From: Pyrinomonadaceae bacterium
GTDB taxonomy: Bacteria; Acidobacteriota; Blastocatellia; Pyrinomonadales; Pyrinomonadaceae
NCBI GenBank assembly: GCA_021228405.1
Contig: JAJQRF010000001.1
Coordinates: forward strand, 434,001 to 498,000
DNA length: 64,000 nucleotides
Direction of reading: 5' to 3'
A program made the translations under genes and the position numbers. The notes beneath the pieces were generated by a model. That model was given only the letters and a program-made list of their open reading frames with translations, was not told where the DNA came from and did not search any database. Positions 1-64,000 of the stretch are shown in pieces. Numbering within the stretch: position 1 is the stretch's first letter; the number at the start of each line of letters is the position of its first letter.

Positions 1-786
1 CTCAATCACGCAAGCATTATCGACGGCGTTCGTTTGTGCAAAGCACAGCGTTTTCGCTATAAAAACGGCGATATGAGCGACCTCGAAGAGCAGTTAAAAG
101 CCGCAAACAGCGCGCGAAACAAAATGATCGCGACCGACGGCGTTTTTTCGATGGACGGATACATTGCGAAATTACCCGAAATCTGTGCGCTCGCGGAAAA
201 ATACGGCGCGATGGTGATGGTTGACGATTCGCACGCCGTCGGGTTTACGGGAAAAACGGGACGCGGAACACACGAATTTCACAACGTAATGGACAAGATC
301 GATGTCATCACGGGAACGCTCGGCAAGGCTTTAGGCGGTGCGTCGGGCGGTTATACGAGCGGAAAGAAAGAGATCATCGAACTTCTTCGGCAACGTTCGC
401 GCCCGTATCTTTTTTCAAATTCCGTTGCGCCTTCGATTGTCGGAGCGTCGATCGCGGCAATCGATCTGCTCACCGAGTCAACCGAACTGCGCGACAAATT
501 AGCCGAAAACACGCGCTTTTTCCGCGAGGAAATCGCCAAGATCGGGCTTGAAGTTTTGCCCGGCGAACATCCGATCGTGCCCGTAATGTTCGGCGAAGCG
601 ATTCCGGCAGTCAAAATGGCTGAATCGCTTCTGAAAAAAGGCGTTTACGTGATTCCTTTTTCATTTCCCGTCGTTCCGAAAGGCAAAGCGCGCATCCGCA
701 CGCAGGTTTCCGCCGCGCATTCACGCGAAGATTTGCAATTCGCCGTCGAAAAATTCGCCGAAGCGAAAGCGGAAGTCGGAATATAA
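1..786 (+). CDS. kbl: Glycine C-acetyltransferase (2-amino-3-ketobutyrate CoA ligase), 5'-truncated by window edge
   Basis: PLP enzyme that cleaves 2-amino-3-ketobutyrate with CoA to glycine and acetyl-CoA, the second step of threonine breakdown by dehydrogenase. The frame is open from base 1 (reading LNHASIIDG), so about the last 261 residues of a ~395-residue protein are here and the start lies outside. Visible are the PLP-contacting segment VDDSHAVGF, the Schiff-base lysine in [13 protein letters not shown] and the segment [12 protein letters not shown] typical of Kbl. The related 8-amino-7-oxononanoate synthase is the main alternative. A threonine dehydrogenase gene would be expected just upstream. 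The stop is followed at once by a long inverted repeat. Confidence 0.9.
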
Positions 787-791
787 GAGAT

Positions 792-923
792 TTTGCCCAC
801 GAAATACACGAAAGAAACGAAAATAAAAAAAAGAAATATAGAAACAAAATCGAAGATTCAACTAATCACAAATATTTTCTATCTTCTTTCTTTTTCGTAT
901 TTTTCGTGTATTTCGCGGGCAAA
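792..923. repeat. Long imperfect inverted 'word' repeat P1
   Basis: Left arm begins TTTGCCCACGAAATACACGA and the right arm ends with its near-exact complement (reads TTTGCCCGCGAAATACACGA on the minus strand); arms are about 35 nt around an AT-rich centre. The element starts 6 nt after the kbl stop and ends just before the hemerythrin gene. The same phrase recurs in the repeat at 41511-41612 and, diverged, at 34879-35005. Confidence 0.85.
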
Positions 924-938
924 TAAACGTTTTCAATT

Positions 939-1412
939 ATGCGAAAACTCAGTGAATTATTGGATGTTCATCAGGATTTGGAGCGGATTTTTTTTCGACA
1001 TCAGCAAAAACTTTTGCATTTTCAATTCGACGAAGCGTTGGAGATTTTAGCCGAATACGAACGCGCTTTGCTCAAACATATTTATGATGAAAATACGCAT
1101 CTTCTGCCGATCTACATCGAACGCGGCGATATTCAAAAAGGCGGTGCGGCACAGATGTTTTTTGATGAACACGAAAAATTAATCAATCACGTCACGTTTT
1201 TCAAGGAAGAAATCGAAAAACTGAAAACCGGGGAAGATTTGGACGAGAAATTGATCTGGCTTTTCGAGCGCGAAGGATTTTTCAAAAAACTTCACGATCA
1301 TCACGACATCCGCGAAACGAATTTTCTTTATCCCGAACTCGACCGCATCACGACGGACGAAGAAAAACTCGAATTATTGAGCAAGGTCAGTTGTAAATTT
1401 CCCAAAAATTAA
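939..1412 (+). CDS. Hemerythrin-like (HHE) domain protein
   Basis: A 157-residue, all-helical protein with the spaced histidines and acidic residues of the hemerythrin/HHE cation-binding fold: His near residue 11 (VHQDLE), the LLKHIYDENTHLLP helix around 45-57, DEHEKL around 76-81 and the C-terminal LHDHHDIRETNFLYP helix around 118-132. Such proteins bind a non-haem di-iron centre and act in O2 or NO sensing, storage or iron-sulfur repair; which applies here cannot be told. Length suits a single-domain cytoplasmic protein. The ATG lies 16 nt after the repeat at 792-923, so promoter and leader probably include that repeat. Confidence 0.85.
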   Translation: MRKLSELLDVHQDLERIFFRHQQKLLHFQFDEALEILAEYERALLKHIYDENTHLLPIYIERGDIQKGGAAQMFFDEHEKLINHVTFFKEEIEKLKTGEDLDEKLIWLFEREGFFKKLHDHHDIRETNFLYPELDRITTDEEKLELLSKVSCKFPKN

Positions 1413-1432
1413 GTAGTTGGATCGATATATCG

Positions 1433-2383
1433 ATGCTGAAAAAACTCCTGAAAATTTTATTTGCTTTAATCGCGGTTTTGATAATCGCTTTTGCAGTTTT
1501 TTGGTTTTCGCGTCCCGCCGATGTTTCGTTCGATGCTATCAGGCAGAGCGTTCCGTTTTCCGAATATAGCAAGTTTGCCGAAATCGGCGGCGTGAAAATT
1601 CATTATCAGGAAAAAGGCGCGGGCGAACCGATCATTTTGATTCACGGTTACACTTCTTCGACATATGCGTGGAAAGATTTGTTCGAGCCGCTTTCGCAAA
1701 AATACCGCGTGATCGCGCTCGATCTGAAAGGATTCGGATTTTCGGAAAAATCCGACGGCGACTATTCGCGCCGCGCTCAGGGCGAAATCGTTTTCGGATT
1801 GCTTGAACATTTAAAGATCGAACGCGCTTGGCTTGCAGGAAACTCGATGGGCGGTGAAACGGCTTTGAACGTTGCGCTTTATCATCCCGAAAAGGTGAGA
1901 GGTTTGCTCCTGCTCGACAGCGCGGGCGTGAAAATTCAGGGCAAGGAAACGCTCGCGCCGTGGTATCTGCAAACGCCATTTCTCGGACAAGTTTTAACTG
2001 CGCTGTCGCTCACGTCGGACGCGCTCGTGCGTGAAGGATTGAAGAAAAGCACTTTTGACGACGCGCAGGTTTCCGATGAAAAAGTCGCGTATTTTCATCA
2101 GTTTTTGAAAACGCGCAACGGTCAAAACGCGGCGCGTGAAGCCCGCCTTCAATCCGCGCTTTACCCGCTCGAAAATGAACTCGGAAAGATCAACGCGCCG
2201 ACCCTTCTGATCTGGGGAAAAGAAGACGAGATCATCCCGCTCGAAGCCGGAAAAGTGATGAATGAGCGCATCAAAAATTCAAAGTTCGTCACTTTTGAAA
2301 ATTGCGGACATCTGCCGCAGGAAGAGATGCCGGCAAAAGTTTTGGGCGAAATTATGAATTTTATTTCGCAGACGGAAAATTAA
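1433..2383 (+). CDS. Alpha/beta hydrolase with N-terminal membrane anchor
   Basis: A 316-residue alpha/beta-fold hydrolase. Residues ~5-27 form a hydrophobic segment (LLKILFALIAVLIIAFAVFW) that should anchor the enzyme in the inner membrane or act as an uncleaved signal. The catalytic core shows the oxyanion motif LIHGYTSST (~70-78), the nucleophile elbow GNSMGGE (~136-142) and the catalytic His in NCGHLPQEE near residue 293; the acid is probably in the GKEDEIIP loop. Substrate is unknown; the family includes esterases, C-C hydrolases and haloperoxidase-like enzymes. It lies 36 nt upstream of kynU on the same strand, so co-transcription is possible. Confidence 0.85.
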   Translation: MLKKLLKILFALIAVLIIAFAVFWFSRPADVSFDAIRQSVPFSEYSKFAEIGGVKIHYQEKGAGEPIILIHGYTSSTYAWKDLFEPLSQKYRVIALDLKGFGFSEKSDGDYSRRAQGEIVFGLLEHLKIERAWLAGNSMGGETALNVALYHPEKVRGLLLLDSAGVKIQGKETLAPWYLQTPFLGQVLTALSLTSDALVREGLKKSTFDDAQVSDEKVAYFHQFLKTRNGQNAAREARLQSALYPLENELGKINAPTLLIWGKEDEIIPLEAGKVMNERIKNSKFVTFENCGHLPQEEMPAKVLGEIMNFISQTEN

Positions 2384-2419
2384 GAACTGCTTTCTTTTGT
2401 TAATCTGTGGACTGTTTTT

Positions 2420-3736
2420 ATGCAAAATAAAGAAATCGATTTTGAGCCGAACGAATCCTGTGCGCTCGCAATGGAGGCACAGGATTCGTTAAAACATTTC
2501 CGCGATAAATTTCACATTCCGAAACAGGCATCGGGCGAAGATGTCTTATATTTTACGGGAAATTCGCTCGGACTCCAGCCCCGAACGACGCGTGAATATA
2601 TCGAGCAGGAACTTGACGACTGGAAAAATCTCGGCGTTGAAGGACATTTTCACGCGGAAAATCCGTGGATGCCCTATCACGAATTTCTGACCGAAAAAAT
2701 GGCAAACGTCGTCGGTGCAAAGCCGCTCGAAACGGTCGTGATGAATTCCCTGACCGTCAATCTGCATCTTTTGATGGTTTCGTTTTATCGTCCGAACGGC
2801 AAACGCAACAAGATCGTGATCGAAAAAAATGCGTTTCCGTCCGATCAATATGCGGTCGCGTCACAGATCGCGTTTCACTCGAAAATTTCAAATTCTAAAT
2901 TCCAAATTCCGGATTCTAAAGAAAATCGTTTAATCGAGCTTGCGCCGCGTGACGGTGAAACGATCTTAAGGATCGAGGATATTGAAAAAGTTATCGAAGA
3001 AAACGGCGACGAAATCGCGCTCGTTTTGCTCGGCGGCGTAAATTATTACACCGGGCAAGCGTTTGATATGAAACGCATTACCGGGATCGGTCACAAAGCC
3101 GGTGCGGTCGTCGGGTTCGATCTGGCACACGCGGCGGGAAATCTGGAACTGCATTTGCACGATTGGAACGTCGATTTTGCGGCGTGGTGTTCGTATAAAT
3201 ATCTGAATTCGGGTCCGGGCGGCATCGCGGGCGTTTTCGTTCACGAACGTCACGCCGACGCTTTTGAGCTTCCGCGTTTTGCGGGTTGGTGGGGACACGA
3301 TAAGGAAACGCGCTTTTTGATGGACGACAAATTTATCCCGATGCGCGGCGCGGAAGGCTGGCAGTTGTCAAATCCGCCGATCTTTCAGCTTGCCGCCTTA
3401 CGCGCTTCGCTCGACATTTTTGAAGAAGCGGGAATGAAAAATCTGCGCGAAAAGTCCGTCAAACTGACAAATTATCTGGAATTTCTTTTAAACGAAATTC
3501 ACGACGAGCGAATCGGGATCATCACGCCAAGAGATTCAAAAGATCGCGGCTGTCAGCTTTCGATTCGTGTCAAAAATTCGGACAAAACTCTTTTCAAAGC
3601 TATTTCGGAACAAGGCGTGATCGCCGATTGGCGCGAACCCGACGTGATTCGTGTTGCGCCCGTTCCGCTTTATAATTCGTTTTCGGACGTTTGGAAATTT
3701 GCCGAAATTTTGAAGGATTGTTTAGCCGTAAAATAA
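2420..3736 (+). CDS. kynU: Kynureninase
   Basis: PLP enzyme that cleaves kynurenine or 3-hydroxykynurenine to (3-hydroxy)anthranilate plus alanine. The 438-residue protein has the family signatures FTGNSLGLQPR near the N-terminus, GVNYYTGQ, DLAHAAGNL and the PLP lysine K260 in WCSYKYLNSGPGG. Residues ~154-169 are an in-frame low-complexity insertion (FHSKISNSKFQIPDSKEN) encoded by AATTC-type 'word' repeats that kynureninases normally lack, probably a surface loop. It is followed by a strong terminator; an APH-like kinase and kmo come next on the same strand, so substrate and product enzymes are neighbours. Confidence 0.95.
   Translation: MQNKEIDFEPNESCALAMEAQDSLKHFRDKFHIPKQASGEDVLYFTGNSLGLQPRTTREYIEQELDDWKNLGVEGHFHAENPWMPYHEFLTEKMANVVGAKPLETVVMNSLTVNLHLLMVSFYRPNGKRNKIVIEKNAFPSDQYAVASQIAFHSKISNSKFQIPDSKENRLIELAPRDGETILRIEDIEKVIEENGDEIALVLLGGVNYYTGQAFDMKRITGIGHKAGAVVGFDLAHAAGNLELHLHDWNVDFAAWCSYKYLNSGPGGIAGVFVHERHADAFELPRFAGWWGHDKETRFLMDDKFIPMRGAEGWQLSNPPIFQLAALRASLDIFEEAGMKNLREKSVKLTNYLEFLLNEIHDERIGIITPRDSKDRGCQLSIRVKNSDKTLFKAISEQGVIADWREPDVIRVAPVPLYNSFSDVWKFAEILKDCLAVK
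2888..2923. repeat. In-frame 'word' repeat insertion inside kynU
   Basis: Iterated AATTCTAAATTCCAAATTCC-like phrase, read on the minus strand as GGAATTTGGAATTTAGAATT. It stays in frame and adds about 12-16 residues to kynureninase. The same phrase occurs in the SRPBCC gene at 21301-21341. Confidence 0.8.
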
Positions 3737-3739
3737 AAA

Positions 3740-3773
3740 AAAGATGCGTTCCGCCTGAAACGCATCTTTTTTT
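3740..3773 (+). terminator. Rho-independent terminator after kynU
   Basis: Stem AAAGATGCGTT / AACGCATCTTT with a short loop, followed by a T run. A run of A precedes it on the left, so it can also serve the small minus-strand gene at 3795-3914 that ends just beside it. Confidence 0.9.
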
Positions 3774-3794
3774 CGTTGCTGATTTATTTTTGAT

Positions 3795-3914
3795 TTATCT
3801 CATAAAAAATCCAAGGAGCCAGTAAAGAAGAATGAAAACCAGAATCGTGCTGATAATTCCGCCGCCCAATTTCCACGCGCCTGCCGCCGCTAATCCGCCT
3901 CTTAATAATCCCAT
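3795..3914 (-). CDS. Small membrane protein, 39 residues
   Basis: A short ORF starting MGLLRGGLAAAGAWKLGGG and ending in a hydrophobic stretch IISTILVFILLYWLLGFF before MR-stop. The ATG is preceded at 8-9 nt spacing by a strong Shine-Dalgarno (GGAGGA, then AACGAACA), and the gene ends against a bidirectional terminator, so it looks like a real gene. Glycine/alanine-rich N-terminus plus one predicted transmembrane helix; no family is recognised. It is transcribed against kynU. Function unknown; a small stress-type or regulatory membrane peptide is possible but unsupported. Confidence 0.7.
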   Translation of the reverse strand: MGLLRGGLAAAGAWKLGGGIISTILVFILLYWLLGFFMR

Positions 3915-4048
3915 TGTTCGTTTCCTCCGTGTTCTTTTTTAATACATCTTTTGATGTTTGATTTTGTTATCTGCAATCACCGTTCCAAAATTGCTTCGCC
4001 CGAATGCTTTTGAGAAAATATTTGCGCCCGACAAAGAAAATTTTAAAA

Positions 4049-4990
4049 ATGAAATTTCCCGACATCAAAAACGAACAGGATTTTAACGCTCATTTTCAAA
4101 GCGAAATCTGGCTTGAAGCGGCAAAGCAAATCTGCCTGTGTCACAATATTTTTTGCGATCAAATAAAACGTGCCGCCGGTAGCGATCACATTGTTTTTTT
4201 GATTGGTGACGATCTGGTTCTGAAGATTTACAGACCGTTTCGCAAGTGTTTTGAACGCGAAACGAAAGCACTCGATTTTGTCAACGGAAAGACCGCAATC
4301 AAAACGCCTGAGATCGTCCAGACGGGCGAATTTGAACATTTTCGATACGTTTTGACGACACAAATTTCAGGCAAACCTTTCACCCGAAACGACTGGCTGA
4401 AAATTCCCGAAAAGACTCAGATCGATTTTATTTTAAAGCTTGCCGCCGGGTTAAAACAGATTCACGAACTAGATGCCGCAACCTTCGACTGCGATTGGGC
4501 GGCATTCGTTAAAGACCGCGCCGAAACCTTTATCGAAAGACAGATCGCACACTGCGTAAATGAGGAAATAATTAAAGTTTTGCCAGAGTTTATCGAGGAA
4601 AATCTAAAGTTTGTGCCGACCGATAAGCAAATGGTTTTTATGCACGCCGACGTTCATTTCGGCAATCTGCGCGTGATAAATGAAAACGGAAATCTGCAAA
4701 TTTCGGGATTGTTCGATTTTGCAGATTCGAGGCGCGGTTTTTACGAATACGATTTTCTCGCTGTCGGCATTCTGATGATTCAGGGACAAGGCACGCTCCA
4801 ACGCGAATTTTTCAAAGCTTACGGTTACGCGGAAAAGGATTTGGATGAACAGATGCGAAAGCGTCTGATGATGCTGACGATGCTTTACGAAACCGCCGAT
4901 CTGCGAAGATACGCACTGCGTTTGAAACCCGAAGCGGTCGATTATTCGCTCGATGAATTGGAAAAAGGCATCTGGAGTTTTTTAGAATAA
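4049..4990 (+). CDS. Aminoglycoside-phosphotransferase-family (APH-like) kinase
   Basis: A protein of about 313 residues with the APH/choline kinase fold: an N-lobe strand containing VLKIYRPF (the ATP-binding lysine), the catalytic loop HADVHFGNLRV (Brenner-type HxDxxxxN) and the metal-binding segment GLFDFADSRRG, followed by a helical C-lobe. The frame is open from 4004, but the ATG at 4049 (MKFPDIKN) is the more natural start. The substrate is unknown; members phosphorylate small-molecule hydroxyls such as aminoglycosides, choline or homoserine. It ends 4 nt before kmo, so the two are almost certainly co-transcribed, which hints at a metabolic rather than resistance role. Confidence 0.8.
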   Translation: MKFPDIKNEQDFNAHFQSEIWLEAAKQICLCHNIFCDQIKRAAGSDHIVFLIGDDLVLKIYRPFRKCFERETKALDFVNGKTAIKTPEIVQTGEFEHFRYVLTTQISGKPFTRNDWLKIPEKTQIDFILKLAAGLKQIHELDAATFDCDWAAFVKDRAETFIERQIAHCVNEEIIKVLPEFIEENLKFVPTDKQMVFMHADVHFGNLRVINENGNLQISGLFDFADSRRGFYEYDFLAVGILMIQGQGTLQREFFKAYGYAEKDLDEQMRKRLMMLTMLYETADLRRYALRLKPEAVDYSLDELEKGIWSFLE

Positions 4991-4994
4991 ATTT

Positions 4995-6365
4995 ATGGCA
5001 AAGGAAAAAGTAATCATTATCGGCGCAGGTCTTTCGGGTTCTCTGCTTGCAATTTATCTCGCCAAACGCGGTATCGAGTGCGAAATTTACGAGGCTCGCG
5101 GCGATATGCGTAAAGAAACAATGTCGGCAGGACGTTCGATCAATCTCGCGCTTTCCAATCGCGGAATCGCGGCGTTAAAGGAAGTCGGCTTGGATGAATA
5201 TATGTTGTCGGAAGCCGTTCCGATGTATGGACGAATGATTCACGACGTTCAGGGAAATCAAAAACTTCTGCCGTATTCAGGGAGAAAAGGCGAATATATC
5301 AACTCGGTTTCGCGTTCGGGATTGAACATCGCTTTGATGAATGAAGCCGAAAAATACGACGGCGTAAAATTCTTTTTCAATACGAAATGCGCCGAATTCG
5401 ACTGCAAAACGGGCGAAGCAAAACTCGAAAACGGCGAAGTCTTAAAAGGTGACTGTATCATCGGCACGGACGGCGCGGGTTCGGTCATCCGCAACGCGAT
5501 GCTGTCGGATTTTCCGCGTTTTAACTACTCGATTCAATGGCTCGAACACGGCTACAAAGAACTTCACATTCCGCCGAAGGATTTGGGATTTGGGAATTCG
5601 GATTCGGGATTGAAAAATTTCTCTGACGAATTGTTTCAAATGGAGAAAAATGCTCTGCACATCTGGGCGCGCGGTTCGTTTATGATGATCGCCTTGCCGA
5701 ATTTCGACGGAAGTTTTACCTGCACGCTTTTTCTCGCGCACAAAGGCGAAAACAGTTTCGAGCAATTAGTGGACGAAAAATCTTTGATGAATTTCTTTGA
5801 AACGAACTTTGCCGATTCGATTTCGCTGATGCCGACTTTGACGGAAGATTTTTTCACTAATCCGACGGGAAATCTCGGCACGGTCAAATGTTTTCCGTGG
5901 AATGTGGCTGGGAAGTCTTTGCTGATCGGCGATTCGGCACACGCCGTCGTGCCTTTTTACGGGCAAGGAATGAACGCTTCGTTTGAAGATTGCCGCATTT
6001 TGAATCAATTGATCGAACAACACGGAACGGATTGGGAAAAAGTTTTCAACGAATTTACCACCGTCAGAAAACCGAACGCCGACGCGATCGCGCAAATGGC
6101 GGAAGAAAATTTTTACGAAATGCGCGATGCCGTCGCCGATCCTGTTTTCCAGAAAAAACGCGAACTCGAAACCAAGCTCGAACAAACGTTTCCCGATTAT
6201 TTCTCGAAATATTCAATGGTCACTTTCCGCGAAGATTTGCCTTATTCGGTCGCCAAAGAAAAGGGCAACGCGCAGGATAAAATGCTGATGGAAATCTGTG
6301 CGGAAATTGATGATGTCAGCAAATTGGATTTGAATGAAATTTTTGAAAATGTAAAAACTATTTAG
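4995..6365 (+). CDS. kmo: Kynurenine 3-monooxygenase
   Basis: FAD- and NADPH-dependent hydroxylase converting L-kynurenine to 3-hydroxykynurenine. The 456-residue protein begins with the Rossmann motif IIIGAGLSGSLLAIYLAKRG, followed by the GRSINLALSNRG segment of the family, the FAD motif GTDGAGSVIR, and the second FAD motif LLIGDSAHAVVPFYGQGMNA. Residues ~195-207 (DLGFGNSDSGLKN) come from a GGATTTGGGATTTGGGA-type 'word' insertion. The last 27 codons are duplicated 913 bp downstream (7192-7272) around an HNH cassette, so this C-terminus (ENVKTI-stop) may be either the original or the substituted copy. Works with kynU, and possibly with the cyclase-family gene at 11378. Confidence 0.95.
   Translation: MAKEKVIIIGAGLSGSLLAIYLAKRGIECEIYEARGDMRKETMSAGRSINLALSNRGIAALKEVGLDEYMLSEAVPMYGRMIHDVQGNQKLLPYSGRKGEYINSVSRSGLNIALMNEAEKYDGVKFFFNTKCAEFDCKTGEAKLENGEVLKGDCIIGTDGAGSVIRNAMLSDFPRFNYSIQWLEHGYKELHIPPKDLGFGNSDSGLKNFSDELFQMEKNALHIWARGSFMMIALPNFDGSFTCTLFLAHKGENSFEQLVDEKSLMNFFETNFADSISLMPTLTEDFFTNPTGNLGTVKCFPWNVAGKSLLIGDSAHAVVPFYGQGMNASFEDCRILNQLIEQHGTDWEKVFNEFTTVRKPNADAIAQMAEENFYEMRDAVADPVFQKKRELETKLEQTFPDYFSKYSMVTFREDLPYSVAKEKGNAQDKMLMEICAEIDDVSKLDLNEIFENVKTI
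5579..5612. repeat. In-frame 'word' repeat insertion inside kmo
   Basis: GGATTTGGGATTTGGGAATT followed by CGGATTCGGGATTG, a phrase iterated about every 7 nt. In frame; it adds roughly 11-13 residues between two conserved parts of the monooxygenase. Confidence 0.75.
6279..6359 (+). repeat. Direct repeat, upstream copy (kmo 3' end)
   Basis: 81 bp, 74 of 81 identical to 7192-7272 with no gaps (repeat-to-repeat distance 913 bp). Encodes the last residues of kmo, from the motif MLMEICAEIDD onward. The copies flank the 127-residue and HNH genes. Confidence 0.95.
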
Positions 6366-6396
6366 CGCGAAAAAAGACTGTGATAAAATTCAAAGT

Positions 6397-6780
6397 ATGG
6401 AAGTTACATTGAGTTTGCCCGACAAAATTTATCGAGATATTTCGACCGCCGCGAAGAAATCCAAACGCAAGATTGCGGATTTGATCGTGGATGTTGTCGA
6501 AGAAAAATATTCCAATCAATCTTTTGAAAATTCGTTAGCAAATCTTTCGGATGAAGAAGTTTTGGCGTTGGCAAAATTGCAGATGCCGAAAAAGCAATCC
6601 GAAAGACACAGCAAACTTCTCTACAAAAACCAAGCCGGAACGATCACAACCGAAGAAAAACAGGAACTCGTGTTTTTCCAACAAGTTTACGGAGCGGCTT
6701 TAGCGCGCAAAACGGACGGAATTTTAGAAGCGATTCAAAGAAATTTGATAAAAAATCCCGACGATCTCGCTGATGAGTAA
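6397..6780 (+). CDS. Hypothetical protein paired with HNH gene (antitoxin-like N-terminus)
   Basis: A 127-residue protein of unrecognised family. The first ~45 residues (MEVTLSLPDKIYRDISTAAK and following) resemble a ribbon-helix-helix/antitoxin N-terminus: one beta strand and two short helices. The rest is helical and charged, with SDEEVLALAKLQMP and TTEEKQELVFFQQVYG. The stop overlaps the start of the HNH gene by 8 bp, so the pair is translationally coupled. Both lie between the duplicated kmo ends and probably moved as a unit. A role in regulating or delivering the nuclease is inference. Confidence 0.7.
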   Translation: MEVTLSLPDKIYRDISTAAKKSKRKIADLIVDVVEEKYSNQSFENSLANLSDEEVLALAKLQMPKKQSERHSKLLYKNQAGTITTEEKQELVFFQQVYGAALARKTDGILEAIQRNLIKNPDDLADE

Positions 6781-7189
6781 AATTTCGGAGAAACTGAAAG
6801 CAAAAATTCGTCGGCAAGCCAAAAATCGCTGCGGATATTGCTTGTTGCCGCAGTCTTTGAATCCGAGTTTGCTCGAAATCGAACATTTGCACGCAACCGC
6901 CAACGGCGGAACCGACGAAGAAGAAAACCTCTGGCTCGCTTGCCGTTTGTGCAACGGTTACAAAAATATTCAATCTGAAGCCGTTGACTATAAGACAAAT
7001 CAAAAAGTTCTGATTTTCAATCCGCGAACTCAAGATTGGAACGAACATTTTGAATGGAAAAACGAAAAGATCGTCGGCAAAACGCCTTGCGGACGCGCAA
7101 CTGTCAAAGCAGTGAAACTGAACAATGAAATAATTTTACCAGTCAGAAGAAAATGGATTTCAGCAGGTTGGTTTCCGCCGAATGATTGA
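6773..7189 (+). CDS. HNH endonuclease
   Basis: A 138-residue stand-alone HNH nuclease. It shows a CGYC zinc knuckle (~residues 21-24), the catalytic core LEIEHLHATANGGTDEEENL with the His and Asn of the HNH motif (~38-58), and a second knuckle CRLCNGYK (~62-69), as in homing-type and mobile HNH proteins. The N-terminus is basic (KLKAKIRRQAKNR). It follows and overlaps the 127-residue gene, and the pair is bounded by an 81-bp direct repeat of the kmo 3' end. This supports insertion of a mobile cassette with a duplicated or carried target end. DNA-cleavage target unknown. Confidence 0.85.
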   Translation: MSKISEKLKAKIRRQAKNRCGYCLLPQSLNPSLLEIEHLHATANGGTDEEENLWLACRLCNGYKNIQSEAVDYKTNQKVLIFNPRTQDWNEHFEWKNEKIVGKTPCGRATVKAVKLNNEIILPVRRKWISAGWFPPND

Positions 7190-7191
7190 CT

Positions 7192-7272
7192 AAATTGCTG
7201 ATGGAGATTTGTGCGGAAATTGATGACGTAGGCAAATTGGATTTGAATGAAACTTTTGAAAATGTAAAAACT
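7192..7272 (+). repeat. Direct repeat, downstream copy of kmo 3' end
   Basis: 81 bp matching 6279-6359 with seven substitutions. It has no start codon of its own in context and reads LLMEICAEIDDVGKLDL and onward, then NVKTLNE-stop. It is thus a non-coding remnant of a kmo C-terminus located right after the HNH gene. Confidence 0.95.
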
Positions 7273-7283
7273 CTCAATGAATA

Positions 7284-7706
7284 ATGTCAAAAATACAAGA
7301 ACACTGGGCAAAATTGACTAATGAACAATGGCAACATCTTGCCGAGCAATATCTTTTGGAAATCCGCGAGAATGAAGGGAAAGAATATGAAGAAGGCACT
7401 CATAAATGGGGAGAAATCGTGGTTAATCTGGATTTTTGGTCGCCGCCTGAGTTACTTTGGAAATTTATTCTTTTGACTGTTTCGCTTGCCGAAACGGACG
7501 AACAGCTCGGAATAATCGCGGCGGGCGAGATCGAACATTTACTCGGAAGAGCCGGCGATGATTTTATCGGGCTGGTTGAACAGGAAGCGAAGGTTAACCC
7601 GAAATTTGCACGAGCTTTAACAGGCTGTTATCAGTTTCAAATGAGCAATGAAGTCTGGAAAAGGGTTCAGAAGATACAATCTGCCGTGGAAAATAAACTC
7701 TTATGA
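7284..7706 (+). CDS. DUF6869-like hypothetical protein
   Basis: A 140-residue acidic, helical protein with W-rich segments (EQWQHLAEQYLLEIRENEG; DFWSPPELLWKFILLTVSLA) and the block GIIAAGEIEHLLGRAGDDFI. This pattern matches a family of small uncharacterised proteins that I associate with DUF6869; the assignment is from memory of the pattern. No catalytic motif is visible. It starts 11 nt after the duplicated kmo end (7192-7272) and ends at a bidirectional terminator, so before the HNH insertion it would have been the gene directly after kmo. Confidence 0.65.
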   Translation: MSKIQEHWAKLTNEQWQHLAEQYLLEIRENEGKEYEEGTHKWGEIVVNLDFWSPPELLWKFILLTVSLAETDEQLGIIAAGEIEHLLGRAGDDFIGLVEQEAKVNPKFARALTGCYQFQMSNEVWKRVQKIQSAVENKLL

Positions 7707-7715
7707 TAAAAAACG

Positions 7716-7754
7716 AAAGGAAAAGCAGAAAATCCGACCGCTTTTCCTTTCTGA
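7716..7754. terminator. Bidirectional terminator
   Basis: Inverted repeat GAAAGGAAAAGC / GCTTTTCCTTTC around a 12-nt loop, between the convergent genes 7284-7706 (+) and 7768-8247 (-), with A-rich and T-rich flanks suitable for both directions. Confidence 0.8.
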
Positions 7755-7767
7755 ATATACAAAATTT

Positions 7768-8247
7768 CTAATTTGCCGAAACTGCCGCAAATTGTCCGAC
7801 TTCGTAAGTTCCCGCCGGAGTTCTGAAAGCGATGTTCAGACGATTCCAGGTGTTGATCGTCGTCACGGCAACCGTTAAATCAATCAATTCTTCTTCCGAA
7901 AAATGTTTGCTTACTTCGTTGTAAACTTCGTCGGAAACGTGTCCTTTTGTGATAAAAGTTACGGCTTCCGCCCACGCAAGCGCGGCGCGTTCTCTGGCGG
8001 TGTAAAATTCGGTTTCGCGCCACGCGTCGAGCAGATAAAGACGCTGTTCGGTTTCGCCGGCGGCGCGTAAATCTTTCGAGTGCATATCGATGCAGAAGGC
8101 ACAGCCGTTCAGTTGCGAAACTCGCAGAACGACTAAATGAAGTAGATTTTTTTCGATCTTGTCCGATTTTTCAGAATATCCGTTCAAACCGTGCAGCGCA
8201 CGCATCAACATCTGATTTTTTTCCATTCCTTTAATTCTCTGTTCCAT
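7768..8247 (-). CDS. Carboxymuconolactone decarboxylase / AhpD-like protein
   Basis: A 159-residue protein of the AhpD-like/CMD family. The conserved core is HLVVLRVSQLNGCAFCIDMH (~41-60), where the CxxC pair and following His are the redox or catalytic site used in peroxide defence by AhpD-type proteins; the DAWRETEFYTARERAALAWAE helix follows. ECF41 sigma factors are typically encoded beside such genes, and here an ECF41 gene lies 1 kb away with a matching promoter upstream of this one (8313-8338). Two ATGs (8247 and 8226) are possible starts. Likely a target of that sigma factor in an oxidative or envelope stress response. Confidence 0.9.
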   Translation of the reverse strand: MEQRIKGMEKNQMLMRALHGLNGYSEKSDKIEKNLLHLVVLRVSQLNGCAFCIDMHSKDLRAAGETEQRLYLLDAWRETEFYTARERAALAWAEAVTFITKGHVSDEVYNEVSKHFSEEELIDLTVAVTTINTWNRLNIAFRTPAGTYEVGQFAAVSAN

Positions 8248-8312
8248 AAAATTTATAAATTCTCCCTGATTTTTATAATTTCGAGCCGATTTTTACGGCT
8301 TTCATAAACAAA

Positions 8313-8338
8313 GACGAATGAGTTTTCAGTTTGTGACA
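8313..8338 (-). promoter_or_regulatory. ECF41-type promoter upstream of the CMD gene
   Basis: On the minus strand, TGTCACA (8332-8338), a 15-nt spacer, then CGTC (8313-8316). This is the -35/-10 pair reported for ECF41 promoters (TGTCACA about 16 nt from CGTC). The gene starts about 66 nt downstream. An identical arrangement precedes the sigma factor gene itself. Confidence 0.8.
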
Positions 8339-8344
8339 AGGAAT

Positions 8345-8443
8345 AAAAAAATAACCGCAGATTCACGCAGATGAACGCGGATATAAATTTTCATACATAT
8401 TTTCTATCGGCGTTTATCTGTATTTATCTGCGGTTATTTTTGT
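8345..8443. repeat. Long imperfect inverted 'word' repeat P4
   Basis: Left arm AAAAATAACCGCAGATTCAC and on (GCAGAT / ACGCGGAT phrases), right arm its approximate complement ending ATCTGCGGTTATTTTTG. Lies between the divergent CMD and YchJ-like genes and would fold into a long hairpin. Confidence 0.85.
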
Positions 8444-8475
8444 CTTTTTACGATTGATTTTTCATAATTTGAAAT

Positions 8476-8868
8476 ATGATTTGTTATTGCGGTTCGGGTA
8501 AAAATTTCGATGAATGCTGTCAGCCGTTTTTAGATGGAGAGGCAAAACCGCAGACGGCGGAAGAATTGATGCGTTCGCGTTTTTCGGCTTATGCGACCTG
8601 TGCAGTCGAATATCTTTTGCGTTCGACGCATCCTTCCACCCGGAAATTTCATAAAGCGGAAGATATTGAAAATTGGGCGAAAACGAATAATTGGGAAAAG
8701 CTCGAAATCGTTTCAAAATCGAACGGCGAAGCGAAAGACACGCAAGGAACGGTCGAATTCAAAGCGTATTTCACGGACGCTGACGGGAAAGCGCAAATTC
8801 ATCACGAAAAATCGAATTTCCGTAAAGAATTGGGCAAATGGTTTTTCGTTGACGGAAAAGTTTTTTGA
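8476..8868 (+). CDS. YchJ-like SEC-C motif protein
   Basis: A 130-residue protein of the UPF0225/YchJ family. The N-terminal SEC-C zinc motif CYCGSGKNFDECCQPFLDG (residues 3-21) uses Cys ligands as in the SecA C-terminal tail. It is followed by the family's RSRFSAYA segment (~34-41) and an NTF2-like beta region ending GKWFFVDGKVF. The family has no settled function. Start ATG at 8476 follows a TATGATT-rich leader directly after the inverted repeat P4. Convergent with the ECF41 gene; the ~380 nt between them hold the 21-bp array A. Confidence 0.9.
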   Translation: MICYCGSGKNFDECCQPFLDGEAKPQTAEELMRSRFSAYATCAVEYLLRSTHPSTRKFHKAEDIENWAKTNNWEKLEIVSKSNGEAKDTQGTVEFKAYFTDADGKAQIHHEKSNFRKELGKWFFVDGKVF

Positions 8869-8985
8869 TCGAAGATTTAACCGGCAAAAACTTTACTCCA
8901 ACTTTTAATTGATAAATTGTGATAATTTGCCGAATGACATTTATAGAAATGACCTGCCATTTGCAAAGAATTAATCACATAATTT

Positions 8986-9216
8986 CTAAAATAATCGTGT
9001 GAAGGAAAAAATATTCGGGCGAATATATTTTTTATTCACGCGATTATTTTTTATATTTGGACGATTATTTAAATTAGTCGCACGATTATTTTTTTCCGTC
9101 GCGTGACTATTTTTTATAATCGGACGATTATTTTTTTCCGTCACGTGACTATTTTTTCCGTCAGCGCGATTATAATTTCCGTTCACACGACTGAAAAACA
9201 TATTCACGTTAATATT
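8986..9216. repeat. 21-bp tandem array A (11 units)
   Basis: Exact 21-bp period from about 8986 to 9216 with no indels. Typical + strand units have the form TTTTTCCGTC-RCGTGACTATT or TTTTATAATC-GGACGATTATT. Most units contain a short dyad (ATAATCG-GA-CGATTAT, or GTCACGTGAC). It fills the gap between the 3' ends of two convergent genes. The frame stays open only because 21 is a multiple of 3. Edge units are degenerate. Confidence 0.9.
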
Positions 9217-9249
9217 TTGTCGATTAAGCTGTCCCAAATATTTCGGGTA

Positions 9250-10125
9250 TTAATTCGTAATTTGTTTCAGCTTTTCGGGATTCATCACGCGGTAAATTGC
9301 CGAAATCTTTCCGTTTTCAAACTCGAAAGTCGTTGCCGAATAAATTTTTCCTTCGATGAACGTCAAAACGCCAAGCTCGCCGTTGATCGTGTAAAGAAGA
9401 TTTTTGAAAGATTCGCCGTATTTTTTGCCGAACATCCCGAGCGCACGGACGAGTTTCGCTTTATCACGGATGATCTTCCGCGCCGCCGTGACTTTTCCGC
9501 CGCCGTCCGAAACGCTCACGATCTCGTCGGAAAACAACTCGAAAAGCGTTTTCTCGTCACCCGTCACCGAAGCCGCCGCAAATTTTTTGATGAGCTTTTC
9601 GCGCTCTTTTTCGTCGGCTTCAAAGCGCGTTTTATCCGTTCTGACTCTTTCCCTTGCGCGGTGGATCAACTGCCGCGAAGCCGTTTCGGTTTTGCCGACG
9701 ATGCGCGCAACATCCGCATAACCGCAATCGAAAATGTCGTGAAGCAGAAACGCGGCGCGCTCGACCGGCGAAAGTCTTTCAAGCAAAAACATAAATGCCA
9801 TCGAAAGATTCGACGCGAGTTCCAATTCTTCTTCCGGCGAAGGTTTTTCGGAAACTACGAGCGGTTCGGGCAGCCACGGACCGATATAAGTTTCACGCGT
9901 TTTCGATGCCTTCCGCAGTCGGTCGATCGAAAGTCTGGTCGTGATCGTCACCAGCCAGGCTTCGGCGTTTTCGATTTTTTCAATTTCCGCTTCGTGCCAT
10001 TTTATATATGTTTCCTGCACAATGTCTTCTGCTTCGGCGTGAGTGCCGAGCATCCGATACGCAATTCCGAAAAGCCTTGCGCGGTGCTTTTTGAAAATTT
10101 CAACTCTTTCTTCGTCAATATCCAT
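9250..10125 (-). CDS. sigJ: ECF41-family RNA polymerase sigma factor (SigJ-like)
   Basis: A 291-residue extracytoplasmic-function sigma factor. Region 2 (FGIAYRMLGTHAEAEDIVQE, ~18-38) and region 4 (AAFLLHDIFDCGYADVARI) are followed by a SnoaL/NTF2-like C-terminal extension of ~120 residues with the ECF41 motifs DGGGK and, at the end, NPEKLKQ. In this family the extension replaces a separate anti-sigma factor and tunes activity. A TGTCACA-N15-CGTC promoter 22 nt upstream of the ATG suggests autoregulation; a good ribosome site (GGGA) precedes the ATG. The likely second target is the CMD gene at 7768-8247. A Tat dienelactone hydrolase lies directly upstream. Confidence 0.93.
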   Translation of the reverse strand: MDIDEERVEIFKKHRARLFGIAYRMLGTHAEAEDIVQETYIKWHEAEIEKIENAEAWLVTITTRLSIDRLRKASKTRETYIGPWLPEPLVVSEKPSPEEELELASNLSMAFMFLLERLSPVERAAFLLHDIFDCGYADVARIVGKTETASRQLIHRARERVRTDKTRFEADEKEREKLIKKFAAASVTGDEKTLFELFSDEIVSVSDGGGKVTAARKIIRDKAKLVRALGMFGKKYGESFKNLLYTINGELGVLTFIEGKIYSATTFEFENGKISAIYRVMNPEKLKQITN

Positions 10126-10146
10126 AAAAATTCCCGTTAGATCACA

Positions 10147-10172
10147 GACGATGCAGGCTGAAATTTGTGACA
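10147..10172 (-). promoter_or_regulatory. ECF41-type autoregulatory promoter of sigJ
   Basis: On the minus strand, TGTCACA (10166-10172), 15-nt spacer, CGTC (10147-10150), 22 nt before the sigma gene ATG. Same boxes and same spacing as the site at 8313-8338. Confidence 0.85.
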
Positions 10173-10185
10173 GTTCATCGAAAAT

Positions 10186-11049
10186 TTATTTCACGTTCTT
10201 TTTCAAAAATTCGAGCGTCTTCACCCACGCATCTTTCGCGGCTTCGGCATTGTAACGGTCGCCCGTGTCGTTGAAAAAAGCGTGTCCCGCGTCCTTATAA
10301 ACTTTGTAGTCATAATATTTTTTGAGTTTTTTCATTTCCGCGTCAACTTCGGGCACTTTCGAGGTGATGCGTGTATCGGTTTCGCCGTAAATTCCCAAAA
10401 CGGGACAATGAACTTTTGCAAGCTGTTCATTGGTCGGCGCGGTTCCGTAAAAAACGACCGCCGCTTTCAAATTATTCGGCTCTCCCGCCAGCGCAAACGA
10501 ACGCGCTCCGCCCCAACAAAATCCGATCGACGCAAGCTTGTCTTTTTTGACGTTTTTATGCGAATTGAGAAAATCCAGACTTGCGTTCAGATCGCTCATC
10601 ACGTCCTTCATCTCGAGTTTGCCGAAGGCTTCGCGGGCTTTTTCGGGCGTTTCAAACGAAGCCGTTCCGCCGCTTCGTGAAAGCGCGTCGGTCGCGAGCG
10701 CAACGTAGCCCGCTCCGGCAAAACGACGTGCAACGTCGCGTGTATGTTCGTTCAAACCGCGATTTTCGTGGATGACAATGATCGCCGGATATTTTCCTTT
10801 TTTCATCGGTTTACTCAAATATCCCGACAAATTCACGCTCCCGTTTTTGTATTCGACTGCACTCGAATCGACGTTCGATTTTTTAGATTCCTTGTCGGAA
10901 ACGACCGTCTGCGCAAGTCCCGTTTGTTCCAATAAAAGATGCGCCGCCGCGTAGGTTCCCGTCAGCGCGATCATCCGCGTCAAAAATCCGCGCCGGTCGA
11001 TTTTTTCAGACTTGTATTCTTCGACAATATTCTCGATTTGTTTATTCAT
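10186..11049 (-). CDS. Tat-exported dienelactone hydrolase family protein
   Basis: A 287-residue alpha/beta hydrolase of the dienelactone hydrolase family. The N-terminus carries a twin-arginine signal (DRRGFLTRMIALTG, ~18-31) with a following hydrophobic stretch, so export to the periplasm is expected. The catalytic triad is visible: Cys in GFCWGGA (~169-175), Asp in YGETDTRIT (~210) and His in AGHAFFN (~245). Dienelactone hydrolases open lactone rings in aromatic catabolism, but many homologues have unknown substrates. It lies 60 nt upstream of the ECF41 gene, whose own promoter is in that gap; its own upstream region has only a half-match (CGTCACA). Confidence 0.9.
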   Translation of the reverse strand: MNKQIENIVEEYKSEKIDRRGFLTRMIALTGTYAAAHLLLEQTGLAQTVVSDKESKKSNVDSSAVEYKNGSVNLSGYLSKPMKKGKYPAIIVIHENRGLNEHTRDVARRFAGAGYVALATDALSRSGGTASFETPEKAREAFGKLEMKDVMSDLNASLDFLNSHKNVKKDKLASIGFCWGGARSFALAGEPNNLKAAVVFYGTAPTNEQLAKVHCPVLGIYGETDTRITSKVPEVDAEMKKLKKYYDYKVYKDAGHAFFNDTGDRYNAEAAKDAWVKTLEFLKKNVK

Positions 11050-11139
11050 AGATTTTTCCTTTTTCCAAGTATGAATTTTTGTGACGGATAATTCAACTTT
11101 TTTGGTAAAATTGATAATCAGCGAAAGCGTTCATTCATT

Positions 11140-11376
11140 ATGAAACTGATTTTTTCCAGCCTTTTTACATTCATTATCTGGATTTTTCTTTTCAAATTCT
11201 TTTTCGATGATTTTGAAGATTTAAAGAAAACCACTAAGAACAATTTGTTTTGGTTAGCAATTGATTTGATTCTCGATTCGCTTCTCAATTCTTCAAGCAA
11301 TTTCGGCGGAATTCGCTTTCTGATTTTTGTTGGAATCGGTCTTCTGGGCGGATTTTTGCTGTATATAAATTTGTAA
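11140..11376 (+). CDS. Small membrane protein, 78 residues
   Basis: Two hydrophobic segments (LIFSSLFTFIIWIFLFKFFF near the N-terminus; FLIFVGIGLLGGFLLYINL at the C-terminus) separated by a charged/polar middle (DDFEDLKKTTKNN and LDSLLNSSSNFGG). No family is recognised. Phe-rich, AT-rich codons. Its TAA is immediately followed by the ATG of the cyclase-family gene, so the two are probably co-translated. A membrane-anchored helper is conceivable, but nothing in the sequence says of what. Confidence 0.65.
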   Translation: MKLIFSSLFTFIIWIFLFKFFFDDFEDLKKTTKNNLFWLAIDLILDSLLNSSSNFGGIRFLIFVGIGLLGGFLLYINL

Positions 11377-11377
11377 A

Positions 11378-12199
11378 ATGCTCTGTTCAATCCAATTAAA
11401 TAATCAAACTTTTCAAATTGATTCGGAAAAACCGCTAAACATTGCGATTCCGCTCGATTTTTACGGCGCACAGCCGAATGCTTACAATGTCGAACGCGCC
11501 GTGTCGAAACCTTGCGAAGCAGGCGAACTCGTCGGCGACACACGGCGCGGCGGAAGCTGTAATTTTGAACAAGTCGCGTTCATTCCGCATTGCAACGGCA
11601 CACACACCGAATGCGTCGGACATATCACGAACGAGCGAATTTCCGTCAACGATTGTCTGAAAGACGTTTTCATTTTCGCCGAATTGATTTCCGTTGTGCC
11701 CGAAAAAGCAAGCGAAACAAATGATTCCTACGTTGTTAAATTAAACGAAAACGATTCTTTAATCACAAAAAATGCACTCGAAAAAGCCCTGCAAAGTCCA
11801 AAGCCCGAAGACCAAAGCCCAAAGTCTTTAATCGTCCGAACGTTTCCGAACGACGATTCAAAACTTTCAAAAACATATCTCGACGAAATTCCGCCGTTTT
11901 TTTCGACCGAAGCGATGAGTTTTTTGAATGAGATCGGCATCGAACATCTGCTTGTCGATCTGCCTTCGATCGACCGCATCTTTGACGAAGGAAAGTTAAA
12001 TAATCATCGTATTTTCTGGAATGTCGAAGCGGAAAAGTTTGAGTTGAACGCGAAAAGTTTTCCGTATAAAACTGTTACCGAACTCATTTATATTTCAGAC
12101 GAAATCGCGGACGGCGAATATTTATTAAATCTCCAAATCGCGCCTTTCGCGGCGGATGCAAGCCCGAGCCGCCCGATCTTATTTCGCCTTATGAATTAG
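11378..12199 (+). CDS. Cyclase-family metal-dependent hydrolase (kynurenine formamidase-like)
   Basis: A 273-residue protein of the cyclase/KynB family. The metal-binding motif is seen as FIPHCNGTHTECVGHI (~66-81; family form HxGTHxDxxxH with Glu replacing Asp). A later conserved run, HLLVDLPSIDRIFDEGKLNN, holds an Asp and lies near the expected second metal ligand. Residues ~139-151 (QSPKPEDQSPKSL) come from a CCAAAGCCC-type 'word' insertion. KynB hydrolyses N-formylkynurenine to kynurenine, so this gene could complete the route to kmo and kynU 5 kb away; other cyclases act on unrelated esters or amides, so that role is an inference. Confidence 0.8.
   Translation: MLCSIQLNNQTFQIDSEKPLNIAIPLDFYGAQPNAYNVERAVSKPCEAGELVGDTRRGGSCNFEQVAFIPHCNGTHTECVGHITNERISVNDCLKDVFIFAELISVVPEKASETNDSYVVKLNENDSLITKNALEKALQSPKPEDQSPKSLIVRTFPNDDSKLSKTYLDEIPPFFSTEAMSFLNEIGIEHLLVDLPSIDRIFDEGKLNNHRIFWNVEAEKFELNAKSFPYKTVTELIYISDEIADGEYLLNLQIAPFAADASPSRPILFRLMN
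11792..11826. repeat. In-frame 'word' repeat insertion in the cyclase gene
   Basis: Iterated CAAAGTCCAAAGCCC / GAAGACCAAAGCCCAAAG phrase, in frame, adding about 12 residues. The ACCAAAG phrase recurs in the nadB and aroDE insertions. Confidence 0.7.
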
Positions 12200-12231
12200 A
12201 TTTCGGTTATGATTGAGTTCAAGGAAAATTT

Positions 12232-13284
12232 ATGACACCGACCATCGCAGAACAAAACTTAAACGAATTCTGGGCAAAACTTCGCGCTGAAAATCCGCAT
12301 TTGCGGATTCGTGACGCGGCGAAAAACTTAAATGTCAGCGAAGCCGAACTGCTCGCGACCGGGCTCGGCGAAACGGTCGTTTTGCTCGAACCCAAATGTG
12401 CGGAAATCTTGCAGGAACTCCATAAACTCGGCAGAATTATGGCTTTGACGCGCAACGAAGAGATCGTGCACGAACGCAAGGGCGAATATAAAAACGTCGA
12501 AATTATGAACGGTCACGGACAGATGGCTCTGGCGGTCAATGAAGACATCGATCTGCGGATTTTTCTTTCAAACTGGCATTTCGCCTTTGCCGTGACGAGC
12601 GAAAATCCGCGCGGAACGATGCGAAGTTTGCAGTTTTTCGACATCGACGGAACGGCGGTTCACAAAGTTTTTCTGACCGCTCAGAGCAATTTGGAAGAAT
12701 ACGAAAAGATTGTCGAAAAATATCGGCATCAGAATCAAAACGAAACGCTGAAATTTAAAACGAAACCTTCAAAACCGGTTGAAAAACCCGATTCGGAAAT
12801 CGATGTCGAAGGCTTTCGGAAAGCTTGGGCAAATCTGAAAGACACGCACGACTTCTTCCCTTTGATGCGGAAATTCGGCGTGGCGCGTGAACAGGCTTTG
12901 CGCGTTGCCGACCGCGAAATGGCTTACGCAGTCGATGCGAAAAGTTTTCGTTTCGTATTGAAAGAAGCCGCGAAGGAAAAACTGCCGATTATGATTTTTG
13001 TCGGAAACGCGGGAATTATCCAGATTCACACAGGTCTTGTCGAAAACGTTCTCGACGCACGCGGTTGGTTTAACGTGATGGACGAAAAATTTAATCTGCA
13101 CATCGATCAGGAAAAGATAAGATCGGCGTGGGTCGTGAAAAAACCGACTACCGACGGCATGGTGACGAGTCTGGAACTATTCAATAATTCGGGCGAAAAC
13201 GTCGCGCTTTTCTTCGGCAAACGCAAACCCGGAATTCCCGAAATGCAGGAATGGCGAAATTTAGTTGCAAGAATCAATCAATAG
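12232..13284 (+). CDS. HemS/ChuS-like hemin-degrading factor
   Basis: A 350-residue protein made of two similar halves, as in HemS/ChuS/PhuS. Each half has a short helical start (WAKLRAENPHLRIRDAAKNL; FRKAWANLKDTHDFFPLMRK) followed by a beta-sheet segment ending in an SLEFF-type strand (RSLQFFDIDGTAVHKVF; TSLELFNNSGENVALFF). The family binds haem in the cytoplasm and either degrades it or hands it to a haem oxygenase, feeding iron from imported haem. No haem receptor or ABC importer is visible in this window. Single-gene transcription unit ending at the inverted repeat P5. Confidence 0.88.
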   Translation: MTPTIAEQNLNEFWAKLRAENPHLRIRDAAKNLNVSEAELLATGLGETVVLLEPKCAEILQELHKLGRIMALTRNEEIVHERKGEYKNVEIMNGHGQMALAVNEDIDLRIFLSNWHFAFAVTSENPRGTMRSLQFFDIDGTAVHKVFLTAQSNLEEYEKIVEKYRHQNQNETLKFKTKPSKPVEKPDSEIDVEGFRKAWANLKDTHDFFPLMRKFGVAREQALRVADREMAYAVDAKSFRFVLKEAAKEKLPIMIFVGNAGIIQIHTGLVENVLDARGWFNVMDEKFNLHIDQEKIRSAWVVKKPTTDGMVTSLELFNNSGENVALFFGKRKPGIPEMQEWRNLVARINQ

Positions 13285-13365
13285 AACGCGGATTGGGCGG
13301 ATTCGGCAGATTTACACGGATATTTTTATAAAATTTATCCTTAAAATCCGCCCAATCCGCGTTCC
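13284..13365. repeat. Imperfect inverted 'word' repeat P5
   Basis: Left arm GAACGCGGATTGGGCGGATT, right arm AATCCGCCCAATCCGCGTTC, an exact 20-nt complement. Sits between the convergent HemS-like and epimerase genes and may act as a transcript end. Confidence 0.9.
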
Positions 13366-13375
13366 AATTTGTCTT

Positions 13376-14272
13376 CTATTTCACCGCAGTTTCCAACGCT
13401 TCTTTCAAAGTCGGATGTTTGAATTGGTAGCCGAAATCGGTCAGTCGTTTCGGCAAAACCCTGGTCGAATCGAGTAAAAGCGCATCGCCCATTTCGCCGA
13501 AAACCAGGTTTACGGCAAATTCGGGCAAAGGCAAAATCGTCGGTCTGGAAATCACTGCGCCGAGCGTTTTGGTAAATTCTTCGTTGGTTGCGGGATTCGG
13601 TGCGGTTGCGTTGATCGCACCACGCACGTTTTCGTTTTCGAGCGCGAAATTGAAGATTTCGATCTCGTCTTCCAACGAAATCCAGCTCATCCATTGCTTA
13701 CCGCTACCGACCACGCCGCCGACTCCGAGCTTGAACGGCGTGAGCATTTGTCCGAGCGCGCCGCCTTCTTTCGCCAAAACTACGCCCGTTCTGACCAAAA
13801 CCGTGCGGATTCCCAAATCTTCGGCGCGGCGTGCTTCGGCTTCCCATTCGGCACAGGTTTTCGCCAGGAACGTATCGCCCGCCGCGCTCAATTCGGTCAA
13901 TTCTTCATCGGCGCGGTCGCCGTAAAAACCGATCGCCGACGATGAAACGAAAACCTTCGGTTTGTTGGCGAGTTTCGAGAAAGCATCAACCAAAGACCTT
14001 GTTCCGAAAATGCGCGAATCGCGTATTTTTCGTTTCTTCTCTTCCGACCAACGCCCCGTGATGGTTTCGCCAGCGAGATGCACGACCGCATCGACCGATT
14101 CAAGACGCGGCAAATCTTCTTCGCGGAACCCCTTTTCGATATTCCAGTAAATTTGATTGTCCTTTTCGGGTTTATGCCGCGTCGCCAACAGCAATTCGTG
14201 ACCTTTTGCAAGAAAAGATTTTTGCAGATTTTCGCCAAGCAATCCGCTTGCGCCGGTAATTAATATCTTCAT
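13376..14272 (-). CDS. TIGR01777-family NAD(P)-binding epimerase (YfcH-like)
   Basis: A 298-residue extended short-chain dehydrogenase. Rossmann motif ITGASGLLGENL at residues 4-15, the VDAVVHLAGETI segment (~62-73), the YfcH-type GRWSEEKKRKIRDSRI run (~75-90) and SSSAIGFYGDRADEELTE, containing the catalytic Tyr region, identify the TIGR01777 family. It probably acts on a nucleotide sugar or a lipid-like substrate, but none is known. Its C-terminal DUF1731-type end (LPEFAVNLVFGEMGDALLLDSTRVLPKRL) is complete. Monocistronic between inverted repeats P5 and P6. Confidence 0.93.
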   Translation of the reverse strand: MKILITGASGLLGENLQKSFLAKGHELLLATRHKPEKDNQIYWNIEKGFREEDLPRLESVDAVVHLAGETITGRWSEEKKRKIRDSRIFGTRSLVDAFSKLANKPKVFVSSSAIGFYGDRADEELTELSAAGDTFLAKTCAEWEAEARRAEDLGIRTVLVRTGVVLAKEGGALGQMLTPFKLGVGGVVGSGKQWMSWISLEDEIEIFNFALENENVRGAINATAPNPATNEEFTKTLGAVISRPTILPLPEFAVNLVFGEMGDALLLDSTRVLPKRLTDFGYQFKHPTLKEALETAVK

Positions 14273-14276
14273 AGTT

Positions 14277-14395
14277 CATTTATCATTCAACATTTATCAT
14301 TCAACATTTGCTATTTATTATTTATAAAAAACCCCATCTTGTCGCAGATTGATTTATGAATGTTCAATAAATGATAAATGATAAATGATAAATCT
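14277..14395. repeat. Inverted 'word' repeat P6 (ATTTATCATTCAAC)
   Basis: Left side iterates ATTTATCATTCAAC, right side iterates AAATGATAAATGATAAATGA after TGAATGTTCAA, forming a long AT-rich inverted repeat between the epimerase start and the cytochrome c stop. Confidence 0.8.
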
Positions 14396-14761
14396 TCACT
14401 GTCCTCTCAAATCTTTGTAAACGAAATCAGTCATCAACTGTATCTCCCGTGCCGAAAGCGTGCGGTTAAAGGGAAGCATACCGTTGCCGCCTTCGGAGAT
14501 TTGCTTGTAGATTTGTTCGGGCGTTTTAAATTTGAAATCGCCTGTCCGCAAACTCGGCACGAGTTTGCCGTCGGTTAAGGTTTTCCCTTCGCCTTCGGGT
14601 CCGTGACAGAGCGCACAATGCTGGCGATAGATCGAAACCTCGTATTTTTTGCTTTCCGCGATCACGAAAGTCTTTCGGTCTTCGCCCGCACAAGCAAGCA
14701 GAACGAAAACCGCAAAGAGCGCGATGATTGATAATTTGACTCTGAGCATATCCGAAAACAT
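14396..14761 (-). CDS. Monohaem cytochrome c, lipoprotein
   Basis: A 121-residue c-type cytochrome. The signal ends in a lipobox (FVLLACAG, ~18-25), so the protein should be lipid-anchored facing the periplasm. The haem-binding site is HCALCHGPEGEG (~48-59), with axial Met in GNGMLPFNRTLS (~91-102), as in class I cytochromes and alcohol-dehydrogenase-type domains. Small size suggests an electron carrier for a dehydrogenase or oxidase encoded elsewhere. The start ATG could also be five codons in (MLRVK). It stands alone upstream of the acyl-CoA ligase gene on the same strand but ~140 nt away from it. Confidence 0.9.
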   Translation of the reverse strand: MFSDMLRVKLSIIALFAVFVLLACAGEDRKTFVIAESKKYEVSIYRQHCALCHGPEGEGKTLTDGKLVPSLRTGDFKFKTPEQIYKQISEGGNGMLPFNRTLSAREIQLMTDFVYKDLRGQ

Positions 14762-14901
14762 CTTTCGGACTTCATTTTAATATTTTGAACTCGAAAACTC
14801 TTGCGCAACTTCATTCATTTTTCCTCTTTTACAGATAAAAATCAGTAATAATTCATTTTCGGAAACTTTCAGATTTTTGTTTCGAGCCGTTTTACATCGT
14901 C

Positions 14902-16494
14902 TTAATTAGTTTCTTCGCGGAGTGCGCGTTTGAGAATCTTGCCCGTTGCGCCGATCGGCAGAGCGTCGCGGAATTCGACGTAGCGCGGATATTTGTTTGC
15001 CGCAAACTGGCGTTTGCACCACGCGATGAATTCTTCTTCCGTCAATTCTTCACCCTGTTTTTTGACGACGTAAGCCTTCACCTCTTCGCCCAAACGGTCG
15101 TCGGGAACCGCCATCACCGCGACGAGCGAAACCGCCGGGTGCGTCATAATCACTTCTTCGAGTTCGCGCGGATAAATGTTGTAGCCGCCGCGCAGGATCA
15201 TATCTTTTTTGCGGTCCACGATCGAGAGATAACCTTCTTCGTCGAAAATCCCGATGTCGCCCGTGTGAAACCAACCGTTGCGAAAGGCTTCGTCCGTTTC
15301 ACGCGGTCGTTTGTAATAACCTTTCATCACGTTCGAGCCGCGAATGACGATCTCGCCGCGCTCGCCCGCCGCCACTTCCCTGTCGTTTTCGTCAACGCAT
15401 TTCACCTCAACACCGAAGATCGGCTGTCCGACCGTGCCGTTTTTGGAAGGTCTTTGAAACTGGTTAAAGGTGGCGAGCGGCGAAGTTTCCGAAAGTCCGT
15501 AGCCTTCGAGAACACGCACGTTGAAGGTGCTTTCAAAAGCTTTCATCACCTCGACCGGCATCGGCGCGCCGCCCGACGTGACAACCTTCAGATGTCTGGA
15601 AACTTTGCGAACGTCGAAATTATTTTCGTTGACATAGTTCAGCAACGCCCAATACATCGTCGGAACGCCGACCCAAAAATTCACCTTTTCGCGCTCCATC
15701 GCTTCGAGCGTCAGCTTCGGGTCGAAACGCGGAAGCAAAACGATGCGGTTGCCGCCGTAAAGATTGGTATTCATCTGAACGGTTTGCCCCGTCGTGTGGA
15801 AAAGCGGCAGAGTGATCAGACAGGTTTTCTGTTCGCCGTCGGTAAAATCGAGCATCGGCAGGTGAATCTGGTAAGTCGTCGTCACGTTCGTCATCAGGTT
15901 CAGGTGCATCAATTCCGCGCCTTTCGGCTGTCCGGTCGTGCCCGACGTGTAGAGAATCACGCAGGTGTCGTCGGGCTTTGTCGGATAAGTTTCAAAATGC
16001 TCGGATTTATCGTAAGTGATCTGCGTCAGAGTTTTGCAATCCTCAAACGGGCACGGCGCAAGCGGGTCAATCGTCATCACGACGAGATTTTCGCACGATT
16101 CGACCTTGTCGAACCCTTCCTTGACCATTTGCGCAAGCGGAAGCTCGGACGTGCCTTCAAAAACAAACACGGCTTTCGCGTCCGAATCCTGCAAATGATA
16201 CGCAACTTCGCGCGGTTTGAACAAAACATTGATCGGCACGACCGTCGCGCCCGTTTTCAAAATGCCGTAGTAAACGATCGGGAAAAACGGCAGGTTCGGA
16301 CACGAAAGCGCGACCTTATCGCCGTAGCCGATACCCATTTCGACCAGCGCATTCGCAACCCGATTTGCCAATCCGTTGAGTTGTCCGTAAGTAAACCGCA
16401 GATTTTCCCAGATGATCGCTTCTCTTTCGGGAGAAATGCGCGCGTGATGCTCGACTATCGAAGCAAGATTCAGACTTGTTGCACCGTTGTTCAT
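14902..16494 (-). CDS. Long-chain fatty acid-CoA ligase (AMP-binding family)
   Basis: A 530-residue acyl-adenylate-forming ligase that would activate a carboxylic acid with ATP and CoA. Motifs in order: A3 P-loop ILYTSGTTGQPKGAELMH (~175-192), GYGLSETSP (A5, ~332), GWFHTGDIG (A7, ~406), DRKKDMILRGGYNIYPRELE (A8 hinge, ~425-444) and the A10 lysine in PIGATGKILKR near the C-terminus. The mixture fits medium/long-chain FadD-like enzymes; phenylacetate or 4-coumarate ligases are alternatives. Lone gene; no beta-oxidation partners in the window. Confidence 0.92.
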   Translation of the reverse strand: MNNGATSLNLASIVEHHARISPEREAIIWENLRFTYGQLNGLANRVANALVEMGIGYGDKVALSCPNLPFFPIVYYGILKTGATVVPINVLFKPREVAYHLQDSDAKAVFVFEGTSELPLAQMVKEGFDKVESCENLVVMTIDPLAPCPFEDCKTLTQITYDKSEHFETYPTKPDDTCVILYTSGTTGQPKGAELMHLNLMTNVTTTYQIHLPMLDFTDGEQKTCLITLPLFHTTGQTVQMNTNLYGGNRIVLLPRFDPKLTLEAMEREKVNFWVGVPTMYWALLNYVNENNFDVRKVSRHLKVVTSGGAPMPVEVMKAFESTFNVRVLEGYGLSETSPLATFNQFQRPSKNGTVGQPIFGVEVKCVDENDREVAAGERGEIVIRGSNVMKGYYKRPRETDEAFRNGWFHTGDIGIFDEEGYLSIVDRKKDMILRGGYNIYPRELEEVIMTHPAVSLVAVMAVPDDRLGEEVKAYVVKKQGEELTEEEFIAWCKRQFAANKYPRYVEFRDALPIGATGKILKRALREETN

Positions 16495-16781
16495 ATTCAG
16501 TTTTACTTTTTTAACCCGAAGGCTTTTGTCTTGTAGATTCTACGAAATAGCTTTTGATTATGTATAAAGACTAGCATAATTCTGTGGGAAAAATAAAAAA
16601 AATCCGTTCTTTTCGAGCATTAAAAAAAATATTGATTGTTAAAGATGAATTGTCTAAAATCTTTCTGTCCGTTTCGAGCATTAAAATTTACCCCGGAATA
16701 AAATTCTCGTTTGCCTCGCAAACCTTTATTTTTTTTATGTTTTTTCGCTCGCCGATATTAAAACGGGACTTCTCAGAATTT
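16495..16781. other. Intergenic region with a 15-nt direct repeat
   Basis: AT-rich divergent promoter region between the acyl-CoA ligase and the TlpA-like gene. TTTCGAGCATTAAAA occurs at 16611-16625 and again at 16672-16686, each preceded by TCCGTT. An open frame runs through it in phase with the downstream gene, but nothing protein-like is seen before 16782. Confidence 0.5.
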
Positions 16782-18026
16782 ATGAAAAAATTAACCATCG
16801 CATTTCTTTTAACCGCCGCCTTTTTTTGCCTCGTTTCAACCGAAGTTAAGGCAGGCGACACCGAATTTACGGGACAATTAAGCCCGAACCTGATCGCCAA
16901 TACCGAAGATTTTGAACAGGTCGTTTTCAAGCCGATTCAAACTGCTCAACTAAAAGGCACGGTCGATTTCAGCAGTTTCGACGAACTGACCGCCGGAAAA
17001 CTTTATCATCCGCAAACGGCAAAATTTTCAATTCTAACCGTTTTAGCCGAAAAAGAAGACAAAAATCCCGTGCTCTACGTTGACCTGAACAACGATAACC
17101 AATTTTCCGACAACGAAAAATTCGCGCTCGAAAAGGAAAAACCCGACAATCCTTATATCTGGCAGGCGACCGTCAACGTTCCGATCAAGGAAAATTTCTT
17201 TTCGACGCTGGGAATTTCCGTGCGTTACTTCTTCTCTTATAAAACCGACGAAATGAAGGACAACGAACGCCTGATGATGCAAACGACCGAAGTTTTAGCG
17301 GGTGGAACGGTCGATCTCAAAGGCAAAAAGTTTCTGACCGGATTCGGTTTCGATTTTGAAACGAAAAAAATATCGCCGCAAAAAGGCTGGCAAGGCATCG
17401 ATTCAAACGAGGACGGCAAAGTGGATATGAACCCGCTTTCGTTTGAAGCCGCCAATGCCGACGATGAAACGGTCGTTTTCCGCGTCGGTCAGACGTATGT
17501 TTCCTTCAAAAAGGTCGATATGCAGAAAAATCTGATCGTGATGCGCGAACACGAAGCCAAAGACTATAAACGCATCGAACTTGCGATGGGCAAAGAGTTT
17601 CCCGATTTTAATTTCGTTGACTTCAACGGCAAAAAACGTAAATTCTCCGAGTTTCGCGGCAAATACGTTTTGCTCGACGTGTGGGGTTTCTGGTGTCCGC
17701 CGTGCCGCCGCGAAATGCCTTATCTGCGCGAAGCCGCCCAAAGATTCAAAGCGCGAAACCTCGAACTTGTCGGACTCAATACCGATCCCGTTCCGTTTGA
17801 ACAGGTCAAAGCCAACCTCGAAGCAAATCAAATGACGTGGACGCAAGCAAAATTTGAAAGCGTTTTCGATTTCCTTAATCAAAATCTGCGAATCGAATCT
17901 TTCCCGACGACGATATTGATCGCGCCTGACGGAAAAATACTTTCAATGAGCCGTTCCGACCGCGACGAGCCCGACCTGCGCGGCAAAGACCTGCTCGAAA
18001 CTCTTGATGAAATTTTGCCCGAATAA
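16782..18026 (+). CDS. Secreted TlpA-like thiol-disulfide protein with large N-terminal domain
   Basis: About 414 residues. The ATG at 16782 is chosen because it begins a clean Sec signal (MKKLTIAFLLTAAFFCLVST, then EVKAG); the upstream open frame lacks any domain. After a ~250-residue beta-rich domain with EF-hand-like acidic loops (YVDLNNDNQFSDNEKF; DSNEDGKVDMN), the C-terminus is a thioredoxin fold: GKEFPDFNFVDFNGKKRKFSEF, active site WGFWCPPCRREMP and cis-Pro loop ESFPTTILIAPDG. It should act as a periplasmic disulfide reductase of the TlpA/ResA type. The acidic loops may bind calcium (inference). Ends at a shared terminator with nadB. Confidence 0.88.
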   Translation: MKKLTIAFLLTAAFFCLVSTEVKAGDTEFTGQLSPNLIANTEDFEQVVFKPIQTAQLKGTVDFSSFDELTAGKLYHPQTAKFSILTVLAEKEDKNPVLYVDLNNDNQFSDNEKFALEKEKPDNPYIWQATVNVPIKENFFSTLGISVRYFFSYKTDEMKDNERLMMQTTEVLAGGTVDLKGKKFLTGFGFDFETKKISPQKGWQGIDSNEDGKVDMNPLSFEAANADDETVVFRVGQTYVSFKKVDMQKNLIVMREHEAKDYKRIELAMGKEFPDFNFVDFNGKKRKFSEFRGKYVLLDVWGFWCPPCRREMPYLREAAQRFKARNLELVGLNTDPVPFEQVKANLEANQMTWTQAKFESVFDFLNQNLRIESFPTTILIAPDGKILSMSRSDRDEPDLRGKDLLETLDEILPE

Positions 18027-18034
18027 ATACGAAA

Positions 18035-18076
18035 AAAGGAAAGCGTTGAAGTTACCTCAACGCTTTCCTTTTTTCT
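18035..18076. terminator. Bidirectional terminator between TlpA-like gene and nadB
   Basis: Stem AAAGGAAAGCGTTGA / TCAACGCTTTCCTTT around a 7-nt loop with A and T runs outside, placed between two convergent genes. Confidence 0.92.
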
Positions 18077-18091
18077 CGAATTTAAGGCAAA

Positions 18092-19663
18092 TCAAAAATT
18101 TATCTTTTCGCTCGAAGAAATTTCCGCACCGAGTTTCTGGATCGAGTGAACGCGAAATCTTTCATCGCGTTCGGGAAAATCATTACGAAAATGTCCGCCG
18201 CGCGATTCTTCACGCCAAAGCGCACCTTTTGCAACCAACTTTGCAAGCGTCACGAAATTGCGCGAAGAAATGCTCAGATTTGCCTTTTCGATCTGTCTGA
18301 ATTCCTGCAAAGCCCGATTCAGCGAATCTTTATCGCGCAAAATCCCGACACGTTCCCACATTACGCGTTTGACGCGCTTTTTCACGGCAGTCGCAATTCC
18401 TTCCGAAGGCTGGTCTTTGGTCTTTGGCTTTTGGTCTTCGTCGGTCGATTTTCCACTTTCCACTTTCCACTTTCCGTTATCAGTTATCATCGCTTCGCCC
18501 GCTCTCGCGCCGAAAACCAGACCTTCGAGCAGTGAATTTGAAGCCAGCCGATTTGCGCCGTGAACGCCCGTGCAGGTGACTTCGCCCGCCGCGTAAAGCC
18601 CCGCGACGGTCGAACGCCCGTGCAGATCGGTGCGGATTCCGCCCATACAATAATGCGAAGCGGGCGAAACAGGCAACAAATCTTTGGCGATGTTCAGATC
18701 GTAAAATTTACAGGTTTCATAGATTTTCGGAAATCTTTCCTTCAAATACTCTTCAGAAAGCGCGGTCATATCGAGAAAAACGTGGCGCGTTCCCGTTTTT
18801 CGCATCTCGGCAACGATCGAACGCGAAACGATGTCGCGCGGTGCGAGTTCGAGCCGTTCATCGTAATTTCCCATAAAACGCTCGCCGAATTTGTTTCGTA
18901 AAATTCCGCCTTCGCCGCGCATCGCTTCACTCAATAAAAAGCGCGGCGCGTTTTCGAGATTGAGTGCGGTCGGGTGAAACTGCACGAATTCCATATCAGC
19001 CATTTCCGCACCCGCAAAATACGCCATCGCCATTCCGTCGCCCGTCGCGACACTCGGATTCGTCGTGTGCAGATAAAGCTGTCCTGCGCCGCCCGTGCAG
19101 AGAATTACGCCTTTTGCGAAAATCTCACGCGGTGCACGCAGAATCGGGTCGAGAAACCGCACGCCGACGCATCTGCCTTCGTGCAAGATCAAACTTTCCG
19201 TATTTGCAAACGGCATCAGAAAGATTCGTTTTTCCTGCCGTGCGCGGGCGATCAGAGCGCGGACGATTTCTTTTCCCGTCGAATCGCCGTGCGCGTGCAA
19301 AATCCTTCTGCGCGAATGCGCGGCTTCCTGCGTGAAAACCAATTTTCCGCCTTCGCGGTCAAATTCGGTTCCCCATTCGATCAGTTGTTTGATATATTTC
19401 GTGCCGCCCGTGACGAGCGTTTCGACCGCTTCCGTATCGCAAAGTCCCGCGCCCGCGACCAAAGTATCTTCTTCGTGAAGCTCGGCATTATCGTCATCCG
19501 ATAAAACGACCGCCACGCCGCCCTGCGCGTATTCCGTATTTGATTCCGAGGCTTTATCCTTTGTCAGAACCGTCACCCGCGCTCCCGACTTTGCCAATTC
19601 GATCGACGCACGAAGTCCGGCAACGCCGCTGCCGATCACAATATAATCCGTTTCCAATGCCAT
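18092..19663 (-). CDS. nadB: L-aspartate oxidase
   Basis: FAD enzyme oxidising L-aspartate to iminoaspartate, the first step of de novo NAD synthesis with NadA. The ATG at 19663 (MALETDYIVIGSG) is chosen; an in-frame extension to 19750 has no family match. Motifs: IVIGSGVAGLRASIELAKSG dinucleotide fold, the SNTEYAQGGVAVV segment, the AHSRRRILHAHGD substrate region and HYCMGGIRTDLHGRST FAD motif. Total ~523 residues. Residues ~392-418 are a 'word' insertion (NGKWKVESGKS then QKPKTKDQ) lying after the conserved FAD domain. Its presence beside kynurenine genes means two potential routes to quinolinate. Confidence 0.95.
   Translation of the reverse strand: MALETDYIVIGSGVAGLRASIELAKSGARVTVLTKDKASESNTEYAQGGVAVVLSDDDNAELHEEDTLVAGAGLCDTEAVETLVTGGTKYIKQLIEWGTEFDREGGKLVFTQEAAHSRRRILHAHGDSTGKEIVRALIARARQEKRIFLMPFANTESLILHEGRCVGVRFLDPILRAPREIFAKGVILCTGGAGQLYLHTTNPSVATGDGMAMAYFAGAEMADMEFVQFHPTALNLENAPRFLLSEAMRGEGGILRNKFGERFMGNYDERLELAPRDIVSRSIVAEMRKTGTRHVFLDMTALSEEYLKERFPKIYETCKFYDLNIAKDLLPVSPASHYCMGGIRTDLHGRSTVAGLYAAGEVTCTGVHGANRLASNSLLEGLVFGARAGEAMITDNGKWKVESGKSTDEDQKPKTKDQPSEGIATAVKKRVKRVMWERVGILRDKDSLNRALQEFRQIEKANLSISSRNFVTLAKLVAKGALWREESRGGHFRNDFPERDERFRVHSIQKLGAEISSSEKINF
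18411..18490. repeat. In-frame 'word' repeat insertion inside nadB
   Basis: Three phrases in a row: TGGTCTTTGGTCTTTGGCTT, then TTCCACTTTCCACTTTCCAC, then GTTATCAGTTATCATC. The last phrase is the same as in the intergenic repeat at 35907-35963. In frame; adds about 27 residues. Confidence 0.85.
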
Positions 19664-19733
19664 ACTTGAAATTGTGAACTTTCGTTTGAAAAAATTCAAA
19701 TTTAAGGGCATCGTAATTGCTTGAAACAAAAGT

Positions 19734-21146
19734 ATGAACGCCGATTTCAAAGAAAAACCTCAGAATCATGAAAAATATTTGCAGGAAGCGAAAAGATATT
19801 TGCCGAATGCAAATGAATCCGAACTTCGCGCCTTTGCCGAAAGACAGCTTTCAGCAAGACGGCGCGTTTGGAAATTAAAAAAATTTTACGGCGAAAATTT
19901 TTGCAGGCTGACGCGGCTACATCTGCTTGCGGCTTGCGCGATCTCTTTGGGAAGATTTTGCGGCGTTTCCAGGGTTTTCGATGAGATCGGCGAATCTTTG
20001 ATGCCCGTTGATGATGATCTCAGACCGACCAGTGAGGATTGGAAAATCTATGCGCAAGCGTGTCAAAACAAAATGCCGGTTGAAGTTTGCGACGAACTCT
20101 GGCTGACCGCGCATTTCAAAGACATCGAACGCGTCCGCACTAAAAATTTGGAAGAAAAGTTTTACGCCGAATCCGCGCTTCACAAAAACGAACCGATATG
20201 GCTTTTACTGAAACAACATCTGGAAGTGACGCTGGGCGTTCGCCTAATGGACCGATCGGCGATTGCCGGACTGATTCCGCACGAAACGGCGATTGCCGAC
20301 AGTTTGAGTTTGACCGTCAAAAAACTTTCGACCGCCGGCATCCAACTCGTCGGGCGTTATGTCAATGAAAGTTTTCGCGCCGTTTTCGATCTTTCAAATG
20401 AGTCGGACAAAGAAATACTTACTTATCGGCAAAACGCTTTCGATATGACGCGATATTTTTTCCTGTCGCTTTCCGTTTCAAAGATATTCCGGCGCGGAAT
20501 TCGTGAACGCGAACGCGGAAGCCGTGCCGAAAGCGATCATTGGAATCTGCTCGAAACGGTTTTAGGCGAACGCGTTGCGGAGATTGACCCGCTGATTCGT
20601 GAATTTTACGGAAATCCGTCGCGCTTCGATGTCACGGCAACTTTAAAGCTCGAAACCTTACCCGCGAAAATCTGGTCGCGGCTTTTGACTTTGATCTTCG
20701 GGCAGGGTTTGTTTGAAACAAATTTAGAGAAAATTCCCGCCCGTTTCCGCATCTTCAAACGCCGCGACGGTTCGATGCACTTTATCCGCGAGCTTTACTG
20801 CAACGGCAAATACCGTGTTTTCGATTCGGATTTCGTCGTCGAAAACGGCAAACTTTACGAGGTTTTCAAAGACTTGAACGCGTCGGTCGAAATGCACGTT
20901 TCACCGCTCGAAGATCGCGGTTTGTCGATCTTGGGAAAGAAAATTTTGTTTCACGGCAAAACAATGCCGTCAATCGGTTTGACGGTCGAATTTCAAAGCC
21001 GCGTCGAAAATGAAATATTAAAAATAGACGGTCGTTTGCAGATGAAACCGAAAACGAAATTCGGCAGGTTTTTCGCCCGCAAAGTTCTGCAAAGACCGCA
21101 AAATCTCGGAAGCATTCACTATGTCGCCCGACGTAAAACCGCTTGA
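19734..21146 (+). CDS. Hypothetical protein with DUF4166-like C-terminal domain
   Basis: A 470-residue protein in two parts. Residues 1-280 are mainly helical with many Arg/Glu and no recognised motif. Residues ~290-465 resemble DUF4166: LGERVAEIDPLIREFYGNPSRFDVTA at its start, then LPAKIWSRLLTLIFGQGLF, a KRRDGSMHFIRELYC strand pair and GLTVEFQSRVENEILKIDG. DUF4166 domains are often found near SRPBCC-type proteins, and one (21119-21802) is encoded head-on right after it with 28 bp of 3' overlap. No signal peptide. Function unknown; the domain assignment is from pattern memory. Confidence 0.65.
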   Translation: MNADFKEKPQNHEKYLQEAKRYLPNANESELRAFAERQLSARRRVWKLKKFYGENFCRLTRLHLLAACAISLGRFCGVSRVFDEIGESLMPVDDDLRPTSEDWKIYAQACQNKMPVEVCDELWLTAHFKDIERVRTKNLEEKFYAESALHKNEPIWLLLKQHLEVTLGVRLMDRSAIAGLIPHETAIADSLSLTVKKLSTAGIQLVGRYVNESFRAVFDLSNESDKEILTYRQNAFDMTRYFFLSLSVSKIFRRGIRERERGSRAESDHWNLLETVLGERVAEIDPLIREFYGNPSRFDVTATLKLETLPAKIWSRLLTLIFGQGLFETNLEKIPARFRIFKRRDGSMHFIRELYCNGKYRVFDSDFVVENGKLYEVFKDLNASVEMHVSPLEDRGLSILGKKILFHGKTMPSIGLTVEFQSRVENEILKIDGRLQMKPKTKFGRFFARKVLQRPQNLGSIHYVARRKTA

Positions 21147-21802
21147 AAAGCCGGGGTTAAATTTGTTTCCTGACCGCTCCCGATCCAGCTTTCCGCTTCG
21201 CCTTTTTTCGGCGGAAACCCGAAATATCTTTTGAGCAAGAACGGAATAAAACTCAAATACGAGCGGCGTTTTTTCAATAATCCATCAATTTCAGAGGATT
21301 GATTTTCCAATTTGGAATCTGAAATCTGGAATTTGGAATCCGCACACCAGCGGCGCAAAGTTTCAAAACTCCATTCGGTTGCCAACTGCATTACCGGGCG
21401 AAATAGAACGCGGTCGATCATTTTACCGAAAACGCCGTAATTCGTTTCGTAATCGTAAACCGTGCGGAAATAAGTTCCTTTCGCGCAAGGTTTGTATTGC
21501 CAGATTCCGCGCCCGATCTTGATGAGCGATTTCCAATCGTCCGATCCAAATTCAAATGTCGAATGTTTCAAAGGCGTGTTTTGCAAATAACGCCCGGTTC
21601 CCTTTATTTCCATTCCGAAACCGATCTTTGTGCGGTAATCCATCAGTTGAAAACCTTTTTCGTCCGCTTCTTCGAGATATTCGATGTGCGAAAAACGAAT
21701 GTCCCAGAGAATATGCAGACCGGGATTTTGCGAACGTTCCCAGAGCGTTTCGACCGCGCACGGAATGATTGCTTCGACGACGATTTTATTTGATTTTTTC
21801 AC
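21119..21802 (-). CDS. SRPBCC-family (START/Bet v1-like) protein
   Basis: About 227 residues. GTG at 21802 is chosen as start because it overlaps the stop of the upstream membrane-protein gene (GTGA), giving translational coupling. The SRPBCC pattern is VVEAIIPCAVETLWERSQNP at the N-terminus, strands with DYRTKIGFGMEIKGTGRY and TYFRTVYDYETNYGVFGKMI, then a long C-terminal helix FRPVMQLATEWSFETLRRWC lining a hydrophobic pocket. Residues ~154-168 are a 'word' insertion (DSKFQISDSKLENQSSEI). Such proteins bind lipids or other hydrophobic ligands. Its 3' end overlaps that of the DUF4166-like gene by 28 bp. Confidence 0.8.
   Translation of the reverse strand: MKKSNKIVVEAIIPCAVETLWERSQNPGLHILWDIRFSHIEYLEEADEKGFQLMDYRTKIGFGMEIKGTGRYLQNTPLKHSTFEFGSDDWKSLIKIGRGIWQYKPCAKGTYFRTVYDYETNYGVFGKMIDRVLFRPVMQLATEWSFETLRRWCADSKFQISDSKLENQSSEIDGLLKKRRSYLSFIPFLLKRYFGFPPKKGEAESWIGSGQETNLTPAFQAVLRRAT
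21301..21341. repeat. In-frame 'word' repeat insertion in the SRPBCC gene
   Basis: GATTTTCCAATTTGGAATCT then GAAATCTGGAATTTGGAATC: the GGAATTTGGAAT phrase also found in the kynU insertion. In frame, between the fold and the C-terminal tail. Confidence 0.8.
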
Positions 21803-22335
21803 GCGTTCACCTCGACATTTTTCGGTTGAAAATTCAGCCATTTATAGAGATCGTAAAAGAAATTCATAAACGCGATAAAGCCCATTGCCGTCATATAAAC
21901 CTGTAAAATGAAAGGAATTTGCGGCGGCGAGTAAACGATTGCCGTTGCAAGATGGCGGTCGCTCCAAACTGTCTGAAAGGTCGCCATCATATAAAGCCCG
22001 ACGAGCACGCTCAGAACGACGTGCATAAAATATTCGCCGCGCGGCAGTCCGCCCTGTGCCTTACGGCTCGCGTTTTCTTCCCAAACGTCCGCCCAGGCAA
22101 CAAAAACATCGCACGCATAAAGTAGTAATAAAAACGCCAAAGCGGCGCCGTGAAAACGGAAATTTGCCACCCAGATAAATTGCAACGCGTAGATCAAATG
22201 ACGGCAAACGTGCCAGAAAACTTCGCGCTGGCATTCGGGGCGCAGATGAAGCTTGCATTTGTAAATGTGAAAATACAGAACGTCGAAAACGCCGAGATGC
22301 GCGATGATTAAAAGCAGATAAAATGAAGTTTCCAT
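21799..22335 (-). CDS. Conserved membrane protein, about five TM segments
   Basis: A 178-residue integral membrane protein: METSFYLLLIIAHLGVFDVLYF (TM1), a His/Cys-rich loop (HIYKCKLHLRPECQREVFWHVCRH), LIYALQFIWVANFRFHGAALAFLLLLYACDVFVAW (TM2-3), GEYFMHVVLSVLVGLYMMATF (TM4) and IPFILQVYMTAMGFIAFMNFFY (TM5). Several conserved-looking His, Cys, Asp and Glu residues next to the membrane could bind metal or be catalytic, as in membrane di-iron enzymes, but no box is complete. Translationally coupled to the SRPBCC gene (4-bp overlap), suggesting a shared hydrophobic substrate. Family not recognised. Confidence 0.7.
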   Translation of the reverse strand: METSFYLLLIIAHLGVFDVLYFHIYKCKLHLRPECQREVFWHVCRHLIYALQFIWVANFRFHGAALAFLLLLYACDVFVAWADVWEENASRKAQGGLPRGEYFMHVVLSVLVGLYMMATFQTVWSDRHLATAIVYSPPQIPFILQVYMTAMGFIAFMNFFYDLYKWLNFQPKNVEVNA

Positions 22336-22461
22336 ATTTTTGAACTCGCAGAATTTCTCGAAATGCGTTTAAGCAAGGTGTGTTCCATTATCAAAACACT
22401 TTGTTTTCTTGAGTTTTATGAAATTATTTTCGCATTCTGCCAATCAGTTTCGGCAAAAAGA

Positions 22462-22497
22462 AAAATCCTGTCCGATTTCTCGGACAGGATTTTCCAA
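22462..22497 (-). terminator. Terminator after the LysM gene
   Basis: Stem AAAATCCTGTCCGA / TCGGACAGGATTTT with a 4-nt loop, 20 nt past the stop of the minus-strand LysM gene. Confidence 0.88.
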
Positions 22498-22516
22498 TTA
22501 TTTTTCCAAACAAAAT

Positions 22517-22888
22517 TTACGCCGACGGAATGGTTAATTCCTGTCCCGGATAAATTTTGTCGGGATCGTCGAGTTTGTCGCGGTTTGCTTCAAAGATCGC
22601 GTTCCAACTGACACCGTATTTTTTGCCGATCTTGCTTAGGTTGTCGCCTGATTGAACGGTATACGTGTTTGCCGCCGCTTCGGGTGCGGTCACGTCCAGG
22701 ACGAGATCGCCCGAACGGAAATCAGGATCGAGTTCGCCGTATTTATCCCAAAGAGCCTTTTTCGCTTCCGCGCTCGGGGCACTGCCTTCGATCTTGATAA
22801 ATCCTTCGCCTTCGGTAATGTTCAAATTTGAAAGACCCGAATTGTTTGCCAGGTCGATCAGCGATTGATATTTTTCTTGTAAAGACAT
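22517..22888 (-). CDS. BON-like/LysM domain protein (YgaU-type)
   Basis: A 123-residue protein. Residues 1-65 resemble a divergent BON-type domain (NNSGLSNLNITEGEGFIKIE and the helix AEAKKALWDKYGEL); residues ~73-121 form a LysM domain (YTVQSGDNLSKIGKKYGVSW, ending IYPGQELTIPSA). There is no signal peptide. Similar BON-LysM proteins (YgaU/Kbp) bind potassium or act in envelope stress; here that is inference from architecture. It is the second gene of a likely operon, 18 nt after a BON lipoprotein gene, and is followed by a strong terminator. Confidence 0.85.
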   Translation of the reverse strand: MSLQEKYQSLIDLANNSGLSNLNITEGEGFIKIEGSAPSAEAKKALWDKYGELDPDFRSGDLVLDVTAPEAAANTYTVQSGDNLSKIGKKYGVSWNAIFEANRDKLDDPDKIYPGQELTIPSA

Positions 22889-22906
22889 TGTTAAATTTCC
22901 TCCTGT

Positions 22907-23248
22907 TTATTTTTCGGTAACTTGATTATCAACCGGTTTTCCGCCGTTTGCTTCCATTACAGTTTTAACAACTTCAGGCAATTTACCTTTCGCGACGGTT
23001 CCGCGAATGACAACTTTCGGTCCTGAGGTGTCAACTGTAACATCGCTGAATCCGCCTTTTTTCAAAGCTTCTTCAATCTTCGGTTTCAGATTCGGATCAG
23101 TTGCGGCTGATTCGGTCGTTTTCGGAATAGGTGTCGGTGTCGGCGATGCGACCGCTACATTCGTATTTGTATTTGCTTCTTTACCGCCGCAAGCTCCCAA
23201 AAAGAGAATCGCAGACAAGCATAACAGTAATAAAACTTTAATTTTCAT
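22907..23248 (-). CDS. BON-domain lipoprotein
   Basis: About 113 residues. The ATG at 23248 (MKIKVLLLLCLSAILFLGAC) is preferred: it starts a lipoprotein signal with lipobox LGAC and has a GAGGAAAC ribosome site upstream. After a Thr/Pro-rich linker (SPTPTPIPKTT), a single BON domain follows (LKPKIEEALKKGGFSDVTVD, then KVVIRGTVAKGKLPEVVKTV). BON domains bind phospholipid surfaces in the periplasm. Co-directional with the LysM gene downstream. A sigma-70-like promoter (23361-23389) and an AT-rich inverted repeat lie in its leader. Confidence 0.85.
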   Translation of the reverse strand: MKIKVLLLLCLSAILFLGACGGKEANTNTNVAVASPTPTPIPKTTESAATDPNLKPKIEEALKKGGFSDVTVDTSGPKVVIRGTVAKGKLPEVVKTVMEANGGKPVDNQVTEK

Positions 23249-23360
23249 TGTTTCCTCCAATATTTCGTTTCTTTATTTAGTCTTCTGAAAAGTTTATAAA
23301 ACAAACTTCTAACATTAGAAATTTATAAACTTCTATATAAAAACTTTTCTCGTTTCAGAG

Positions 23361-23389
23361 AAATTACTAATTTATTCAGGGGCTGTCAA
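23361..23389 (-). promoter_or_regulatory. Sigma-70-like promoter of the BON/LysM operon
   Basis: On the minus strand TTGACA (23384-23389), 17-nt spacer, TAATTT (23361-23366). Downstream leader holds AAGTTTATAAA / TTTATAAACTT arms (about 23289-23332) able to form a hairpin before the ribosome site. Confidence 0.6.
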
Positions 23390-23417
23390 TGTATCTTAGA
23401 ACATTTCACAAAAAATT

Positions 23418-23945
23418 TCAGTTAAATTCAACCGAAAAAACTTCCTCCGCGATTTGACGCGCAACTTCAAAGGATGTCTGGTCGGGACGCACGATAAAAT
23501 GCCAGTCGGCAAGGCAATAAATATTTTGTCTTTCTTCAAATAAACGGAAAGTGTCGGCTTTATCGACGGCAAGCGGACGTTCTTTTTTCGACTGCCGGAT
23601 GTTTTGCCAGCAATGCTCGAAAGTAGATTCGAGCCAAACGCTCGTGAAATTTTTTTCTTTGAGCAGGGCGCGGTTTTCGGGCATCGTCCACGCACCGCCG
23701 CCGAGCGCGAGAACCTGCGCCAGATGTTCGGCAAGAATTTTTTTCAAAGATTCCGTTTCGATGACCCGGTAACGCGCAATGCCGACATCGCGAATAAGCT
23801 CGGCGATGTCGCGTTTTTCGGCATCTTCGATAAAAATATCCAGATCGACAGTTTCACAGCCGAGAATATGCGCAAGATGCCGCGCCACGCTGGTTTTTCC
23901 AACGCCCATAAATCCCGTCAAAACTATGCGATTTTGCTTTATCAT
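23418..23945 (-). CDS. aroK: Shikimate kinase
   Basis: Phosphorylates shikimate at the 3-hydroxyl. The ATG at 23945 gives ~175 residues, the usual size. Walker A IVLTGFMGVGKTSVARHLAH lies at the start. The shikimate-binding DLDIFIEDAE (DxD) follows, then the family's VIETESLKKIL, ALGGGAWTMPENR (GGG motif) and the lid KKERPLAVDK. It is followed on the same strand, after aroA, in the order aroA then aroK (aroA upstream), with an inverted 'word' repeat of ~110 bp between them, so the two may share a transcript interrupted by a hairpin. Confidence 0.93.
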   Translation of the reverse strand: MIKQNRIVLTGFMGVGKTSVARHLAHILGCETVDLDIFIEDAEKRDIAELIRDVGIARYRVIETESLKKILAEHLAQVLALGGGAWTMPENRALLKEKNFTSVWLESTFEHCWQNIRQSKKERPLAVDKADTFRLFEERQNIYCLADWHFIVRPDQTSFEVARQIAEEVFSVEFN

Positions 23946-23954
23946 TGAATTTTG

Positions 23955-24062
23955 GAACAACGATTAACACCGATTTTCACAAATTTTTAATTATCCTTTT
24001 AATTAACAGGAAAACTTTCTTCTCAAGTGATCCGCGAAAATCAGCGTAAATCGTTGTTTCGT
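23955..24062. repeat. Imperfect inverted 'word' repeat P7
   Basis: Left arm GAACAACGATTAACACCGAT and TTTCACAAATTT; right arm, read on the minus strand, CGAAACAACGATTTACGCTG then ATTTTCGCGGAT. Lies between aroA and aroK. Confidence 0.75.
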
Positions 24063-24068
24063 TTTTCT

Positions 24069-25367
24069 TTACCTGCAAACGTTCTTTAGCGTATCAAAAA
24101 ATTCGGGAAAAGAAACGGCGGCACATTCGGCATCGATGATTTCCGTTTCGCCTTCCGCAAACAACGCGGCTACCGCAAAAGCCATCGCAATTCGGTGATC
24201 GCCGAACGAATCGACCGTCGCGCCTTTGAGATTCGATCTTTCGACACGCAGCCCGTCCTGAAACTCCTCGACTTTCGCGCCCATTCGTTTGAGATTTTCA
24301 ACGACGGCGGCGATGCGGTCGGATTCTTTCACGCGAAGTTCTTCGGCATTGCGGATTTCGATGCCGCCTTGCGTTTGCGTTCCGAAAACCGCCAGAATCG
24401 GGATTTCATCAATTAAATTCGCAATAATTTCACCGCCGATCAGATTCGTTTCGGCTTTTCGCGTTAGAGCTTCACTTCCGCGAACGCGCAAATCACCGAC
24501 AAGTTCATTGGAAAGTTCGGTTTCGTTGAGAATTTCGATCTCCGCGCCGAAACTTCTCAATGCCTTGATAATTCCCGTGCGCGACGGATTCAAACCGACG
24601 TTTTTCAGGATGATTTCCGAATCTTTCAAACAAGCCGCCGCGACGAGAAAAAACGCCGCCGATGATACGTCCGACGGAACGTTCAAATCTTTCGCCGTCA
24701 AAACTTCTTTGCCCGAAACCGAGATCAAAGTTCCGTTTTCAGTTTTCGTTTCCTGCAAATTCACGCCGAGATATTTCAGCATTCTTTCGGTGTGATCGCG
24801 CGTCTGCGTTTTTTCCAGAACGGAAGTTTCGCCTCTCGCGTTCAAACCTGCGAGTAAAAGACACGATTTTAATTGCGCCGAAGCAATTTTCGGTTCAAAA
24901 GCGTGCGCCGTCAAAGGATTTTTGCCGTGAATTGTGAGCGGTGCGTGATTTTCAATTGAATCGATCTTTGCGTTCATTAATGCAAGCGGTTCGATGACGC
25001 GTTTCATCGGGCGTTTTGAAAGCGATTCGTCGCCGGTCAGAACGGAATCGAAGTTTTGTCCCGCCAAAATTCCGCACATCAGGCGCATCGTCGTTCCCGA
25101 ATTTCCGCAATCGAGTTCTTTTGCGGGCTTTGTAAAACCTGTTTTCCCAACGCCTTTGACAAAAACCGTCGAACCTTCGCGGCTGATTTCAACGCCCAAA
25201 CCTTTCAAACATTCCAAAGTCGAAGCGCAATCCGCACTCGATGCGAAGTTGGTAATTTTCGTTTCTCCCTCAGCCAATGCGGAAAACATTGCGGCGCGGT
25301 GCGAAATGGATTTATCGCCGGGCAAATTTATCGTTCCGTGTAAGTATTTTGTCGAATTAATTTTCAT
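24069..25367 (-). CDS. aroA: 3-phosphoshikimate 1-carboxyvinyltransferase (EPSP synthase)
   Basis: Transfers enolpyruvate from PEP to shikimate-3-phosphate. The ATG at 25367 gives ~432 residues starting MKINSTKYLHGTINLPGDKS, with the conserved LPGDKSISHRA, the LDCGNSGTTMRLM motif, RPMKRVIEPL, and the late active-site segments LIDEIPILAVFG and RVKESDRI. Glyphosate sensitivity class cannot be judged, though the LDCGNSGTTMR motif is of the class II-like form. Divergent from the RsbW-like gene at 25446, so promoters for both are in the 78-nt gap. Works with AroK and AroDE. Confidence 0.95.
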   Translation of the reverse strand: MKINSTKYLHGTINLPGDKSISHRAAMFSALAEGETKITNFASSADCASTLECLKGLGVEISREGSTVFVKGVGKTGFTKPAKELDCGNSGTTMRLMCGILAGQNFDSVLTGDESLSKRPMKRVIEPLALMNAKIDSIENHAPLTIHGKNPLTAHAFEPKIASAQLKSCLLLAGLNARGETSVLEKTQTRDHTERMLKYLGVNLQETKTENGTLISVSGKEVLTAKDLNVPSDVSSAAFFLVAAACLKDSEIILKNVGLNPSRTGIIKALRSFGAEIEILNETELSNELVGDLRVRGSEALTRKAETNLIGGEIIANLIDEIPILAVFGTQTQGGIEIRNAEELRVKESDRIAAVVENLKRMGAKVEEFQDGLRVERSNLKGATVDSFGDHRIAMAFAVAALFAEGETEIIDAECAAVSFPEFFDTLKNVCR

Positions 25368-25445
25368 TATTTGTATTTTAAGCAGAAAAACGGCTATTTG
25401 TCTTGACACAAACACTCTGAAACCGATAACTTACAAGAAAACATT

Positions 25446-25856
25446 GTGCTGGAACAAAAGAAACTCGAATTACCAAGTAAAATAGAATCGGTCGAAAAAG
25501 CCGCGCACGAAGCCGAAGTCTTTGTCAAAGAATCGGGCTTCGGCGAAGAGGTTTTATTTGCCGTCGATATGGCGGTGCGCGAATCGGTTGCCAATGCCGT
25601 CAAACACGGCAACAAATTGGACGAAACCAAACAGGTCGAAATTACGTTTTTCAATTCGGACGAAGGCTTTGAAATTACGGTCAGAGATTTCGGAACGGGC
25701 TTTGCGGTCGAGGACATTCCCGATCCGACCAATCCCGAAAACCTTTTGAAAGCATCAGGACGCGGCATTTTATTTATGCGTTCGTTTATGGATGAAGTCG
25801 AATGGACAAATCATTCGGGCGGCGGTTTACTGGTCAGGATGATGAAAAGACGATAA
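25446..25856 (+). CDS. RsbW/SpoIIAB-like anti-sigma kinase (HATPase)
   Basis: A 136-residue GHKL ATPase. N box ESVANAVKHGNK (~54-65), G1 box VRDFGTGF (~78-85) with the following EDIPDPTNPENLL, and G2 box ASGRGILFMRSFMDEVEW (~102-119) identify the anti-sigma serine kinase group. These proteins bind a partner and phosphorylate the Ser/Thr of a STAS antagonist; one is encoded immediately downstream (25943-26290), so the pair forms a partner-switch module. The start codon is GTG. The regulated sigma factor or response target is not in the window. Confidence 0.9.
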   Translation: MLEQKKLELPSKIESVEKAAHEAEVFVKESGFGEEVLFAVDMAVRESVANAVKHGNKLDETKQVEITFFNSDEGFEITVRDFGTGFAVEDIPDPTNPENLLKASGRGILFMRSFMDEVEWTNHSGGGLLVRMMKRR

Positions 25857-25942
25857 ACAAGATTGTATCTTGGACTTTTTCAATCGAATTAGTCTAAAAT
25901 TTGCTATCAAAACTTTTAACTTTTACACAAAGGAGATATTAA

Positions 25943-26290
25943 ATGGCTGAACTTAACATTACGGAACGTCAAGCAGGCGACGTAACAATTTTGGATATGG
26001 ATGGAAAAGTGACGATCGGGGAAGGAAGCGTTGCGCTTCGTTCGACGATTCGCCGCTTGCTCGGAGAAGGCAAAAACAAAATTCTTTTGAACCTCGGCGG
26101 AGTCGGCTACGTTGATTCGAGCGGCATCGGCGAACTCGTTTCGAGCTTTACGGCGGTCAATAAAGAAGGCGGCACGCTCAAACTTTTGAATCTGACGCAG
26201 AAAATCCAGGACCTGCTGGCAATCACCAAACTTTTGACCGTTTTCGACGTTTTTGAAAACGAAGGCGAAGCACTCGCCAGCTACAATTAA
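25943..26290 (+). CDS. STAS-domain anti-sigma factor antagonist (RsbV/SpoIIAA-like)
   Basis: A 115-residue STAS protein. The strand [14 protein letters not shown] leads to the phosphorylation loop [19 protein letters not shown] (~52-70) in which the Ser after Asp (VDSSG) is the site that partner kinases modify. Its ribosome site is nearly perfect (AAGGAGATATTAA before the ATG), implying high expression, which suits a stoichiometric partner-switch component. It follows the RsbW-like kinase gene by 86 nt and ends at a terminator. Together they would release or sequester a sigma factor in response to dephosphorylation by a PP2C phosphatase, not seen here. Confidence 0.92.
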
Positions 26291-26310
26291 TCGATAATTT
26301 AATTTTGATC

Positions 26311-26358
26311 GAAAGGATAAAGGATGAATCCGTTTTCAGTTCCTTTATCCTTTTTATT
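26311..26358 (+). terminator. Terminator after the STAS gene
   Basis: Stem AAAGGATAAAGGA / TCCTTTATCCTTTT with a loop of about 15 nt and a following T-rich run. Confidence 0.82.
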
Positions 26359-26519
26359 TTTTTGAAAGCATCCTTGCTTTCGCCCGATTCATCTTTATTG
26401 ATTGGTAAAGCCGAAAAATAAGTCGGGAAATTCCTGTTTTCTAATTCCCTTTTAGTTTCTTTGCTTATTTGGCGGCTTTGCCGTTTAATTTCCAGCAATT
26501 TTGCATTAAAATTTGACCG

Positions 26520-28307
26520 ATGAAAAAAGCAGTTTTATTTGTTTTCATATTGATTTGCGGAATCAATGCCTTTGCGCAGAACAACATTCCGGCAGGTTTC
26601 GACCTTTCCAATTACGGTGTCAAGATCGAACCCGATAAACGTTTGATGACGGTTTTGGCAACGCTCGAAGTCGCCCGCACGAAAAATGCCGCCGGCGAAG
26701 ATGTGCCCGCGCTCAAAACGCCGCTTTCCGTCGAAGGAATGAAATTCCGCGAACAATTGGAAAGCGATCTCAAGCTTTTGCCCGCCGATCTGCGCACGAA
26801 GATTTCAGTTTTCGTCGAACGTTATAAAAAAGCGCGACCGAAGGCGACCGATGCCGAAATCGTCGCGCCTTTTATTTCGATGGCTTACACGCTTTCGCCC
26901 GTGCCCGAGCTTGCCGATCCCGTGATTACGAGCGATCTGCCGGGCGATCTGCTCGACGTGCTCGATTTTGCGCCGCTCGTGCGCGAGTTTTACAGACGTT
27001 CGAGCTTTAGCGGAAATCTGAACGATTATTTCAAAACATATCTGCAAACGTCCGACAGCAAACTGCGAAATTCATCGAAACAGATGGTCAGCGACCTGCT
27101 CGATTATCTGCACACGAAACCGCAGGTTTATTATACGGAGAAAGTGAAAACCGAAACGCAGAAGGCGGGAAGTAAAAAGGTCACGTTGCAAAAATATGAA
27201 GAACGAAGCCGCGAACGGCGTTTTTACATCGTTCCCGAAATGCTTGCGCCGAACGGAAATATCAATTTTCTCAACATCGGCGACGATTATTACGCGATCG
27301 TTCCGCCCGACACCGATTTGAGTTCGTCCGAGGCGCGGCGCGCATTTTTGCAGTATGTTTTCGATCCGCTCGTTTTGAGCAATTCCAAAGACATTCTCGG
27401 TTTTCGTCCGAATATCAAAACGCTTCTGGATGAAAGGCGCAAGATGAATCCGAGTGTTTCGCCCGACGTTTATCTTGCCGTTTCGCGTTCGCTCGTTGCC
27501 GCGGCGGATGCCAGACAGCTTGAAAACGAAAAAATACGCATTGCGACGGCACAGGCGCGAATAAATATTCAAACCAAGAAAACGGATGAAGAAAAACGCG
27601 CCGTTTCCGCCGAACTCGAAAAATTCAAACAAGCCGCTTCGGACGAAACCGCCGCACAGCTTTCGGAAGCTTACGAATCGGGCGCGGTGCTCGCGTTCTA
27701 TTTTGCCGATCAGTTAAAAGGGCTGGAAGATTCGGGTTTCGACATCGCTTCTTCGATGCGCGATATGATTCTTTCGCTCGACACGACGAAGGAAACGAAC
27801 CGGCTCGAACAATTTGCCGAAGCCCGCAAACGCGCCGTTGCAAACCGCACCACGACCGTTGTCAAAACGGTCAGCATCGAAAATCCGGTCACGGCGAAAT
27901 TGATCGAAATCACAAAAAATATCGATGCCAAAGAATATGCCAAAGCCGAATCCGAATTGAAAACGATGCTCAAAACGAACCCGAACGAAGCACGCGTGCA
28001 CTACAATCTGGCGCGTGTCGCAAGTCTTTCGGCGCAAAGCATCGAAGACGGCACGGCACGAAATCTGAAACTGAAGGATGCGCAGGAATCTTACAGCAAA
28101 GCCGTCGGCATCGAGTTAGGCAAACAAAATCCCGACCGTGTTCTGCTTTCGCTTTCATACGTCGCGCTGGCGAAAATCTACGAATTTTTCGATGAAACCG
28201 AATACGCCGCCAAAATCTACGATGCCGCGATCAGAGTCGGCGACATTTCGGGCGGCGCGTATCGCGAAGCCCTGGACGGAAAGGCGCGATTATTGAAAAA
28301 TCAGTAG
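26520..28307 (+). CDS. Secreted protein with C-terminal TPR region, unknown function
   Basis: A 595-residue protein with a Sec signal (MKKAVLFVFILICGINAFAQ). The middle (~100-330) is a mixed region with a PVPELADPV-type segment and basic stretch (VTLQKYEERSRERRFYIVPE); residues ~330-440 are a long charged helix likely to be coiled coil (QARINIQTKKTDEEKRAVSA). The last ~130 residues have TPR-like helices (AKAESELKTMLKTNPNEARV; HYNLARVASLSAQSIEDGTA). No enzyme motif. Probably a periplasmic or outer-membrane scaffold; acidobacterial genomes have many such proteins, but no named family is recognised. Two small hairpins follow the stop. Confidence 0.75.
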   Translation: MKKAVLFVFILICGINAFAQNNIPAGFDLSNYGVKIEPDKRLMTVLATLEVARTKNAAGEDVPALKTPLSVEGMKFREQLESDLKLLPADLRTKISVFVERYKKARPKATDAEIVAPFISMAYTLSPVPELADPVITSDLPGDLLDVLDFAPLVREFYRRSSFSGNLNDYFKTYLQTSDSKLRNSSKQMVSDLLDYLHTKPQVYYTEKVKTETQKAGSKKVTLQKYEERSRERRFYIVPEMLAPNGNINFLNIGDDYYAIVPPDTDLSSSEARRAFLQYVFDPLVLSNSKDILGFRPNIKTLLDERRKMNPSVSPDVYLAVSRSLVAAADARQLENEKIRIATAQARINIQTKKTDEEKRAVSAELEKFKQAASDETAAQLSEAYESGAVLAFYFADQLKGLEDSGFDIASSMRDMILSLDTTKETNRLEQFAEARKRAVANRTTTVVKTVSIENPVTAKLIEITKNIDAKEYAKAESELKTMLKTNPNEARVHYNLARVASLSAQSIEDGTARNLKLKDAQESYSKAVGIELGKQNPDRVLLSLSYVALAKIYEFFDETEYAAKIYDAAIRVGDISGGAYREALDGKARLLKNQ

Positions 28308-28313
28308 TGTTCC

Positions 28314-28340
28314 TTCTTTAGAAGAATTCCGTTAGCGGAA
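28314..28340. other. Two tandem small hairpins after the TPR gene
   Basis: TTCTT-TAG-AAGAA (28314-28326) directly followed by TTCCG-TTAG-CGGAA (28327-28340). No T run follows, so terminator function is uncertain. Confidence 0.6.
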
Positions 28341-28405
28341 AGCCGACTAAAGACGGGACTCTGAACGCTCGCCGATTAATATTATCTGCCCGCATTTCTC
28401 GTCAG

Positions 28406-28636
28406 TCCGTGGAGAATCTGCATTTCTCCGTGGAGAATCTGAAATTCTCCATTCAGAATTCAGGATTCTCCACGGAAAATTTGAAATTCTCCATTCATAA
28501 TCTGCGTTTCTCCGTGGAGAATTTGAAATTCTCCATTCAGAATTTGCGTTTCTCCATTCACAATCCGCGATTCTCCGTGGAGAATTTGAAATCCTCCATT
28601 CAGAATTCAGGATTCTCCACGGAAAATTTGAAATTT
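28406..28636. repeat. 21-bp tandem array B (11 units)
   Basis: Eleven consecutive 21-bp units with no indels, of forms such as TCCGTGGAGA-ATTTGAAATTC and TCCATTCAGA-ATTCAGGATTC. Unit junctions make dyads TTCTCC-GT-GGAGAA and GAATTT-G-AAATTC. Period 21 leaves an open frame that spells heptads like SVENLKF and SIQNSGF, but a start context and codon signal are missing, so it is treated as non-coding. Between the TPR gene and era. Confidence 0.93.
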
Positions 28637-28739
28637 TCAGCCGAATTTATTGTCTTCAGACATTCCAAACCGAAAGTAAAAAGACGATAAACTTTTCCGC
28701 CTTTTCACATTTGCGCTTTCTTCTGCTAATTTCTATTGA

Positions 28740-29639
28740 ATGAGTTCCGAAACATTCCGCAGCGGATATGTCGCTTTTATCGGTCGTCCGAATGCGGGAA
28801 AATCAACATTATTAAATCGTCTGGTCGGTGAAAAGATCGCCGCCGTTTCCAATAAACCGCAGACCACGCGGCATCGTATTCAGGGAATCGTCACGAAAGA
28901 AGAAGGACAGATCGTTTTCGTTGACACGCCCGGCGTTCACAAACCCGGTTATCTGCTCAATCGGCGGATGATGTCGGCGGTTCACGATGCGATCTTGTCG
29001 GTCGATCTGCTGGTTTTAATGCGCGACGCTTCGGTTTCGACGGGAAACGGCGACAAGTTCGTGCTCGATTTGGTCAAGAATTCGGGCAAACAGGCGATTC
29101 TCGTGCTTAACAAGATCGACAAAGTGAAAGATAAAGGCGCGCTTTTGCCGTTGATCGAATATTACTCGAAGGCGTTCGATTTTGCCGAGATCGTGCCGGT
29201 TTCCGCGCTTCGCGGCGAGGCGATCGATAATCTTCTAAATCAAATCGTCAAACATCTGCCCGCCGGTGAAGCCATTTTCAGCGAAGACGAAATGACCGAT
29301 CAGCCCGTCCGCACGATCGTCGCGGAAATGGTGCGCGAAAAAATTCTGGCTTCGACGGGCGAGGAAATTCCGTATGTCACGGCGGTCGTCACGGAAATGT
29401 TTGACGAAACCGATCCCGAAATGCCGAAAATCTATTGCGCGATCTACGTCGAAAGACCGTCGCAAAAGAAGATCATCATCGGCAAAGGCGGCGCAAAACT
29501 CCGCGACATCGGGATGAAAGCGCGTCACGACATCGAAAATCTTCTCGGCAAACAGGTTTTCCTGAAACTTTTCGTGAAAGTCGTCGAGGATTGGCGCAAC
29601 CTCGAAGGCAGACTGGACGAGATCGGCATCAGGGAATAA
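28740..29639 (+). CDS. era: GTPase Era
   Basis: Essential GTPase that binds the 3' end of 16S rRNA and assists 30S subunit maturation. The 299-residue protein has G1 GRPNAGKSTLLNRL (~15-28), G2 KPQTTRHRI, G3 DTPGVHKP, G4 LNKIDKVK, and a C-terminal KH domain with VERPSQKKIIIGKGGAKLR (~238-256). The length is normal. It lies between the 21-bp array B and the restriction-modification locus; the methyltransferase gene begins 13 nt after its stop, so era transcription may read into that locus. Confidence 0.96.
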   Translation: MSSETFRSGYVAFIGRPNAGKSTLLNRLVGEKIAAVSNKPQTTRHRIQGIVTKEEGQIVFVDTPGVHKPGYLLNRRMMSAVHDAILSVDLLVLMRDASVSTGNGDKFVLDLVKNSGKQAILVLNKIDKVKDKGALLPLIEYYSKAFDFAEIVPVSALRGEAIDNLLNQIVKHLPAGEAIFSEDEMTDQPVRTIVAEMVREKILASTGEEIPYVTAVVTEMFDETDPEMPKIYCAIYVERPSQKKIIIGKGGAKLRDIGMKARHDIENLLGKQVFLKLFVKVVEDWRNLEGRLDEIGIRE

Positions 29640-29651
29640 TTTTTTTTCAAA

Positions 29652-31628
29652 ATGATCAGTCGCATCTTATCTCAAAAACTCATTCATTTTGAAGAAATCC
29701 TGACTAAAGAATTTTTGTCCGAAATTACCGAAAAAAATCCGACCAATGAGAATTTTACGAAAGATGAGCTGATGCTTTTCAACTTGATTCGGAAGGACGG
29801 ATTCAATGCGAATGTTCTGGCTCACAACTTCCTGATGCAAAACTTGATCGAGTTTGCATATGAAAGGTTTTTTCCCGATTTTCGCAGAGAAAAGCCAAAT
29901 CCCGATTACCCGGACTTTGCGCCTCAAGAAAGCATCGATTTCGATATTTTCAGAAACGAAAACGCGGATGATTTTATTGAAACTTTAGAGTTTTTACATA
30001 TTATTTTTTTAAATTCCGAGTTTATTTATCAAAACGGCGAACTAAAAAGGTCGAAATCAAAAATTAACTTAAAAAATACGGGCGCGGTCTATACGCAAAA
30101 AAATGTCGTCGATGAAATTGTTCTGCAAACAATTCAAAATCGAATTGCACAAGGACATAAAGCGGAAAACTTAAAAATTTTAGACTTCGGGTGCGGAACG
30201 GGAAGATTTTATCTGGCGGCTTTGCAAATCTTACTGGAAAAATTCGGCGTTCCCAAAGATCAAGCGGTTAAAAATATTTACGCAATCGATCTGGATAAAA
30301 CGGCTCTGAACATATTGAAATTAAAAGTATTACTCGAAACAGGAACTGCCGCCCCGGAGATCGTCGGCGCAAACATTCTGCACCGAAATATGCTTATTCC
30401 GAGTGATAAATTATCGTTTGAAGAAAATATCTTTTTTAACTATCGAACCGACTTTCCCGGGGTCTTTCAGTCCGAAGGATTCGATGTGGTCGTTTCCAAT
30501 CCGCCTTATTTATTGCTGAAGATCAATAAAAATAAAACCGATAATCCGGTTTTCGCTGAATATTTCCTTCATCTGACCGAAAAAACGAATGAAGAATTGC
30601 GATATTTTCGCAACTCGGGCGTTTATAATTATTCGCTCGAAGGAATGTTGAATTATTACAAACTTTCGATTGAAATGATGCTGAAGCTGGCGCGATCAAA
30701 CGGCGAGATCGGAATTATTTGTCCTTCAACCTTATTCGGCGATGCTTCTTCAACCAAACTCCGCAAATTTATTCTGAACAACAACCGATTGCGACAACTT
30801 GAATTCTTTCCCGAAAGCGCGAAGCTTTTTGACAATATTTCCCAGGCGACTGCGATCTTTTTCATTTCAAAAGATGCCGAAACAACAAACATCAAGATCA
30901 AGATCAATAAGAATGAATTTGACGTTCCGGTCGATCTGATAAAAACGACCTTTCCCGAAAATCTGGAAATTCCGCAAATGGACGAGATCGGGTGGGGAAT
31001 TCTGAAGAAATTGAGTAAATTCAAAAAACTTAAAGAGTTTAAAAATCTGCGGAACAGGCGCGGCGAGTTTGATCTATTGCAGTTTAAAGGTTTGATAACT
31101 ACGGAAGATACAAATTTCCCGCTGATTCGCGGCAATATGATAAACTGCGGAGTTATCGATTATCATAAAAATAATGAATTCGTAAAGATCGAGGAGTTTG
31201 TAAAAGCCAAATCTTCCGAATTTATCAATAATGATTTTAAGAAAATACGGCTCATTTGCCAGCAAATTTCCAATATCGAGATCACCAAACGCTTAAACTT
31301 CGTGCTCTGCAAAGAAAACGACGTTCTGAGTAATTCCTGCAATTATATTTCCGCCGTTGACCAAAGAGATTTACGGAATTTGCAAATTCTGCTCAATTCT
31401 TATTTACTCAACTGGCGGTTCAAAATTACCAGCACGAACAATCACGTCAACAATTATGAACTTGCCGAACTGCCTCTGCTTGATTTTACGGATTTCTCCG
31501 GTTCGATGAGCGGCAACGTGCTAAAAAATAACGTTGAAATCGCCGGATTATATGGTTTGAATAATCAAGAAATTGAATATATATTGGGAAATTACTTTGA
31601 ACTTACGGAAATTCGTCATTATTTATGA
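29652..31628 (+). CDS. Type II N6-adenine DNA methyltransferase
   Basis: A 658-residue adenine methyltransferase. AdoMet motif I ILDFGCGTGRFYLAAL (~176-191), acceptor-side AIDLDKTALN (~211-220) and catalytic motif IV NPPY (283-286) place it in the gamma/Eco57I-TaqI-like class of N6A enzymes, with a C-terminal target-recognition half (~330-640) having no obvious motif. Its stop overlaps the start of the cytosine methyltransferase by 4 bp (ATGA), so the two are translated together. The neighbouring restriction enzyme belongs to the Alw26I/Eco31I/Esp3I class, where m6A on one strand and m5C on the other protect an asymmetric site. Codon use is more AT-rich than era or prmA. Confidence 0.9.
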   Translation: MISRILSQKLIHFEEILTKEFLSEITEKNPTNENFTKDELMLFNLIRKDGFNANVLAHNFLMQNLIEFAYERFFPDFRREKPNPDYPDFAPQESIDFDIFRNENADDFIETLEFLHIIFLNSEFIYQNGELKRSKSKINLKNTGAVYTQKNVVDEIVLQTIQNRIAQGHKAENLKILDFGCGTGRFYLAALQILLEKFGVPKDQAVKNIYAIDLDKTALNILKLKVLLETGTAAPEIVGANILHRNMLIPSDKLSFEENIFFNYRTDFPGVFQSEGFDVVVSNPPYLLLKINKNKTDNPVFAEYFLHLTEKTNEELRYFRNSGVYNYSLEGMLNYYKLSIEMMLKLARSNGEIGIICPSTLFGDASSTKLRKFILNNNRLRQLEFFPESAKLFDNISQATAIFFISKDAETTNIKIKINKNEFDVPVDLIKTTFPENLEIPQMDEIGWGILKKLSKFKKLKEFKNLRNRRGEFDLLQFKGLITTEDTNFPLIRGNMINCGVIDYHKNNEFVKIEEFVKAKSSEFINNDFKKIRLICQQISNIEITKRLNFVLCKENDVLSNSCNYISAVDQRDLRNLQILLNSYLLNWRFKITSTNNHVNNYELAELPLLDFTDFSGSMSGNVLKNNVEIAGLYGLNNQEIEYILGNYFELTEIRHYL

Positions 31629-32836
31629 AACTCTATAATCACATTGCCCCGGGTTTAAGCAAATTGGAGTGGGAGATGGCGAAACATATTCCGGCAGGCG
31701 GCAACTGGAAAAATATTCCCGAAAATATTCCGTCGCAGAGGCTTGAACAAATCCGCAAAAGCGGCGGCAGAACAACTTATTACGGCAGATTGTTGTGGGA
31801 TAAACCCGCTTATACAATCACAACCTACTTCAATCGTTTGGGAAACAGTTCCAATCTTCATCCCGAGCAACAACGAATGATTTCGATGCGTGAAGGCGCA
31901 AGACTCCAATCATTTCCCGACAAGTTCATTTTTCACGGCACAAAATCTTCACAATACAAACAGATCGGGAACGCAGTTCCGCCGCTTCTGGCAAGGGCAG
32001 TCGCTGAAATATTGGAACCGCATTTGGAAAATAAAACCTTTATCGACCTCTTTGCCGGTGCCGGCGGAATGTCGGAAGGTTTTCGGATGAAAAATTTTAA
32101 TTTGCTCGGTGCTGTCGAAATTGAAAAAAACTACTTTGAAACATTCAAAAGAAATCATTTAGAGAGCGATCAGGAATTTTTATTGGTTGGTGACATTACA
32201 AAAACCGAAGTGAAGGAAAAGATCAAATCCATCTCAAATCATCAGAAAGTCGGTTTGGTGATCGGCGGCGCGCCGTGTCAGGGCTTTTCTTATGCAGGTT
32301 GGCGCAATCCCGAAGATACGCGTAATCAGCTATTTAAGGAATTTTTTGAAATTGTCAGAGATATGCGTCCCGAAATGTTCGTGATGGAAAATGTCACGGG
32401 AATTCTGACGATGCGAAACGGAAAAGTTATCAAAGAGATTACTAAAGTCTTTGCCGAGATAGGCTATCAAGTTAATCTGCCCTTCAAATTGAATGCCGAA
32501 GATTACGGCGTTCCGCAAAAACGACGCAGAATTTTTATCATCGGCACTCGAAAAAATATCTGTATCGCACCGCCAAATCCTTTATTTTCGGAAAACAACG
32601 AGCTTCTGCCGAACCCGATCACTGTTCGAGAAGCAATTTACGGATTACCGCCGCTTCAAACGGGAGAAGGTGTTTTTGAGATGGAAGCCGATCACCAATC
32701 AACTTCCATCTACGAAAAGCTGATGATGAATGAAATAGACTTTGATGAGTTTTATTATTTGGTAAAATCCAAATCGAAAAATTCTGCACAAGCTCAAACG
32801 GCTTCAAAATCTAAGCCTCTCACCACTTTTGCGTAA
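31625..32836 (+). CDS. Circularly permuted C5-cytosine DNA methyltransferase
   Basis: A 403-residue cytosine-5 methyltransferase whose conserved motifs are in rotated order. Motif IX (MREGARLQSFPDKF, 88-101) and X (YKQIGNAVPPLLARA, 111-125) come first, then I (FIDLFAGAGGMSEGF, 139-153), IV (GGAPCQGFS with the catalytic Cys, 214-222), VI (MENV, 254-257) and VIII (VPQKRRRIF, 297-305). The N-terminal start LYNHIAPGLSKLEWEMAKHI is normally found between the recognition region and motif IX, so the break lies within the recognition domain. M.BssHII is a known precedent for such permutation. Overlaps the m6A gene by 4 bp and the restriction gene (opposite strand) by 17 bp. Confidence 0.93.
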   Translation: MKLYNHIAPGLSKLEWEMAKHIPAGGNWKNIPENIPSQRLEQIRKSGGRTTYYGRLLWDKPAYTITTYFNRLGNSSNLHPEQQRMISMREGARLQSFPDKFIFHGTKSSQYKQIGNAVPPLLARAVAEILEPHLENKTFIDLFAGAGGMSEGFRMKNFNLLGAVEIEKNYFETFKRNHLESDQEFLLVGDITKTEVKEKIKSISNHQKVGLVIGGAPCQGFSYAGWRNPEDTRNQLFKEFFEIVRDMRPEMFVMENVTGILTMRNGKVIKEITKVFAEIGYQVNLPFKLNAEDYGVPQKRRRIFIIGTRKNICIAPPNPLFSENNELLPNPITVREAIYGLPPLQTGEGVFEMEADHQSTSIYEKLMMNEIDFDEFYYLVKSKSKNSAQAQTASKSKPLTTFA

Positions 32837-34187
32837 GTTGTTTTGCAAACTCCTTCAAGATTTCGTGCAGTTCAATTTCAGCTTCGGATTTTTCGCCGAG
32901 TTTCAATAATTCCAACATCTTATTGACTTTCACATCAATTTCAGGATCGTTCCATAAGTTTACTTTGCGATTGGTGATGCTTTTGTATTCTTCCAGACTT
33001 TCAAATGCGATGCGAACGTAGCGTTTCGTGTTATTGTCCTGATTTTTCCCGCGTTTTTCTATTCTGGTAAGAGTCTTAAATTTTCCGGTTTGAGGATCAA
33101 ATCCCTCAAATTTGTAATCGAAAAAGGAATATTTCAGATTCAAAAACTGCATTAAGAATTCTCTAAAACCAAGTTCGTCGATGATCGAAAAAAGTGTTAA
33201 AACGTAATGCAAATTTGTTCTCATCAATGTGCTTAATTTTACTGCATCGGGATCATTCTGCACATAATTTTTCAAGCTGTCCCAAATGTATTTCGAGTGC
33301 CAGGAAACGACTTGCTCGCCGTTGTTTTCATCGGCAATTAAAATCCTGACATCCGAAAGGCTCATTCGATTGTTTTTTGCCGAATTTTTCTCTTTAGTCA
33401 AAGCGTGAAATTTCGGGCGATGGCAAAATCCAAGCGAAATCGGTCCGATGTGATCGGCACTTAAACCGACCTTGCGAAACTCCGACATTAAACGGTCTGC
33501 CTGTTTCCAGTCGCCGTCCGCCCAGTTTTCATAAACTCTTCGGTCCTGACCGTATCGCTGTAAATTTTCCTTGTGTCTGCCCTTATCAGATTCCGACCGG
33601 CAACAACTTCCATCCGAATGAAAACCGTCGAATCTGTCCGGCGGATTGCTCATCACGCCCGGCGAAAGGAAGGATTTTGAACTTTTTTTAGTGTGATTTT
33701 CATTCAACCAATCTTTCAGCATTTCAGTATTTTCTATTTCATCGGTTGATTTGAAGATGACTTTTAACTTTTTCAGAGCTTCCTCATTCGTGGAAAGTTC
33801 ATCGATAATTTGAAAAATGTCTTTATCAAATGCTTTATATTCAACCTGAAAAGCCAATTTGAGTTTATTGATTAAATTTTTGTTCGGGTAGACATATTCC
33901 ACACTCAAACCTTTTCCGCATATCTGGCAAATATGAATTTTTGTCGGATGAAGCGCAACTGCCGCTTTTGCAAACGCGCCTGCTTCCACTTTGATTCCGA
34001 GTTCTTTACATTTAGCAACCCACCACTTTTTTCTTTGCCGTCCTTCTTCCGATTTTCCGGTCACGACCCAGCGCACAGAGCCGCTCCGGTTACGACTAAA
34101 ATGTAATCCTTGATAGACTTGATGATTGGCAATAAGTTCCTGGTATTTTGTGAATTCGGGATGATTTTTACGTTTATTTTCAGACAT
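32820..34187 (-). CDS. Type IIS-like restriction endonuclease, Alw26I/Eco31I/Esp3I family
   Basis: A 455-residue nuclease with the family's conserved centre: PGVMSNPPDRFDGFHSDGSC (~176-195), RRVYENWADGDWKQADRLMS (~216-235) and the HNH-type nuclease core SADHIGPISLGFCHRPKF ... NSAKNNRM (~243-275). A CQIC pair at 87-90 may bind zinc. Family members cut outside asymmetric GTCTC-type sites; the site here may be of that kind but cannot be read from sequence. The gene is convergent with the cytosine methyltransferase (17-bp overlap) and begins 5 nt after a controller-type regulator gene, so expression is probably delayed until methylation is established. Confidence 0.9.
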   Translation of the reverse strand: MSENKRKNHPEFTKYQELIANHQVYQGLHFSRNRSGSVRWVVTGKSEEGRQRKKWWVAKCKELGIKVEAGAFAKAAVALHPTKIHICQICGKGLSVEYVYPNKNLINKLKLAFQVEYKAFDKDIFQIIDELSTNEEALKKLKVIFKSTDEIENTEMLKDWLNENHTKKSSKSFLSPGVMSNPPDRFDGFHSDGSCCRSESDKGRHKENLQRYGQDRRVYENWADGDWKQADRLMSEFRKVGLSADHIGPISLGFCHRPKFHALTKEKNSAKNNRMSLSDVRILIADENNGEQVVSWHSKYIWDSLKNYVQNDPDAVKLSTLMRTNLHYVLTLFSIIDELGFREFLMQFLNLKYSFFDYKFEGFDPQTGKFKTLTRIEKRGKNQDNNTKRYVRIAFESLEEYKSITNRKVNLWNDPEIDVKVNKMLELLKLGEKSEAEIELHEILKEFAKQLTQKW

Positions 34188-34192
34188 AAATT

Positions 34193-34426
34193 TTAAGACC
34201 TGTCAGGCGGAATAAAATAATCAACAGATTTGGAATAAAGCTTTGCTAAATCCAAAAGCACCAGAAATTCAATTCTTCTTTGCCCGTTTTCAATTTTGGA
34301 AAGTTCGCTTTGCGAGATCAGATTGGTTTCCGCCACCTGCGATTGGGTAAATCCGGCTTCTTCTCTGGCTTTTATTAAACGTGCTGAAAGAAAATCTCTG
34401 TTTTGAGTGTAAATGGTTTTGGACAT
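34193..34426 (-). CDS. Restriction-modification controller (C) protein, XRE-type HTH
   Basis: A 77-residue Cro/C1-type helix-turn-helix protein: LIKAREEAGFTQSQVAETNL (helices 1-2), ISQSELSKIENGQRRIEFLV (recognition helix and turn). Length and position, directly before the restriction gene with 5 nt between, fit a C protein that times nuclease expression. A perfect dyad ATTCCA-AAA-TGGAAT lies 7 nt upstream of its ATG and includes the ribosome site, a good candidate for its own binding site. The C and restriction genes are transcribed away from the DUF486 gene. Confidence 0.88.
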   Translation of the reverse strand: MSKTIYTQNRDFLSARLIKAREEAGFTQSQVAETNLISQSELSKIENGQRRIEFLVLLDLAKLYSKSVDYFIPPDRS

Positions 34427-34432
34427 ATTTTT

Positions 34433-34447
34433 ATTCCAAAATGGAAT
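34433..34447. promoter_or_regulatory. Candidate C-protein operator
   Basis: Perfect dyad ATTCCA-AAA-TGGAAT, 7 nt before the controller ATG; on the minus strand its GGAAT half is also the ribosome site, so binding could block translation or transcription. No other copy of the full dyad was noticed in the window. Confidence 0.6.
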
Positions 34448-34546
34448 TTTAGTATTTGCAAATTAGTTATGCCGAAAAGGAATAATGTAGAATGAGTTTG
34501 AGAAATAGTAAATTTATAAATGAATTATTAAGCGGGCAAGGGTTAT

Positions 34547-34873
34547 ATGAAAACGGTTATTTTATTGGTCATTTCCAATGTTTTTATGACATTGGCTTGG
34601 TATGGACATTTGAAATTCAAGCAAAGCGCGTTGTGGCTGGCGATTTTGGCAAGCTGGGGGTTGGCGTTGTTTGAATATATTTTTCAGGTTCCCGCCAACC
34701 GTGCGGGCGCGGAAACGTTTAGCGTGACGCAATTGAAGATCATTCAGGAAGCGGTCACGCTCACGGTTTTCACCATTCTCGCTTATTTTATGTTCGGCGA
34801 AACGCTGAAATGGAACAACATCGTTTCCTATTTATTGCTGATCGGCGCGGTTTTCTTTGCATTTTGGAAATAG
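34547..34873 (+). CDS. DUF486 / DMT-like small membrane protein
   Basis: A 108-residue protein with four hydrophobic helices: VILLVISNVFMTLAWYGHL, WLAILASWGLALFEYIFQVP, EAVTLTVFTILAYFMFGE and IVSYLLLIGAVFFAFW. This is the DUF486 pattern (half-length drug/metabolite-transporter-like protein), including the family's FQVPANR segment and the QLKIIQEAVTL run. Function unknown; EmrE-type dimers are structurally similar. The ORF could extend upstream, but only this ATG gives the family N-terminus. It lies between the restriction locus and an inverted repeat. Confidence 0.9.
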   Translation: MKTVILLVISNVFMTLAWYGHLKFKQSALWLAILASWGLALFEYIFQVPANRAGAETFSVTQLKIIQEAVTLTVFTILAYFMFGETLKWNNIVSYLLLIGAVFFAFWK

Positions 34874-34878
34874 AAAGA

Positions 34879-35005
34879 TTTGCCTGCGAAAAAAACGAAA
34901 GAAACGAAAGTTTTGAAAACAGATATTCGTAAGCCTATTTATTGTTGTATTCTTTTTATTAACAATTTTCTTTTTTCGTTCTTTTCGTTTCTTTCGTAGG
35001 CAAAT
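34879..35005. repeat. Imperfect inverted 'word' repeat P2
   Basis: Left arm TTTGCCTGCGAAAAAAACGA and AAGAAACGAAAG; right arm complement reads TTTGCCTACGAAAGAAACGA. A diverged member of the TTTGCCCRCGAAATACACGA family seen at 792-923 and 41511-41612. Confidence 0.8.
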
Positions 35006-35029
35006 TCTTTTACTTATCTTCTTTATTTC

Positions 35030-35908
35030 ATGAGCAACGAACAAAAATTTTGGTATGTGATCGATGTGACGGCGCGACCTGAAACGGCGGAAGCGATCGA
35101 ATTTGCGATGAACGAACTCGACGCGCTCGGCACGGAGATCAACAATTTACGCAAAAAACAGGACGAACCGATTCGCGTTTCAGGTTATTTCGACAATGAA
35201 CCCGACGAAGAAAATCTGCGTTTGCAGATCAATGAAGCCCTGCGGATTTACGGCTTTACGCCCGATGCCGTGTCGCTCATCGAATGGCGCAGACTGGGCG
35301 ATGTCGATTGGCTTTACAACTGGAAACAGCATTGGAAACCGACCGAAACGGGCAGATTTATCGTTTCGCCGACGTGGGAAACGCCCGAAGATTCCGACAA
35401 AATTATCGTTTACATCGACCCGAATATGGCTTTCGGCACGGGCACGCACGAAACGACGCGTCTTTGTCTGCTCGCCGTCGAAGCAAACTATCGAAACGGG
35501 ATGACACTGCTCGATGTCGGCACGGGAACGGGCATTTTAGCCATCGGCGCACGAAAATTTGCTGACGATAAAACGCCGCGCTTCGTCGGTTGCGACACGG
35601 ACGAAAACTCCATTGTCATCGCCAGAGAAAACGCCGAACTGAACGGGATCGACAACATCGAATTTTACGTAGGTTCGATCAATGAAACGACCGCAAACGC
35701 CGATTTCGTTCTCGCCAATCTGACGATCGATGTCATCACGCCGCTTTTGCCCTTATTGCTCGGCAAGTTCAACAAAGTTCTTATTTTATCGGGAATTTTG
35801 CAGGAACAGGAAACTGTTATCATCGAAGAATTGCAAAAATTCGGTATCGAAAACGCCGAAATAAATCATTCGGGCGAATGGATTTCAGTCACAATCGACA
35901 AGCGATAA
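35030..35908 (+). CDS. prmA: Ribosomal protein L11 methyltransferase
   Basis: AdoMet-dependent trimethyltransferase of ribosomal protein L11. The 292-residue protein has an N-terminal ferredoxin-like domain (~1-75), a linker with LYNWKQHWKPTETGRFIVSP, the PrmA-specific FGTGTHETTRLCLLAVE run (~138-154), motif I LLDVGTGTGILAIGARKF (~163-180), and the catalytic-side VLANLTIDVI (~226-235). Length and order are standard. The stop codon is the beginning of a short inverted repeat (35907-35963) shared with the 3' end of the YCF48 gene. Confidence 0.95.
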   Translation: MSNEQKFWYVIDVTARPETAEAIEFAMNELDALGTEINNLRKKQDEPIRVSGYFDNEPDEENLRLQINEALRIYGFTPDAVSLIEWRRLGDVDWLYNWKQHWKPTETGRFIVSPTWETPEDSDKIIVYIDPNMAFGTGTHETTRLCLLAVEANYRNGMTLLDVGTGTGILAIGARKFADDKTPRFVGCDTDENSIVIARENAELNGIDNIEFYVGSINETTANADFVLANLTIDVITPLLPLLLGKFNKVLILSGILQEQETVIIEELQKFGIENAEINHSGEWISVTIDKR

Positions 35909-35963
35909 CGGATAACTGATAACTGAAGTTTCTCGTTATCAATTATCCGTTATCAGTTATCAT
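35907..35963. repeat. Inverted 'word' repeat P8 (GATAACTGATAAC)
   Basis: Left GATAACGGATAACTGATAAC, right GTTATCAATTATCCGTTATC then AGTTATCATC. It supplies the stop codon of prmA on one side and the final Asp-Asp-Asn-stop of the convergent YCF48 gene on the other. The same phrase occurs in frame within nadB. Confidence 0.85.
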
Positions 35964-37938
35964 CTTTTTTCGGCGGCGGCGAAGCAAGCGGAATATCGCC
36001 GTCGTCGGTGATCGTGACGAGCGGCTGGCGGATTTTCGGTTTAACTTTTGCAGTTCCGATCTTCAAGGTCGGCGGAATTTTCGCCGAAGACGTGGTTTTA
36101 ACAGTCGATAGAACTTCCGAACGTTTCAGAATCGCACCGCCGCGCCCGACGATCCAGAGGTCTGTCCCGCCGAGATAAACGACCGCCTGCAACGCGTTGC
36201 TCGTCACATTTGCCTGTGTTTCCCAGGTTTTCCCGCCGTCTTCCGTCCGCAAAACCGAGCCGAGTTCGCCGACCGCGATCGCTTGCAAACGTCCGTATGA
36301 TGTAACCGCAAAAAGATTCGTTTTGACGGGCGATTCCTGATCTATCCAGGTTTCGCCGCCGTCTTCCGTCCGCAGGATCGTGCCCGACGCACCGACCGCA
36401 AAACCCGTTTTCGCATCGAAAAACGAAACGGCGTAAAGATTTTCTTTTAGATTCGTCTTGATTTTCGTCCAGGTTTCGCCGCCGTCCGGGGTTTTCAAAA
36501 TCGTTCCGCGATCACCGATCACAACACCGTTCTTTTCGTCGGTAAACTTCACATCTTCGAGCCAGAAACGCGTGCCGGATTCGACAACTTCCCAATACGC
36601 GCCGCCCGAAACTGTTTTAACGATCATTCCGTTCGCGCCGACCGCAAAGCCCGTTTTTTCATTGACGAAATAAACGCCCGAAAGGTCTTCGGTGATATTT
36701 GAAATTCCTTTTCCCCAGCTTGCACCGCCGTTGATCGTGCGGACGACCGTTCCTTTGTCGCCGACCGCCCACCCCTTTTCCGCGCTTACGAAATTCAGTG
36801 CGTTGAGATTTTCCGTCGTGTCCGAAAAAACCGGAAGCCACATTTTTCCGCCGTCGTTGGTGAGCCAAATGCGCCCGCGCGAACCGACCGAAACGCCGAA
36901 TTCTTCGTTGAAAAGTGCGATGTCGTTAACGTCTTCGCGTCCGCCTTCGCTCAATCTCTGCCAGGAATAACCGCCGTCATCGGTGCGGACGATCAGACCG
37001 CTTTCACCGACCGCCCAACCCGTAAAACTGTCGGCAAAATAAAGCGAAACAAGCTTCGGATTTGTCCGCACGTTAAACGGCAGCCACGTGTTTCCGCCGT
37101 CCCCTGTCAGCCAAACCATCCCATTGGCATCGGTCATCGAGCCGTTTTTCTCGCCGGAAAAGCTGACGGCAAGAAAATCCGCGCGGCTGTAAACATTGAT
37201 GCGCGTCCAGGTTTCGCCCGCATCTTCGCTTCGCGCCACGCAACCGCCGTAACCGATCGCGACGATCTTTTCAGCCGAAATAAACGCCGCGCTCGAAATC
37301 AACGACGCGCCGCAAGGCTGATCTGTTTTCCAATTTTCACCGCCGTTTTTGGTCGTCAGAACGATGCCGTTTTGCCCGACGATGACGGCTTTTTCAGCAT
37401 CGAAAGCCGAAACTTTGAGCAAATGTTCCCTGTTTTCAACCTTCTTGCTTTGCCACGTCAACCCGCCGTCGACGGTTTTCAAAATGCTTCCGTAAGTCCC
37501 GACGGCAAAGCCCGTCTGAAAATTTTCGCCCGTGAAATTTACGCCGTAAAGATGATCTTTCGTGTCGGTTTGCCCGGTTTTCCAATCTTTTCCGCCGTTG
37601 TCGGTTAAAAGAATCGTCCCGCGCGCGCCGACGATCACGGCGTTTTTCTTATCGCGCACGAAAACGGAAGAAAGCGTCGTATCGGTCGGCGAAGTTTGCC
37701 GAAGCCATTTGAAACCGCCGTTTTCGGTGCGCAGAATCGTATTATCCGCGCCGACCGCAAAGCCGTTTTCCTTATCCTTTGCAAAATGTATCGCATAAAG
37801 CGGATTTCCCTGCGGTAAAGGATTCTGCCACGTCCAGCCGAGGGCGTTGCGTTTCTGAGGAAAAGCGAAAGAATAGCCACAAAAAAGCACAAAAAGCGCA
37901 AAAATGACTTTTAAAAATTTGTGTTTATCCGTGTGCAT
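35953..37938 (-). CDS. Secreted YCF48/BNR-repeat propeller protein
   Basis: A 661-residue protein with a signal-like N-terminus (LKVIFALFVLFCGYSFAFPQ). The body is about 13 repeats of ~41 residues, each with a GFAVGANGMI-type strand and an ILRTEDGGETW-type turn, forming beta-propellers like the photosystem II assembly factor YCF48 and BNR-repeat proteins. In heterotrophs such proteins are extracellular scaffolds of unknown role. The last ~50 residues are basic and proline-rich, ending PLASPPPKKDDN, of which DDN comes from the repeat P8. The start codon sits in a GTGCATCTGTGGTTAA phrase of the same 'word' type, so the true start might be slightly downstream. Confidence 0.85.
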   Translation of the reverse strand: MHTDKHKFLKVIFALFVLFCGYSFAFPQKRNALGWTWQNPLPQGNPLYAIHFAKDKENGFAVGADNTILRTENGGFKWLRQTSPTDTTLSSVFVRDKKNAVIVGARGTILLTDNGGKDWKTGQTDTKDHLYGVNFTGENFQTGFAVGTYGSILKTVDGGLTWQSKKVENREHLLKVSAFDAEKAVIVGQNGIVLTTKNGGENWKTDQPCGASLISSAAFISAEKIVAIGYGGCVARSEDAGETWTRINVYSRADFLAVSFSGEKNGSMTDANGMVWLTGDGGNTWLPFNVRTNPKLVSLYFADSFTGWAVGESGLIVRTDDGGYSWQRLSEGGREDVNDIALFNEEFGVSVGSRGRIWLTNDGGKMWLPVFSDTTENLNALNFVSAEKGWAVGDKGTVVRTINGGASWGKGISNITEDLSGVYFVNEKTGFAVGANGMIVKTVSGGAYWEVVESGTRFWLEDVKFTDEKNGVVIGDRGTILKTPDGGETWTKIKTNLKENLYAVSFFDAKTGFAVGASGTILRTEDGGETWIDQESPVKTNLFAVTSYGRLQAIAVGELGSVLRTEDGGKTWETQANVTSNALQAVVYLGGTDLWIVGRGGAILKRSEVLSTVKTTSSAKIPPTLKIGTAKVKPKIRQPLVTITDDGDIPLASPPPKKDDN

Positions 37939-37986
37939 CTGTGGTTAATTTCTTCTTTTTGAGTTTCTTGTGCCTTCTTGCGGCGA

Positions 37987-38445
37987 TTAAATCTCCAAAA
38001 CTCCCAGTTCGGCGACCAATTCTTCAAACATTTTATCGTCAACCTTACCGAGTTCGGCGGTTTTTCGCGCGAGCGTGTCGACGATTTCCTGAACTTCGTG
38101 TCCGGCGTGACCTTTCACCCATTCCCATTTGATCGTGTGTTTCTGCGCGGCTTTGTCCAGTTTCGCCCACCATTCGAGATTGGTTTTCTTCCGAAAGTTG
38201 CCCGTCATTGTTTCGACGACGTAACGCGAATCGCTCAAAACGCGGACTTTGCAAGGTTCGGAAAGTTTTTCCAGCCCGATCGCCGCCGCCGCGATTTCCG
38301 CTTGCTGATTCGTCGCATTTCCCAAATATTCGCCGAAGCCGCGCCAATAACCTTTATAACCCAAAACCGCCACCGCCGCCGCACGCGGATTTCCCTTGCC
38401 GTTTCCCAATGATGAACCGTCGCAGACGATTGTTACTTCTTTCAT
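37987..38445 (-). CDS. rnhA: Ribonuclease HI
   Basis: Degrades RNA in RNA-DNA hybrids. The ATG at 38445 (MKEVTIVCDGSSLGNGKG) gives 152 residues, the normal size; a longer frame to 38565 has no family support. The catalytic residues are visible: Asp in VCDGSS (~9), Glu in NQQAEIAAAAIGL (~48), Asp in VLSDSRYVV (~70), the His loop KGHAGHEVQE (~122) and the final Asp in IVDTLARKTA (~132). A MTGNFRKKTNLEWW segment corresponds to the handle region. Stand-alone gene divergent from no neighbour; the YCF48 gene follows on the same strand. Confidence 0.94.
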   Translation of the reverse strand: MKEVTIVCDGSSLGNGKGNPRAAAVAVLGYKGYWRGFGEYLGNATNQQAEIAAAAIGLEKLSEPCKVRVLSDSRYVVETMTGNFRKKTNLEWWAKLDKAAQKHTIKWEWVKGHAGHEVQEIVDTLARKTAELGKVDDKMFEELVAELGVLEI

Positions 38446-38567
38446 AAATACCATTTCGCACGAAATTCGGGCGATGACAATTTTTCTTTCGGATTCGATA
38501 TGCCGAAAGCAACAAAGAAACATAAAATTCCCGCAAAAATTACGTTTCCGAGCAAACCGAACCAAAC

Positions 38568-38744
38568 CTAATTTCCGCCGAAACAGTTTGCTTGAAAATA
38601 CGTAAGCGGAAATCCGTGATCTATGAATCCGATGCCGAATCCGTCTTTTTTAATGTCGAAAACAAAAACCGTGAGTATAAAGAAAGCGAAATAGGAAATC
38701 AAAAACGAGCTGATAAAAATTCGGCTTTTAATTAAATTTTTCAT
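38568..38744 (-). CDS. Small membrane protein, 58 residues, overlapping the Rad50-like gene end
   Basis: Starts MKNLIKSRIFISSFLISYFA, with one hydrophobic helix to about residue 27 (FFILTVFVF), then a conserved-looking polar tail KKDGFGIGFIDHGFPLTYFQ ending CFGGN. The ATG lies inside the last codons of the Rad50-like gene (17-bp overlap including its stop), and the SbcC tail supplies the leader AAAGATG, so it would be read by re-initiation. Tails with a GFPLTYF motif after one helix look like a small family that I recognise only by pattern. Function unknown. Confidence 0.6.
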   Translation of the reverse strand: MKNLIKSRIFISSFLISYFAFFILTVFVFDIKKDGFGIGFIDHGFPLTYFQANCFGGN

Positions 38745-41400
38745 CTTTTCCTCCGACCGAAACGACATTGTCCACATAACCTTCAAAAGTGTCGTCGTGC
38801 GAGATGACGAAAAGCTGATCGAAGGTTTTTCTTTCGGTGATGTGCGAAATCTGCTCGGCAAGACGTTCGCGCCGCGCCGCGTCCATATTTGTCGTCGGTT
38901 CATCGAAAAACGCGAGCCGCACGTCGGAAAGCTGTTTCAAAAGCGCAAGCCGCACGGACAAAGCCGCCGCCATTTGTTCGCCGCCGCTCAGGTTTACGAA
39001 AGGACGTTCGTAGCCGTTTTCTTCCAAAACGATGCCGTAATCTTCCGTCCATTTCAAGGTTCGCTCGGCATTTCCCGAAATTTCACGAAACATCTGATTT
39101 GCTTCGAGCGAAACGTAATAAATGTAATTTTTAGCGACGAGCGGAGCGGATTTTTTCAATGTTTCACGGATAAATTCGGTCGTTTCCGCCACCTTTTCGA
39201 GCTTTTCCTTTTCCAGAAACTCCGACTGCATCGCTTTGCGGATTTCCGCCAGACGGTTCAATTCCGCTTCGGCTTGCGCCTTTAATTTTTGCGTAATTCC
39301 GAGATTTGCACGAGTTTCCGCCAAACGGCGTTCGGCTTCGAGCAATGAAACCTTCTCGCTTTGATGCCGTTCGCGGTCGTAATCTTTGCTTGCCGACGAA
39401 AATTCGTTTTCCGCCTTTCCGAGATTTTCCGTCAAAGTTTTCAATTCATCTTCCGCCGCCGCGAAAGCCTTTTCACGTTCGGGCAGGGAGAGCGCGTTCG
39501 CTTCGTTTACCAGAAACTCGCGGTGCGCGTTTGCCGTTCGGTCGCGTTGATCGGAATAAACTTTCCAGTTCGCGTCCAAATCCTTATAAATCTCAAGACT
39601 TTCGGCATTGAGGCGCAGATCGCTTTCAAGCCTTTCGATATTTTTTTCGATTTCCGAGAGCTTTTCACGAATCAAAATCTCGTTTTTCGTTTCCGCTTCG
39701 AGAATTTGAATTCTGGCTTTCGGATTGTTCAGCTCTTTCAGTTTCGCTTCCGTATTGCTCAGATCGCGCTGAATTTTCTCGAAATCGCCGATCTCTTTGA
39801 GCAGGTTTTCCTTTTCGGCTTTGTAGCTTTTTCCCTCGTCGGCGATCTCGGTTTCACGCGCTTTGAGAGTTTCGAGCATAGCCGAAAATTTGTCGGCATC
39901 GCGGGCTGATCTGAGTTTATCGGAAATCGTTTTCTGCTCGGTTTCAAGCGTCGAAATTTGAACACGCACTTCCGTAAACTGATTTTTTAGAAAACTTTCG
40001 AGCGTTTCGCCGGGTTTTAAGTTCAAACATTTCTGCGAAAGGATCGGGCACAAACCGTTCTTTACTTCCGCCTGAAATTGCTCGTCGTGTTCCAGTTTGG
40101 CGCGAAAACGCGTGATGTCGCGGGTGATCTCCGAATCACGTTTTTGCAAAAATTCGTAGTCCTTCGCGGCTTCGGTTTTCGTTTCGGCTTCCTTGATCTG
40201 CTCTTTGTTTTTGATGAATTTCCCGCGCAGATCGTTCATTTTCCCGTCCAGCGAGCGAATCTGATTTTCCTTTTCGCGAACGCTCGCAAGCTGTTCGATC
40301 ACGTCGTCGCGCATTTTTTCGAGCGTTTCCTGCTCCGCCGCGGACGGGCGAAGTTTTTCGATCTCCTTGTGCGCCGCCAAAGCTTTTTCGAGATTTTCCT
40401 GCAAACGTTTCTGTTCTGATTTTACATTAATTTGCGAAGTTTCAATCTTTCGTCTTTCCAGATTGAGATTTTCACGTAAGGCGCGTTCGCGTTCCAATTC
40501 CTTCAATTTTCCGAGCGCGTCCGTGTGTTTTTGGTGATCTTCGGCGACCGCTTTCACTTTTTCCGCCGCGTTTCGCGCTTGAACGAGTTCATTCTCCTTT
40601 TGCCCGCGCAAAAACTCGGCTCGTGATCTTTCGTTTTGGAGTTTTTCAAACGCGGTTTTCAGTTCGTTGACCTTGCGTTCGATGTCGTCAAACTTTTTCA
40701 CCGATTCACTCTTTTCGGCGACTTCCTTTTCCGTAGTTTCGAGCGTTTCGGTCAATTCATTTAATTGCCCGGTAAATTTTTCGAGTTCTTCTTCGACAAT
40801 TTCAAAACGTGCCAGTTCGCCTTCGGCGCGGGCGATCTTTTCACGGACGGACGTGATTTTCTGTTCGATAAAACGCGCCGTTTCGCGGAGTTTTTCCGCG
40901 CCTTGCCGATATTCTTCGACCTTTAAGAGTTTGTCGAAAGCCTTTTTGCGCTCGGTCGGCGTTTCGAGAAAGACCGCCGTGAAAGTTCCCTGCGGAACAC
41001 CGATGGCACGTCGGAAAAGCGCGTCGAGATCGGTTCCCGCTTCAACGCCGAGATGCGACCATAAAAAACGCGTGACTTCTTCCTTTTTTTCCGCGATGCG
41101 CGTCTTTAATTGCGGGTCGTAAACGTAATAACCCGTTCCCGTGTCGCGGTGAATCGTATATTCGCGTCCGTCCAGACCGCTTTCAAACGTGACGCGAGCC
41201 ACGCCTTTTTTCGCGCCGCGCCGCACGAAATCGTCCTTTTTATAATCGAGCAGATCGAACAGCGTCCACGCGACGGCTTCGATAATGGTCGTTTTTCCCG
41301 CGCCGTTTTCGCCCGTGATCGCCGTCGTTCCGCGCTGAAAGGTAAAGGTCGTTTCGCGGTGAGATTTGATGTCTTCGAGTTCGATTTTCGTGATGTGCAT
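38728..41400 (-). CDS. Rad50/SbcC-like ATPase
   Basis: An 890-residue SMC-like ATPase. Walker A GENGAGKTTIIEAVAW (~31-46), two long coiled coils (~180-420 and ~470-720) around a hinge with Cys pair GLCPILSQKC (a Cx6C rather than the usual CxxC zinc hook), signature LSGGEQMAAALSVRLALLK (~807-825) and Walker B LAFFDEPTTNMDAARRE (~833-849). Such proteins tether and process DNA ends, normally with an Mre11/SbcD nuclease; no such gene is in the window, so the partner must be elsewhere or this is a solo Rad50-like protein. Its first ATG has a good match to the family start MHITKIELEDIKS. Confidence 0.9.
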   Translation of the reverse strand: MHITKIELEDIKSHRETTFTFQRGTTAITGENGAGKTTIIEAVAWTLFDLLDYKKDDFVRRGAKKGVARVTFESGLDGREYTIHRDTGTGYYVYDPQLKTRIAEKKEEVTRFLWSHLGVEAGTDLDALFRRAIGVPQGTFTAVFLETPTERKKAFDKLLKVEEYRQGAEKLRETARFIEQKITSVREKIARAEGELARFEIVEEELEKFTGQLNELTETLETTEKEVAEKSESVKKFDDIERKVNELKTAFEKLQNERSRAEFLRGQKENELVQARNAAEKVKAVAEDHQKHTDALGKLKELERERALRENLNLERRKIETSQINVKSEQKRLQENLEKALAAHKEIEKLRPSAAEQETLEKMRDDVIEQLASVREKENQIRSLDGKMNDLRGKFIKNKEQIKEAETKTEAAKDYEFLQKRDSEITRDITRFRAKLEHDEQFQAEVKNGLCPILSQKCLNLKPGETLESFLKNQFTEVRVQISTLETEQKTISDKLRSARDADKFSAMLETLKARETEIADEGKSYKAEKENLLKEIGDFEKIQRDLSNTEAKLKELNNPKARIQILEAETKNEILIREKLSEIEKNIERLESDLRLNAESLEIYKDLDANWKVYSDQRDRTANAHREFLVNEANALSLPEREKAFAAAEDELKTLTENLGKAENEFSSASKDYDRERHQSEKVSLLEAERRLAETRANLGITQKLKAQAEAELNRLAEIRKAMQSEFLEKEKLEKVAETTEFIRETLKKSAPLVAKNYIYYVSLEANQMFREISGNAERTLKWTEDYGIVLEENGYERPFVNLSGGEQMAAALSVRLALLKQLSDVRLAFFDEPTTNMDAARRERLAEQISHITERKTFDQLFVISHDDTFEGYVDNVVSVGGKDEKFN

Positions 41401-41510
41401 CTTTCGATTTTGGATTTTAGATTTTGGATTTCGGATTTAATCTCTAATTTTAGAATATATTTCGGGAAAGAAAAAGGCGGTAATCGAAGTTAGAATTTTG
41501 TTTAAATGTA

Positions 41511-41612
41511 AGAATTTGCCCACGAAATACACGAAAATCACGAAAAAGAAAATGAAATTAAAAGTTTTCTTCTTTTTTTCGTTTGATTCGTGTATTTCGC
41601 GGGCAAATTCTT
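41511..41612. repeat. Long imperfect inverted 'word' repeat P3
   Basis: Left arm AATTTGCCCACGAAATACAC and GAAAATCACGAAAAAG; right arm CGTGTATTTCGCGGGCAAAT. Same phrase as at 792-923. A related GTGTTATTCGTGTTATTCGT run follows at 41648-41672, and a GATTTTGGATTTTAGATTTT run precedes it at 41405-41435. Confidence 0.85.
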
Positions 41613-41682
41613 TAGTTTTAAAACAGCTTCTTAGAAAAATTCTCCGATTCGTGTTATTCGTGTTATTCGTGGCGAAAAAATT

Positions 41683-41979
41683 ATGAAAATCGAAACAGGC
41701 GACAGCGTGATTCTTATTTTGCACAATCCGCGTGAAAAAGTGATCGGGATTCTGCACGAAATAAATGCTTCGGGCATTTTCGTGCGCGGGATTGACTTGA
41801 ATTACTTCGACGAATGGACGCGTGCGATCAAAAACGGCGAACCTTTTTTGCAGATGCAGGATTATTTTTTCCCGATGTGGCGCGTCGAAAGAATGTCGAA
41901 GGACGAAGCGACGGCGGAAATTCCTTCGATGGCGGAACAATTCAGACAGCGGACGGGCTTCGATCTGGTCGAATTTTAA
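41683..41979 (+). CDS. Conserved hypothetical protein, 98 residues
   Basis: Small protein starting MKIETGDSVILILHNPREKV, with a beta-rich N-terminus (VIGILHEINASGIFVRGIDL) resembling SH3/KOW- or Hfq-like barrels, then FDEWTRAIKNGEP and a conserved-looking DYFFPMWRVERMSKDE segment and a helical tail. No family is firmly recognised; the pattern (GILHEIN..GIFVRGIDL..FFPMWRVER) suggests a small conserved acidobacterial family. Function unknown. It stands between inverted repeat P3 and 21-bp array C, convergent with the kinase gene. Confidence 0.7.
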   Translation: MKIETGDSVILILHNPREKVIGILHEINASGIFVRGIDLNYFDEWTRAIKNGEPFLQMQDYFFPMWRVERMSKDEATAEIPSMAEQFRQRTGFDLVEF

Positions 41980-42017
41980 TATTTACAAATAGAAACGGAT
42001 GTTTTTCCAGTCGAAAT

Positions 42018-42332
42018 TGAACTCCTTTTACTCCGAAGGGAGTTCCTTCTGAACCAAAAGGAGTTCCCGCTGAATAAAAAGGAGTTCCTTCTGCACTAAA
42101 AGGAGTTCCCGCTGAATAAAAAGGAGTTCCTTCTGAACTAAAAGGAACTCCTTCTGTTATAAAAGGAGTTCCTTCTGAACCAGAAGGAACTCCCGCTGAA
42201 CCAAAAGGAACTCCTTTTAGTGCAGAAGGTGTTCCCGCTGAACCAAAAGGAACTCCTTTTAGTGCAGAAGGTGTTCCCGCTGAACCAAAAGGAACTCCTT
42301 CTGTTATAAAAGGAGTCCCTTTTTATTCGGTC
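42018..42332. repeat. 21-bp tandem array C (15 units)
   Basis: Fifteen 21-bp units without indels. Each begins with an 8-nt core GGAGTTCC or its complement GGAACTCC (once GGTGTTCC), followed by a 13-nt segment such as TTCTGAACCAGAA (a dyad) or CGCTGAACCAAAA. The core flips between the two orientations along the array, and two-unit blocks (42207-42248 and 42249-42290) are repeated exactly. Lies between the 3' ends of convergent genes. Confidence 0.94.
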
Positions 42333-42354
42333 AAAGCACGGATTTCGCTTTATT

Positions 42355-45093
42355 TTATTCAAATTTGCGGAGTTCGTGTTCGCCTTGTTCGCGGATTTTT
42401 TTCAGACTTACGAATAAAACATTGCGATTTTCGAGTTCGCGCAGTTTGGTTAAGCCTTTTTCGAGGTTTGCTCTGGCTTCCGGGAGAAGTTTGGCGCGTT
42501 CGTTCGGCGCGGTTTCGGCTTTTTTCGACTGAACGATGCCGAGTGCGGCGTAAAGTGCCGTTCCGTTGATCTCGATGACCTCAAAACCTTTCGCTTCCGT
42601 TTGCAGTTCGCCGTAAATTTCGATTCCGCGCCGCAAAACTTTCCCGGCTTCGTCAAGCCGGTTCGCATCGCTCAGAATCGTGCCGAAATAGAGCAAATGC
42701 GTGACGTATGAATTTTTGATGACTGCATCGTTTTTCTTTTCTGCGAGAAATTCTTCCTGCTGTCGGCTTGCTTCGCGCAATCTTTCAACGCCTTCGGCAA
42801 AATGTCCGTTCTTTGCCAGAACGCGTCCCGATTTGCTCAAAGTATAGGTAACTCCGGCGCGTGAGAAAAAATCGTTGGCATCGCGCTTGAAAAGTTCCTC
42901 GCCCATCTTTCGCGCTTCTTCATAATTTTCCATCGCTTCGCCGATCTTTCCCTGCTCCGCCAAAATGTCGCCCAGATACATCAAAGAAACCGTGAGTTGA
43001 CGGCGTTGTTGCAAATTTTCCGGCTCTTTCTGCAAGATCGCGCGGCGGATTTCGAGTTGTTTCTGAAATTTTTCCAGCGCGCCCTGCAAATCGCCGAGTT
43101 CGCTCAATTCGGGATGACCGAGCAAATTGCCGAGCCGACCGTTGACCGCCGCAAAAGTAGAAAGAGCAGATGTATCATCGGGTTTGAGAATTGTTAGTTT
43201 TTCGGTGTTTTCATAAGCCTGCCGCATCGTCGCACGCGCCGTTTCCATATCCAGACGGCTTTCCGAGTATAAACTTCCGACCTGCATCTGCAAACGCGCA
43301 AGCTGTGTCAGCAATTCGGTGTTTGCGGGTTCGGCTTTCAAAAGTTCGTTCAATAAATTCTCGGCTTTCCGATAAATAGCCCGCGTTTCGTCGGCATCCA
43401 ATTGAATGTAATTGAGGTTTCCGAACTTTTGATAAGTTTGCGCGAGTTTTAATTTTACGGCTTTATCGTTCGGCGTTTGCGCGAGAATTTCCTCTTCGAT
43501 GGCGACCGCCTTGCGCATATTTTCGAGGGCTTTTTCGACGTTTCCCAAACTTCCGCCGTAAGGCGCGCCTTGCAGATCGGAAAGTTTGATATAAGCCGCC
43601 GCGAGTTCGCTTTGCAGTTCGATGTCGTTTTTTGCGTCCTGCGCGAGATTGTCGAGATACGCGCTCGCATCCTTCAAAAGCATCTCGCGGACTTCCGACG
43701 AATTCGGCAGATTCGTGATCGCATCGGTGTATTTGAAAACGACGTTATTCGCGATCTGACGGACTTCGGCAAAACGTTTTTCGGCTAAAATTCTCTGCCT
43801 TTCGGCGCGAACGGCTTGCCAGACGGCGATCGTGATGCCCGACAAAAGCGACAGCAGAATAAAAGCGGCGGCAAAAACTCCGGCGCGGTTTCGCCTGACG
43901 AATTTCGCGGCGCGATAAGAAAACGTCGCGGGACGCGCCGAGATCGGCAAACCTTCGAGATACCGCCGAATGTCTTCCGAAAATTCCTGCGCGGAATTGT
44001 AACGCGCCGACGATTCTTTTCTGAGAGATTTGAGAATAATCGTGTCAAGATCACCTTTTAAGGATTTTAGATTTTGGATTTTGGATTTCGGATTTGCGGT
44101 TTGTTCGTAGCTCGTTGTTAGTGGTTCTTTGATTTTTGTTGTTCCAACCGACCACCGACCACTGACCACCGACGACGGTTTCACGGGTTCGCTTTCTAAA
44201 ATTGCCTGTTCCATTTCGCCGCGATTTCTTGATTTCAGGCGGTAAGGTTTCTGTCCCGTCAAAAGTTCGTAAAGAATCACGCCGAGGCTGTAAATGTCGC
44301 TCGCCGTTCCGATGCGTTCGCCGCGAATCTGTTCGGGCGAAGCATAAGCCGGAGTCATCATCCCGAGTTCGGTCGCCGTTCCGATCCCGGCTTCGGATTC
44401 GGGCGTGAGAATTTTTCCGATGCCGAAATCGAGCAATTTTATGCTTTCATCTCCGGTCACGAGAATGTTTGACGGTTTCAGATCGCGGTGAATGACGAGA
44501 TTCTGGTGCGCGTATTGAACCGCCGCGCAAACCTGCCGAAACAGTTTCAATTTCGCTTCGATGGAAAGTTCCTTTTTATGACAGTAATCGTCGATAAAAG
44601 TTCCCTCGACATATTCCATCGCGTAAAACGGAAGTCCGTCGTCGGTCATTCCGCCGTCGAGAAAACGCGCAATGAAAGGATGTTCGAGCGATGAAAGTAT
44701 CTTTTGTTCGTGGCGAAAACGCGAAAGGATCGCGTCCGTATCCATTCCGCGTTTGATGACTTTGAGAGCGACGCGCTGTTTGAAATTGTCGGTTTCGCGC
44801 ACGGCTTCGTAAACCGCGCCCATTCCGCCGCGACCGATCTCGCGCAGAATTTTATAATTTCCGATCTTTTCGGGAGTTTTATTTTGGTTTACGTTCGAGA
44901 GAAGCTCAAAGGCGTTTTGTTCGAGCGTGTCGTCCTCGCCGTCTTCGGTCGCAAACGACAGCATTTCTTCGATTTCGGCACGCAAGTCCGCGTCCTGGCA
45001 GTTTTCGGACAAAAAAGATTCTCTGTCTTTTTCAGCCAATTCGACTGCCGAATTGAAAAGCTCTTTTATCTGGCGGTAACGCTCCGAATCCAT
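42355..45093 (-). CDS. Serine/threonine protein kinase with C-terminal TPR region
   Basis: A 912-residue Hanks-type kinase. After an N-terminal ~75-residue helical region, the kinase domain (~80-400) has the glycine loop GRGGMGAVYEA, ATP lysine in VALKVIKRG, catalytic VIHRDLKPSNILV and LLDFGIGK. Residues ~307-343 are a 'word' insertion (SVVSGRWSVG then NPKSKIQNLKS). A single TM helix follows (VFAAAFILLSLLSGITIAVW, ~405-425), and the rest is an outside TPR region of ~480 residues (helices such as NLNYIQLDADETRAIYRKAE). This kinase-TM-TPR layout is common in acidobacteria and is thought to sense peptides or envelope state. No substrate is visible. Confidence 0.93.
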   Translation of the reverse strand: MDSERYRQIKELFNSAVELAEKDRESFLSENCQDADLRAEIEEMLSFATEDGEDDTLEQNAFELLSNVNQNKTPEKIGNYKILREIGRGGMGAVYEAVRETDNFKQRVALKVIKRGMDTDAILSRFRHEQKILSSLEHPFIARFLDGGMTDDGLPFYAMEYVEGTFIDDYCHKKELSIEAKLKLFRQVCAAVQYAHQNLVIHRDLKPSNILVTGDESIKLLDFGIGKILTPESEAGIGTATELGMMTPAYASPEQIRGERIGTASDIYSLGVILYELLTGQKPYRLKSRNRGEMEQAILESEPVKPSSVVSGRWSVGTTKIKEPLTTSYEQTANPKSKIQNLKSLKGDLDTIILKSLRKESSARYNSAQEFSEDIRRYLEGLPISARPATFSYRAAKFVRRNRAGVFAAAFILLSLLSGITIAVWQAVRAERQRILAEKRFAEVRQIANNVVFKYTDAITNLPNSSEVREMLLKDASAYLDNLAQDAKNDIELQSELAAAYIKLSDLQGAPYGGSLGNVEKALENMRKAVAIEEEILAQTPNDKAVKLKLAQTYQKFGNLNYIQLDADETRAIYRKAENLLNELLKAEPANTELLTQLARLQMQVGSLYSESRLDMETARATMRQAYENTEKLTILKPDDTSALSTFAAVNGRLGNLLGHPELSELGDLQGALEKFQKQLEIRRAILQKEPENLQQRRQLTVSLMYLGDILAEQGKIGEAMENYEEARKMGEELFKRDANDFFSRAGVTYTLSKSGRVLAKNGHFAEGVERLREASRQQEEFLAEKKNDAVIKNSYVTHLLYFGTILSDANRLDEAGKVLRRGIEIYGELQTEAKGFEVIEINGTALYAALGIVQSKKAETAPNERAKLLPEARANLEKGLTKLRELENRNVLFVSLKKIREQGEHELRKFE
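44062..44176. repeat. In-frame 'word' repeat insertion in the kinase gene
   Basis: Runs of GGATTTTAGATTTTGGATTT, then ATTTCGGATTTGCGG, then GCTCGTTGTTAGTGGTT, then CGACCACCGACCACTGACCA. Adds ~37 residues in the C-lobe while keeping the frame. Several phrases of the intergenic class meet in one place. Confidence 0.85.
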
Positions 45094-45126
45094 AAGAAGC
45101 GTGGTTATTGTAAAGTAAACGTTGAA

Positions 45127-45212
45127 AAGTTAAAAGTGCAAAGTTAAAAGTTAAAAGTTAAAAATCCCGAAGCCACTTTTTTAATTTTTAACTTTTAACT
45201 TTGCACTTTTAT
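45127..45212. repeat. Inverted 'word' repeat P9 (AAGTTAAAAGTT)
   Basis: Left AAAGTGCAAAGTTAAAAGTT repeated, right TTAACTTTTAACTTTGCACT. Lies between the DUF4097-like gene and the kinase gene; the DUF4097-like stop codon is at its end. Confidence 0.85.
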
Positions 45213-46273
45213 TATGGTTTCTTTTTGAGATTGATCGAACCGCTCGACGTGGTCAGGTTGAGCGTGGCATCGCCCGTTCCCATCGTGCCGACGATTCTTT
45301 GCGTGCGCGGCGTGTTGTTTTCCGTTTCCTTGTTGATCGGCAATTCCGAATTAAAACCGCCGAAACCGTAAGTTGCCACGACCTTGCACGAGGTATTTTG
45401 CGGCATTGTCAGGTTGATCGAACCGTTCGACGTGCCGAAATTGTAAATTCCGCCGCTGGCAAGCCCGCCTTTGAAATTGATCGAACCCGAGATCGAATTT
45501 ACTTCGATCTGGCGAAACGCCAAATCCTGCAAAGCGATCCTGCCGTTGTTCGTTTTGGCTTTGAAAATATCGCCGATCTCGCTCGGTGAAACCTCGAAAG
45601 CGATGATGTTTCCGCTCGAACTGTCGAGCGTCATCGCGCCGCTCGAATTTTCGACGCTGACATCGCCTTCATATGTCGACGCCTCGACTCCTTCGCTGAT
45701 GTTTCGCAAAATTATGTTGCCGCCGACGTTTTTAACGACCGCTTTTCTGACCGAATCGATCGAAGTGCGCGTTTCCTGACCCTTGATATTTATCGAAGCA
45801 TTGCGCGGTGCGTCGATCTCGATCGATTGCCCGGACAAACATTCATTCGTGCGCCTGACTATTTTCGGATTTGGATTGACTGCCTGAATCATTATCCAAA
45901 CAGGCTCATTTTGCTGGTTTGTCTGCAAAACCTTGAAGTCCAAACTACTGCCGTCTTTCACGAAAACCCTGACCTCGTTACGATCCCAGCCGTTTATTTT
46001 CACGTTTCCTTCCAGAACACACATCGAGAGCGAGGATTTCGGAGTGACCTTTATCGATTTCTCGCTCGTTTCGCGCGGGGAAACAGGCGACGGATAATCG
46101 GGGATTTCGGGTTTTTCACGGTTGATCGTGATAACCCGCGACGGCGGCACAGGTTTTGCGGTCGGCGCGGGTTTCGGCGTGACGACCGTTCTCTGTGCGA
46201 AGAGATCAAAACTCGCCGCGAAGATCATCAGCGCGAAAAAGGCAAAGTTATATTTTGTGATCGTGAATTTCAT
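45212..46273 (-). CDS. Secreted DUF4097-type beta-helix protein
   Basis: A 353-residue exported protein with a Sec signal (FAFFALMIFAASFDLFAQRT). A proline-rich linker (TPKPAPTAKPVPPS) leads to a right-handed beta-helix/adhesin-like region of repeated short strands (VKNVGGNIILRNISEGVEAS, TYEGDVSVENSSGAMTLDSS, GSINFKGGLASGGIYNFGTS, GDATLNLTTSSGSINLKKK), as in DUF4097 proteins. These often follow anti-sigma/sigma pairs, and here the anti-sigma and ECF genes are directly upstream on the same strand, 14 nt away, so this is likely a regulon member or input of that system. Confidence 0.85.
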   Translation of the reverse strand: MKFTITKYNFAFFALMIFAASFDLFAQRTVVTPKPAPTAKPVPPSRVITINREKPEIPDYPSPVSPRETSEKSIKVTPKSSLSMCVLEGNVKINGWDRNEVRVFVKDGSSLDFKVLQTNQQNEPVWIMIQAVNPNPKIVRRTNECLSGQSIEIDAPRNASINIKGQETRTSIDSVRKAVVKNVGGNIILRNISEGVEASTYEGDVSVENSSGAMTLDSSSGNIIAFEVSPSEIGDIFKAKTNNGRIALQDLAFRQIEVNSISGSINFKGGLASGGIYNFGTSNGSINLTMPQNTSCKVVATYGFGGFNSELPINKETENNTPRTQRIVGTMGTGDATLNLTTSSGSINLKKKP

Positions 46274-46286
46274 CTGATTTTTCGCG

Positions 46287-47198
46287 CTATTTCAAACTTG
46301 CCATCAATTCTCCGCGTTCGGCAACCGAATTGAGCAAATCTATTTTGTTTTGATAAGAAGCGTAAAGCACCTGTTTTGCCGTTTCGTTTTTCGGGTTTTT
46401 GCGGACTTCCTTTTTCATTTTCTGAATCGAATCTTCGACCACCGCCAGATCGCGCTCAAACGCGATGCGCGCCGACGGACGCAGAACCGTATCCTTCTGC
46501 GCTTCGACCGTCTGTTTCAAAGTGGCGATCGTTTTAACATAACTTGCTTCGCCCGGAAGATAAACCGCATTTTCGACTCTCGGCGCGGGCGGTATAATGA
46601 CTGAAGTTACTTCTTTCTTTTTATCCGAATAACTCGCCTTTACAACCATTTTACGAAAATCGTTTTCGCGTGAATTCGTTCGTCTTTCCGCTACATTGAG
46701 CGGTTTTACGACTTCATCGCCCGCAGAATCGGATGACGGAACGATTTCATCGGCAATTATTTTCGTTTCTTTGACAGGCGTTGCGATTTTCGGCGGATCG
46801 ATTTTTGCGATCGGTTCGTTTTGCGTATTTTGACGCATCGTTAAAACTGCCGCGAAGATTCCGGCGACGACGAAAAAGCCGAGCACGGCGGCAAACGAAG
46901 GCGTGGCAAGCGAAACCGTGATAAAATTCCAAATTTTTTGCAGAAAAGGCGTTTTGCGTTTTTCTTCCGTGATCGAATCGTTAATTTTCGTCCACAAACG
47001 CTGGGTCGGCACGAGCGTATCCAGTTCATTATCGAGCGCGGCGAAAACGAACGCGGTTTCTTCTTCGGCTTCGGCGAGCGCAATGGCGCATTCATCGCAA
47101 ACCGCAATGTGATTGGTAAATCTGACGGATATTTCAGGCGCAAGTTCGCCGTCTAAAAAAGCCTGAATTGTTCCGCTGTCAAAACATTTTTCGTTCAT
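46287..47198 (-). CDS. Membrane anti-sigma factor with zf-HC2 motif
   Basis: A 303-residue protein whose N-terminal anti-sigma domain has the HC2 zinc motif: FTNHIAVCDECAIALAEAEE (His31-x3-Cys-x2-Cys, ~28-42). A TM helix follows (~100-125, FAAVLGFFVVAGIFAAVLT). The outer part (~130-303) is Ser/Lys-rich and ends with a helical, coiled-coil-like segment (RIAFERDLAVVEDSIQKMKK). Its ATG overlaps the stop of the sigma gene by 4 bp (ATGA), giving 1:1 coupling. It should hold the sigma factor inactive at the membrane until an envelope signal causes proteolysis or conformational release. Confidence 0.93.
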   Translation of the reverse strand: MNEKCFDSGTIQAFLDGELAPEISVRFTNHIAVCDECAIALAEAEEETAFVFAALDNELDTLVPTQRLWTKINDSITEEKRKTPFLQKIWNFITVSLATPSFAAVLGFFVVAGIFAAVLTMRQNTQNEPIAKIDPPKIATPVKETKIIADEIVPSSDSAGDEVVKPLNVAERRTNSRENDFRKMVVKASYSDKKKEVTSVIIPPAPRVENAVYLPGEASYVKTIATLKQTVEAQKDTVLRPSARIAFERDLAVVEDSIQKMKKEVRKNPKNETAKQVLYASYQNKIDLLNSVAERGELMASLK

Positions 47199-47737
47199 TG
47201 CACATCTCTCCCGAGCTTGCCGTAAAATCTTGCAAACTCTTTTCGCCCGCGCGCGACAAACTGCCCGATGCTCGTTTCGTTGAGCGATAAACTCTCGGCG
47301 ATTTCCTTGTATGATAATCCTTGTTGTTTCAAAATCAAGCAGCTCCTCAAAGGCTCTTTCACTTTATTCAATGCGCGGTTGACTTCCGAAAGCTGTTCGC
47401 GCTGTTCAAAATCCGTTTCGACTGAAAAAACACCGTGTTCCTCATTTTCTTTGACGTAATTTTCGTCGCGCGTGTTTGCTCTGAATTTGGTTCGCAAAGT
47501 ATTTCGCGCCACGTTGATCGCCACCCGAATCAACCACGGGCGAAGCATTTCTTCGTCGAGAATCGAATCCATATTGTGATAGAGCCGCAGAAAAACTTCC
47601 TGCGTCACGTCTTCCGCCAGTCCCGCATCCTGCACGACCGACCGCGCCGTCCGAAAGACAGTCCGATGGTGAAGCGTGAAAGCTTCATCAAACTGGATTT
47701 TTTCTCTGCTCGCCGCCGCTGCTGTTTGCTCGGACAT
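47195..47737 (-). CDS. ECF RNA polymerase sigma factor
   Basis: About 180 residues from the ATG at 47737 (MSEQTAAAASREK); an 11-codon longer start at 47770 is possible. Region 2: HHRTVFRTARSVVQDAGLAE and VTQEVFLRLYHNMDSI; region 4: PLRSCLILKQQGLSYKEIAE and SLNETSIGQFVARGRKEFAR. A typical RpoE-like ECF without a C-terminal extension, controlled by the co-translated zf-HC2 anti-sigma. No ECF-type promoter consensus was recognised upstream. The upstream gap holds the 21-bp array D. Confidence 0.93.
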   Translation of the reverse strand: MSEQTAAAASREKIQFDEAFTLHHRTVFRTARSVVQDAGLAEDVTQEVFLRLYHNMDSILDEEMLRPWLIRVAINVARNTLRTKFRANTRDENYVKENEEHGVFSVETDFEQREQLSEVNRALNKVKEPLRSCLILKQQGLSYKEIAESLSLNETSIGQFVARGRKEFARFYGKLGRDVQ

Positions 47738-47957
47738 TGCGTCCACAAATATTTCCGCGCCCTTTATCATTTTTTCAGCAAAAGATTGCCTTTACGAAAT
47801 AGAAACACCGCAGATTTTAATAATATGACAATTTTTTCGGTTATTTTATCGCAAATTTCGAGAAAAACTTTATCAGCCTTCTTCATTAAATCGAAAAATT
47901 TTATCGAAACCGCTTTTAGGTTATAGCAAAATATCAATATTTGAGCTCAAAACAATG

Positions 47958-48125
47958 TTCTGTTCGCGCAAATTGTCATTCTGCGATAACAGAACGCCGT
48001 TCTGCGATAGCAATCTGACATTCTGTTTGCGCAGAACGGCGTTCTACGCAAACAGAATAGCATTCTGCGGTAACAAATTTTCGTTCTGCGCTGGCAAAAC
48101 AGCGTTCTGCTTTATCAAAATTAGT
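47958..48125. repeat. 21-bp tandem array D (8 units)
   Basis: Eight 21-bp units without indels, of form TTCTGCGATAACAGAA-CGCCG, TTCTGTTTGCGCAGAA-CGGCG and TTCTGCGGTAACAAAT-TTTCG. Each has TTCTG at the same phase and often CAGAA 11 nt later, so a TTCTG-N6-CAGAA dyad. Unlike A and C it lies between two genes on the same strand, downstream of the DUF58 gene and upstream of the ECF sigma gene. Confidence 0.92.
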
Positions 48126-48176
48126 GAATTTGCGAGTTTTTGATTCGATTTGATAGAAATTTCACTCTCTGATTTC

Positions 48177-49613
48177 TCAAAAACCGACAAACTTCGCCTT
48201 CTGCATCAAGCCTTTCGGCAAGTTTGATTCGTCCGCCGCCGATATGAAAAATGTATAACTGTTTTCTTTTTCGGTAAATATTTCGTCGAGTTTTTCCGCG
48301 TCTAGTTCGGCGTTTTCATCGAAATTCGGTTCGATCAAGGCAAGCCTTTTCAGATTTTTGTGCAGATGTTCCTTGCCGATACCGAATTCGCCGATTTCGC
48401 TGTCGATCACCAAACGAATCTCCGCTTGTTCGTCGGTAAAAAACGAAAGAATCGAAGCCGTGATGGAAACGCCTTTTTCAAACTTTTCCGAAACGGGCGC
48501 GGAATTTCCCTCGCGTTCGGCTTCGACGCGTTCGCGCAAAGTGAGAGTTTTTTCGTCTTCCGCAGGTTCGGGCAAACGCGTGTCGAGAAAAACCGTCACG
48601 CGCCGTTCGTCTTCGGCGGAAAATTCGCGCACGATCAAACGATTTGCCCGCGCCGTCGCCTTCCAATCGACGCGCCGCAGATCGTCCATCGGCTGATAAT
48701 CGCGCATCGAAAGCAAATCCTGTCCCATTCCGCGTTTCTGCACGACGAGTTTGCCGATGTCGAGCGGCAGATTTTCGGTTTCTTCCGAAAGCGGCGAAAG
48801 ACGCGGAAAAACGATCAGTTCCGCCGACTGCGCCGGAAGCCGCCGCCGATGACGGAAAAACCCGAACGGAAATTTGGTCGAAAGTTCAAAATCCTTGATG
48901 ATGAATCTGCCGCGATTACGGAAAATATGTTCGGCTTTATTTTCGACCGTCCGACGGCGCGGAAGATGGATAAAATAATCGAGCGTGTGTTTGACGATCG
49001 GCGGTCGTGCCATTTTTTCCGCGATCTTAACGGGCAGAATCTTTTTGAGTTCGTGCAGAATCAATGATTTTTCGCGTTCCTTTCCGCGCACTTCCGCGAC
49101 AATCGAATAACTCGGAAAAAGAAACTTGCGGTTGTGCAGACTGACCAGAATCGGCGTTTCCTGTCCCGCAAAGATCGTTTCGGGAAAACGCATTTTCACG
49201 TCTAATTTTTTCAAACAAAAATTTCCCGCAAAAAATCCGACGATCAAAGCCGCCGTCAGAAAAGAAAGCACGAGAAATAAAAGATTATTTCCCGTATTCC
49301 AAGCCGAAAATCCGACGATCACGATCAAGCCCAGATAAATCGCGCCGCCCGACGTAAACTCGAACGGCAAATTCATCTGCGAGGCTTCCGCGCTCGCGTT
49401 CCGGGCAAGCGGCGGCACGACGAAAATCAAGATCAAAAGAACAAAGATGAGCGACATTCCCGCCGCGATTCCCGCCGCACGAACGTTTCCCGAACGATGC
49501 GCCCAAAGCGTAAAAACCGCCAAGCCCAAACCGCCCAAAACGACAAACGCGGCAAGCAAAGCGTTTCGCAAATCACGCAAACTGAAAAGTTGTCGCAGAA
49601 CCTTGAAATTCAT
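48177..49613 (-). CDS. DUF58-domain membrane protein
   Basis: A 478-residue protein with two to three N-terminal TM helices (NALLAAFVVLGGLGLAVFTL; AGIAAGMSLIFVLLILIFVV; GGAIYLGLIVIVGFSAWNTG) followed by a DUF58 domain: FPFGFFRHRRRLPA, IVFPRLSPL and the signature GMGQDLLSMRDYQPMDDLRR with VDWKATARANRLIVREF. DUF58 proteins pair with MoxR-family AAA+ ATPases in envelope or metal-enzyme maturation; the moxR-like gene lies 0.6 kb upstream on the same strand, with a BrnT/BrnA toxin-antitoxin pair between them. Length is normal. Confidence 0.92.
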   Translation of the reverse strand: MNFKVLRQLFSLRDLRNALLAAFVVLGGLGLAVFTLWAHRSGNVRAAGIAAGMSLIFVLLILIFVVPPLARNASAEASQMNLPFEFTSGGAIYLGLIVIVGFSAWNTGNNLLFLVLSFLTAALIVGFFAGNFCLKKLDVKMRFPETIFAGQETPILVSLHNRKFLFPSYSIVAEVRGKEREKSLILHELKKILPVKIAEKMARPPIVKHTLDYFIHLPRRRTVENKAEHIFRNRGRFIIKDFELSTKFPFGFFRHRRRLPAQSAELIVFPRLSPLSEETENLPLDIGKLVVQKRGMGQDLLSMRDYQPMDDLRRVDWKATARANRLIVREFSAEDERRVTVFLDTRLPEPAEDEKTLTLRERVEAEREGNSAPVSEKFEKGVSITASILSFFTDEQAEIRLVIDSEIGEFGIGKEHLHKNLKRLALIEPNFDENAELDAEKLDEIFTEKENSYTFFISAADESNLPKGLMQKAKFVGF

Positions 49614-49630
49614 TTAGATTGTCGTTGAAA

Positions 49631-49900
49631 TTATTTGGCAGATTTTTCGTTTTCGATCAAACGCCGCAAAGTTTGGTTGATATTTATTTGATAACTTTCG
49701 TCGGTTTCCGTTCGGCTTTTAAAGTGTTCGACAATATCCGCATCGAGCAAAATCGCAACTTTGTCTTTCAGAATATGACGCGCCGGTCGATAACGCTTGA
49801 CTCCCGTTTTCGGCAAATCAGTTTCGGCAATTCCGTCTTCACGCATTTGCGCCAAATCCTCTTCTGTCACCTCAACTTCAATTATTCTATCACTTATCAT
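49631..49900 (-). CDS. brnA: BrnA-type antitoxin
   Basis: About 89 residues from the ATG at 49900 (MISDRIIEVEVTEEDLAQMR), which overlaps the toxin stop by 11 bp as usual for brnTA; a longer frame to 49957 is not needed. The C-terminus has the BrnA ribbon-helix-helix: DKVAILLDADIVEHFKSRTE and YQININQTLRRLIENEKSA. BrnA binds BrnT and represses the operon promoter. The pair lies inside the moxR-DUF58 gene string, downstream gene starting 18 nt after the brnA stop. Confidence 0.88.
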   Translation of the reverse strand: MISDRIIEVEVTEEDLAQMREDGIAETDLPKTGVKRYRPARHILKDKVAILLDADIVEHFKSRTETDESYQININQTLRRLIENEKSAK

Positions 49901-50183
49901 ATTCTTCTCTGTTTTTATTATAAGCTCGTTCTTCATACGGACGCGCTTTTTCCGCACTAATGATTCTGATCTTTTCTCTTACCGTATAAGTTACGCGCAA
50001 AATCCTTAAACCCGACAAACCGATCAAAACAAATCTCGTTTCCGAAATATTCGAGTGAGCATCATCATACTCTTCAATCGCCCATTCATCAAAAAATGTG
50101 AGCGTTGCTTCTTCAAACGTGATTCCTTCGTGTTTTTTGACGTTTTCTGCGGCTTTATTTGTGTCCCATTCAAAATCCATCAA
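49890..50183 (-). CDS. brnT: BrnT-type ribonuclease toxin
   Basis: A 97-residue toxin of the BrnT family: FEWDTNKAAENVKKHEGITF at the start, EEATLTFFDEWAIEEYDDAH, then RFVLIGLSGLRILRVTYTVR and EKIRIISAEKARPYEERAYN, which hold the conserved Arg and Glu-Lys residues of the RelE-like ribonuclease fold. It begins 10 nt after the moxR stop, so toxin expression may depend on the moxR promoter. The toxin-first order with overlapping antitoxin is typical for this family. Confidence 0.9.
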   Translation of the reverse strand: MMDFEWDTNKAAENVKKHEGITFEEATLTFFDEWAIEEYDDAHSNISETRFVLIGLSGLRILRVTYTVREKIRIISAEKARPYEERAYNKNREEYDK

Positions 50184-50192
50184 GTTTTCAAA

Positions 50193-51191
50193 CTAAATCG
50201 GAACGCTGATTTTTTGGAGAATGTCGCTTAAAATCTGTTCGGCTTCGCGCATTTTTTGTTTTGAACTCGACGTGCGCGAATTAACGATGATGCGGTGCGC
50301 GAAACACGGAACGACGAGCCGTTTGATGTCGTCGGCGATGCAGAAATCGCGTCCTTCGATCAGAGCCAAAGCCTGCGCCGAACGGAAAAGCGCAAGCGTT
50401 CCGCGCGGACTGATGCCGAGTTCGAGCATTTCGGATTTGCGCGTTAATTCGACGATCTGCAAAAGATAATTGACGAGCGCATCGTCAACGCGGACTTCCG
50501 CCGCGCGTTGCTGTAGTTCCAAAAGATCGTTTTCGCTCATTACCGGGCGCACGAATTCGAGCGGGTTTCGCGATTCGCGGTCGCGTAGAATGCGTCTTTC
50601 GTCGTCCAATTGCGGATAACCGATGTGCAGACGCATCATAAATCTGTCCAACTGCGATTCGGGAAGCGGATAAGTTCCGTGATGTTCCGCCGGATTTTGC
50701 GTCGCAATGACCATAAACGGCAATGGCAACGGACGCGAAACGCCTTCGACCGTGACCTGTTCTTCCGCCATCGCTTCGAGCAATGCGCTTTGCGTTTTCG
50801 GCGTGGCGCGGTTGATCTCGTCCGCCAGCACGATATTTGAAAAGATCGCGCCCGGTTTCCATTCAAAATTTCCGCTTCGCTGGTTGTAAACCGAAAGCCC
50901 GATCACGTCCGAAGGAAGTAGGTCTGAGGTAAACTGGATGCGCTGAAACGATAAATCCAAAGCACGCGCCAAAGCGTTAGAAAGCGTAGTTTTCCCGATG
51001 CCCGGAACGTCTTCGATCAAAAGATGACCTTTTGCCAAAAGCGCGACGAGAGCAAATTTGACGGTTTCCGATTTTCCTTTGATGACGCGTTCGATCGCGG
51101 TTTGCAGGGCGTGAATTTTAGTGTTTGCATCAAACGCAAAGGTTGCGGGTTCGGTTGTGGCTTGTGTTTCGGTGGTTATCCAATCTCTCAT
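50193..51191 (-). CDS. MoxR-family AAA+ ATPase
   Basis: A 332-residue MoxR ATPase. Walker A GHLLIEDVPGIGKTTLSNAL (~53-72), Walker B and the following NIVLADEINRATPKTQSALLE (~115-135), sensor 1 VIATQNPAEHHGTYPLPESQ (~158-177) with the family's LDRFMMRLHIGYP, and a C-terminal lid domain with ISPRGTLALFRSAQALALIE. These ATPases work with DUF58 or VWA proteins as chaperones. DUF58 follows after an inserted brnTA pair. The start ATG at 51191 gives MRDWITTETQATTEPATFAF; a later start is also possible because this N-terminal stretch is low in complexity. Confidence 0.94.
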   Translation of the reverse strand: MRDWITTETQATTEPATFAFDANTKIHALQTAIERVIKGKSETVKFALVALLAKGHLLIEDVPGIGKTTLSNALARALDLSFQRIQFTSDLLPSDVIGLSVYNQRSGNFEWKPGAIFSNIVLADEINRATPKTQSALLEAMAEEQVTVEGVSRPLPLPFMVIATQNPAEHHGTYPLPESQLDRFMMRLHIGYPQLDDERRILRDRESRNPLEFVRPVMSENDLLELQQRAAEVRVDDALVNYLLQIVELTRKSEMLELGISPRGTLALFRSAQALALIEGRDFCIADDIKRLVVPCFAHRIIVNSRTSSSKQKMREAEQILSDILQKISVPI

Positions 51192-51411
51192 TTTTATGTG
51201 TCGGCAAAACGCGCCTTTTTTATTTTACAAAATTATCCGTCCAAACTGCATCAAATATTTTTGCAAACTAACAATTATAGATGCTTATTTGCGGAAAAAG
51301 TTCCAATAAGTTTTGCGGAAGTTGCATTTTCTCTCAAAAAACATCTAAAATTTTGAAACTTCTATTAATAAACTTCGTGAAGAAGACTCGGAGGAATAAT
51401 TTTCTAAATAT

Positions 51412-51891
51412 ATGACAAACTTACGCCAACGCTTTAAAGACCAACGCGGTTTTAACTTGATCGAGTTAATGATCGTGATTGCCATTATCGGATTATTGAT
51501 CGGTGTCGGCAGTTTTGCCTGGAGTTCGATGATCAAAAGCGGAAACGAAGCGACTGCCGCCCAGACGCTCGATAAAATACGCACTTTTCAAACTCAATAC
51601 GCCGCCAAAAACCGCGGAAAATTCGGAAGTTTTGATGAACTGATCAGAACGGTCGGTTTGGATGAAAAATTTGCCGGAGATGCGCCTGTTTCAAACGGTT
51701 ACATTTTTACGATGGTCGTTGAAGAACCGTCAGGAAACAAACCCTCATCTTATAAAATCAATGCCGATCCGCAGGTTTCCGAAGGCGTTCAGGCAACAGG
51801 TTCAAGGCATTTTTACACGGATTCGTCGCTCGGCACGATCAAAGCCACCGAGGAAAATCGTCCGGCGAAGCCTGAAGATCCTTCAATTTAA
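51412..51891 (+). CDS. Type IV prepilin-like protein
   Basis: A 159-residue protein with a class III signal: RFKDQRG-FNLIELMIVIAI, cleaved after the Gly with methylation of Phe, followed by the hydrophobic N-helix IIGLLIGVGSFAWSS. The globular part has a long helix (NEATAAQTLDKIRTFQTQYA) and a beta region that includes EEPSGNKPSSYKINADPQVS. Its single gene and short size fit a minor pilin or pseudopilin of a type IV pilus or type II secretion system; no pilus assembly genes are in the window. Stop is 20 nt before tRNA-Val. Confidence 0.9.
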   Translation: MTNLRQRFKDQRGFNLIELMIVIAIIGLLIGVGSFAWSSMIKSGNEATAAQTLDKIRTFQTQYAAKNRGKFGSFDELIRTVGLDEKFAGDAPVSNGYIFTMVVEEPSGNKPSSYKINADPQVSEGVQATGSRHFYTDSSLGTIKATEENRPAKPEDPSI

Positions 51892-51911
51892 TGTTACAAT
51901 TCAATATTTCA

Positions 51912-51986
51912 GCCGACTTAGCTCAGTGGTAGAGCACTCGCTTCACACGCGATAGGTCACAAGTTCAAATCTTGTAGTCGGCACCA
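51912..51986 (+). tRNA. tRNA-Val (anticodon CAC)
   Basis: Seventy-five nt with encoded CCA. Acceptor GCCGACT pairs with AGTCGGC, D arm GCTCAGTGGTAGAGC, anticodon loop TTCACAC giving CAC (reads GTG, valine), T arm ACAAG-TTCAAAT-CTTGT. The first pair of the anticodon stem (C27-T43) is mismatched. A terminator follows 16 nt later. Confidence 0.93.
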
Positions 51987-52002
51987 ATTTTTCAATAATT
52001 CA

Positions 52003-52028
52003 GGGGCTTTTACAGCCCCTTTTTTTTT
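52003..52028 (+). terminator. Terminator after tRNA-Val
   Basis: AGGGGCT-TTTAC-AGCCCCT followed by a run of eight or more T. Confidence 0.93.
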
Positions 52029-52054
52029 GGCTTGGATTATTTAGTTCATAAAAT

Positions 52055-52897
52055 CTATTTGCCGATTTCCGCCTCGACAAAGATCGGAAAATGGTCGGAC
52101 GGAAAATGCAGATTCATCGAATCGCTCAGAACGGCATATTTTTTAATCCGAATTCGCTTTGAATTATCAATGAAAATGTAATCGATCAAACGGGTTACGG
52201 GTTCGTTAAACTTGAAACCGTTAAAGCTCCCGCTTGGTCCGAAAGGTTCTGATTCGGACGCATCGCGCGAATCGGTCATCGCCTTTTTCAGATTTTTTAT
52301 GCGCTCCGTATCGGGTTCTGAGTTAAAATCTCCCATAAAAAAAACAGGATAATCTTTCGTATTGACCGCTCTTATTTTCGCCAGAATCATTTCGATTCCT
52401 CTGGTTCGCGCAACTTCGCCCACGTGGTCAAGATGCGTGTTGAAAACCCGGAAAGTTTTTTTGGTTTTTAAGTCTTTGAAAAGTCCGAATGTGCAGATTC
52501 GCGGATACGCGGCATCCCAGCTTTTTGAAGATTTTTCCGGCGTTTCCGAAAGCCAGAAGGTATTTTCCCCGGAAACCTTGAAACGATTTCTTTTGAAAAA
52601 TATCGCCGAAGCTTCGCCCTTTCCGCCTTCGTCGCGCCCGATTCCGATGTGCGAATATGCGGGCAGATTTGCGGTCAGATCATTGATTTGATTTGGCAAG
52701 GCTTCCTGCACGCCGAAAATATCGGGTTCGTAAAACTTCATCTGCGAAATAAAAAAATCTTTGCGATTGTTCCAGGCATTGTCTTTGTCCGAAGCGAGGT
52801 CGAGCCTGATGTTGTAAGTCATCACCTTCAAACTTTGCGCCGCCGTAAGCTCAATAAATAAAAACGTTAAGATCAAAACAAGAATCAGTTTTTTCAT
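52055..52897 (-). CDS. Secreted endonuclease/exonuclease/phosphatase-family protein
   Basis: About 280 residues from the ATG at 52897 (MKKLILVLILTFLFIELTAA), a Sec signal; the frame is open from 52927 with no added domain. EEP-fold motifs: KVMTYNIRLD (start), EPDIFGVQEAL with the metal Glu, RVFNTHLDHVGEVAR, VFFMGDFNSEPDTERI and the final LHFPSDHFPIFVEAE with the catalytic Asp-His. Such exported enzymes hydrolyse DNA, inositol phosphates or sphingomyelin; the substrate is not known. It ends close to the tRNA terminator and begins near the AT-rich accessory stretch. Confidence 0.9.
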   Translation of the reverse strand: MKKLILVLILTFLFIELTAAQSLKVMTYNIRLDLASDKDNAWNNRKDFFISQMKFYEPDIFGVQEALPNQINDLTANLPAYSHIGIGRDEGGKGEASAIFFKRNRFKVSGENTFWLSETPEKSSKSWDAAYPRICTFGLFKDLKTKKTFRVFNTHLDHVGEVARTRGIEMILAKIRAVNTKDYPVFFMGDFNSEPDTERIKNLKKAMTDSRDASESEPFGPSGSFNGFKFNEPVTRLIDYIFIDNSKRIRIKKYAVLSDSMNLHFPSDHFPIFVEAEIGK

Positions 52898-52929
52898 AAA
52901 AATTTCTATTTCATCCGATAAACCCACAC

Positions 52930-53115
52930 TTAATCGCCGTAAAATTTTTGCGGAAAATTCGCGTCGTCAATTTCTTTCTGTCCGCTCCAATCGCCGCTGA
53001 TTGCGTTATTTATTTTCAGGTGAAAGTTTTGGTAAAATACCCATTCCGCATCGGTTTTATGCTCGCCGACAAATGTGTCGTAAATCCTGCCGTCAACCAT
53101 AAAATCGATTTTTCC
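52930..53115 (-). pseudogene. C-terminal remnant of a family-16 glycoside hydrolase-like gene
   Basis: On the minus strand a frame reads IDFMVDGRIYDTFVGEHKTD, WVFYQNFHLKINNAISGDWS and DDANFPQKFYGD then stop. That is the order of the last ~60 residues of GH16 or laminarinase-like proteins (a DG turn, the F-H-L-x-x-N-x-x-x-G-x-W strand, FPQ). Upstream of about 53115 the frame continues but no longer resembles the family, and no start or catalytic ExDxE motif is found. So only a broken tail remains. Confidence 0.5.
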
Positions 53116-53483
53116 GTGATTACCCGAATCTTGTGCAACATCAAATGTTGCAACATTCCGATCATAACTGCTAATAATAAAATTGTTCCAGAATAAAATC
53201 TTAAAGTTTCAAAAGAATACTTTGCCGCTATTTTTCTGTGTCCAATAACCGAAATTAAAACATTACATTAACGATTCTAAACTAAGATTTAAGAACAATC
53301 ACATCCAGAATTATATGACAGACATTATTCGCCGAAACCTTATCAACTAAGCTTTTGAGCTAAGTTCGCAAAGCACATTTTACATATTTAACTCATTACT
53401 TTTTAAGTCAAGAGAAGTTTTTATAAAATCGCTTTTTTTATTGATTATAATTTGCTTTCGCAAACAAACTATGTATTATTTGT
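53116..53483. other. AT-rich non-coding stretch
   Basis: No credible gene on either strand between the GH16 remnant and the XRE regulator leader. Base composition is clearly more AT-rich than neighbours. Only scattered short ORFs and no hairpin of note except the operator-like site at 53484. Confidence 0.55.
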
Positions 53484-53496
53484 AAGGTAAGACCTT
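53484..53496. promoter_or_regulatory. Operator-like dyad, far upstream of XRE gene
   Basis: AAGGTAAGACCTT, one mismatch from the perfect form AAGGTA-N-TACCTT, with an AAAGGTAATAA half-site following at 53504. Lies 205 nt before the regulator ATG. Confidence 0.45.
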
Positions 53497-53685
53497 ATGG
53501 CAATAAAGGTAATAATTTATACAAAAAGCAAGGGTTTGAGAGATGTTTGGAAATCATCCAATAAGCAGTTAAATATAACGCATAGTTTTGCTAATCGATC
53601 AATTAAGTAGGGAATAAATTATTTCAAAATATAATTCAAGGTATAGGCTTAATATTTTTCAGACTATACTTTTTCAAATAATAAT

Positions 53686-53698
53686 AAGGTATTACCTG
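53686..53698. promoter_or_regulatory. Operator-like dyad at the XRE gene start
   Basis: AAGGTATTACCTG, ending 2 nt before the ATG and occupying the ribosome site position. The same 13-mer with T at the end occurs at 54207-54219 after the gene. Likely binding site for the encoded regulator. Confidence 0.5.
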
Positions 53699-53700
53699 AA

Positions 53701-54180
53701 ATGGCTGAAACTTTAGGGGAACTTATCAAGCGTCGAATGAAAGACCTTGATATAAAAAACAATTCCGAATTGGGAAGAATGCTGAAACTTTCCGATGCTT
53801 ATATCGGAGATTTGGTTAACGACCGCGGAAAAACCAAATCGGGAACATACAAGCCGCGCCCGGCAACGCTGGCAAAGTTAGCGCGGGTTCTGCGGGTTTC
53901 CGAATTGGAAATCTTAAATGCGGTCGGATATACCTCGCAGGAAAAAGAAGTCCAGACATACCAAATCGCGCCGGGTGTCACGTTGACATTCGATAAAACT
54001 TCAAACTGGCAAGACGAAGAGATAAATAAATTTGTAGAAACCGTCGAGATCATTGCCAACGGAATAAAATTAGATAACAAAAACTTTACCGTCAATGATA
54101 AGCGTGTTGATATGAAAGGAAAATACGGTGAAGATGTCTTGACCGAAAAGGATTTGCAGAATCTTCTCGATGAAGATTAA
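53701..54180 (+). CDS. XRE-family transcriptional regulator
   Basis: A 159-residue protein with an N-terminal Cro/C1-type HTH: LGELIKRRMKDLDIKNNSEL, GRMLKLSDAYIGDLVNDRGK and a longer insertion (TKSGTYKPRPATLAKLARVL). The C-terminal part, from about residue 95 (VTLTFDKTSNWQDEEINKFV) to the acidic end EKDLQNLLDED, is not recognised. It lies in the AT-rich accessory region, with AAGGTA-N-TACCTT-type dyads before its start and after its stop that suggest autoregulation. The next gene is a convergent secreted peptide, which ends 55 nt away. Confidence 0.85.
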   Translation: MAETLGELIKRRMKDLDIKNNSELGRMLKLSDAYIGDLVNDRGKTKSGTYKPRPATLAKLARVLRVSELEILNAVGYTSQEKEVQTYQIAPGVTLTFDKTSNWQDEEINKFVETVEIIANGIKLDNKNFTVNDKRVDMKGKYGEDVLTEKDLQNLLDED

Positions 54181-54184
54181 AAAA

Positions 54185-54219
54185 AAGGCAATACCTCTAA
54201 AATACAAAGGTATTACCTT
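54185..54219 (-). terminator. Terminator of the secreted repeat-peptide gene
   Basis: Arms AAGGCAATACCT / AGGTATTACCTT with a loop of 11 nt and a TTTTTT run on the minus strand after the stem. The right arm includes the 13-mer AAGGTATTACCTT that resembles the sites at 53484 and 53686, so it may double as an operator. Confidence 0.6.
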
Positions 54220-54234
54220 AAAATTGAATTTCAT

Positions 54235-54501
54235 TTAACCGAAAATTTCGTTTAAGAATTTGTAAATTTTCGTGTAAACGGTTTCTTCCGTTTCTGTCGG
54301 TTGCTGACTGACTAAACCGGTCGTTTGCCCTTGCGGAGAGGTTTTACCTCCACCGATCGGAGTAATGCCGTCTCCGGTAAAACAGGTCGTTTGTCCCTGA
54401 GGACAGGTTTTACTTCCGCCGATCGGAGTAATGCCGTCTCCGGCAAAGGCTGACAGACTCAAAACGAAAGACAAAGTGAACAGAATAATGATTTTTTTCA
54501 T
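54235..54501 (-). CDS. Secreted two-repeat peptide precursor, 88 residues
   Basis: Sec signal MKKIIILFTLSFVLSLSAFA with a clean Ala-x-Ala site, after which the mature part would start GDGITPIGG. The unit GDGITPIGG-x-KT-x-PQGQTT occurs twice, 22 residues apart (first copy with Cys at two positions, second with Ser/Gly). The tail is acidic and aromatic (TETEETVYTKIYKFLNEIFG). Not a known family. The gene is divergent from a TPR/Fis-type regulator, 102 nt between starts. The repeated, secreted, short product beside a TPR regulator suggests a signalling or bacteriocin-like peptide; inference only. Confidence 0.75.
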   Translation of the reverse strand: MKKIIILFTLSFVLSLSAFAGDGITPIGGSKTCPQGQTTCFTGDGITPIGGGKTSPQGQTTGLVSQQPTETEETVYTKIYKFLNEIFG

Positions 54502-54603
54502 GTAATTTTCTCCAAAATTTTTAATTTGTTTATTTTATGAACAAACGTGACACGATTGTTCAACGACTATCATACAAGATTTCTTGTGTAATGTTTTAAG
54601 AAG

Positions 54604-56337
54604 ATGATTAGTTCTCCTATATTGACCCGCGCGCAAGTGGGATTCGTTATTGAAGCCGCCAGAAAAGCAGAATTGCGTAGAGATATTCAAGCACTACAAG
54701 AAATTTTGCAGGAAGTCTGGAGTGACACAAATGTTGAACCGAATTTCAGCATTTATGAGCCATTGGTCGAGGCTGAATTGCTAAGACTTTGCGGTGCGTT
54801 TCTGACATTCTCGGGAAATTCTGCGCTCGTAAAGAACAGACATTTACGTGCAAAAGATTTACTCAGCAAATCGATCAGAATTTTTGAAGAAAACCAACTT
54901 ATCGAAAAAGTGGTCGAAGCCAATATTTTGCTTGGATTTTGTTACGCTAATTGCGGCGACAACGATACTTTCGATGCCATTTACGATTATCTCGAACAAA
55001 ATTACGCTTCCTTTCTCTCGACTTCGATGAAGGTTTTAATGCTCATCAATCGGCAGATGATAGACTTATTTCTTAATCGCATCGACAAAGTTATCGAACT
55101 TGCCGAAAACAGTTCGTTTTTAATAAGTTGTTGTCAGGAAACACGTTTGAAGGCAATGTATTTTACAAATCTTGGAATTGCATATTTTCTCAACGAAAAG
55201 CCGAAACTTTCTATCTATTATCTGAATGAAGCGATCGGCTATTGCGTGGAAGTAAAATCCAAGTTTATGGAAGCAACTTGTTATAACAGTCTGGCGGGCG
55301 CGTATCTCAAGGACGGTAATTTTGATGAAGCGGCTTATTATTCGCATAAATCGATTGAATTAAGTAAAAAAATCAAAAATAATTCATTATTGGCTAATTG
55401 TTTAGACACGCTTGCGTCGATTCATTTGATTCGTAATGATTTTGAAAATGCTTTGGAAATTATTGAAAAATCGGTCGATCTGTTTTCAAAAGGCGAAGAT
55501 TATAACGGTTACATTCAGGCACTTTGGACAAAGATTGGATGTTTGTTAAAGCTCGAACGCCTTAGTGAAGCCCTTTCCGAATTTATTGAATTGATCAATA
55601 TTTGTAATACTCAAATCAACGAAGAAACGGCAAACAGATACAAGCTGAAATTCGAGAAACTCATTTTTATCAGAAAAGGGCTGCCGATCGAAGAGGAAGT
55701 TTTCCAATTTGAAAAAGAATTAACGCGCGAAGCATTACTGAACACGAACGGAAAGATAGTCGAAGCCGCAAAACTTTTAGGATTAGATAATTATCAGGCT
55801 TTGCAATACAGTTTGAAACATAAATTTCCCGAGTTAAAGGAGGAATTCAGCTTCAAAAATGCCGAACTTAAGAAAAATAAAAAGAAAAGCGTAGATAGCG
55901 ACATTCTCGATGAGAAAAAGCCAAAGACAAACAAGTTGAAATCCGGCAACGCTTTACTCGAAAAGATCAAGCCTGTCGATTTGCCTTCCAAAATATTCAG
56001 TTTCGATTTCCGAAATCCGCCGAAAGAGATTGAAACATTTCTCGCAGACCCGAAAAAACTGAAAAAATTCGGCATTGGGGAAACGTCGATACTTGCAATT
56101 TCGCCGCTAGAAGAAATTCGATCCGGCAGAAATGTAATGATCTATGAAAGCGATGAAAGAATTGTCGGAACTATTAATTGGGATAGTTTTTCAAAACTAC
56201 ACTTTATTTTCGACCAAAATGACCAGCCCATCCCTGTCACGCCGGAAAACGTTATCGGCGAATTTGTCGCACATTGCCCGTTGAAGGATGCTAAAGGCGC
56301 GATCATCGAATTCAGGAAATTAGCAAATTTTATTTAA
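54604..56337 (+). CDS. TPR protein with Fis-type HTH segment (putative peptide-responsive regulator)
   Basis: A 577-residue cytoplasmic protein (no signal). Residues ~15-370 are all-helical TPR-like pairs, including AMYFTNLGIAYFLNEKPKLS and CYNSLAGAYLKDGNFDEAAY and LANCLDTLASIHLIRNDFEN. Residues ~372-412 resemble a Fis/HTH_8 DNA-binding helix set (LTREALLNTNGKIVEAAKLL, then GLDNYQALQYSLKHKFPEL). A Lys-rich linker follows, then a C-terminal beta-rich domain (~485-577: TSILAISPLEEIRSGRNVMI; VIGEFVAHCPLKDAKG) of unknown family, with a faint LexA/S24-like look. It is divergent from the repeat-peptide gene and convergent with the twin Pro-rich peptide genes, separated by a terminator. Confidence 0.8.
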   Translation: MISSPILTRAQVGFVIEAARKAELRRDIQALQEILQEVWSDTNVEPNFSIYEPLVEAELLRLCGAFLTFSGNSALVKNRHLRAKDLLSKSIRIFEENQLIEKVVEANILLGFCYANCGDNDTFDAIYDYLEQNYASFLSTSMKVLMLINRQMIDLFLNRIDKVIELAENSSFLISCCQETRLKAMYFTNLGIAYFLNEKPKLSIYYLNEAIGYCVEVKSKFMEATCYNSLAGAYLKDGNFDEAAYYSHKSIELSKKIKNNSLLANCLDTLASIHLIRNDFENALEIIEKSVDLFSKGEDYNGYIQALWTKIGCLLKLERLSEALSEFIELINICNTQINEETANRYKLKFEKLIFIRKGLPIEEEVFQFEKELTREALLNTNGKIVEAAKLLGLDNYQALQYSLKHKFPELKEEFSFKNAELKKNKKKSVDSDILDEKKPKTNKLKSGNALLEKIKPVDLPSKIFSFDFRNPPKEIETFLADPKKLKKFGIGETSILAISPLEEIRSGRNVMIYESDERIVGTINWDSFSKLHFIFDQNDQPIPVTPENVIGEFVAHCPLKDAKGAIIEFRKLANFI

Positions 56338-56450
56338 TGAGAGAGGTTAAGAATAAATAAACTTATTGCGGGTTTTCAGTCAGCAGTTCAAACCATCGAT
56401 TATCAAGGTAGAGTTTTGCAAAAGCTTTATTCAACGGTCGGAAATAAAAT

Positions 56451-56480
56451 AAAGGCAATTCTTTTTTAAGAATTGCCTTT
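56451..56480. terminator. Bidirectional terminator
   Basis: AAAGGCAATTCTT / AAGAATTGCCTTT stem with a 4-nt loop, between the TPR regulator gene (+) and the Pro-rich peptide genes (-). Confidence 0.9.
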
Positions 56481-56524
56481 GTTTTACGGATGATTTACTT
56501 TTCAAGATCGTAAACAAAAAACAT

Positions 56525-56719
56525 TTACGGTTTTTTCGGGCGGTCGTTATTGTTTCCGTTCTCGGGCGGTCTTTGCGGCGGTTTGCCTTTGTCGCCCGGG
56601 TTAACGACCGGCGGATTTTTAGGTGGTTTCTTGTCTTGGTCGTTTTTCTGCGCCGAAACCGACATCGAGAAACCGACCGTCAACATCAATATAAATAATA
56701 AGTTTCTTAAAACGTTCAT
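56525..56719 (-). CDS. Secreted proline-rich peptide 1, 64 residues
   Basis: Signal MNVLRNLLFILMLTVGFSMS-VSAQ (cleavage after AQ or A), then a hydrophilic Pro/Lys/Asn/Asp-rich mature part (KKPPKNPPVVNPGDKGKPPQ; RPPENGNNNDRPKKP). The signal peptide is almost identical, at DNA level too, to that of the next gene upstream (5 differences over ~85 nt), whereas the mature part has diverged. No known family. It begins 8 nt after the stop of the other copy, so they form an operon. The mature part is likely unstructured; a secreted or cell-wall role is inference. Confidence 0.8.
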   Translation of the reverse strand: MNVLRNLLFILMLTVGFSMSVSAQKNDQDKKPPKNPPVVNPGDKGKPPQRPPENGNNNDRPKKP

Positions 56720-56727
56720 TTTCTGGT

Positions 56728-56946
56728 TTAATCCTCTTCTTCCCTCGAAAGCCCTAATCCTAAAAATGCTTCGGGCTTTTTACCGCCTTGATCGGGCGGT
56801 TTCGGCGGCGGCGGCTTTTCCTTTGGCGGCGGTGTCACGACCGGAGGATTCGGTTTTGGCGGCGGATCGTTTTTCTGCGCCGAAACCGACATCGAAAAAC
56901 CGACCGTCAACATCAGTATAAATAATAAGTTTCTCAAAGTGTTCAT
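56728..56946 (-). CDS. Secreted proline-rich peptide 2, 72 residues
   Basis: Start ATG at 56946 (MNTLRNLLFILMLTVGFSMS) with an AGAGG ribosome site; a longer frame to 56982 is rejected because the copy next door starts at the equivalent ATG. After the signal and AQKND, the mature part reads PPPKPNPPVVTPPPKEKPPP, then KPPDQGGKKPEAFLGLGLSR and acidic EEED end. It shares the PPVV motif with peptide 1. Tandem duplicate with conserved signal and diverged mature region. Confidence 0.8.
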   Translation of the reverse strand: MNTLRNLLFILMLTVGFSMSVSAQKNDPPPKPNPPVVTPPPKEKPPPPKPPDQGGKKPEAFLGLGLSREEED

Positions 56947-57061
56947 TGTTAAATAACCTCTTTTCATCTCGATCTTACGCACAGGGGAAAGATGAAAAGT
57001 GCGCCGCTTGTTTATAAAGCAAGCTTAATGCCATAAACAATTATTAGACGTATTATCAAGC

Positions 57062-57083
57062 AATTCGGTCGAAAAACCGAATT
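57062..57083. other. Small hairpin upstream of the peptide operon
   Basis: AATTCGGT-CGAAAA-ACCGAATT perfect 8-bp stem, 116 nt before the peptide 2 start and just past the end of the gene at 57154. Could be a terminator-like or operator hairpin; no T run follows. Confidence 0.45.
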
Positions 57084-57153
57084 CCCTACTTTGATTCGTT
57101 TACATTTCTTTACGTTTTCCGTAATTTTTATACGAAATAGTGAACCAGAAGGT

Positions 57154-57471
57154 TTATAAACCGAAACATTTGTAAATGGAAAAAACGATCAATACCGCAA
57201 GAGGCAGTAATAATACGAAGGAAAACAAGAAAGCGAACAAGAAAGTCTTTCCGTTAACGAGCCTCTTTTTCCCGTAATCATTGCAGTAAATGACGATTGA
57301 ATGTTCGCCACGTTGGTGATAACTGGTGTTTGACGTGGAAATTTCCATCTTTTCATTCGGTTTACAGACAAATTTTCCGACAATTTTTACCGAATCAGGC
57401 TTGAACGGCAAAATCACAGCCCAAAACATTATCGACAAAACTACGGCTGTCGCCAAAATGACAAAAATCAT
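57154..57471 (-). CDS. Hypothetical two-TM protein, 105 residues
   Basis: MIFVILATAVVLSIMFWAVI (TM1) precedes a ~45-residue loop with two Cys (VGKFVCKPNEKMEISTSNTS; HSIVIYCNDYGKKRLVNGKT) and then FLFAFLFSFVLLLPLAVLIVF (TM2). The loop is probably on the outside with a possible disulfide and a His-rich turn (YHQRGEHSI). No family is recognised. It lies between the Pro-rich peptide operon and the divergent TspO gene, and its codon use is AT-rich like the rest of this stretch. Confidence 0.6.
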   Translation of the reverse strand: MIFVILATAVVLSIMFWAVILPFKPDSVKIVGKFVCKPNEKMEISTSNTSYHQRGEHSIVIYCNDYGKKRLVNGKTFLFAFLFSFVLLLPLAVLIVFSIYKCFGL

Positions 57472-57585
57472 ATCTCAAAAATACCGCCGACGACTAAAAA
57501 ATCAAACGTTTATTCTTTCATAACTTCTTTCAAACGTAAATTTATGACAGTATATTAATAAATTGACTGTTTTCAAAATAAAATT

Positions 57586-58344
57586 ATGAACGATAAACTG
57601 CAACCAATTCTCGTCATTATTGCCACCATCGGAATGATAATTTTCAATTATTTTGCCGCCACCGGAACGCTCGGCGGCGTGGCGACGAACGTTGTTTCCG
57701 ATAATAATCCGACGGTCATCACGCCTGCCAGTTATGCGTTTGCGATCTGGAGTTTGATTTATCTCGGCTGTGTTGCGTTCAGCATTTATCAGTTTTTTCC
57801 GTCGCAACTTGAAAGGTTTCGCGGAATCCGACGGGCATATCTCGTCAGTTGTGTGGCAAATTGTGCGTGGCTTTATTTTTGGAGTTTGGAAATGGTCGGT
57901 GTTTGCGTCGCCGTCATTTTGATAATGCTCGGCACGCTCGCCTTCATCAACTCAAAACTCGTTACGACCGAAACAAACGGCGAATATTGGTTCGCGAAAT
58001 TTCCTTTCGGCATTTATTTCGGGTGGGTGACAGCCGCCACGATCTTGAATATTACGATCTTTCTCGTCACTTTGAATGTCAAACTTCCCGATTCGACCAC
58101 AATCTTTGCGGGCGCAGGTTTACTGCTCGTCGCGGGTGCGCTCGGAGTTTTGATTCGGATAAAACTCGTCAATTATTTTTATCCGTTAGCGATCGCGTGG
58201 GCTTTGATCGCCATCGCCGTCAAACAAAGCGGTAAAACCTTGATCGTTGCCGCCGCCGTTGCCGTGATCGCCTGTTTGATCGCCGCCGCCACTTTTATTT
58301 TTTCAATGCCTTCGACGCTTAACAAGCCGAAAACTAATTCTTAA
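57586..58344 (+). CDS. TspO/MBR-family tryptophan-rich membrane protein
   Basis: A 252-residue protein with about seven to eight hydrophobic helices. The family core is VITPASYAFAIWSLIYLGCVAFSIYQF (~44-70, split here by text limits: PASYAFAIWSLIYL) and a later TM with FGIYFGWVTAATILN. The length exceeds the ~160 residues of classic TspO but matches the longer MBR-like group with two extra helices. TspO binds porphyrins and cholesterol-type ligands and acts in stress response; a role here is inference. It precedes aroDE by 30 nt on the same strand. Confidence 0.85.
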   Translation: MNDKLQPILVIIATIGMIIFNYFAATGTLGGVATNVVSDNNPTVITPASYAFAIWSLIYLGCVAFSIYQFFPSQLERFRGIRRAYLVSCVANCAWLYFWSLEMVGVCVAVILIMLGTLAFINSKLVTTETNGEYWFAKFPFGIYFGWVTAATILNITIFLVTLNVKLPDSTTIFAGAGLLLVAGALGVLIRIKLVNYFYPLAIAWALIAIAVKQSGKTLIVAAAVAVIACLIAAATFIFSMPSTLNKPKTNS

Positions 58345-58373
58345 CGGTTTTGGACTGAGATAAATTTCGATAT

Positions 58374-59915
58374 ATGAACAACGGGAAAATCTGCGTTTCG
58401 GTCTGCGCCGAAACCGCTGACGAATTAATCAGCCAAATCAAACACGCCGAAGAATCGGCGGACGTGATCGAGATTCGTTTCGATTGTTTGAAAGATGTCG
58501 AAGAAGAAAATTTATGGACATTGATTGGAAAAACAAGTAAATCCTTTAAAGGGAAACTGTTAGCTACCTACAGACCATTAGAACAGGGCGGGAAAAAAAA
58601 TCTTTCGCAAACTGAAAGAGAAAAATTTTGGAAACACGCCCGTATCTTCGAGGTTGCCGCGCTTGCTGACTTAGAACAGGATTTTGACATTGAAATAATA
58701 TATTCCTTTCGGGGAAGGATGTTTGAGAGAATAATCAAGTCATTTCACGATTTTTCCAAAGTTCCCGAAAATTTAGATAATCTCTGCGAAAATCTTTCAA
58801 AAACTGCTGACATTATCAAGATCGCGGTTCAAACTTCCGACATTACCGATTCTATTGCGATCTGGAAATTACTTGAAAAAGCCAAAGCTGAAAATAAGAA
58901 AATCATCCCCATCGCAATGGGCGAAAGCGGAAAATGGACGCGGATTTTAGGATTGGCGCACGGTGCGTTTATGACTTACGCTTCGCTCGGTTCAGGAAAT
59001 GAAACCGCGCCGGGACAAATTTCCGCGAAGGATTTAATTGAAGTTTACCGCGCCAAAGAATTGGACGAAAACACGAATGTCTACGGAATTTTGGGAAGCA
59101 ATACGAGCGTTTCGATGTCGCCGTATATTCACAACGAAGCTTTTAAATTTCATAAACTAAATTCGGTTTTCGTGCCGCTTCAAGTTCACAATCTGGACGA
59201 ATTCATCAAACGAATGGTCAAACCCGAAACGCGCGAGATCGAACTCAATTTCAAAGGTTTTTCCGTCACGATTCCGCACAAACAGGCGATCATCAAACAT
59301 CTCGATTTCATCGATGAAACCGCCAAAGCCATCGGCGCGGTCAATACCGTAAAAATAGTTGACGGGAAACTTTACGGATACAACACCGATGCTCAGGGCT
59401 TTATCGAACCTTTATTAAATTCCTACGGCGATCTGCAACGCACCAAAATCGCCGTCATCGGTGCGGGCGGCGCGGCGCGTGCTTGCGTTTACGCGCTCAG
59501 ACAGCAAGGCGCAAAAGTCACCGTTTTTGCGAGAGATTTGGAAAAATCTAAATCTTTCGCCGAAGAATTTGCGGTTGATTTACAGGAACTGCCGAAAACC
59601 AAAAACCAAAGATCAAAAACCGATTTCAGCGATTTCGATATTTTAGTGAACACCACGCCTTTGGGAATGAAAGGCAAAGGCGACGGCGAAACGCCCGCCG
59701 CCGCCGAACAATTGAAAGGTTTGCATCTCGTTTACGACCTCGTTTACATTCCGTTTCAAACGCCTTTGATGACGGAAGCCGACAAGTCGGAAATCCCGAA
59801 GATCGGCGGACTCGCGATGCTCATCGCGCAAGCCGTCGAACAGCAAAAAATCTGGACGGGACTTGCCGCACCGATGAAGGAAATGAGCCGCGCCGCGTTG
59901 GAAAGACTGCGCTAG
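58374..59915 (+). CDS. aroDE: Bifunctional 3-dehydroquinate dehydratase / shikimate dehydrogenase
   Basis: A 513-residue fusion. Residues 1-215 are a type I dehydroquinase (VSVCAETADELISQIKHAEE at the start, IEIIYSFRGRM, KIAVQTSDITDSIA with the Schiff-base Lys, then AMGESGKWTRI). Residues ~235-513 are shikimate dehydrogenase: YGILGSNTSVSMSPYIHNEA, GFSVTIPHKQAIIKHL with the catalytic Lys, NTDAQGFIEPL with Asp, and the nucleotide motif IAVIGAGGAARACVYALRQQ. Residues ~407-416 (KTKNQRSKTD) are a 'word' insertion in the NADP domain. It gives two shikimate steps in one chain, complementing AroK and AroA encoded elsewhere in the window. Confidence 0.95.
   Translation: MNNGKICVSVCAETADELISQIKHAEESADVIEIRFDCLKDVEEENLWTLIGKTSKSFKGKLLATYRPLEQGGKKNLSQTEREKFWKHARIFEVAALADLEQDFDIEIIYSFRGRMFERIIKSFHDFSKVPENLDNLCENLSKTADIIKIAVQTSDITDSIAIWKLLEKAKAENKKIIPIAMGESGKWTRILGLAHGAFMTYASLGSGNETAPGQISAKDLIEVYRAKELDENTNVYGILGSNTSVSMSPYIHNEAFKFHKLNSVFVPLQVHNLDEFIKRMVKPETREIELNFKGFSVTIPHKQAIIKHLDFIDETAKAIGAVNTVKIVDGKLYGYNTDAQGFIEPLLNSYGDLQRTKIAVIGAGGAARACVYALRQQGAKVTVFARDLEKSKSFAEEFAVDLQELPKTKNQRSKTDFSDFDILVNTTPLGMKGKGDGETPAAAEQLKGLHLVYDLVYIPFQTPLMTEADKSEIPKIGGLAMLIAQAVEQQKIWTGLAAPMKEMSRAALERLR
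59594..59622. repeat. In-frame 'word' repeat insertion inside aroDE
   Basis: AAAACCAAAAACCAAAGATC then AAAAACCGA, in frame, adding ~10 residues between strands of the NADP-binding domain. Shares the ACCAAAG phrase with the cyclase and nadB insertions. Confidence 0.6.
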
Positions 59916-59918
59916 AAA

Positions 59919-60644
59919 TTACAAAAAATAATCTTTTTCCACTTCCCACTCAAACGGTTTGCCGAAATTGCTCAGGGTTTTCTTTTCCTTCAGACGAATT
60001 GTCCGCCATTGAACTTTATTTTTATCGCTCGAAGTGTTTCCCTTTTTGATCTGCACTTTTCCCGTCGAAAAGTTATAACTGCGCGTTTCCATTTCTCCAG
60101 AGTTGCGCTGAACGTCGGTTTTGTCCGCACCGATCAAGACGAAATCGCCGTTTTGATAGCGGAATTTGTAGTTTTGATTAGACATTCCCCAACCGCCCGC
60201 GCTCATAAAAATCTCGAAATCGAACTGTAAAACTCCGTTCGTGATATTCACTCCCTGAAAAGGCTCGCTCATCGTCGGCGAATCAGCCATTGCGATAAAA
60301 GTGTTGCTTTGCAGAGCGAGTTTATATTTGTCGTTTTCCCAAAACAAAATTGCCAGAATGCGCGGGTTCGTGTCGAAAACCTCTTCGCCCAAACCTTCAT
60401 TTTTATTGAGAAACTTTTCGTTATTCGCTTTGATAACCAAAACGGTATCCTCTCTTTTATCGCCGTTCAGATCGCCTTCGGCTTCGCTCATAATCTTCCA
60501 GCCGGAAGGAATAAAATCAGCCGGACGCGCGGCGGAAGCCGGTAATTTCGGATAATCAGCATCGGTCGGCATTGTGAAATCGTCTTGCCCGAAAATAGTG
60601 TGAACGCCGCAGAGAAAAATCAATGTCAGTAAAATTCTTTTCAT
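59919..60644 (-). CDS. Secreted hypothetical protein, FG-GAP-like calcium motif
   Basis: A 241-residue exported protein (signal MKRILLTLIFLCGVHTIFGQ). After a proline-rich stretch (ADYPKLPASAARPADFIPSG), there is a DLNGDKREDTVLVIKAN segment typical of FG-GAP/EF-hand calcium-binding loops, followed by beta-rich sequence (LAILFWENDKYKLALQSNTF) and an aromatic-rich core ending KPFEWEVEKDYFL. Similar short exported proteins of unknown function occur widely in acidobacteria and Bacteroidota (pattern memory only). It is convergent with aroDE, only 3 nt separating the stops. Confidence 0.75.
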   Translation of the reverse strand: MKRILLTLIFLCGVHTIFGQDDFTMPTDADYPKLPASAARPADFIPSGWKIMSEAEGDLNGDKREDTVLVIKANNEKFLNKNEGLGEEVFDTNPRILAILFWENDKYKLALQSNTFIAMADSPTMSEPFQGVNITNGVLQFDFEIFMSAGGWGMSNQNYKFRYQNGDFVLIGADKTDVQRNSGEMETRSYNFSTGKVQIKKGNTSSDKNKVQWRTIRLKEKKTLSNFGKPFEWEVEKDYFL

Positions 60645-60705
60645 AAAACTGTTAAAATTCTAATTTGAGTTCAGTTCAAAAGTTAAACTGAACTTTAACA
60701 CAACT

Positions 60706-61725
60706 ATGGATGATCGTTACAGTCGCCAGATTTTGTTTAAGCAAATCGGGAAGGAAGGACAAAAAAAACTAGCTGATGCGCGCGTTTTGCTCGTCGGATG
60801 CGGTGCGCTCGGCGCGGCTCACGCGGAAACGCTGGCGCGTGCCGGGGTCGGTTTTCTGCGCGTCGTTGACCGTGATTTTGTCGAATTCACCAATTTGCAA
60901 AGACAAACTCTCTATTCCGAAGCAGACGCAAAGGAGCGTTTACCGAAAGCGATCGCGGCAAAAAACCGTATCAGGGAAATTAATTCGGAAATCGCCGTTG
61001 AAGCCGTCGTGACGGACGTAAATCATTCAAATATCGAAGGCTTTGTCACAGATGTCGATTTGATTCTGGATGGAACGGACAATTTTCAGATTCGCTATTT
61101 GATTAATGATGCTTGCGTAAAACTGAAGAAAACCTGGATTTACGGCGCGGCAGTTTCGAGTTTCGGCACGACGATGACGATCTTTCCGTTTGAAACGCCT
61201 TGTTTGCGATGTATTTTTGAAGAAATGCCCGACGCGGGAAGCGCGCCGACCTGCGACACGGCGGGCGTGATTCAGCCGATAATTTCGAGCATTTCAGCGA
61301 TTCAAACGACCGAAGCCTTGAAAATTCTGACGGGAAATATTGATAAATTGCACAGATCGTTGATTCAGGCAGATGTTTGGAACAACGATTGGCGCAAGAT
61401 CAAATTGGGAAGGATGAATGCGGATTGCGAATGTTGCGGAAAAAGAAATTTCGAGTTTCTCGATGCCGAAGCGGGCGAATTTTCCGCCGTTCTCTGCGGA
61501 CGCAACGCCGTCCAGATCGCGCCGCCCAAACGCTCGCAAATCGATTTGAAAAACCTTGCCGAAAAGCTCGACGCTCACGGCGAGATCAAATTAAACGAAT
61601 ATCTTTTGCGGCTTTCGGTCGAAAATTACGAGTTGACCGTTTTTGCCGATGCCCGCGCCATCGTTCGCGGCACGGACGACGTTTCGACAGCGCGCAGCAT
61701 TTATGCAAAATATGTCGGAATTTAG
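60706..61725 (+). CDS. ThiF/MoeB/HesA-family adenylyltransferase
   Basis: A 339-residue E1-like enzyme that would adenylate the C-terminal glycine of a sulfur-carrier protein (ThiS or MoaD type). N-terminus DDRYSRQILFKQIGKEGQKK, nucleotide-binding VLLVGCGALGAAHAETLARA (~27-46), the DRDFVEFTNLQRQTLYSEAD run with Arg finger (~55-74), ATP-contact DGTDNFQIRYLINDAC and the zinc CxxC pairs CLRCIF and CECCG. The C-terminal ~75 residues resemble the sulfur-carrier-like or rhodanese-free tail found in MoeB/ThiF fusions. Which cofactor pathway it serves cannot be told. Confidence 0.9.
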   Translation: MDDRYSRQILFKQIGKEGQKKLADARVLLVGCGALGAAHAETLARAGVGFLRVVDRDFVEFTNLQRQTLYSEADAKERLPKAIAAKNRIREINSEIAVEAVVTDVNHSNIEGFVTDVDLILDGTDNFQIRYLINDACVKLKKTWIYGAAVSSFGTTMTIFPFETPCLRCIFEEMPDAGSAPTCDTAGVIQPIISSISAIQTTEALKILTGNIDKLHRSLIQADVWNNDWRKIKLGRMNADCECCGKRNFEFLDAEAGEFSAVLCGRNAVQIAPPKRSQIDLKNLAEKLDAHGEIKLNEYLLRLSVENYELTVFADARAIVRGTDDVSTARSIYAKYVGI

Positions 61726-61754
61726 AAAAATATCGATTTTTGAATCTGTGAATT

Positions 61755-62852
61755 TCAATAAAACGACTGCTCATATTTATTGATCGGAAGTTTGCTGTCG
61801 AGAGCATCGGATAAATTTCTCAGAGAATTTTCGTAAGTCACACGCCAAACCGCGAACAATTCGTTTCGATCTTCATTTTCAAAAGTATTTTCCGGCTCAA
61901 AAAGTAAATCTGCCGAAAGAATGTCCCTGTCCGAGCGCATTTCCGCGTTTTTGTTCTCTTTTTTATATTTGCGCTTTTTCGGCACGACCATTTGTAAAAC
62001 TTCAAATGACGTTCGGCGCGCATTTGCAAGTGTCCGGCGCGCTTGTTTTTCGATCGCACCATCGGAAGTGACGATAAGCGCGGCAGATGTGTCCAGAATA
62101 ATGTTGAGCGCGGTCAGCCAGTTCGGTTTTCCCCTGTTTGCGATGCCGCTGTAGATAAATTGCGGATTAAGATAAAAAGTTACCCGAAGGTCTTCCGCCC
62201 ATTTTTCCCAATCCTGCAAGATCAGCAGTAAATTATTGGAACTGTATTCCTTAAGCGAATCAGCCAGCATAAAAGGCGAGTAAAAGCCGTTCGGTTCGTG
62301 TCGGATTTTATAAAGACGCGGCTGAATTTTTCGAGATTTTCGTTTCAGGACGATCAGCCAAAAGCAAATGAAGCCGAAGAAGAAAAAGCCCGTATAAAAC
62401 TGAATATTGGCGATCAGAAAAATCATCGGATTTTCCAAAATCAGTTCCTGCAAGGTAAGACGAAACGAGATCGCAAAACTCAGCCGCAGGGAAGACGTAA
62501 TGTCTTCCCAGTGATCGTTCGCGATCATTTCGTCCTGTGTTTGCCAGTTGATCGCCAGATATAGAAAACAAAATCCGAAGACGGTCAGAGTTTTCCAAAT
62601 AAATATTTGCAGAAGCGGAATGATGAGATCAAAGCGATTCAAAATCTGCTTTTTGTATTTGGAGTTTTTGATTATTTCATTGACAAATCTAATCAACGGT
62701 ACCGTCGATTGACGCAAAGCAGACGTTAGATCGCGAGGTTTTTCGCGCAGACTGCAACGGGCGGTCAACAACATATCCTTGATCGCATAAGTAATTAAAG
62801 CCCATCCTGCAATCGTCAATAAGATCATTTCGGTTATTTCAAGTTCTCTCAT
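61755..62852 (-). CDS. Membrane protein with cytoplasmic C-terminal domain, possibly ion-channel-like
   Basis: About 365 residues from the ATG at 62852, which has an excellent ribosome site (AAAAGGAGGCGGA). TM segments: ITEMILLTIAGWALITYAIK, a pair near ~80-105 (LLQIFIWKTLTVFGFCFLYL) and one near ~150-170 (FYTGFFFFGFICFWLIVLKR). The rest is soluble and rich in Glu/Arg (LRVTFYLNPQFIYSGIANRG, KPNWLTALNIILDTSAALIV) and ends with a long charged region. The SGIANRGKPNWLTALNIILD segment resembles those in some bacterial two-pore-channel-annotated proteins, but that is pattern memory. It starts 21 nt after the antiporter stop on the same strand, so likely co-transcribed with it. Confidence 0.7.
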   Translation of the reverse strand: MRELEITEMILLTIAGWALITYAIKDMLLTARCSLREKPRDLTSALRQSTVPLIRFVNEIIKNSKYKKQILNRFDLIIPLLQIFIWKTLTVFGFCFLYLAINWQTQDEMIANDHWEDITSSLRLSFAISFRLTLQELILENPMIFLIANIQFYTGFFFFGFICFWLIVLKRKSRKIQPRLYKIRHEPNGFYSPFMLADSLKEYSSNNLLLILQDWEKWAEDLRVTFYLNPQFIYSGIANRGKPNWLTALNIILDTSAALIVTSDGAIEKQARRTLANARRTSFEVLQMVVPKKRKYKKENKNAEMRSDRDILSADLLFEPENTFENEDRNELFAVWRVTYENSLRNLSDALDSKLPINKYEQSFY

Positions 62853-62872
62853 TCCGCCTCCTTTTCGTAATC

Positions 62873-64000
62873 TCAACCCAACGGCAACTCTTCCTCATCG
62901 ACCGAAATTTTATTTCTGCTGAAAAGTCTTGCCGAAATATCCGCGATCCGCTCGGATTCTTTGGTCAGAATCGGTCCGAGGATCGCCAATATCAGCACGT
63001 ATAAAGCCGCAAACGGCTGGATGATCGGCAACAAACCGCCTGCCTTCGCCAGATTTGCCAGAATAATCGAAAATTCACCGCGCGAAACGATCGTCAAACC
63101 GACATTCAGCGAACCCGCTTGCGACAATCCCGCGCTTCTGCCCGCCAAAATTCCCGCGATCACATTCCCGATCACGGTTAAAACAACCGCGCCGAGAGTC
63201 ATCCATACCGCACCGCCGAGTGCGAAAGGATCGATCGTCAGCCCGAACCCGAAGAAAAAGATCGCCCCGAAAAAATCCCTGAACGGCACGACCAGCTTTT
63301 CGATTCGTTCGAGATGTTCCGTTTCGGCGAGAATCAAGCCGACCAGCAATGCGCCGATCGCTTCGGCAACGTGAATCGTTTCGCCCAAACCTGCCAGTAA
63401 AAACAAACTTGCGAAAATAACCAGCACAAAAACTTCGTTTGAAGAAATTCGCAAAAGTTTGTTCAGCCACGGCGTTACCAATCTTCCGAGAAAGATCAAG
63501 CCGAGAATAAAAATGAGCGCAAACGCGCCCGAAGCCGCAATGCCCGAAAAAGAACTCGCGCCGCTCAACACGATACCCGAAACGAGCGAGAGATAAACCG
63601 CCAGAAAAACGTCCTCGAACATAATAATTCCCAAAATCATTTCGGTTTCGGGATTAGCGGTGCGGCGCAGATCGAACAAGACTTTCGCGACGATCGCGCT
63701 TGAAGAAATGGTCGTAATTCCCGCCACGACCAAAATTTCCTGATACGGCAATCCGACCGCGTAGGCATATATCAAGCTCGCCGTGAAATTAATGCCGATA
63801 TAGATGGAGCCGCCGACCGCGATCGAACGTCCGGCTTTAATCAAACGGCTGACGGAAAACTCCAATCCTAAATAAAAGAGCAGAAAAAGAACGCCGACGC
63901 GCCCCATAAATTCGATCAATTCCGCGCTTTCCACGAATCTGAAATCGAAAGGTCCGAGTTTTGGCGCGTGCGGACCGACGACCATTCCGGTCAAGATCAA
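62873..64000 (-). CDS. Cation:proton antiporter (CPA2/KefB-like), 5' end outside window
   Basis: The last ~375 residues of a monovalent cation:proton antiporter. The membrane domain shows VLFLLFYLGLEFSVSRLIKA, GITTISSSAIVAKVLFDLRR (a CPA2-type helix with the Ser/Thr stretch), IIMFEDVFLAVYLSLVSGI and EAIGALLVGLILAETEHLER, and ends with ADISARLFSRNKISVDEEEL. The expected start is beyond 64000. No RCK/TrkA domain follows, unlike KefC. Downstream, a membrane protein gene begins 21 nt after its stop. K+ or Na+ specificity is not visible. Confidence 0.88.
   Translation of the reverse strand: MILTGMVVGPHAPKLGPFDFRFVESAELIEFMGRVGVLFLLFYLGLEFSVSRLIKAGRSIAVGGSIYIGINFTASLIYAYAVGLPYQEILVVAGITTISSSAIVAKVLFDLRRTANPETEMILGIIMFEDVFLAVYLSLVSGIVLSGASSFSGIAASGAFALIFILGLIFLGRLVTPWLNKLLRISSNEVFVLVIFASLFLLAGLGETIHVAEAIGALLVGLILAETEHLERIEKLVVPFRDFFGAIFFFGFGLTIDPFALGGAVWMTLGAVVLTVIGNVIAGILAGRSAGLSQAGSLNVGLTIVSRGEFSIILANLAKAGGLLPIIQPFAALYVLILAILGPILTKESERIADISARLFSRNKISVDEEELPLG

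Follow-up and report, generated by a model that had tools for sequence, protein, structure and literature searches.

Turnover of heptamer words in a fixed register of the NadB linker and heptamer tracts in other enzyme genes of a Pyrinomonadaceae genome

Heptamer arrays in the window and its genome

The window is a 64,000-nt stretch of a genome of 5.72 Mb in 20 contigs, whose nearest NadB relatives in the named collections are Pyrinomonadaceae and Blastocatellia MAGs of the phylum Acidobacteriota. Arrays of 7-nt units were detected inside seven genes and in three intergenic regions of the window:

2879-2920, plus strand: tract of AAATTCC-type units in kynU (gene 2420-3736), 10 aa longer than in five of eight aligned relatives
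5579-5621, plus strand: tract of GGATTTG-type units in kmo (gene 4995-6365), a 14-aa gain
11792-11824, plus strand: tract of CCAAAGC/CCAAAGA units in a cyclase-family gene (11378-12199)
14270-14400, intergenic: inverted heptamer arrays of ATAAATG and CATTTAT units (fold z -2.8)
18412-18490, minus strand: linker of heptamer units in nadB, encoding L-aspartate oxidase (gene 18092-19750)
18412-18436, minus strand: nadB block 2, GACCAAA-type units in the same orientation as block 1
18446-18478, minus strand: nadB block 1, AACGGAA AGTGGAA AGTGGAA AGTGGAA AATCG, in a register common to 24 other species
21301-21340, minus strand: tract in a gene named SRPBCC by an earlier note (21119-21841)
35903-35970, between convergent genes: hairpin with TAACTGA/TAACGGA units in both arms, then T6 (fold z -7.0)
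44062-44095, minus strand: block 2 of a kinase gene (42355-45093), AATCCAA units
44147-44172, minus strand: block 1 of the same kinase gene, GTGGTCA/GTGGTCG units
45106-45210, intergenic: hairpin of AAAAGTT units (fold z -6.75)
59592-59621, plus strand: tract of ACCAAAA/ACCAAAG units in aroDE (58374-59915)

Pfam domains were found for six of the seven host genes: kynureninase (kynU), FAD monooxygenase (kmo), cyclase (the cyclase-family gene), L-aspartate oxidase FAD and C-terminal domains (nadB), protein kinase with TPRs (the kinase gene), and 3-dehydroquinase and shikimate dehydrogenase (aroDE). The SRPBCC-named gene had no Pfam match.

The earlier note had described these tracts as repeated phrases of a 7-nt type that keep the reading frame, and both descriptions stand: every tract lies inside an open frame, and runs at lags 7 and 14 are far above those at other spacings in the window. 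Exact self-match runs of at least 9 numbered 10 at lag 7 and 11 at each of lags 14 and 21, the lag-21 count being due in part to separate 21-nt intergenic arrays, while control lags from 2 to 30 mostly gave 0-3 runs (lag 12 gave 7). In 464 kb of the window genome, 39 lag-7 runs of at least 9 were detected (8.4 per 100 kb), compared with a mean of 0.8 per 100 kb for eight other lags; lags 14 and 21 were raised as well. Although the sample was about 85% coding, 25 of the 39 arrays lay outside predicted genes and 14 inside. Exact 7-nt periodicity is a genome-wide property of the window genome. The 39 arrays use 20 different words, including AAAATCC, AAATCCG, AACTGAT (TAACTGA rotated), AAAGACC, AACGGAT and AAAAGTT, and no single word is favoured.

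The two longer phrases that the earlier note had found to be shared between sites were confirmed against expected counts from shuffles. The nadB phrase GTTATCAGTTATCATC has two copies in the window, one in nadB at 18476 and one in the intergenic repeat at 35949 (0.00 expected), and GGAATTTGGAAT is common to kynU (2899-2910) and the SRPBCC-named gene (21328-21339; 2 copies, 0.09 expected). The shorter ACCAAAG, also proposed as shared vocabulary, is at chance level, with seven matches in the window against 5.95 expected.

The window also contains three intergenic satellites with a 21-nt period (42 and 63 as higher orders) at 9015-9192, 28406-28635 and 42019-42321. Each has a different sequence, comparable to the constant-size, variable-sequence pattern at 20-21 nt in Bacillus. 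At 54314-54447, a 66-nt unit is present as a tandem duplicate (88%).

The NadB linker across the family

The alignment of the NadB linker, which follows the FAD domain, covered 81 genomes of the family; five of the 86 NadB-bearing genomes (G001, G064, G070, G077 and G104) gave partial matches and were left out. Twenty-five of the 81 linkers passed the array threshold, a block-1 lag-7 identity of at least 0.62, and the same threshold at lags 4, 5, 6, 8, 9 and 10 was passed by 0, 0, 0, 0, 2 and 0. In a NadB tree built without the linker, all 25 array-bearing rows fell in one Pyrinomonadaceae clade of 62, the other 37 members of which were below the block-1 threshold. The 25 species span eight genera.

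Block 1 follows directly on a GAY (Asp) codon, with GAG instead in two rows, and consists of (ARTNNNR)x4 and then a partial unit. Its register was recovered in 25 of 25 rows by a leave-one-out profile from the other 24, with L032 offset by one codon by hand in the register alignment. One fixed register across genera argues for a tract that is inherited and then rewritten, not for a new insertion in each species. Linker length differed little, with a median of 105 nt with an array and 102 nt without (p 0.15). The earlier note had named two observations that would count against insertion, gap-free alignment of the loop to unrelated species and conservation of its residues in homologues from distant taxa. 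The NadB loop does align without gaps, whereas its residues are not conserved and change wholesale with the word. The tract sites are loops, as that note had supposed, and they vary among homologues.

The register was constant and the words were not. Seventeen words were found in the 25 species: AATTACG in six, AATTCCA, AGTTCAG and AGTTCCG in two each, and 13 singletons, including AGTGGAA, the word of the window's own NadB. Identity of units within arrays was 0.855 (150 unit pairs), a value inflated by the selection of rows on lag-7 identity, compared with 0.533 for same-position units between species (1200 pairs). Column permutation gave a mean of 0.543 and a maximum of 0.579 in 1000, and units cut at 5, 6, 8 or 9 nt had identities of 0.19-0.25. 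Per-position identity was.81-.90 within arrays and.86,.47,.90,.47,.25,.40 and.37 between species, so that generality across species is confined to A1 and T3. At this orthologous coding site, words turn over in concert and locked to one register, with no systematic change in length, and it is this frame-preserving turnover, rather than insertion, that is the notable part of the locus.

The encoded peptides are alike (D[NS]xKFxVxSxKS), as might be expected if a repetitive, flexible peptide were selected at the protein level. This explanation is the least probable of those considered. A period of 7 is not a multiple of three, so amino-acid selection cannot make it; successive units fall in different reading frames, so a codon effect hardly explains why A1 and T3 are general whatever their codon position; and array-free homologues have unrelated residues at this place. 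Phase variation by other short repeats is known in pathogens, and a unit length that is not a multiple of three would suit loci at which slippage gain or loss of 7-nt units switches genes on and off. Such a role is nevertheless very improbable here, given that none of the 86 NadB matches of the family has an internal stop, that the number of block-1 units is nearly constant, and that the hosts are biosynthetic enzymes.

Structure was considered as a further cause, with the arrays as hairpin arms kept for an RNA or DNA function, as terminator stems between genes and perhaps in regulation inside them. The three intergenic arrays listed above fold far better than shuffles, at the z values given there, and the hairpin at 35903-35970, with T6 between convergent genes, is likely a terminator of TAACTGA-type units; it was not listed by a simple terminator scan of the window. 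An inverted partner was present within 130 nt of 33 of 87 intergenic arrays, compared with 4 for each control. Complementary blocks at z below -3 were detected in 10 of the 25 NadB array linkers and in one of 37 array-free linkers, judged against reversed and shuffled controls that still leave array-free linkers weakly affected (mean z -0.84), and 27 of 31 bases match between the NadB arms of G050, the matches extending to unit variants. In the remaining 15 arrays, which include that of the window (z -0.7), the arms are not complementary at z below -3, so pairing is not required for the coding tract, and folding of the window's own nadB and kinase tracts was not significantly above shuffles (z -1.5 and -0.2). 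Selected structure is improbable as the general cause of the arrays; pairing may help arms to copy each other, or may serve between genes. Co-variation of the arms was also assessed by permuting blocks among species (0 of 5000) and was discarded as confounded because array-free linkers pass too (0 of 5000), probably owing to common base composition.

Tracts in the other enzyme genes

The earlier note had proposed that each gene carries an in-frame addition of 10-37 residues and that alignment with homologues would fix the borders of these insertions. Two genes fit this proposal. The first loop of Kmo was counted in 24 genomes, several of which are represented by two loci of one gene and were counted once, and it measured 21 aa between anchors in 13 genomes, 22 aa in one and more in ten; the window's own loop has 35 aa. 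The sister genome in the NadB tree, G058, carries a heptamer tract at the same kmo position with the word GGATTTC instead of GGATTTG. KynU was aligned for nine of 12 genomes, three distant ones (28-32% identity) being excluded, and the loop has 35 aa in the window genome, 25 aa in five of eight aligned relatives and other inserts in the remaining three. Judged from these alignments, the loops are truly longer than in most relatives, by 10 aa in KynU and by 14 aa in Kmo.

In NadB, AroDE and the cyclase, no gain was found, since loops free of repeats are about as long as those with them, and the proposal that all seven tracts are fresh insertions is not borne out. All nine cyclase homologues (from 12 genomes) were aligned; loop lengths with and without repeats overlap, and other species have other words at the same place. 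AroDE, represented by 36 rows out of 103 genomes with a match, repeats the NadB pattern. Local lag-7 identity was at least 0.75 in 11 of the 36 rows, compared with 0-1 at lags 5, 6 and 8-13, and the words at one place were AGTTCAA (G013), AATTACC (G023), AATTCAA (G005) and ACCAAAA/ACCAAAG (the window genome, G059 and G060). Loop lengths with and without repeats overlap here as well; the loop of the window's AroDE exceeds most others by about five residues, and so do those of G059, G060, G051 and G048.

The kinase loop was variable (44-75 aa) in all 16 homologues aligned of the 27 matches listed, and heptamers were present in four of the 16 (the window's own, its own paralogue, G023 and G005), with differing words. 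No homologue of the SRPBCC-named gene was found in the 11 relatives searched, so that the borders of an insertion could not be set.

The reading of the earlier note, a mobile heptamer element that invades in frame by a separate insertion in each gene, draws support from the gains in kmo and kynU over short-loop relatives and from the REP-like palindromes that occupy the same Kmo and KynU loops in other genera, which indicate that these loops do receive insertions. For NadB it is refuted as a general account, with one register shared by 25 of 25 species from eight genera. Repeats do not go with longer loops in NadB, AroDE or the cyclase, the tracts showed neither a target-site duplication nor an element boundary, and words that differ between sites and species have no common consensus. 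Overall, such invasion is quite unlikely.

In-frame palindromic inserts recur in the Kmo and KynU enzyme loops of sister genera. REP-like palindromes (GTCAGAACCGCCTGCGTGAGCGGGTGG and an inverted mate) were found in the kmo loops of G013, G059, G060, G076, G071, G097 and G042 (rows L080, L292, L299, L301, L302, L298 and L303), in tandem in G076, and a palindrome of the GTCAGAACCGCCTGCGTGAGCGGGTGG type lies in frame in the KynU loop of G013 (L067). A second palindromic element, of the CCCCTCCTTCCGAAGGAGGGGTGG type, is in frame in kmo of G072 (L306) and kynU of G008 (L065). The palindromic elements of Rickettsia are longer repeats that enzyme loops accommodate in frame, and the REP-like Kmo inserts resemble them more than the heptamers do.

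Word turnover and its possible causes

Comparisons among units and between related species indicate how the NadB words change. Patterns among the four units were uniform in 129 cases, 3:1 in 35, 2:2 in eight and 2:1:1 in three, where independent hits would give about 0.8 splits of 2:2. In the pair G060/G059 (92.6% identity in the rest of the protein), block 1 is nearly the same and block 2 consists of AAATCCA x4 versus CAATCCG x5 at equal linker length. The mixed array of G052, CAATCCG AAATCCG AAATCCA AAATCCA, contains both of these words and an intermediate, and mixed and graded arrays are seen in rows L113, L119 and L118. In G102/G075 (95.8%), the unit AGTCTCA is at position 2 versus position 3. 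The number of letters common to consensus words drops with divergence (6.33, 4.95, 4.21, 3.96 and 3.83 of 7). The window's own AGTGGAA differs from AATTACG of its nearest array-bearing relatives at five of seven letters in all units, with no intermediate found; no congener of the window genome was found, and a single copying event is therefore not seen. If the units are taken as a small conversion family, a rough estimate puts copying between a given pair at about five times the point-mutation rate, a figure biased upward by the choice of arrays for their periodicity.

The reading that we prefer, with moderate confidence, is that the NadB array is ancestral to the Pyrinomonadaceae clade and that its units are overwritten at constant length by copying after a 7-nt misalignment, a step that we infer. 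The tracts would be heptamer arrays of the intergenic kind, housed in protein loops that tolerate change. The growing strand would misalign by one 7-nt unit back or forward, copy a part and realign, or an equivalent short template switch would occur; in some species copying may also proceed from an inverted arm. A stray substitution would thereby become shared, period, register and length would be kept, and words would drift species by species, with the units within a gene changing together. Gain or loss of a single unit shifts the frame and would be removed by selection, which would leave length-neutral copying. New sites such as those in kmo and kynU may arise more rarely, when a permissive loop gains an array. 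Several points weigh against this reading: with 37 of the 62 clade members below the block-1 threshold, an ancestral array requires many erosions, large word jumps without intermediates fit block replacement equally well, and in G040 and G013 the NadB array does not follow array density in the genome (see below).

Block replacement is the main rival to unit-to-unit copying. Other arrays in the genome would serve as the source of whole arrays, which would enter the loop by ectopic conversion or template switching, and the word would be replaced at once. The words in genes match the intergenic vocabulary of the genome (TAACTGA, AAAGACC and AAAATCC), and this vocabulary is limited by clade and genome. 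TAACTGAx3, with 10 matches in the window genome and none for the reversed control, was present in only 13 of 162 class genomes, all of one family; it is absent from genus g9, although G072 and others of that genus are rich in other heptamers. The large jumps without intermediates are as expected from replacement, and replacement of the whole region is favoured by the authors of work on the Nostoc trnL P6b stem, as given in the portion cited here (PMC4476775). Against it stand the mixed and graded arrays and the decay of word similarity with divergence. NadB register and length are also kept while words share about four of seven letters, too little for ordinary homologous exchange. We regard block replacement as possible and, on balance, doubtful.

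GTTATCAGTTATCA, the reverse complement of TAACTGA, had 26 matches in the window genome. The 10 overlapping TAACTGAx3 matches (C2, C4, C6 and C18) were all on the plus strand of the contigs as given, with none in reverse, and G013 had 12 versus 1. The orientation of contigs is arbitrary, yet C4 alone has four separate TAACTGAx3 sites on one strand.

The form ARTNNNR, first read off NadB, fits 87 of 142 arrays in samples of 17 genomes in any rotation and on either strand. It accounts for 22 of 39 arrays in G000 (a sample that includes the window and hence the NadB tract), 9 of 11 in G044 and 19 of 27 in G072, compared with shares of 0.25, 0.32 and 0.18 expected from composition; TAACTGA falls outside it. 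Avoidance of self-structure was rejected as a rule for words (tandem -5.42 versus shuffled -6.20 kcal/mol, p 0.13, 63 words). Array density varied from 0 to 26.7 per 100 kb across the 17 genomes and was loosely correlated with the NadB tract (Spearman 0.57, p 0.017, a statistic that ignores relatedness). Exceptions were G040, which is array-rich (23.8 per 100 kb) with none in NadB, and G013, which has a NadB tract and few arrays elsewhere. An index of genome-wide activity that explains NadB arrays is suggestive only.

The tracts belong with known heptamer repeats, here extended to orthologous enzyme loops. TAACTGA direct repeats were described in marine Beggiatoaceae, Cyanobacteria and Bacteroidetes (MacGregor, 2015; PMC4679880), and in the cited portion of that work Acidobacteriota are not among the hosts. 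The same heptamer occurs here, and in both cases the repeats are mostly intergenic, with some inside ORFs in the stop-free orientation, and are mixed with other heptamers in some genomes. The ORF copies described there lie for the most part at the ends of proteins or in hypothetical proteins of short length, whereas ours are in internal loops of core enzymes. The BOGUAY genome has a single favoured word (PMC4679880), compared with 20 words in 39 arrays in the window genome, and in contrast to that work, as far as cited, orthologous sites were compared here and reveal word turnover in a fixed register. Heptamers are the commonest category in most repeat-rich genomes, with polymerase contact length as a proposed cause (Mrazek, 2007, as cited in PMC4679880); as cited there, that study is a census of arrays, and concerted change at coding sites is not mentioned.

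Another parallel is the heptanucleotide stem P6b of the Nostoc trnL intron, where the words TDNGATT and NNTGAGT replace each other between lineages (Kaasalainen, 2015; PMC4476775). As in NadB, one orthologous site has a constant 7-nt unit and alternative words, and by our own reading both Nostoc motifs fit ARTNNNR on one strand. The Nostoc stem, as described in the portion cited, is intron RNA under a base-pairing constraint, with two word classes and variable length, whereas NadB is coding, has 17 words and keeps its length, and most NadB arrays show no pairing at z below -3. In Bacillus, constant-size, variable-sequence tandem repeats with units of 20-21 and 52 nt were reported (Subirana and Messeguer, 2021; PMC8161180). 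They likewise combine a fixed unit length with free sequence; the cited part of that report contains no comparison of orthologous sites, and the repeats studied here have 7-nt units inside genes. A literature search that barely covered subscription journals found no work on heptamers of Acidobacteriota, nor on coding genes in which heptamers change in concert.

We also considered that a trans-acting activity restricted to certain lineages, in the form of a polymerase, a reverse transcriptase or a repair complex that works in 7-nt steps, might write and rewrite ARTNNNR words genome-wide, inside and outside genes, and we think this unlikely. If it were true, genomes with the activity would be array-rich and their NadB units homogeneous, both features would be missing from sister species that lack the activity, and the ARTNNNR grammar would explain the Nostoc intron words too.

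To our knowledge, bacterial tandem repeats that keep their unit size and not their sequence have been noted and have no accepted explanation. In a conserved enzyme gene, unlike in intergenic arrays, frame and flanks are fixed and dozens of homologues can be set on a tree. With NadB, word changes can be mapped onto the tree and copying can be told apart from insertion, and a responsible gene can be sought by comparing genomes that show the behaviour with genomes that do not. A caution also follows for proteins of this kind, as their low-complexity loops can reflect copying at the DNA level rather than protein function.

Follow-up and report, generated by a model that had tools for sequence, protein, structure and literature searches.

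Intergenic tandem arrays with a common 20–21-bp period and unrelated sequences in a Pyrinomonadaceae genome

The unit lengths of bacterial VNTRs are broad. Plasmid iterons are directly repeated units, each spanning about two turns of the helix; in B-DNA, two helical turns correspond to 20.8–21.0 bp. REPs, the palindromic units of enterobacteria, Pseudomonas and other bacteria, favour convergent and unidirectional gaps between genes (PMC3733652). Among intergenic tandem repeats, the SPADE survey found heptamers to be the most abundant (PMC6344855), and TAACTGA heptamer repeats have been described in Beggiatoaceae (PMC4679880). Here we describe tandem arrays in the genome of a soil or water bacterium of the Pyrinomonadaceae (Acidobacteriota) that resemble each of these systems in part.

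The host assembly is 5.72 Mb in size and contains 20 contigs. Judged by its relatives it is probably a MAG; the Era protein encoded in the window is 87% identical to Era of a Pyrinomonadaceae MAG. The window, by which we mean the whole stretch of 64,000 nucleotides that was analysed, is C4:434001-498000. The largest of its arrays, array C, and the two genes at its sides are as follows.

42018–42332, no strand: array C, with an exact 21-bp period over 14 units, plus degenerate edge units
41683–41979, plus strand: gene of a 98-aa protein, on the left side of array C; at least 27 relatives have it conserved
42355–45093, minus strand: protein kinase plus TPR gene (Ser/Thr kinase-TPR), right of array C

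Array C sits in the convergent gap between these two genes, and the 98-aa gene ends 2–3 bp ahead of the detected edge of the array. Cores of the form GG[AT][AG][TC][TC]CC are found at 42039, 42060 and onward to 42312 (n = 14), and all 13 spacings between them are exactly 21 bp. The core variants are GGAGTTCC (six occurrences), GGAACTCC (five), GGTGTTCC (two) and GGAGTCCC (one). The preliminary description had counted 15 units and had noted that the core flips its orientation along the array. The flip is real, as the 8-nt core is found in both orientations; 14 of the units are clear, but the fifteenth, at 42018, is degenerate. The dyad score of array C is 0.62, compared to 0.48 for the null (p<0.01, column permutation), and its folding z is about −15 on both strands. 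Frame 1 of the array contains stops; a terminator scan at the array gave no excess. In the whole genome array C has one sister, C9:15228-15491, with 77% identity. A plasmid or phage origin and an Rfam RNA were rejected, since array C has no match among plasmids and phages and the Rfam search of the window returned only a tRNA at 51912–51983, with no structured-RNA match for the arrays. Upstream of the 98-aa gene, window positions 41512–41612 hold an inverted repeat around GCCCACGAAATACACGAA ... TTCGTGTATTTCGCGGGC, which looks REP-like.

Three further arrays are located in the window.

9008–9221, no strand: array A, about 10 units, mostly of 21 bp, with the dyad AATCG-nn-CGATT and a T-tract
28406–28645, no strand: array B, about 11 units of 21 bp, with the dyad TTCTCC-nn-GGAGAA
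47907–48125, no strand: array D, about 8 units of 21 bp, with the dyad TTCTG...CAGAA

Array A is flanked by convergent YchJ-like and ECF-sigma genes, array B by a 595-aa gene and era (both plus strand), and array D by a DUF58 gene and an ECF-sigma gene (both minus strand); a Rep gene is absent at all four window arrays. When lags of 2–129 were scanned over the 64-kb window, lags 21, 42, 63, 84 and 105 were strong only at the four arrays. TRF picked out the same four places, and the array detector used in this analysis found no array in eight dinucleotide shuffles of the window, so that the four arrays with a 21-bp period first reported are real. The dyads ascribed to all four are also borne out, with consensus dyads above the column-permutation null in each (p ≤ 0.01). 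Two other statements hold in part. The proposed absence of indels is correct for arrays B and C, but array A has lag-20 and lag-18 steps; the four have no common consensus among themselves, but elsewhere in the genome there is one sister for array B and one for array C, that of B being G000:C4:866556-866740. The window also contains a 66-bp direct repeat in two copies (54314–54447) and a 123-bp period (36223–36547) inside the ORF 35953–37938.

The window and further stretches of the genome make up a sample of 1.18 Mb, one fifth of the genome. This sample, which over-represents contig C4 and transposase flanks (its last batch was picked partly around transposase genes), contains 52 arrays of period 20–21; by approximate gene calls based on codon usage, 49 of them lie outside called genes and 3 inside. 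Extrapolated to the genome, this would be about 240 non-coding arrays, close to 1% of the sequence. Among the non-coding arrays of the first 0.86 Mb, the pooled unit-to-unit lags were 21 (1197), 20 (226), 19 (13), 22 (5) and 18 (2); in the arrays of relatives they were 21 (340), 22 (2) and 19 (1). Several arrays have a period of 20 or 20.3, and none has a period of 22. One period across freely changing sequence, as first described, is upheld, but that period is not exactly 21 and the class is one of 20 or 21. The genome-wide period check had been set beforehand as a refutation test, and its outcome favours the class: 20–21 is dominant, and only 3 of the 52 arrays are coding heptad repeats. As a general explanation, a coding heptad repeat was rejected because of the predominance of arrays outside called genes and because the periods of 20 or 20.3 are not multiples of 3. 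The coding repeats, L021:14307-14513, L066:7240-7554 and L073:2629-2758 (e.g. EKQLSD, KHSQILD), have a 21-bp period and were set aside; L177:4526-4808, an array located outside called genes, has 75% identity to the coding one of L066. Higher-order similarity at 42, 63 and 84 bp is seen in the arrays, which indicates that blocks of whole units were duplicated.

The feature common to all arrays is the period, not the dyad. Dyads exceeded the column-permutation null in 22 of 34 arrays tested, including seven arrays of relatives, and thus are common in the class but not universal, contrary to the preliminary description of a class of dyad arrays. L010, L022, L060, L065 and L072 are plain direct repeats with no dyad and little or no hairpin potential. 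Strong self-complementarity is found in about half to two-thirds of the arrays; the folding z averages −5, reaches −15 and is about equal on both strands. Covariation of dyad pairs within arrays is weak (of 2644 pairs, 1556 were complementary compared to 1515 expected), and pair-by-pair selection on the dyads is therefore not required. L193:18158-18426 reverses in phase midway, with eight units one way and then about five in the opposite one; the reversal yields one long hairpin-capable block. A second harmonic of A/T content (about 10 bp) is clear mainly in the period-20 arrays, which tend toward A/T tracts at half period, and in L022. Intrinsic curvature (bent DNA) was rejected as a general explanation, since this harmonic is weak overall.

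By blastn, 44 sequence groups are distinguished among the 52 arrays, with eight pairs. The families are small, of 2–3 copies; array L068 has two sisters. A check of the eight pairs showed that the similarity does not extend past the arrays or their close edges and that the neighbouring genes are unrelated. Compared to 2.7 Mb of relatives, the array sequences have no family in common; the only exceptions are L060, with common GGATTTT heptamers, and L185, with one 46-bp match. Family copies without flank homology, together with this lack of recurrence in relatives, suggest that arrays or units are copied within the genome and turned over fast between genomes. Arrays of the same class and other sequence exist in other genera of the family, where they are more thinly spread and the GC content of the loci ranges from about 0.40 to 0.69.

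Loci with same-class arrays in other genera: L042, L048, L051, L055, L078, L081, L082, L097, L098, L125, L140, L158, L242

Across 349 kb sampled from other families of the same taxonomic class, the sole match was one array of 42-bp period, at L224, which was taken for a putative coding repeat.

Within the family, arrays B, C and D have neighbouring genes in conserved order, and the lengths between these genes can be compared. The gap of array D is 406 bp in the host and 41–155 bp in 20 relatives; that of array B is 432 bp in the host and 2–217 bp in 40 relatives. The stretch with array C is 5.2 kb in the host and 1.9–2.2 kb in 27 relatives, which leaves no room for array C plus the kinase gene. 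The kinase-TPR gene and array C form an extra of about 3.2 kb and seem to have been gained together. As they are absent at the orthologous loci of 20–40 relatives, arrays B, C and D are recent gains. Relatives have arrays near era too, at positions other than in the window.

The arrays are not placed evenly among gaps. With respect to the orientation of the flanking genes, by the approximate gene calls, 17 arrays are in convergent, 23 in tandem (co-directional) and 3 in divergent gaps (n = 43). The convergent share of array-free gaps is only 10–13%, and the excess among arrays has a P of about 2e-5 (gaps of at least 50 bp) to 2e-7 (at least 100 bp). Divergent gaps are under-used, with P from 0.005 (gaps of at least 100 bp) to 0.2 (all gaps).

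Taken together, these observations suggest that spacing, rather than sequence, is what is kept. In our favoured reading, to which we give an even chance, the arrays are lineage-private intergenic minisatellites that resemble REP/BIME, turn over fast and have a unit length locked to two turns of the helix; as for their function, we infer that a role as supercoil or transcription-end elements probably keeps them at gene ends. Replication slippage or unequal exchange would multiply a short seed by whole units at a time, to which the 42-, 63- and 84-bp repeats point; template switching or hairpin-mediated events may turn units or blocks around, and now and then an array or its units would be copied to another locus. 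Helix-phased repeats would set every unit on one face of the DNA, and the dyads could extrude as hairpins or cruciforms. At gene ends the arrays might act in the manner of REP/BIME, as supercoil sinks, as transcription-end barriers or as docking arrays for a shape-reading protein; spacing would be constrained while sequence drifts. Since whole-unit slippage or unequal exchange conserves the existing phase, a lack of indels inside an array is to be expected. The point that needs explanation is that dozens of unrelated sequences have a common 20–21 period. Either helical phase is selected, or the period comes from an ancestor or from fixed-step copying; we favour selection for phase together with a BIME-like role, to which we give roughly even odds, with the neutral explanation next. 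Against the helical-phase reading, period 20 is present and 22 absent, which is not symmetrical about 21.0, and many arrays are without dyads; fast turnover is equally expected of neutral or selfish DNA. Only tentatively do we put forward a bolder version, in which the arrays represent a new class of bacterial chromosomal element, free in sequence and defined only by its two-helical-turn period, which would be made by dedicated copying or read by a phase-sensing protein and would act at transcription ends.

The neutral explanation is possible, albeit on the doubtful side. The arrays would be neutral or selfish minisatellites with a period inherited from one or a few ancestral arrays, or given by fixed-step copying of ~21 nt; their sequences would drift and homogenise, and they would survive at gene ends since promoters and genes are intolerant. 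Fast gain at conserved loci, private sequences in small paralogous families, the 42/63/84 periods and the under-use of divergent (promoter) gaps are all consistent with such an origin. However, drift of the period should give 19 and 22–23 too, and 22 is essentially absent despite several 20-bp arrays; in addition, promoter avoidance alone leaves the convergent-over-tandem excess unexplained. It is unlikely that the arrays are RNA-level elements, transcribed from upstream genes, whose hairpin chains serve termination, 3′-end protection or RNase processing. The gene-end location, the strong folding of some arrays and, in tandem arrays, a slight sense-strand excess of G-T over A-C (59:40, p = 0.07, not significant) argue for a role in RNA, but folding is about equal on both strands, convergent arrays have no G-T bias (53:55), hairpin-free arrays have the same period, and RNA does not account for a period of 20–21 nt. 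An RNA-only function is made less likely by evidence that is strand-symmetric and by a G-T bias that is not significant.

Dyads of 12–18 bp at two-turn spacing are what operator- or iteron-like rows of sites for a sequence-specific dimeric protein would look like, with 21 bp setting the dimers on one helix face. We consider such rows very improbable: more than 40 unrelated consensuses in a fifth of the genome would need equally many proteins, the arrays have no promoter link, and no conserved array was found at the orthologous loci checked. Just as hard to credit is a REP/BIME family made by RAYT transposases, even though the genome has nine Y1 transposase genes, several with REP-like palindromes on their flanks, the L178 transposase is flanked by tandem hairpins of period 22–25, and the gene-end location is as for REPs (PMC3733652). 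The arrays have no common sequence or tag, their period is 20–21 and not 22–25, their families are too many for nine transposases, and they do not obviously track these genes (in G018, several arrays accompany 3 transposases; in G017, there are 16 transposases and no array in 20 kb). The immediate flanks of the nine Y1 genes carry other REP-like palindromes and no 20–21-bp arrays. At L178:5279-5480 and 6039-6134, REP-like palindromes, some of them tandem with the period of 22–25, flank the Y1 (RAYT-like) gene; these hairpin arrays are a possible evolutionary link between REPs and 21-bp arrays.

By extrapolation, arrays that keep the phase of the DNA whatever their sequence would make up about 1% of the genome. 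They would provide a natural experiment on the effects of two-turn periodicity on supercoiling, looping and transcription ends in bacterial chromosomes, or else on a mutational process with a 20–21 nt step.

In the open literature searched, no description of this array class was found. The mismatch with CRISPR, IS ends and REP types noted in the preliminary description is supported for CRISPR, IS ends and the classical REP family. A CRISPR array was rejected on the repeat layout, as the units are degenerate, contiguous and without spacers. Like REP/BIME, the arrays are intergenic, contain units of flipped orientation, which are palindromic in part of the arrays, and are present or absent at orthologous loci, and their distribution over convergent, tandem and divergent gaps (17, 23 and 3) agrees with the location of REPs. 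Imperfect palindromes are a REP/BIME feature that the arrays above the dyad null have and the remainder do not. Different from REPs, which have one tagged consensus (GTAG/CGTC) per family at high copy, the arrays have many private consensuses with 1–3 arrays each, units of 20–21 bp and, in some cases, no palindrome; the lack of a single tagged consensus and the RAYT flanks rule out a classical REP family. The heptamer repeats of cyanobacteria (STRR) and Beggiatoaceae are likewise tandem repeats with a fixed unit in prokaryotic intergenic DNA, and heptamer arrays also occur in the host genome and its relatives. Many such STRR-like 7-bp repeats lie at gene ends in both (window 41402–41438, 44062–44095, 45112–45163 and others), and at L102:11280-11480 they form an inverted pair just past the orthologue of the 98-aa gene. 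STRR heptamers were rejected as the basis of the arrays, whose dominant lags are 21, 42 and 63; as lags of 7, 14 or 28 are lacking and 20-bp arrays exist, the arrays are not simply degenerate heptamers. They may be seen as a counterpart to the unexplained abundance of prokaryotic 7-bp arrays (PMC6344855). With bacterial VNTRs or minisatellites they share tandem units, higher-order duplications and lineage-specific gain, but here a single narrow period dominates across unrelated sequences. Compared to plasmid iterons, they are chromosomal, occupy an estimated 200-plus loci and flip their orientation inside arrays.
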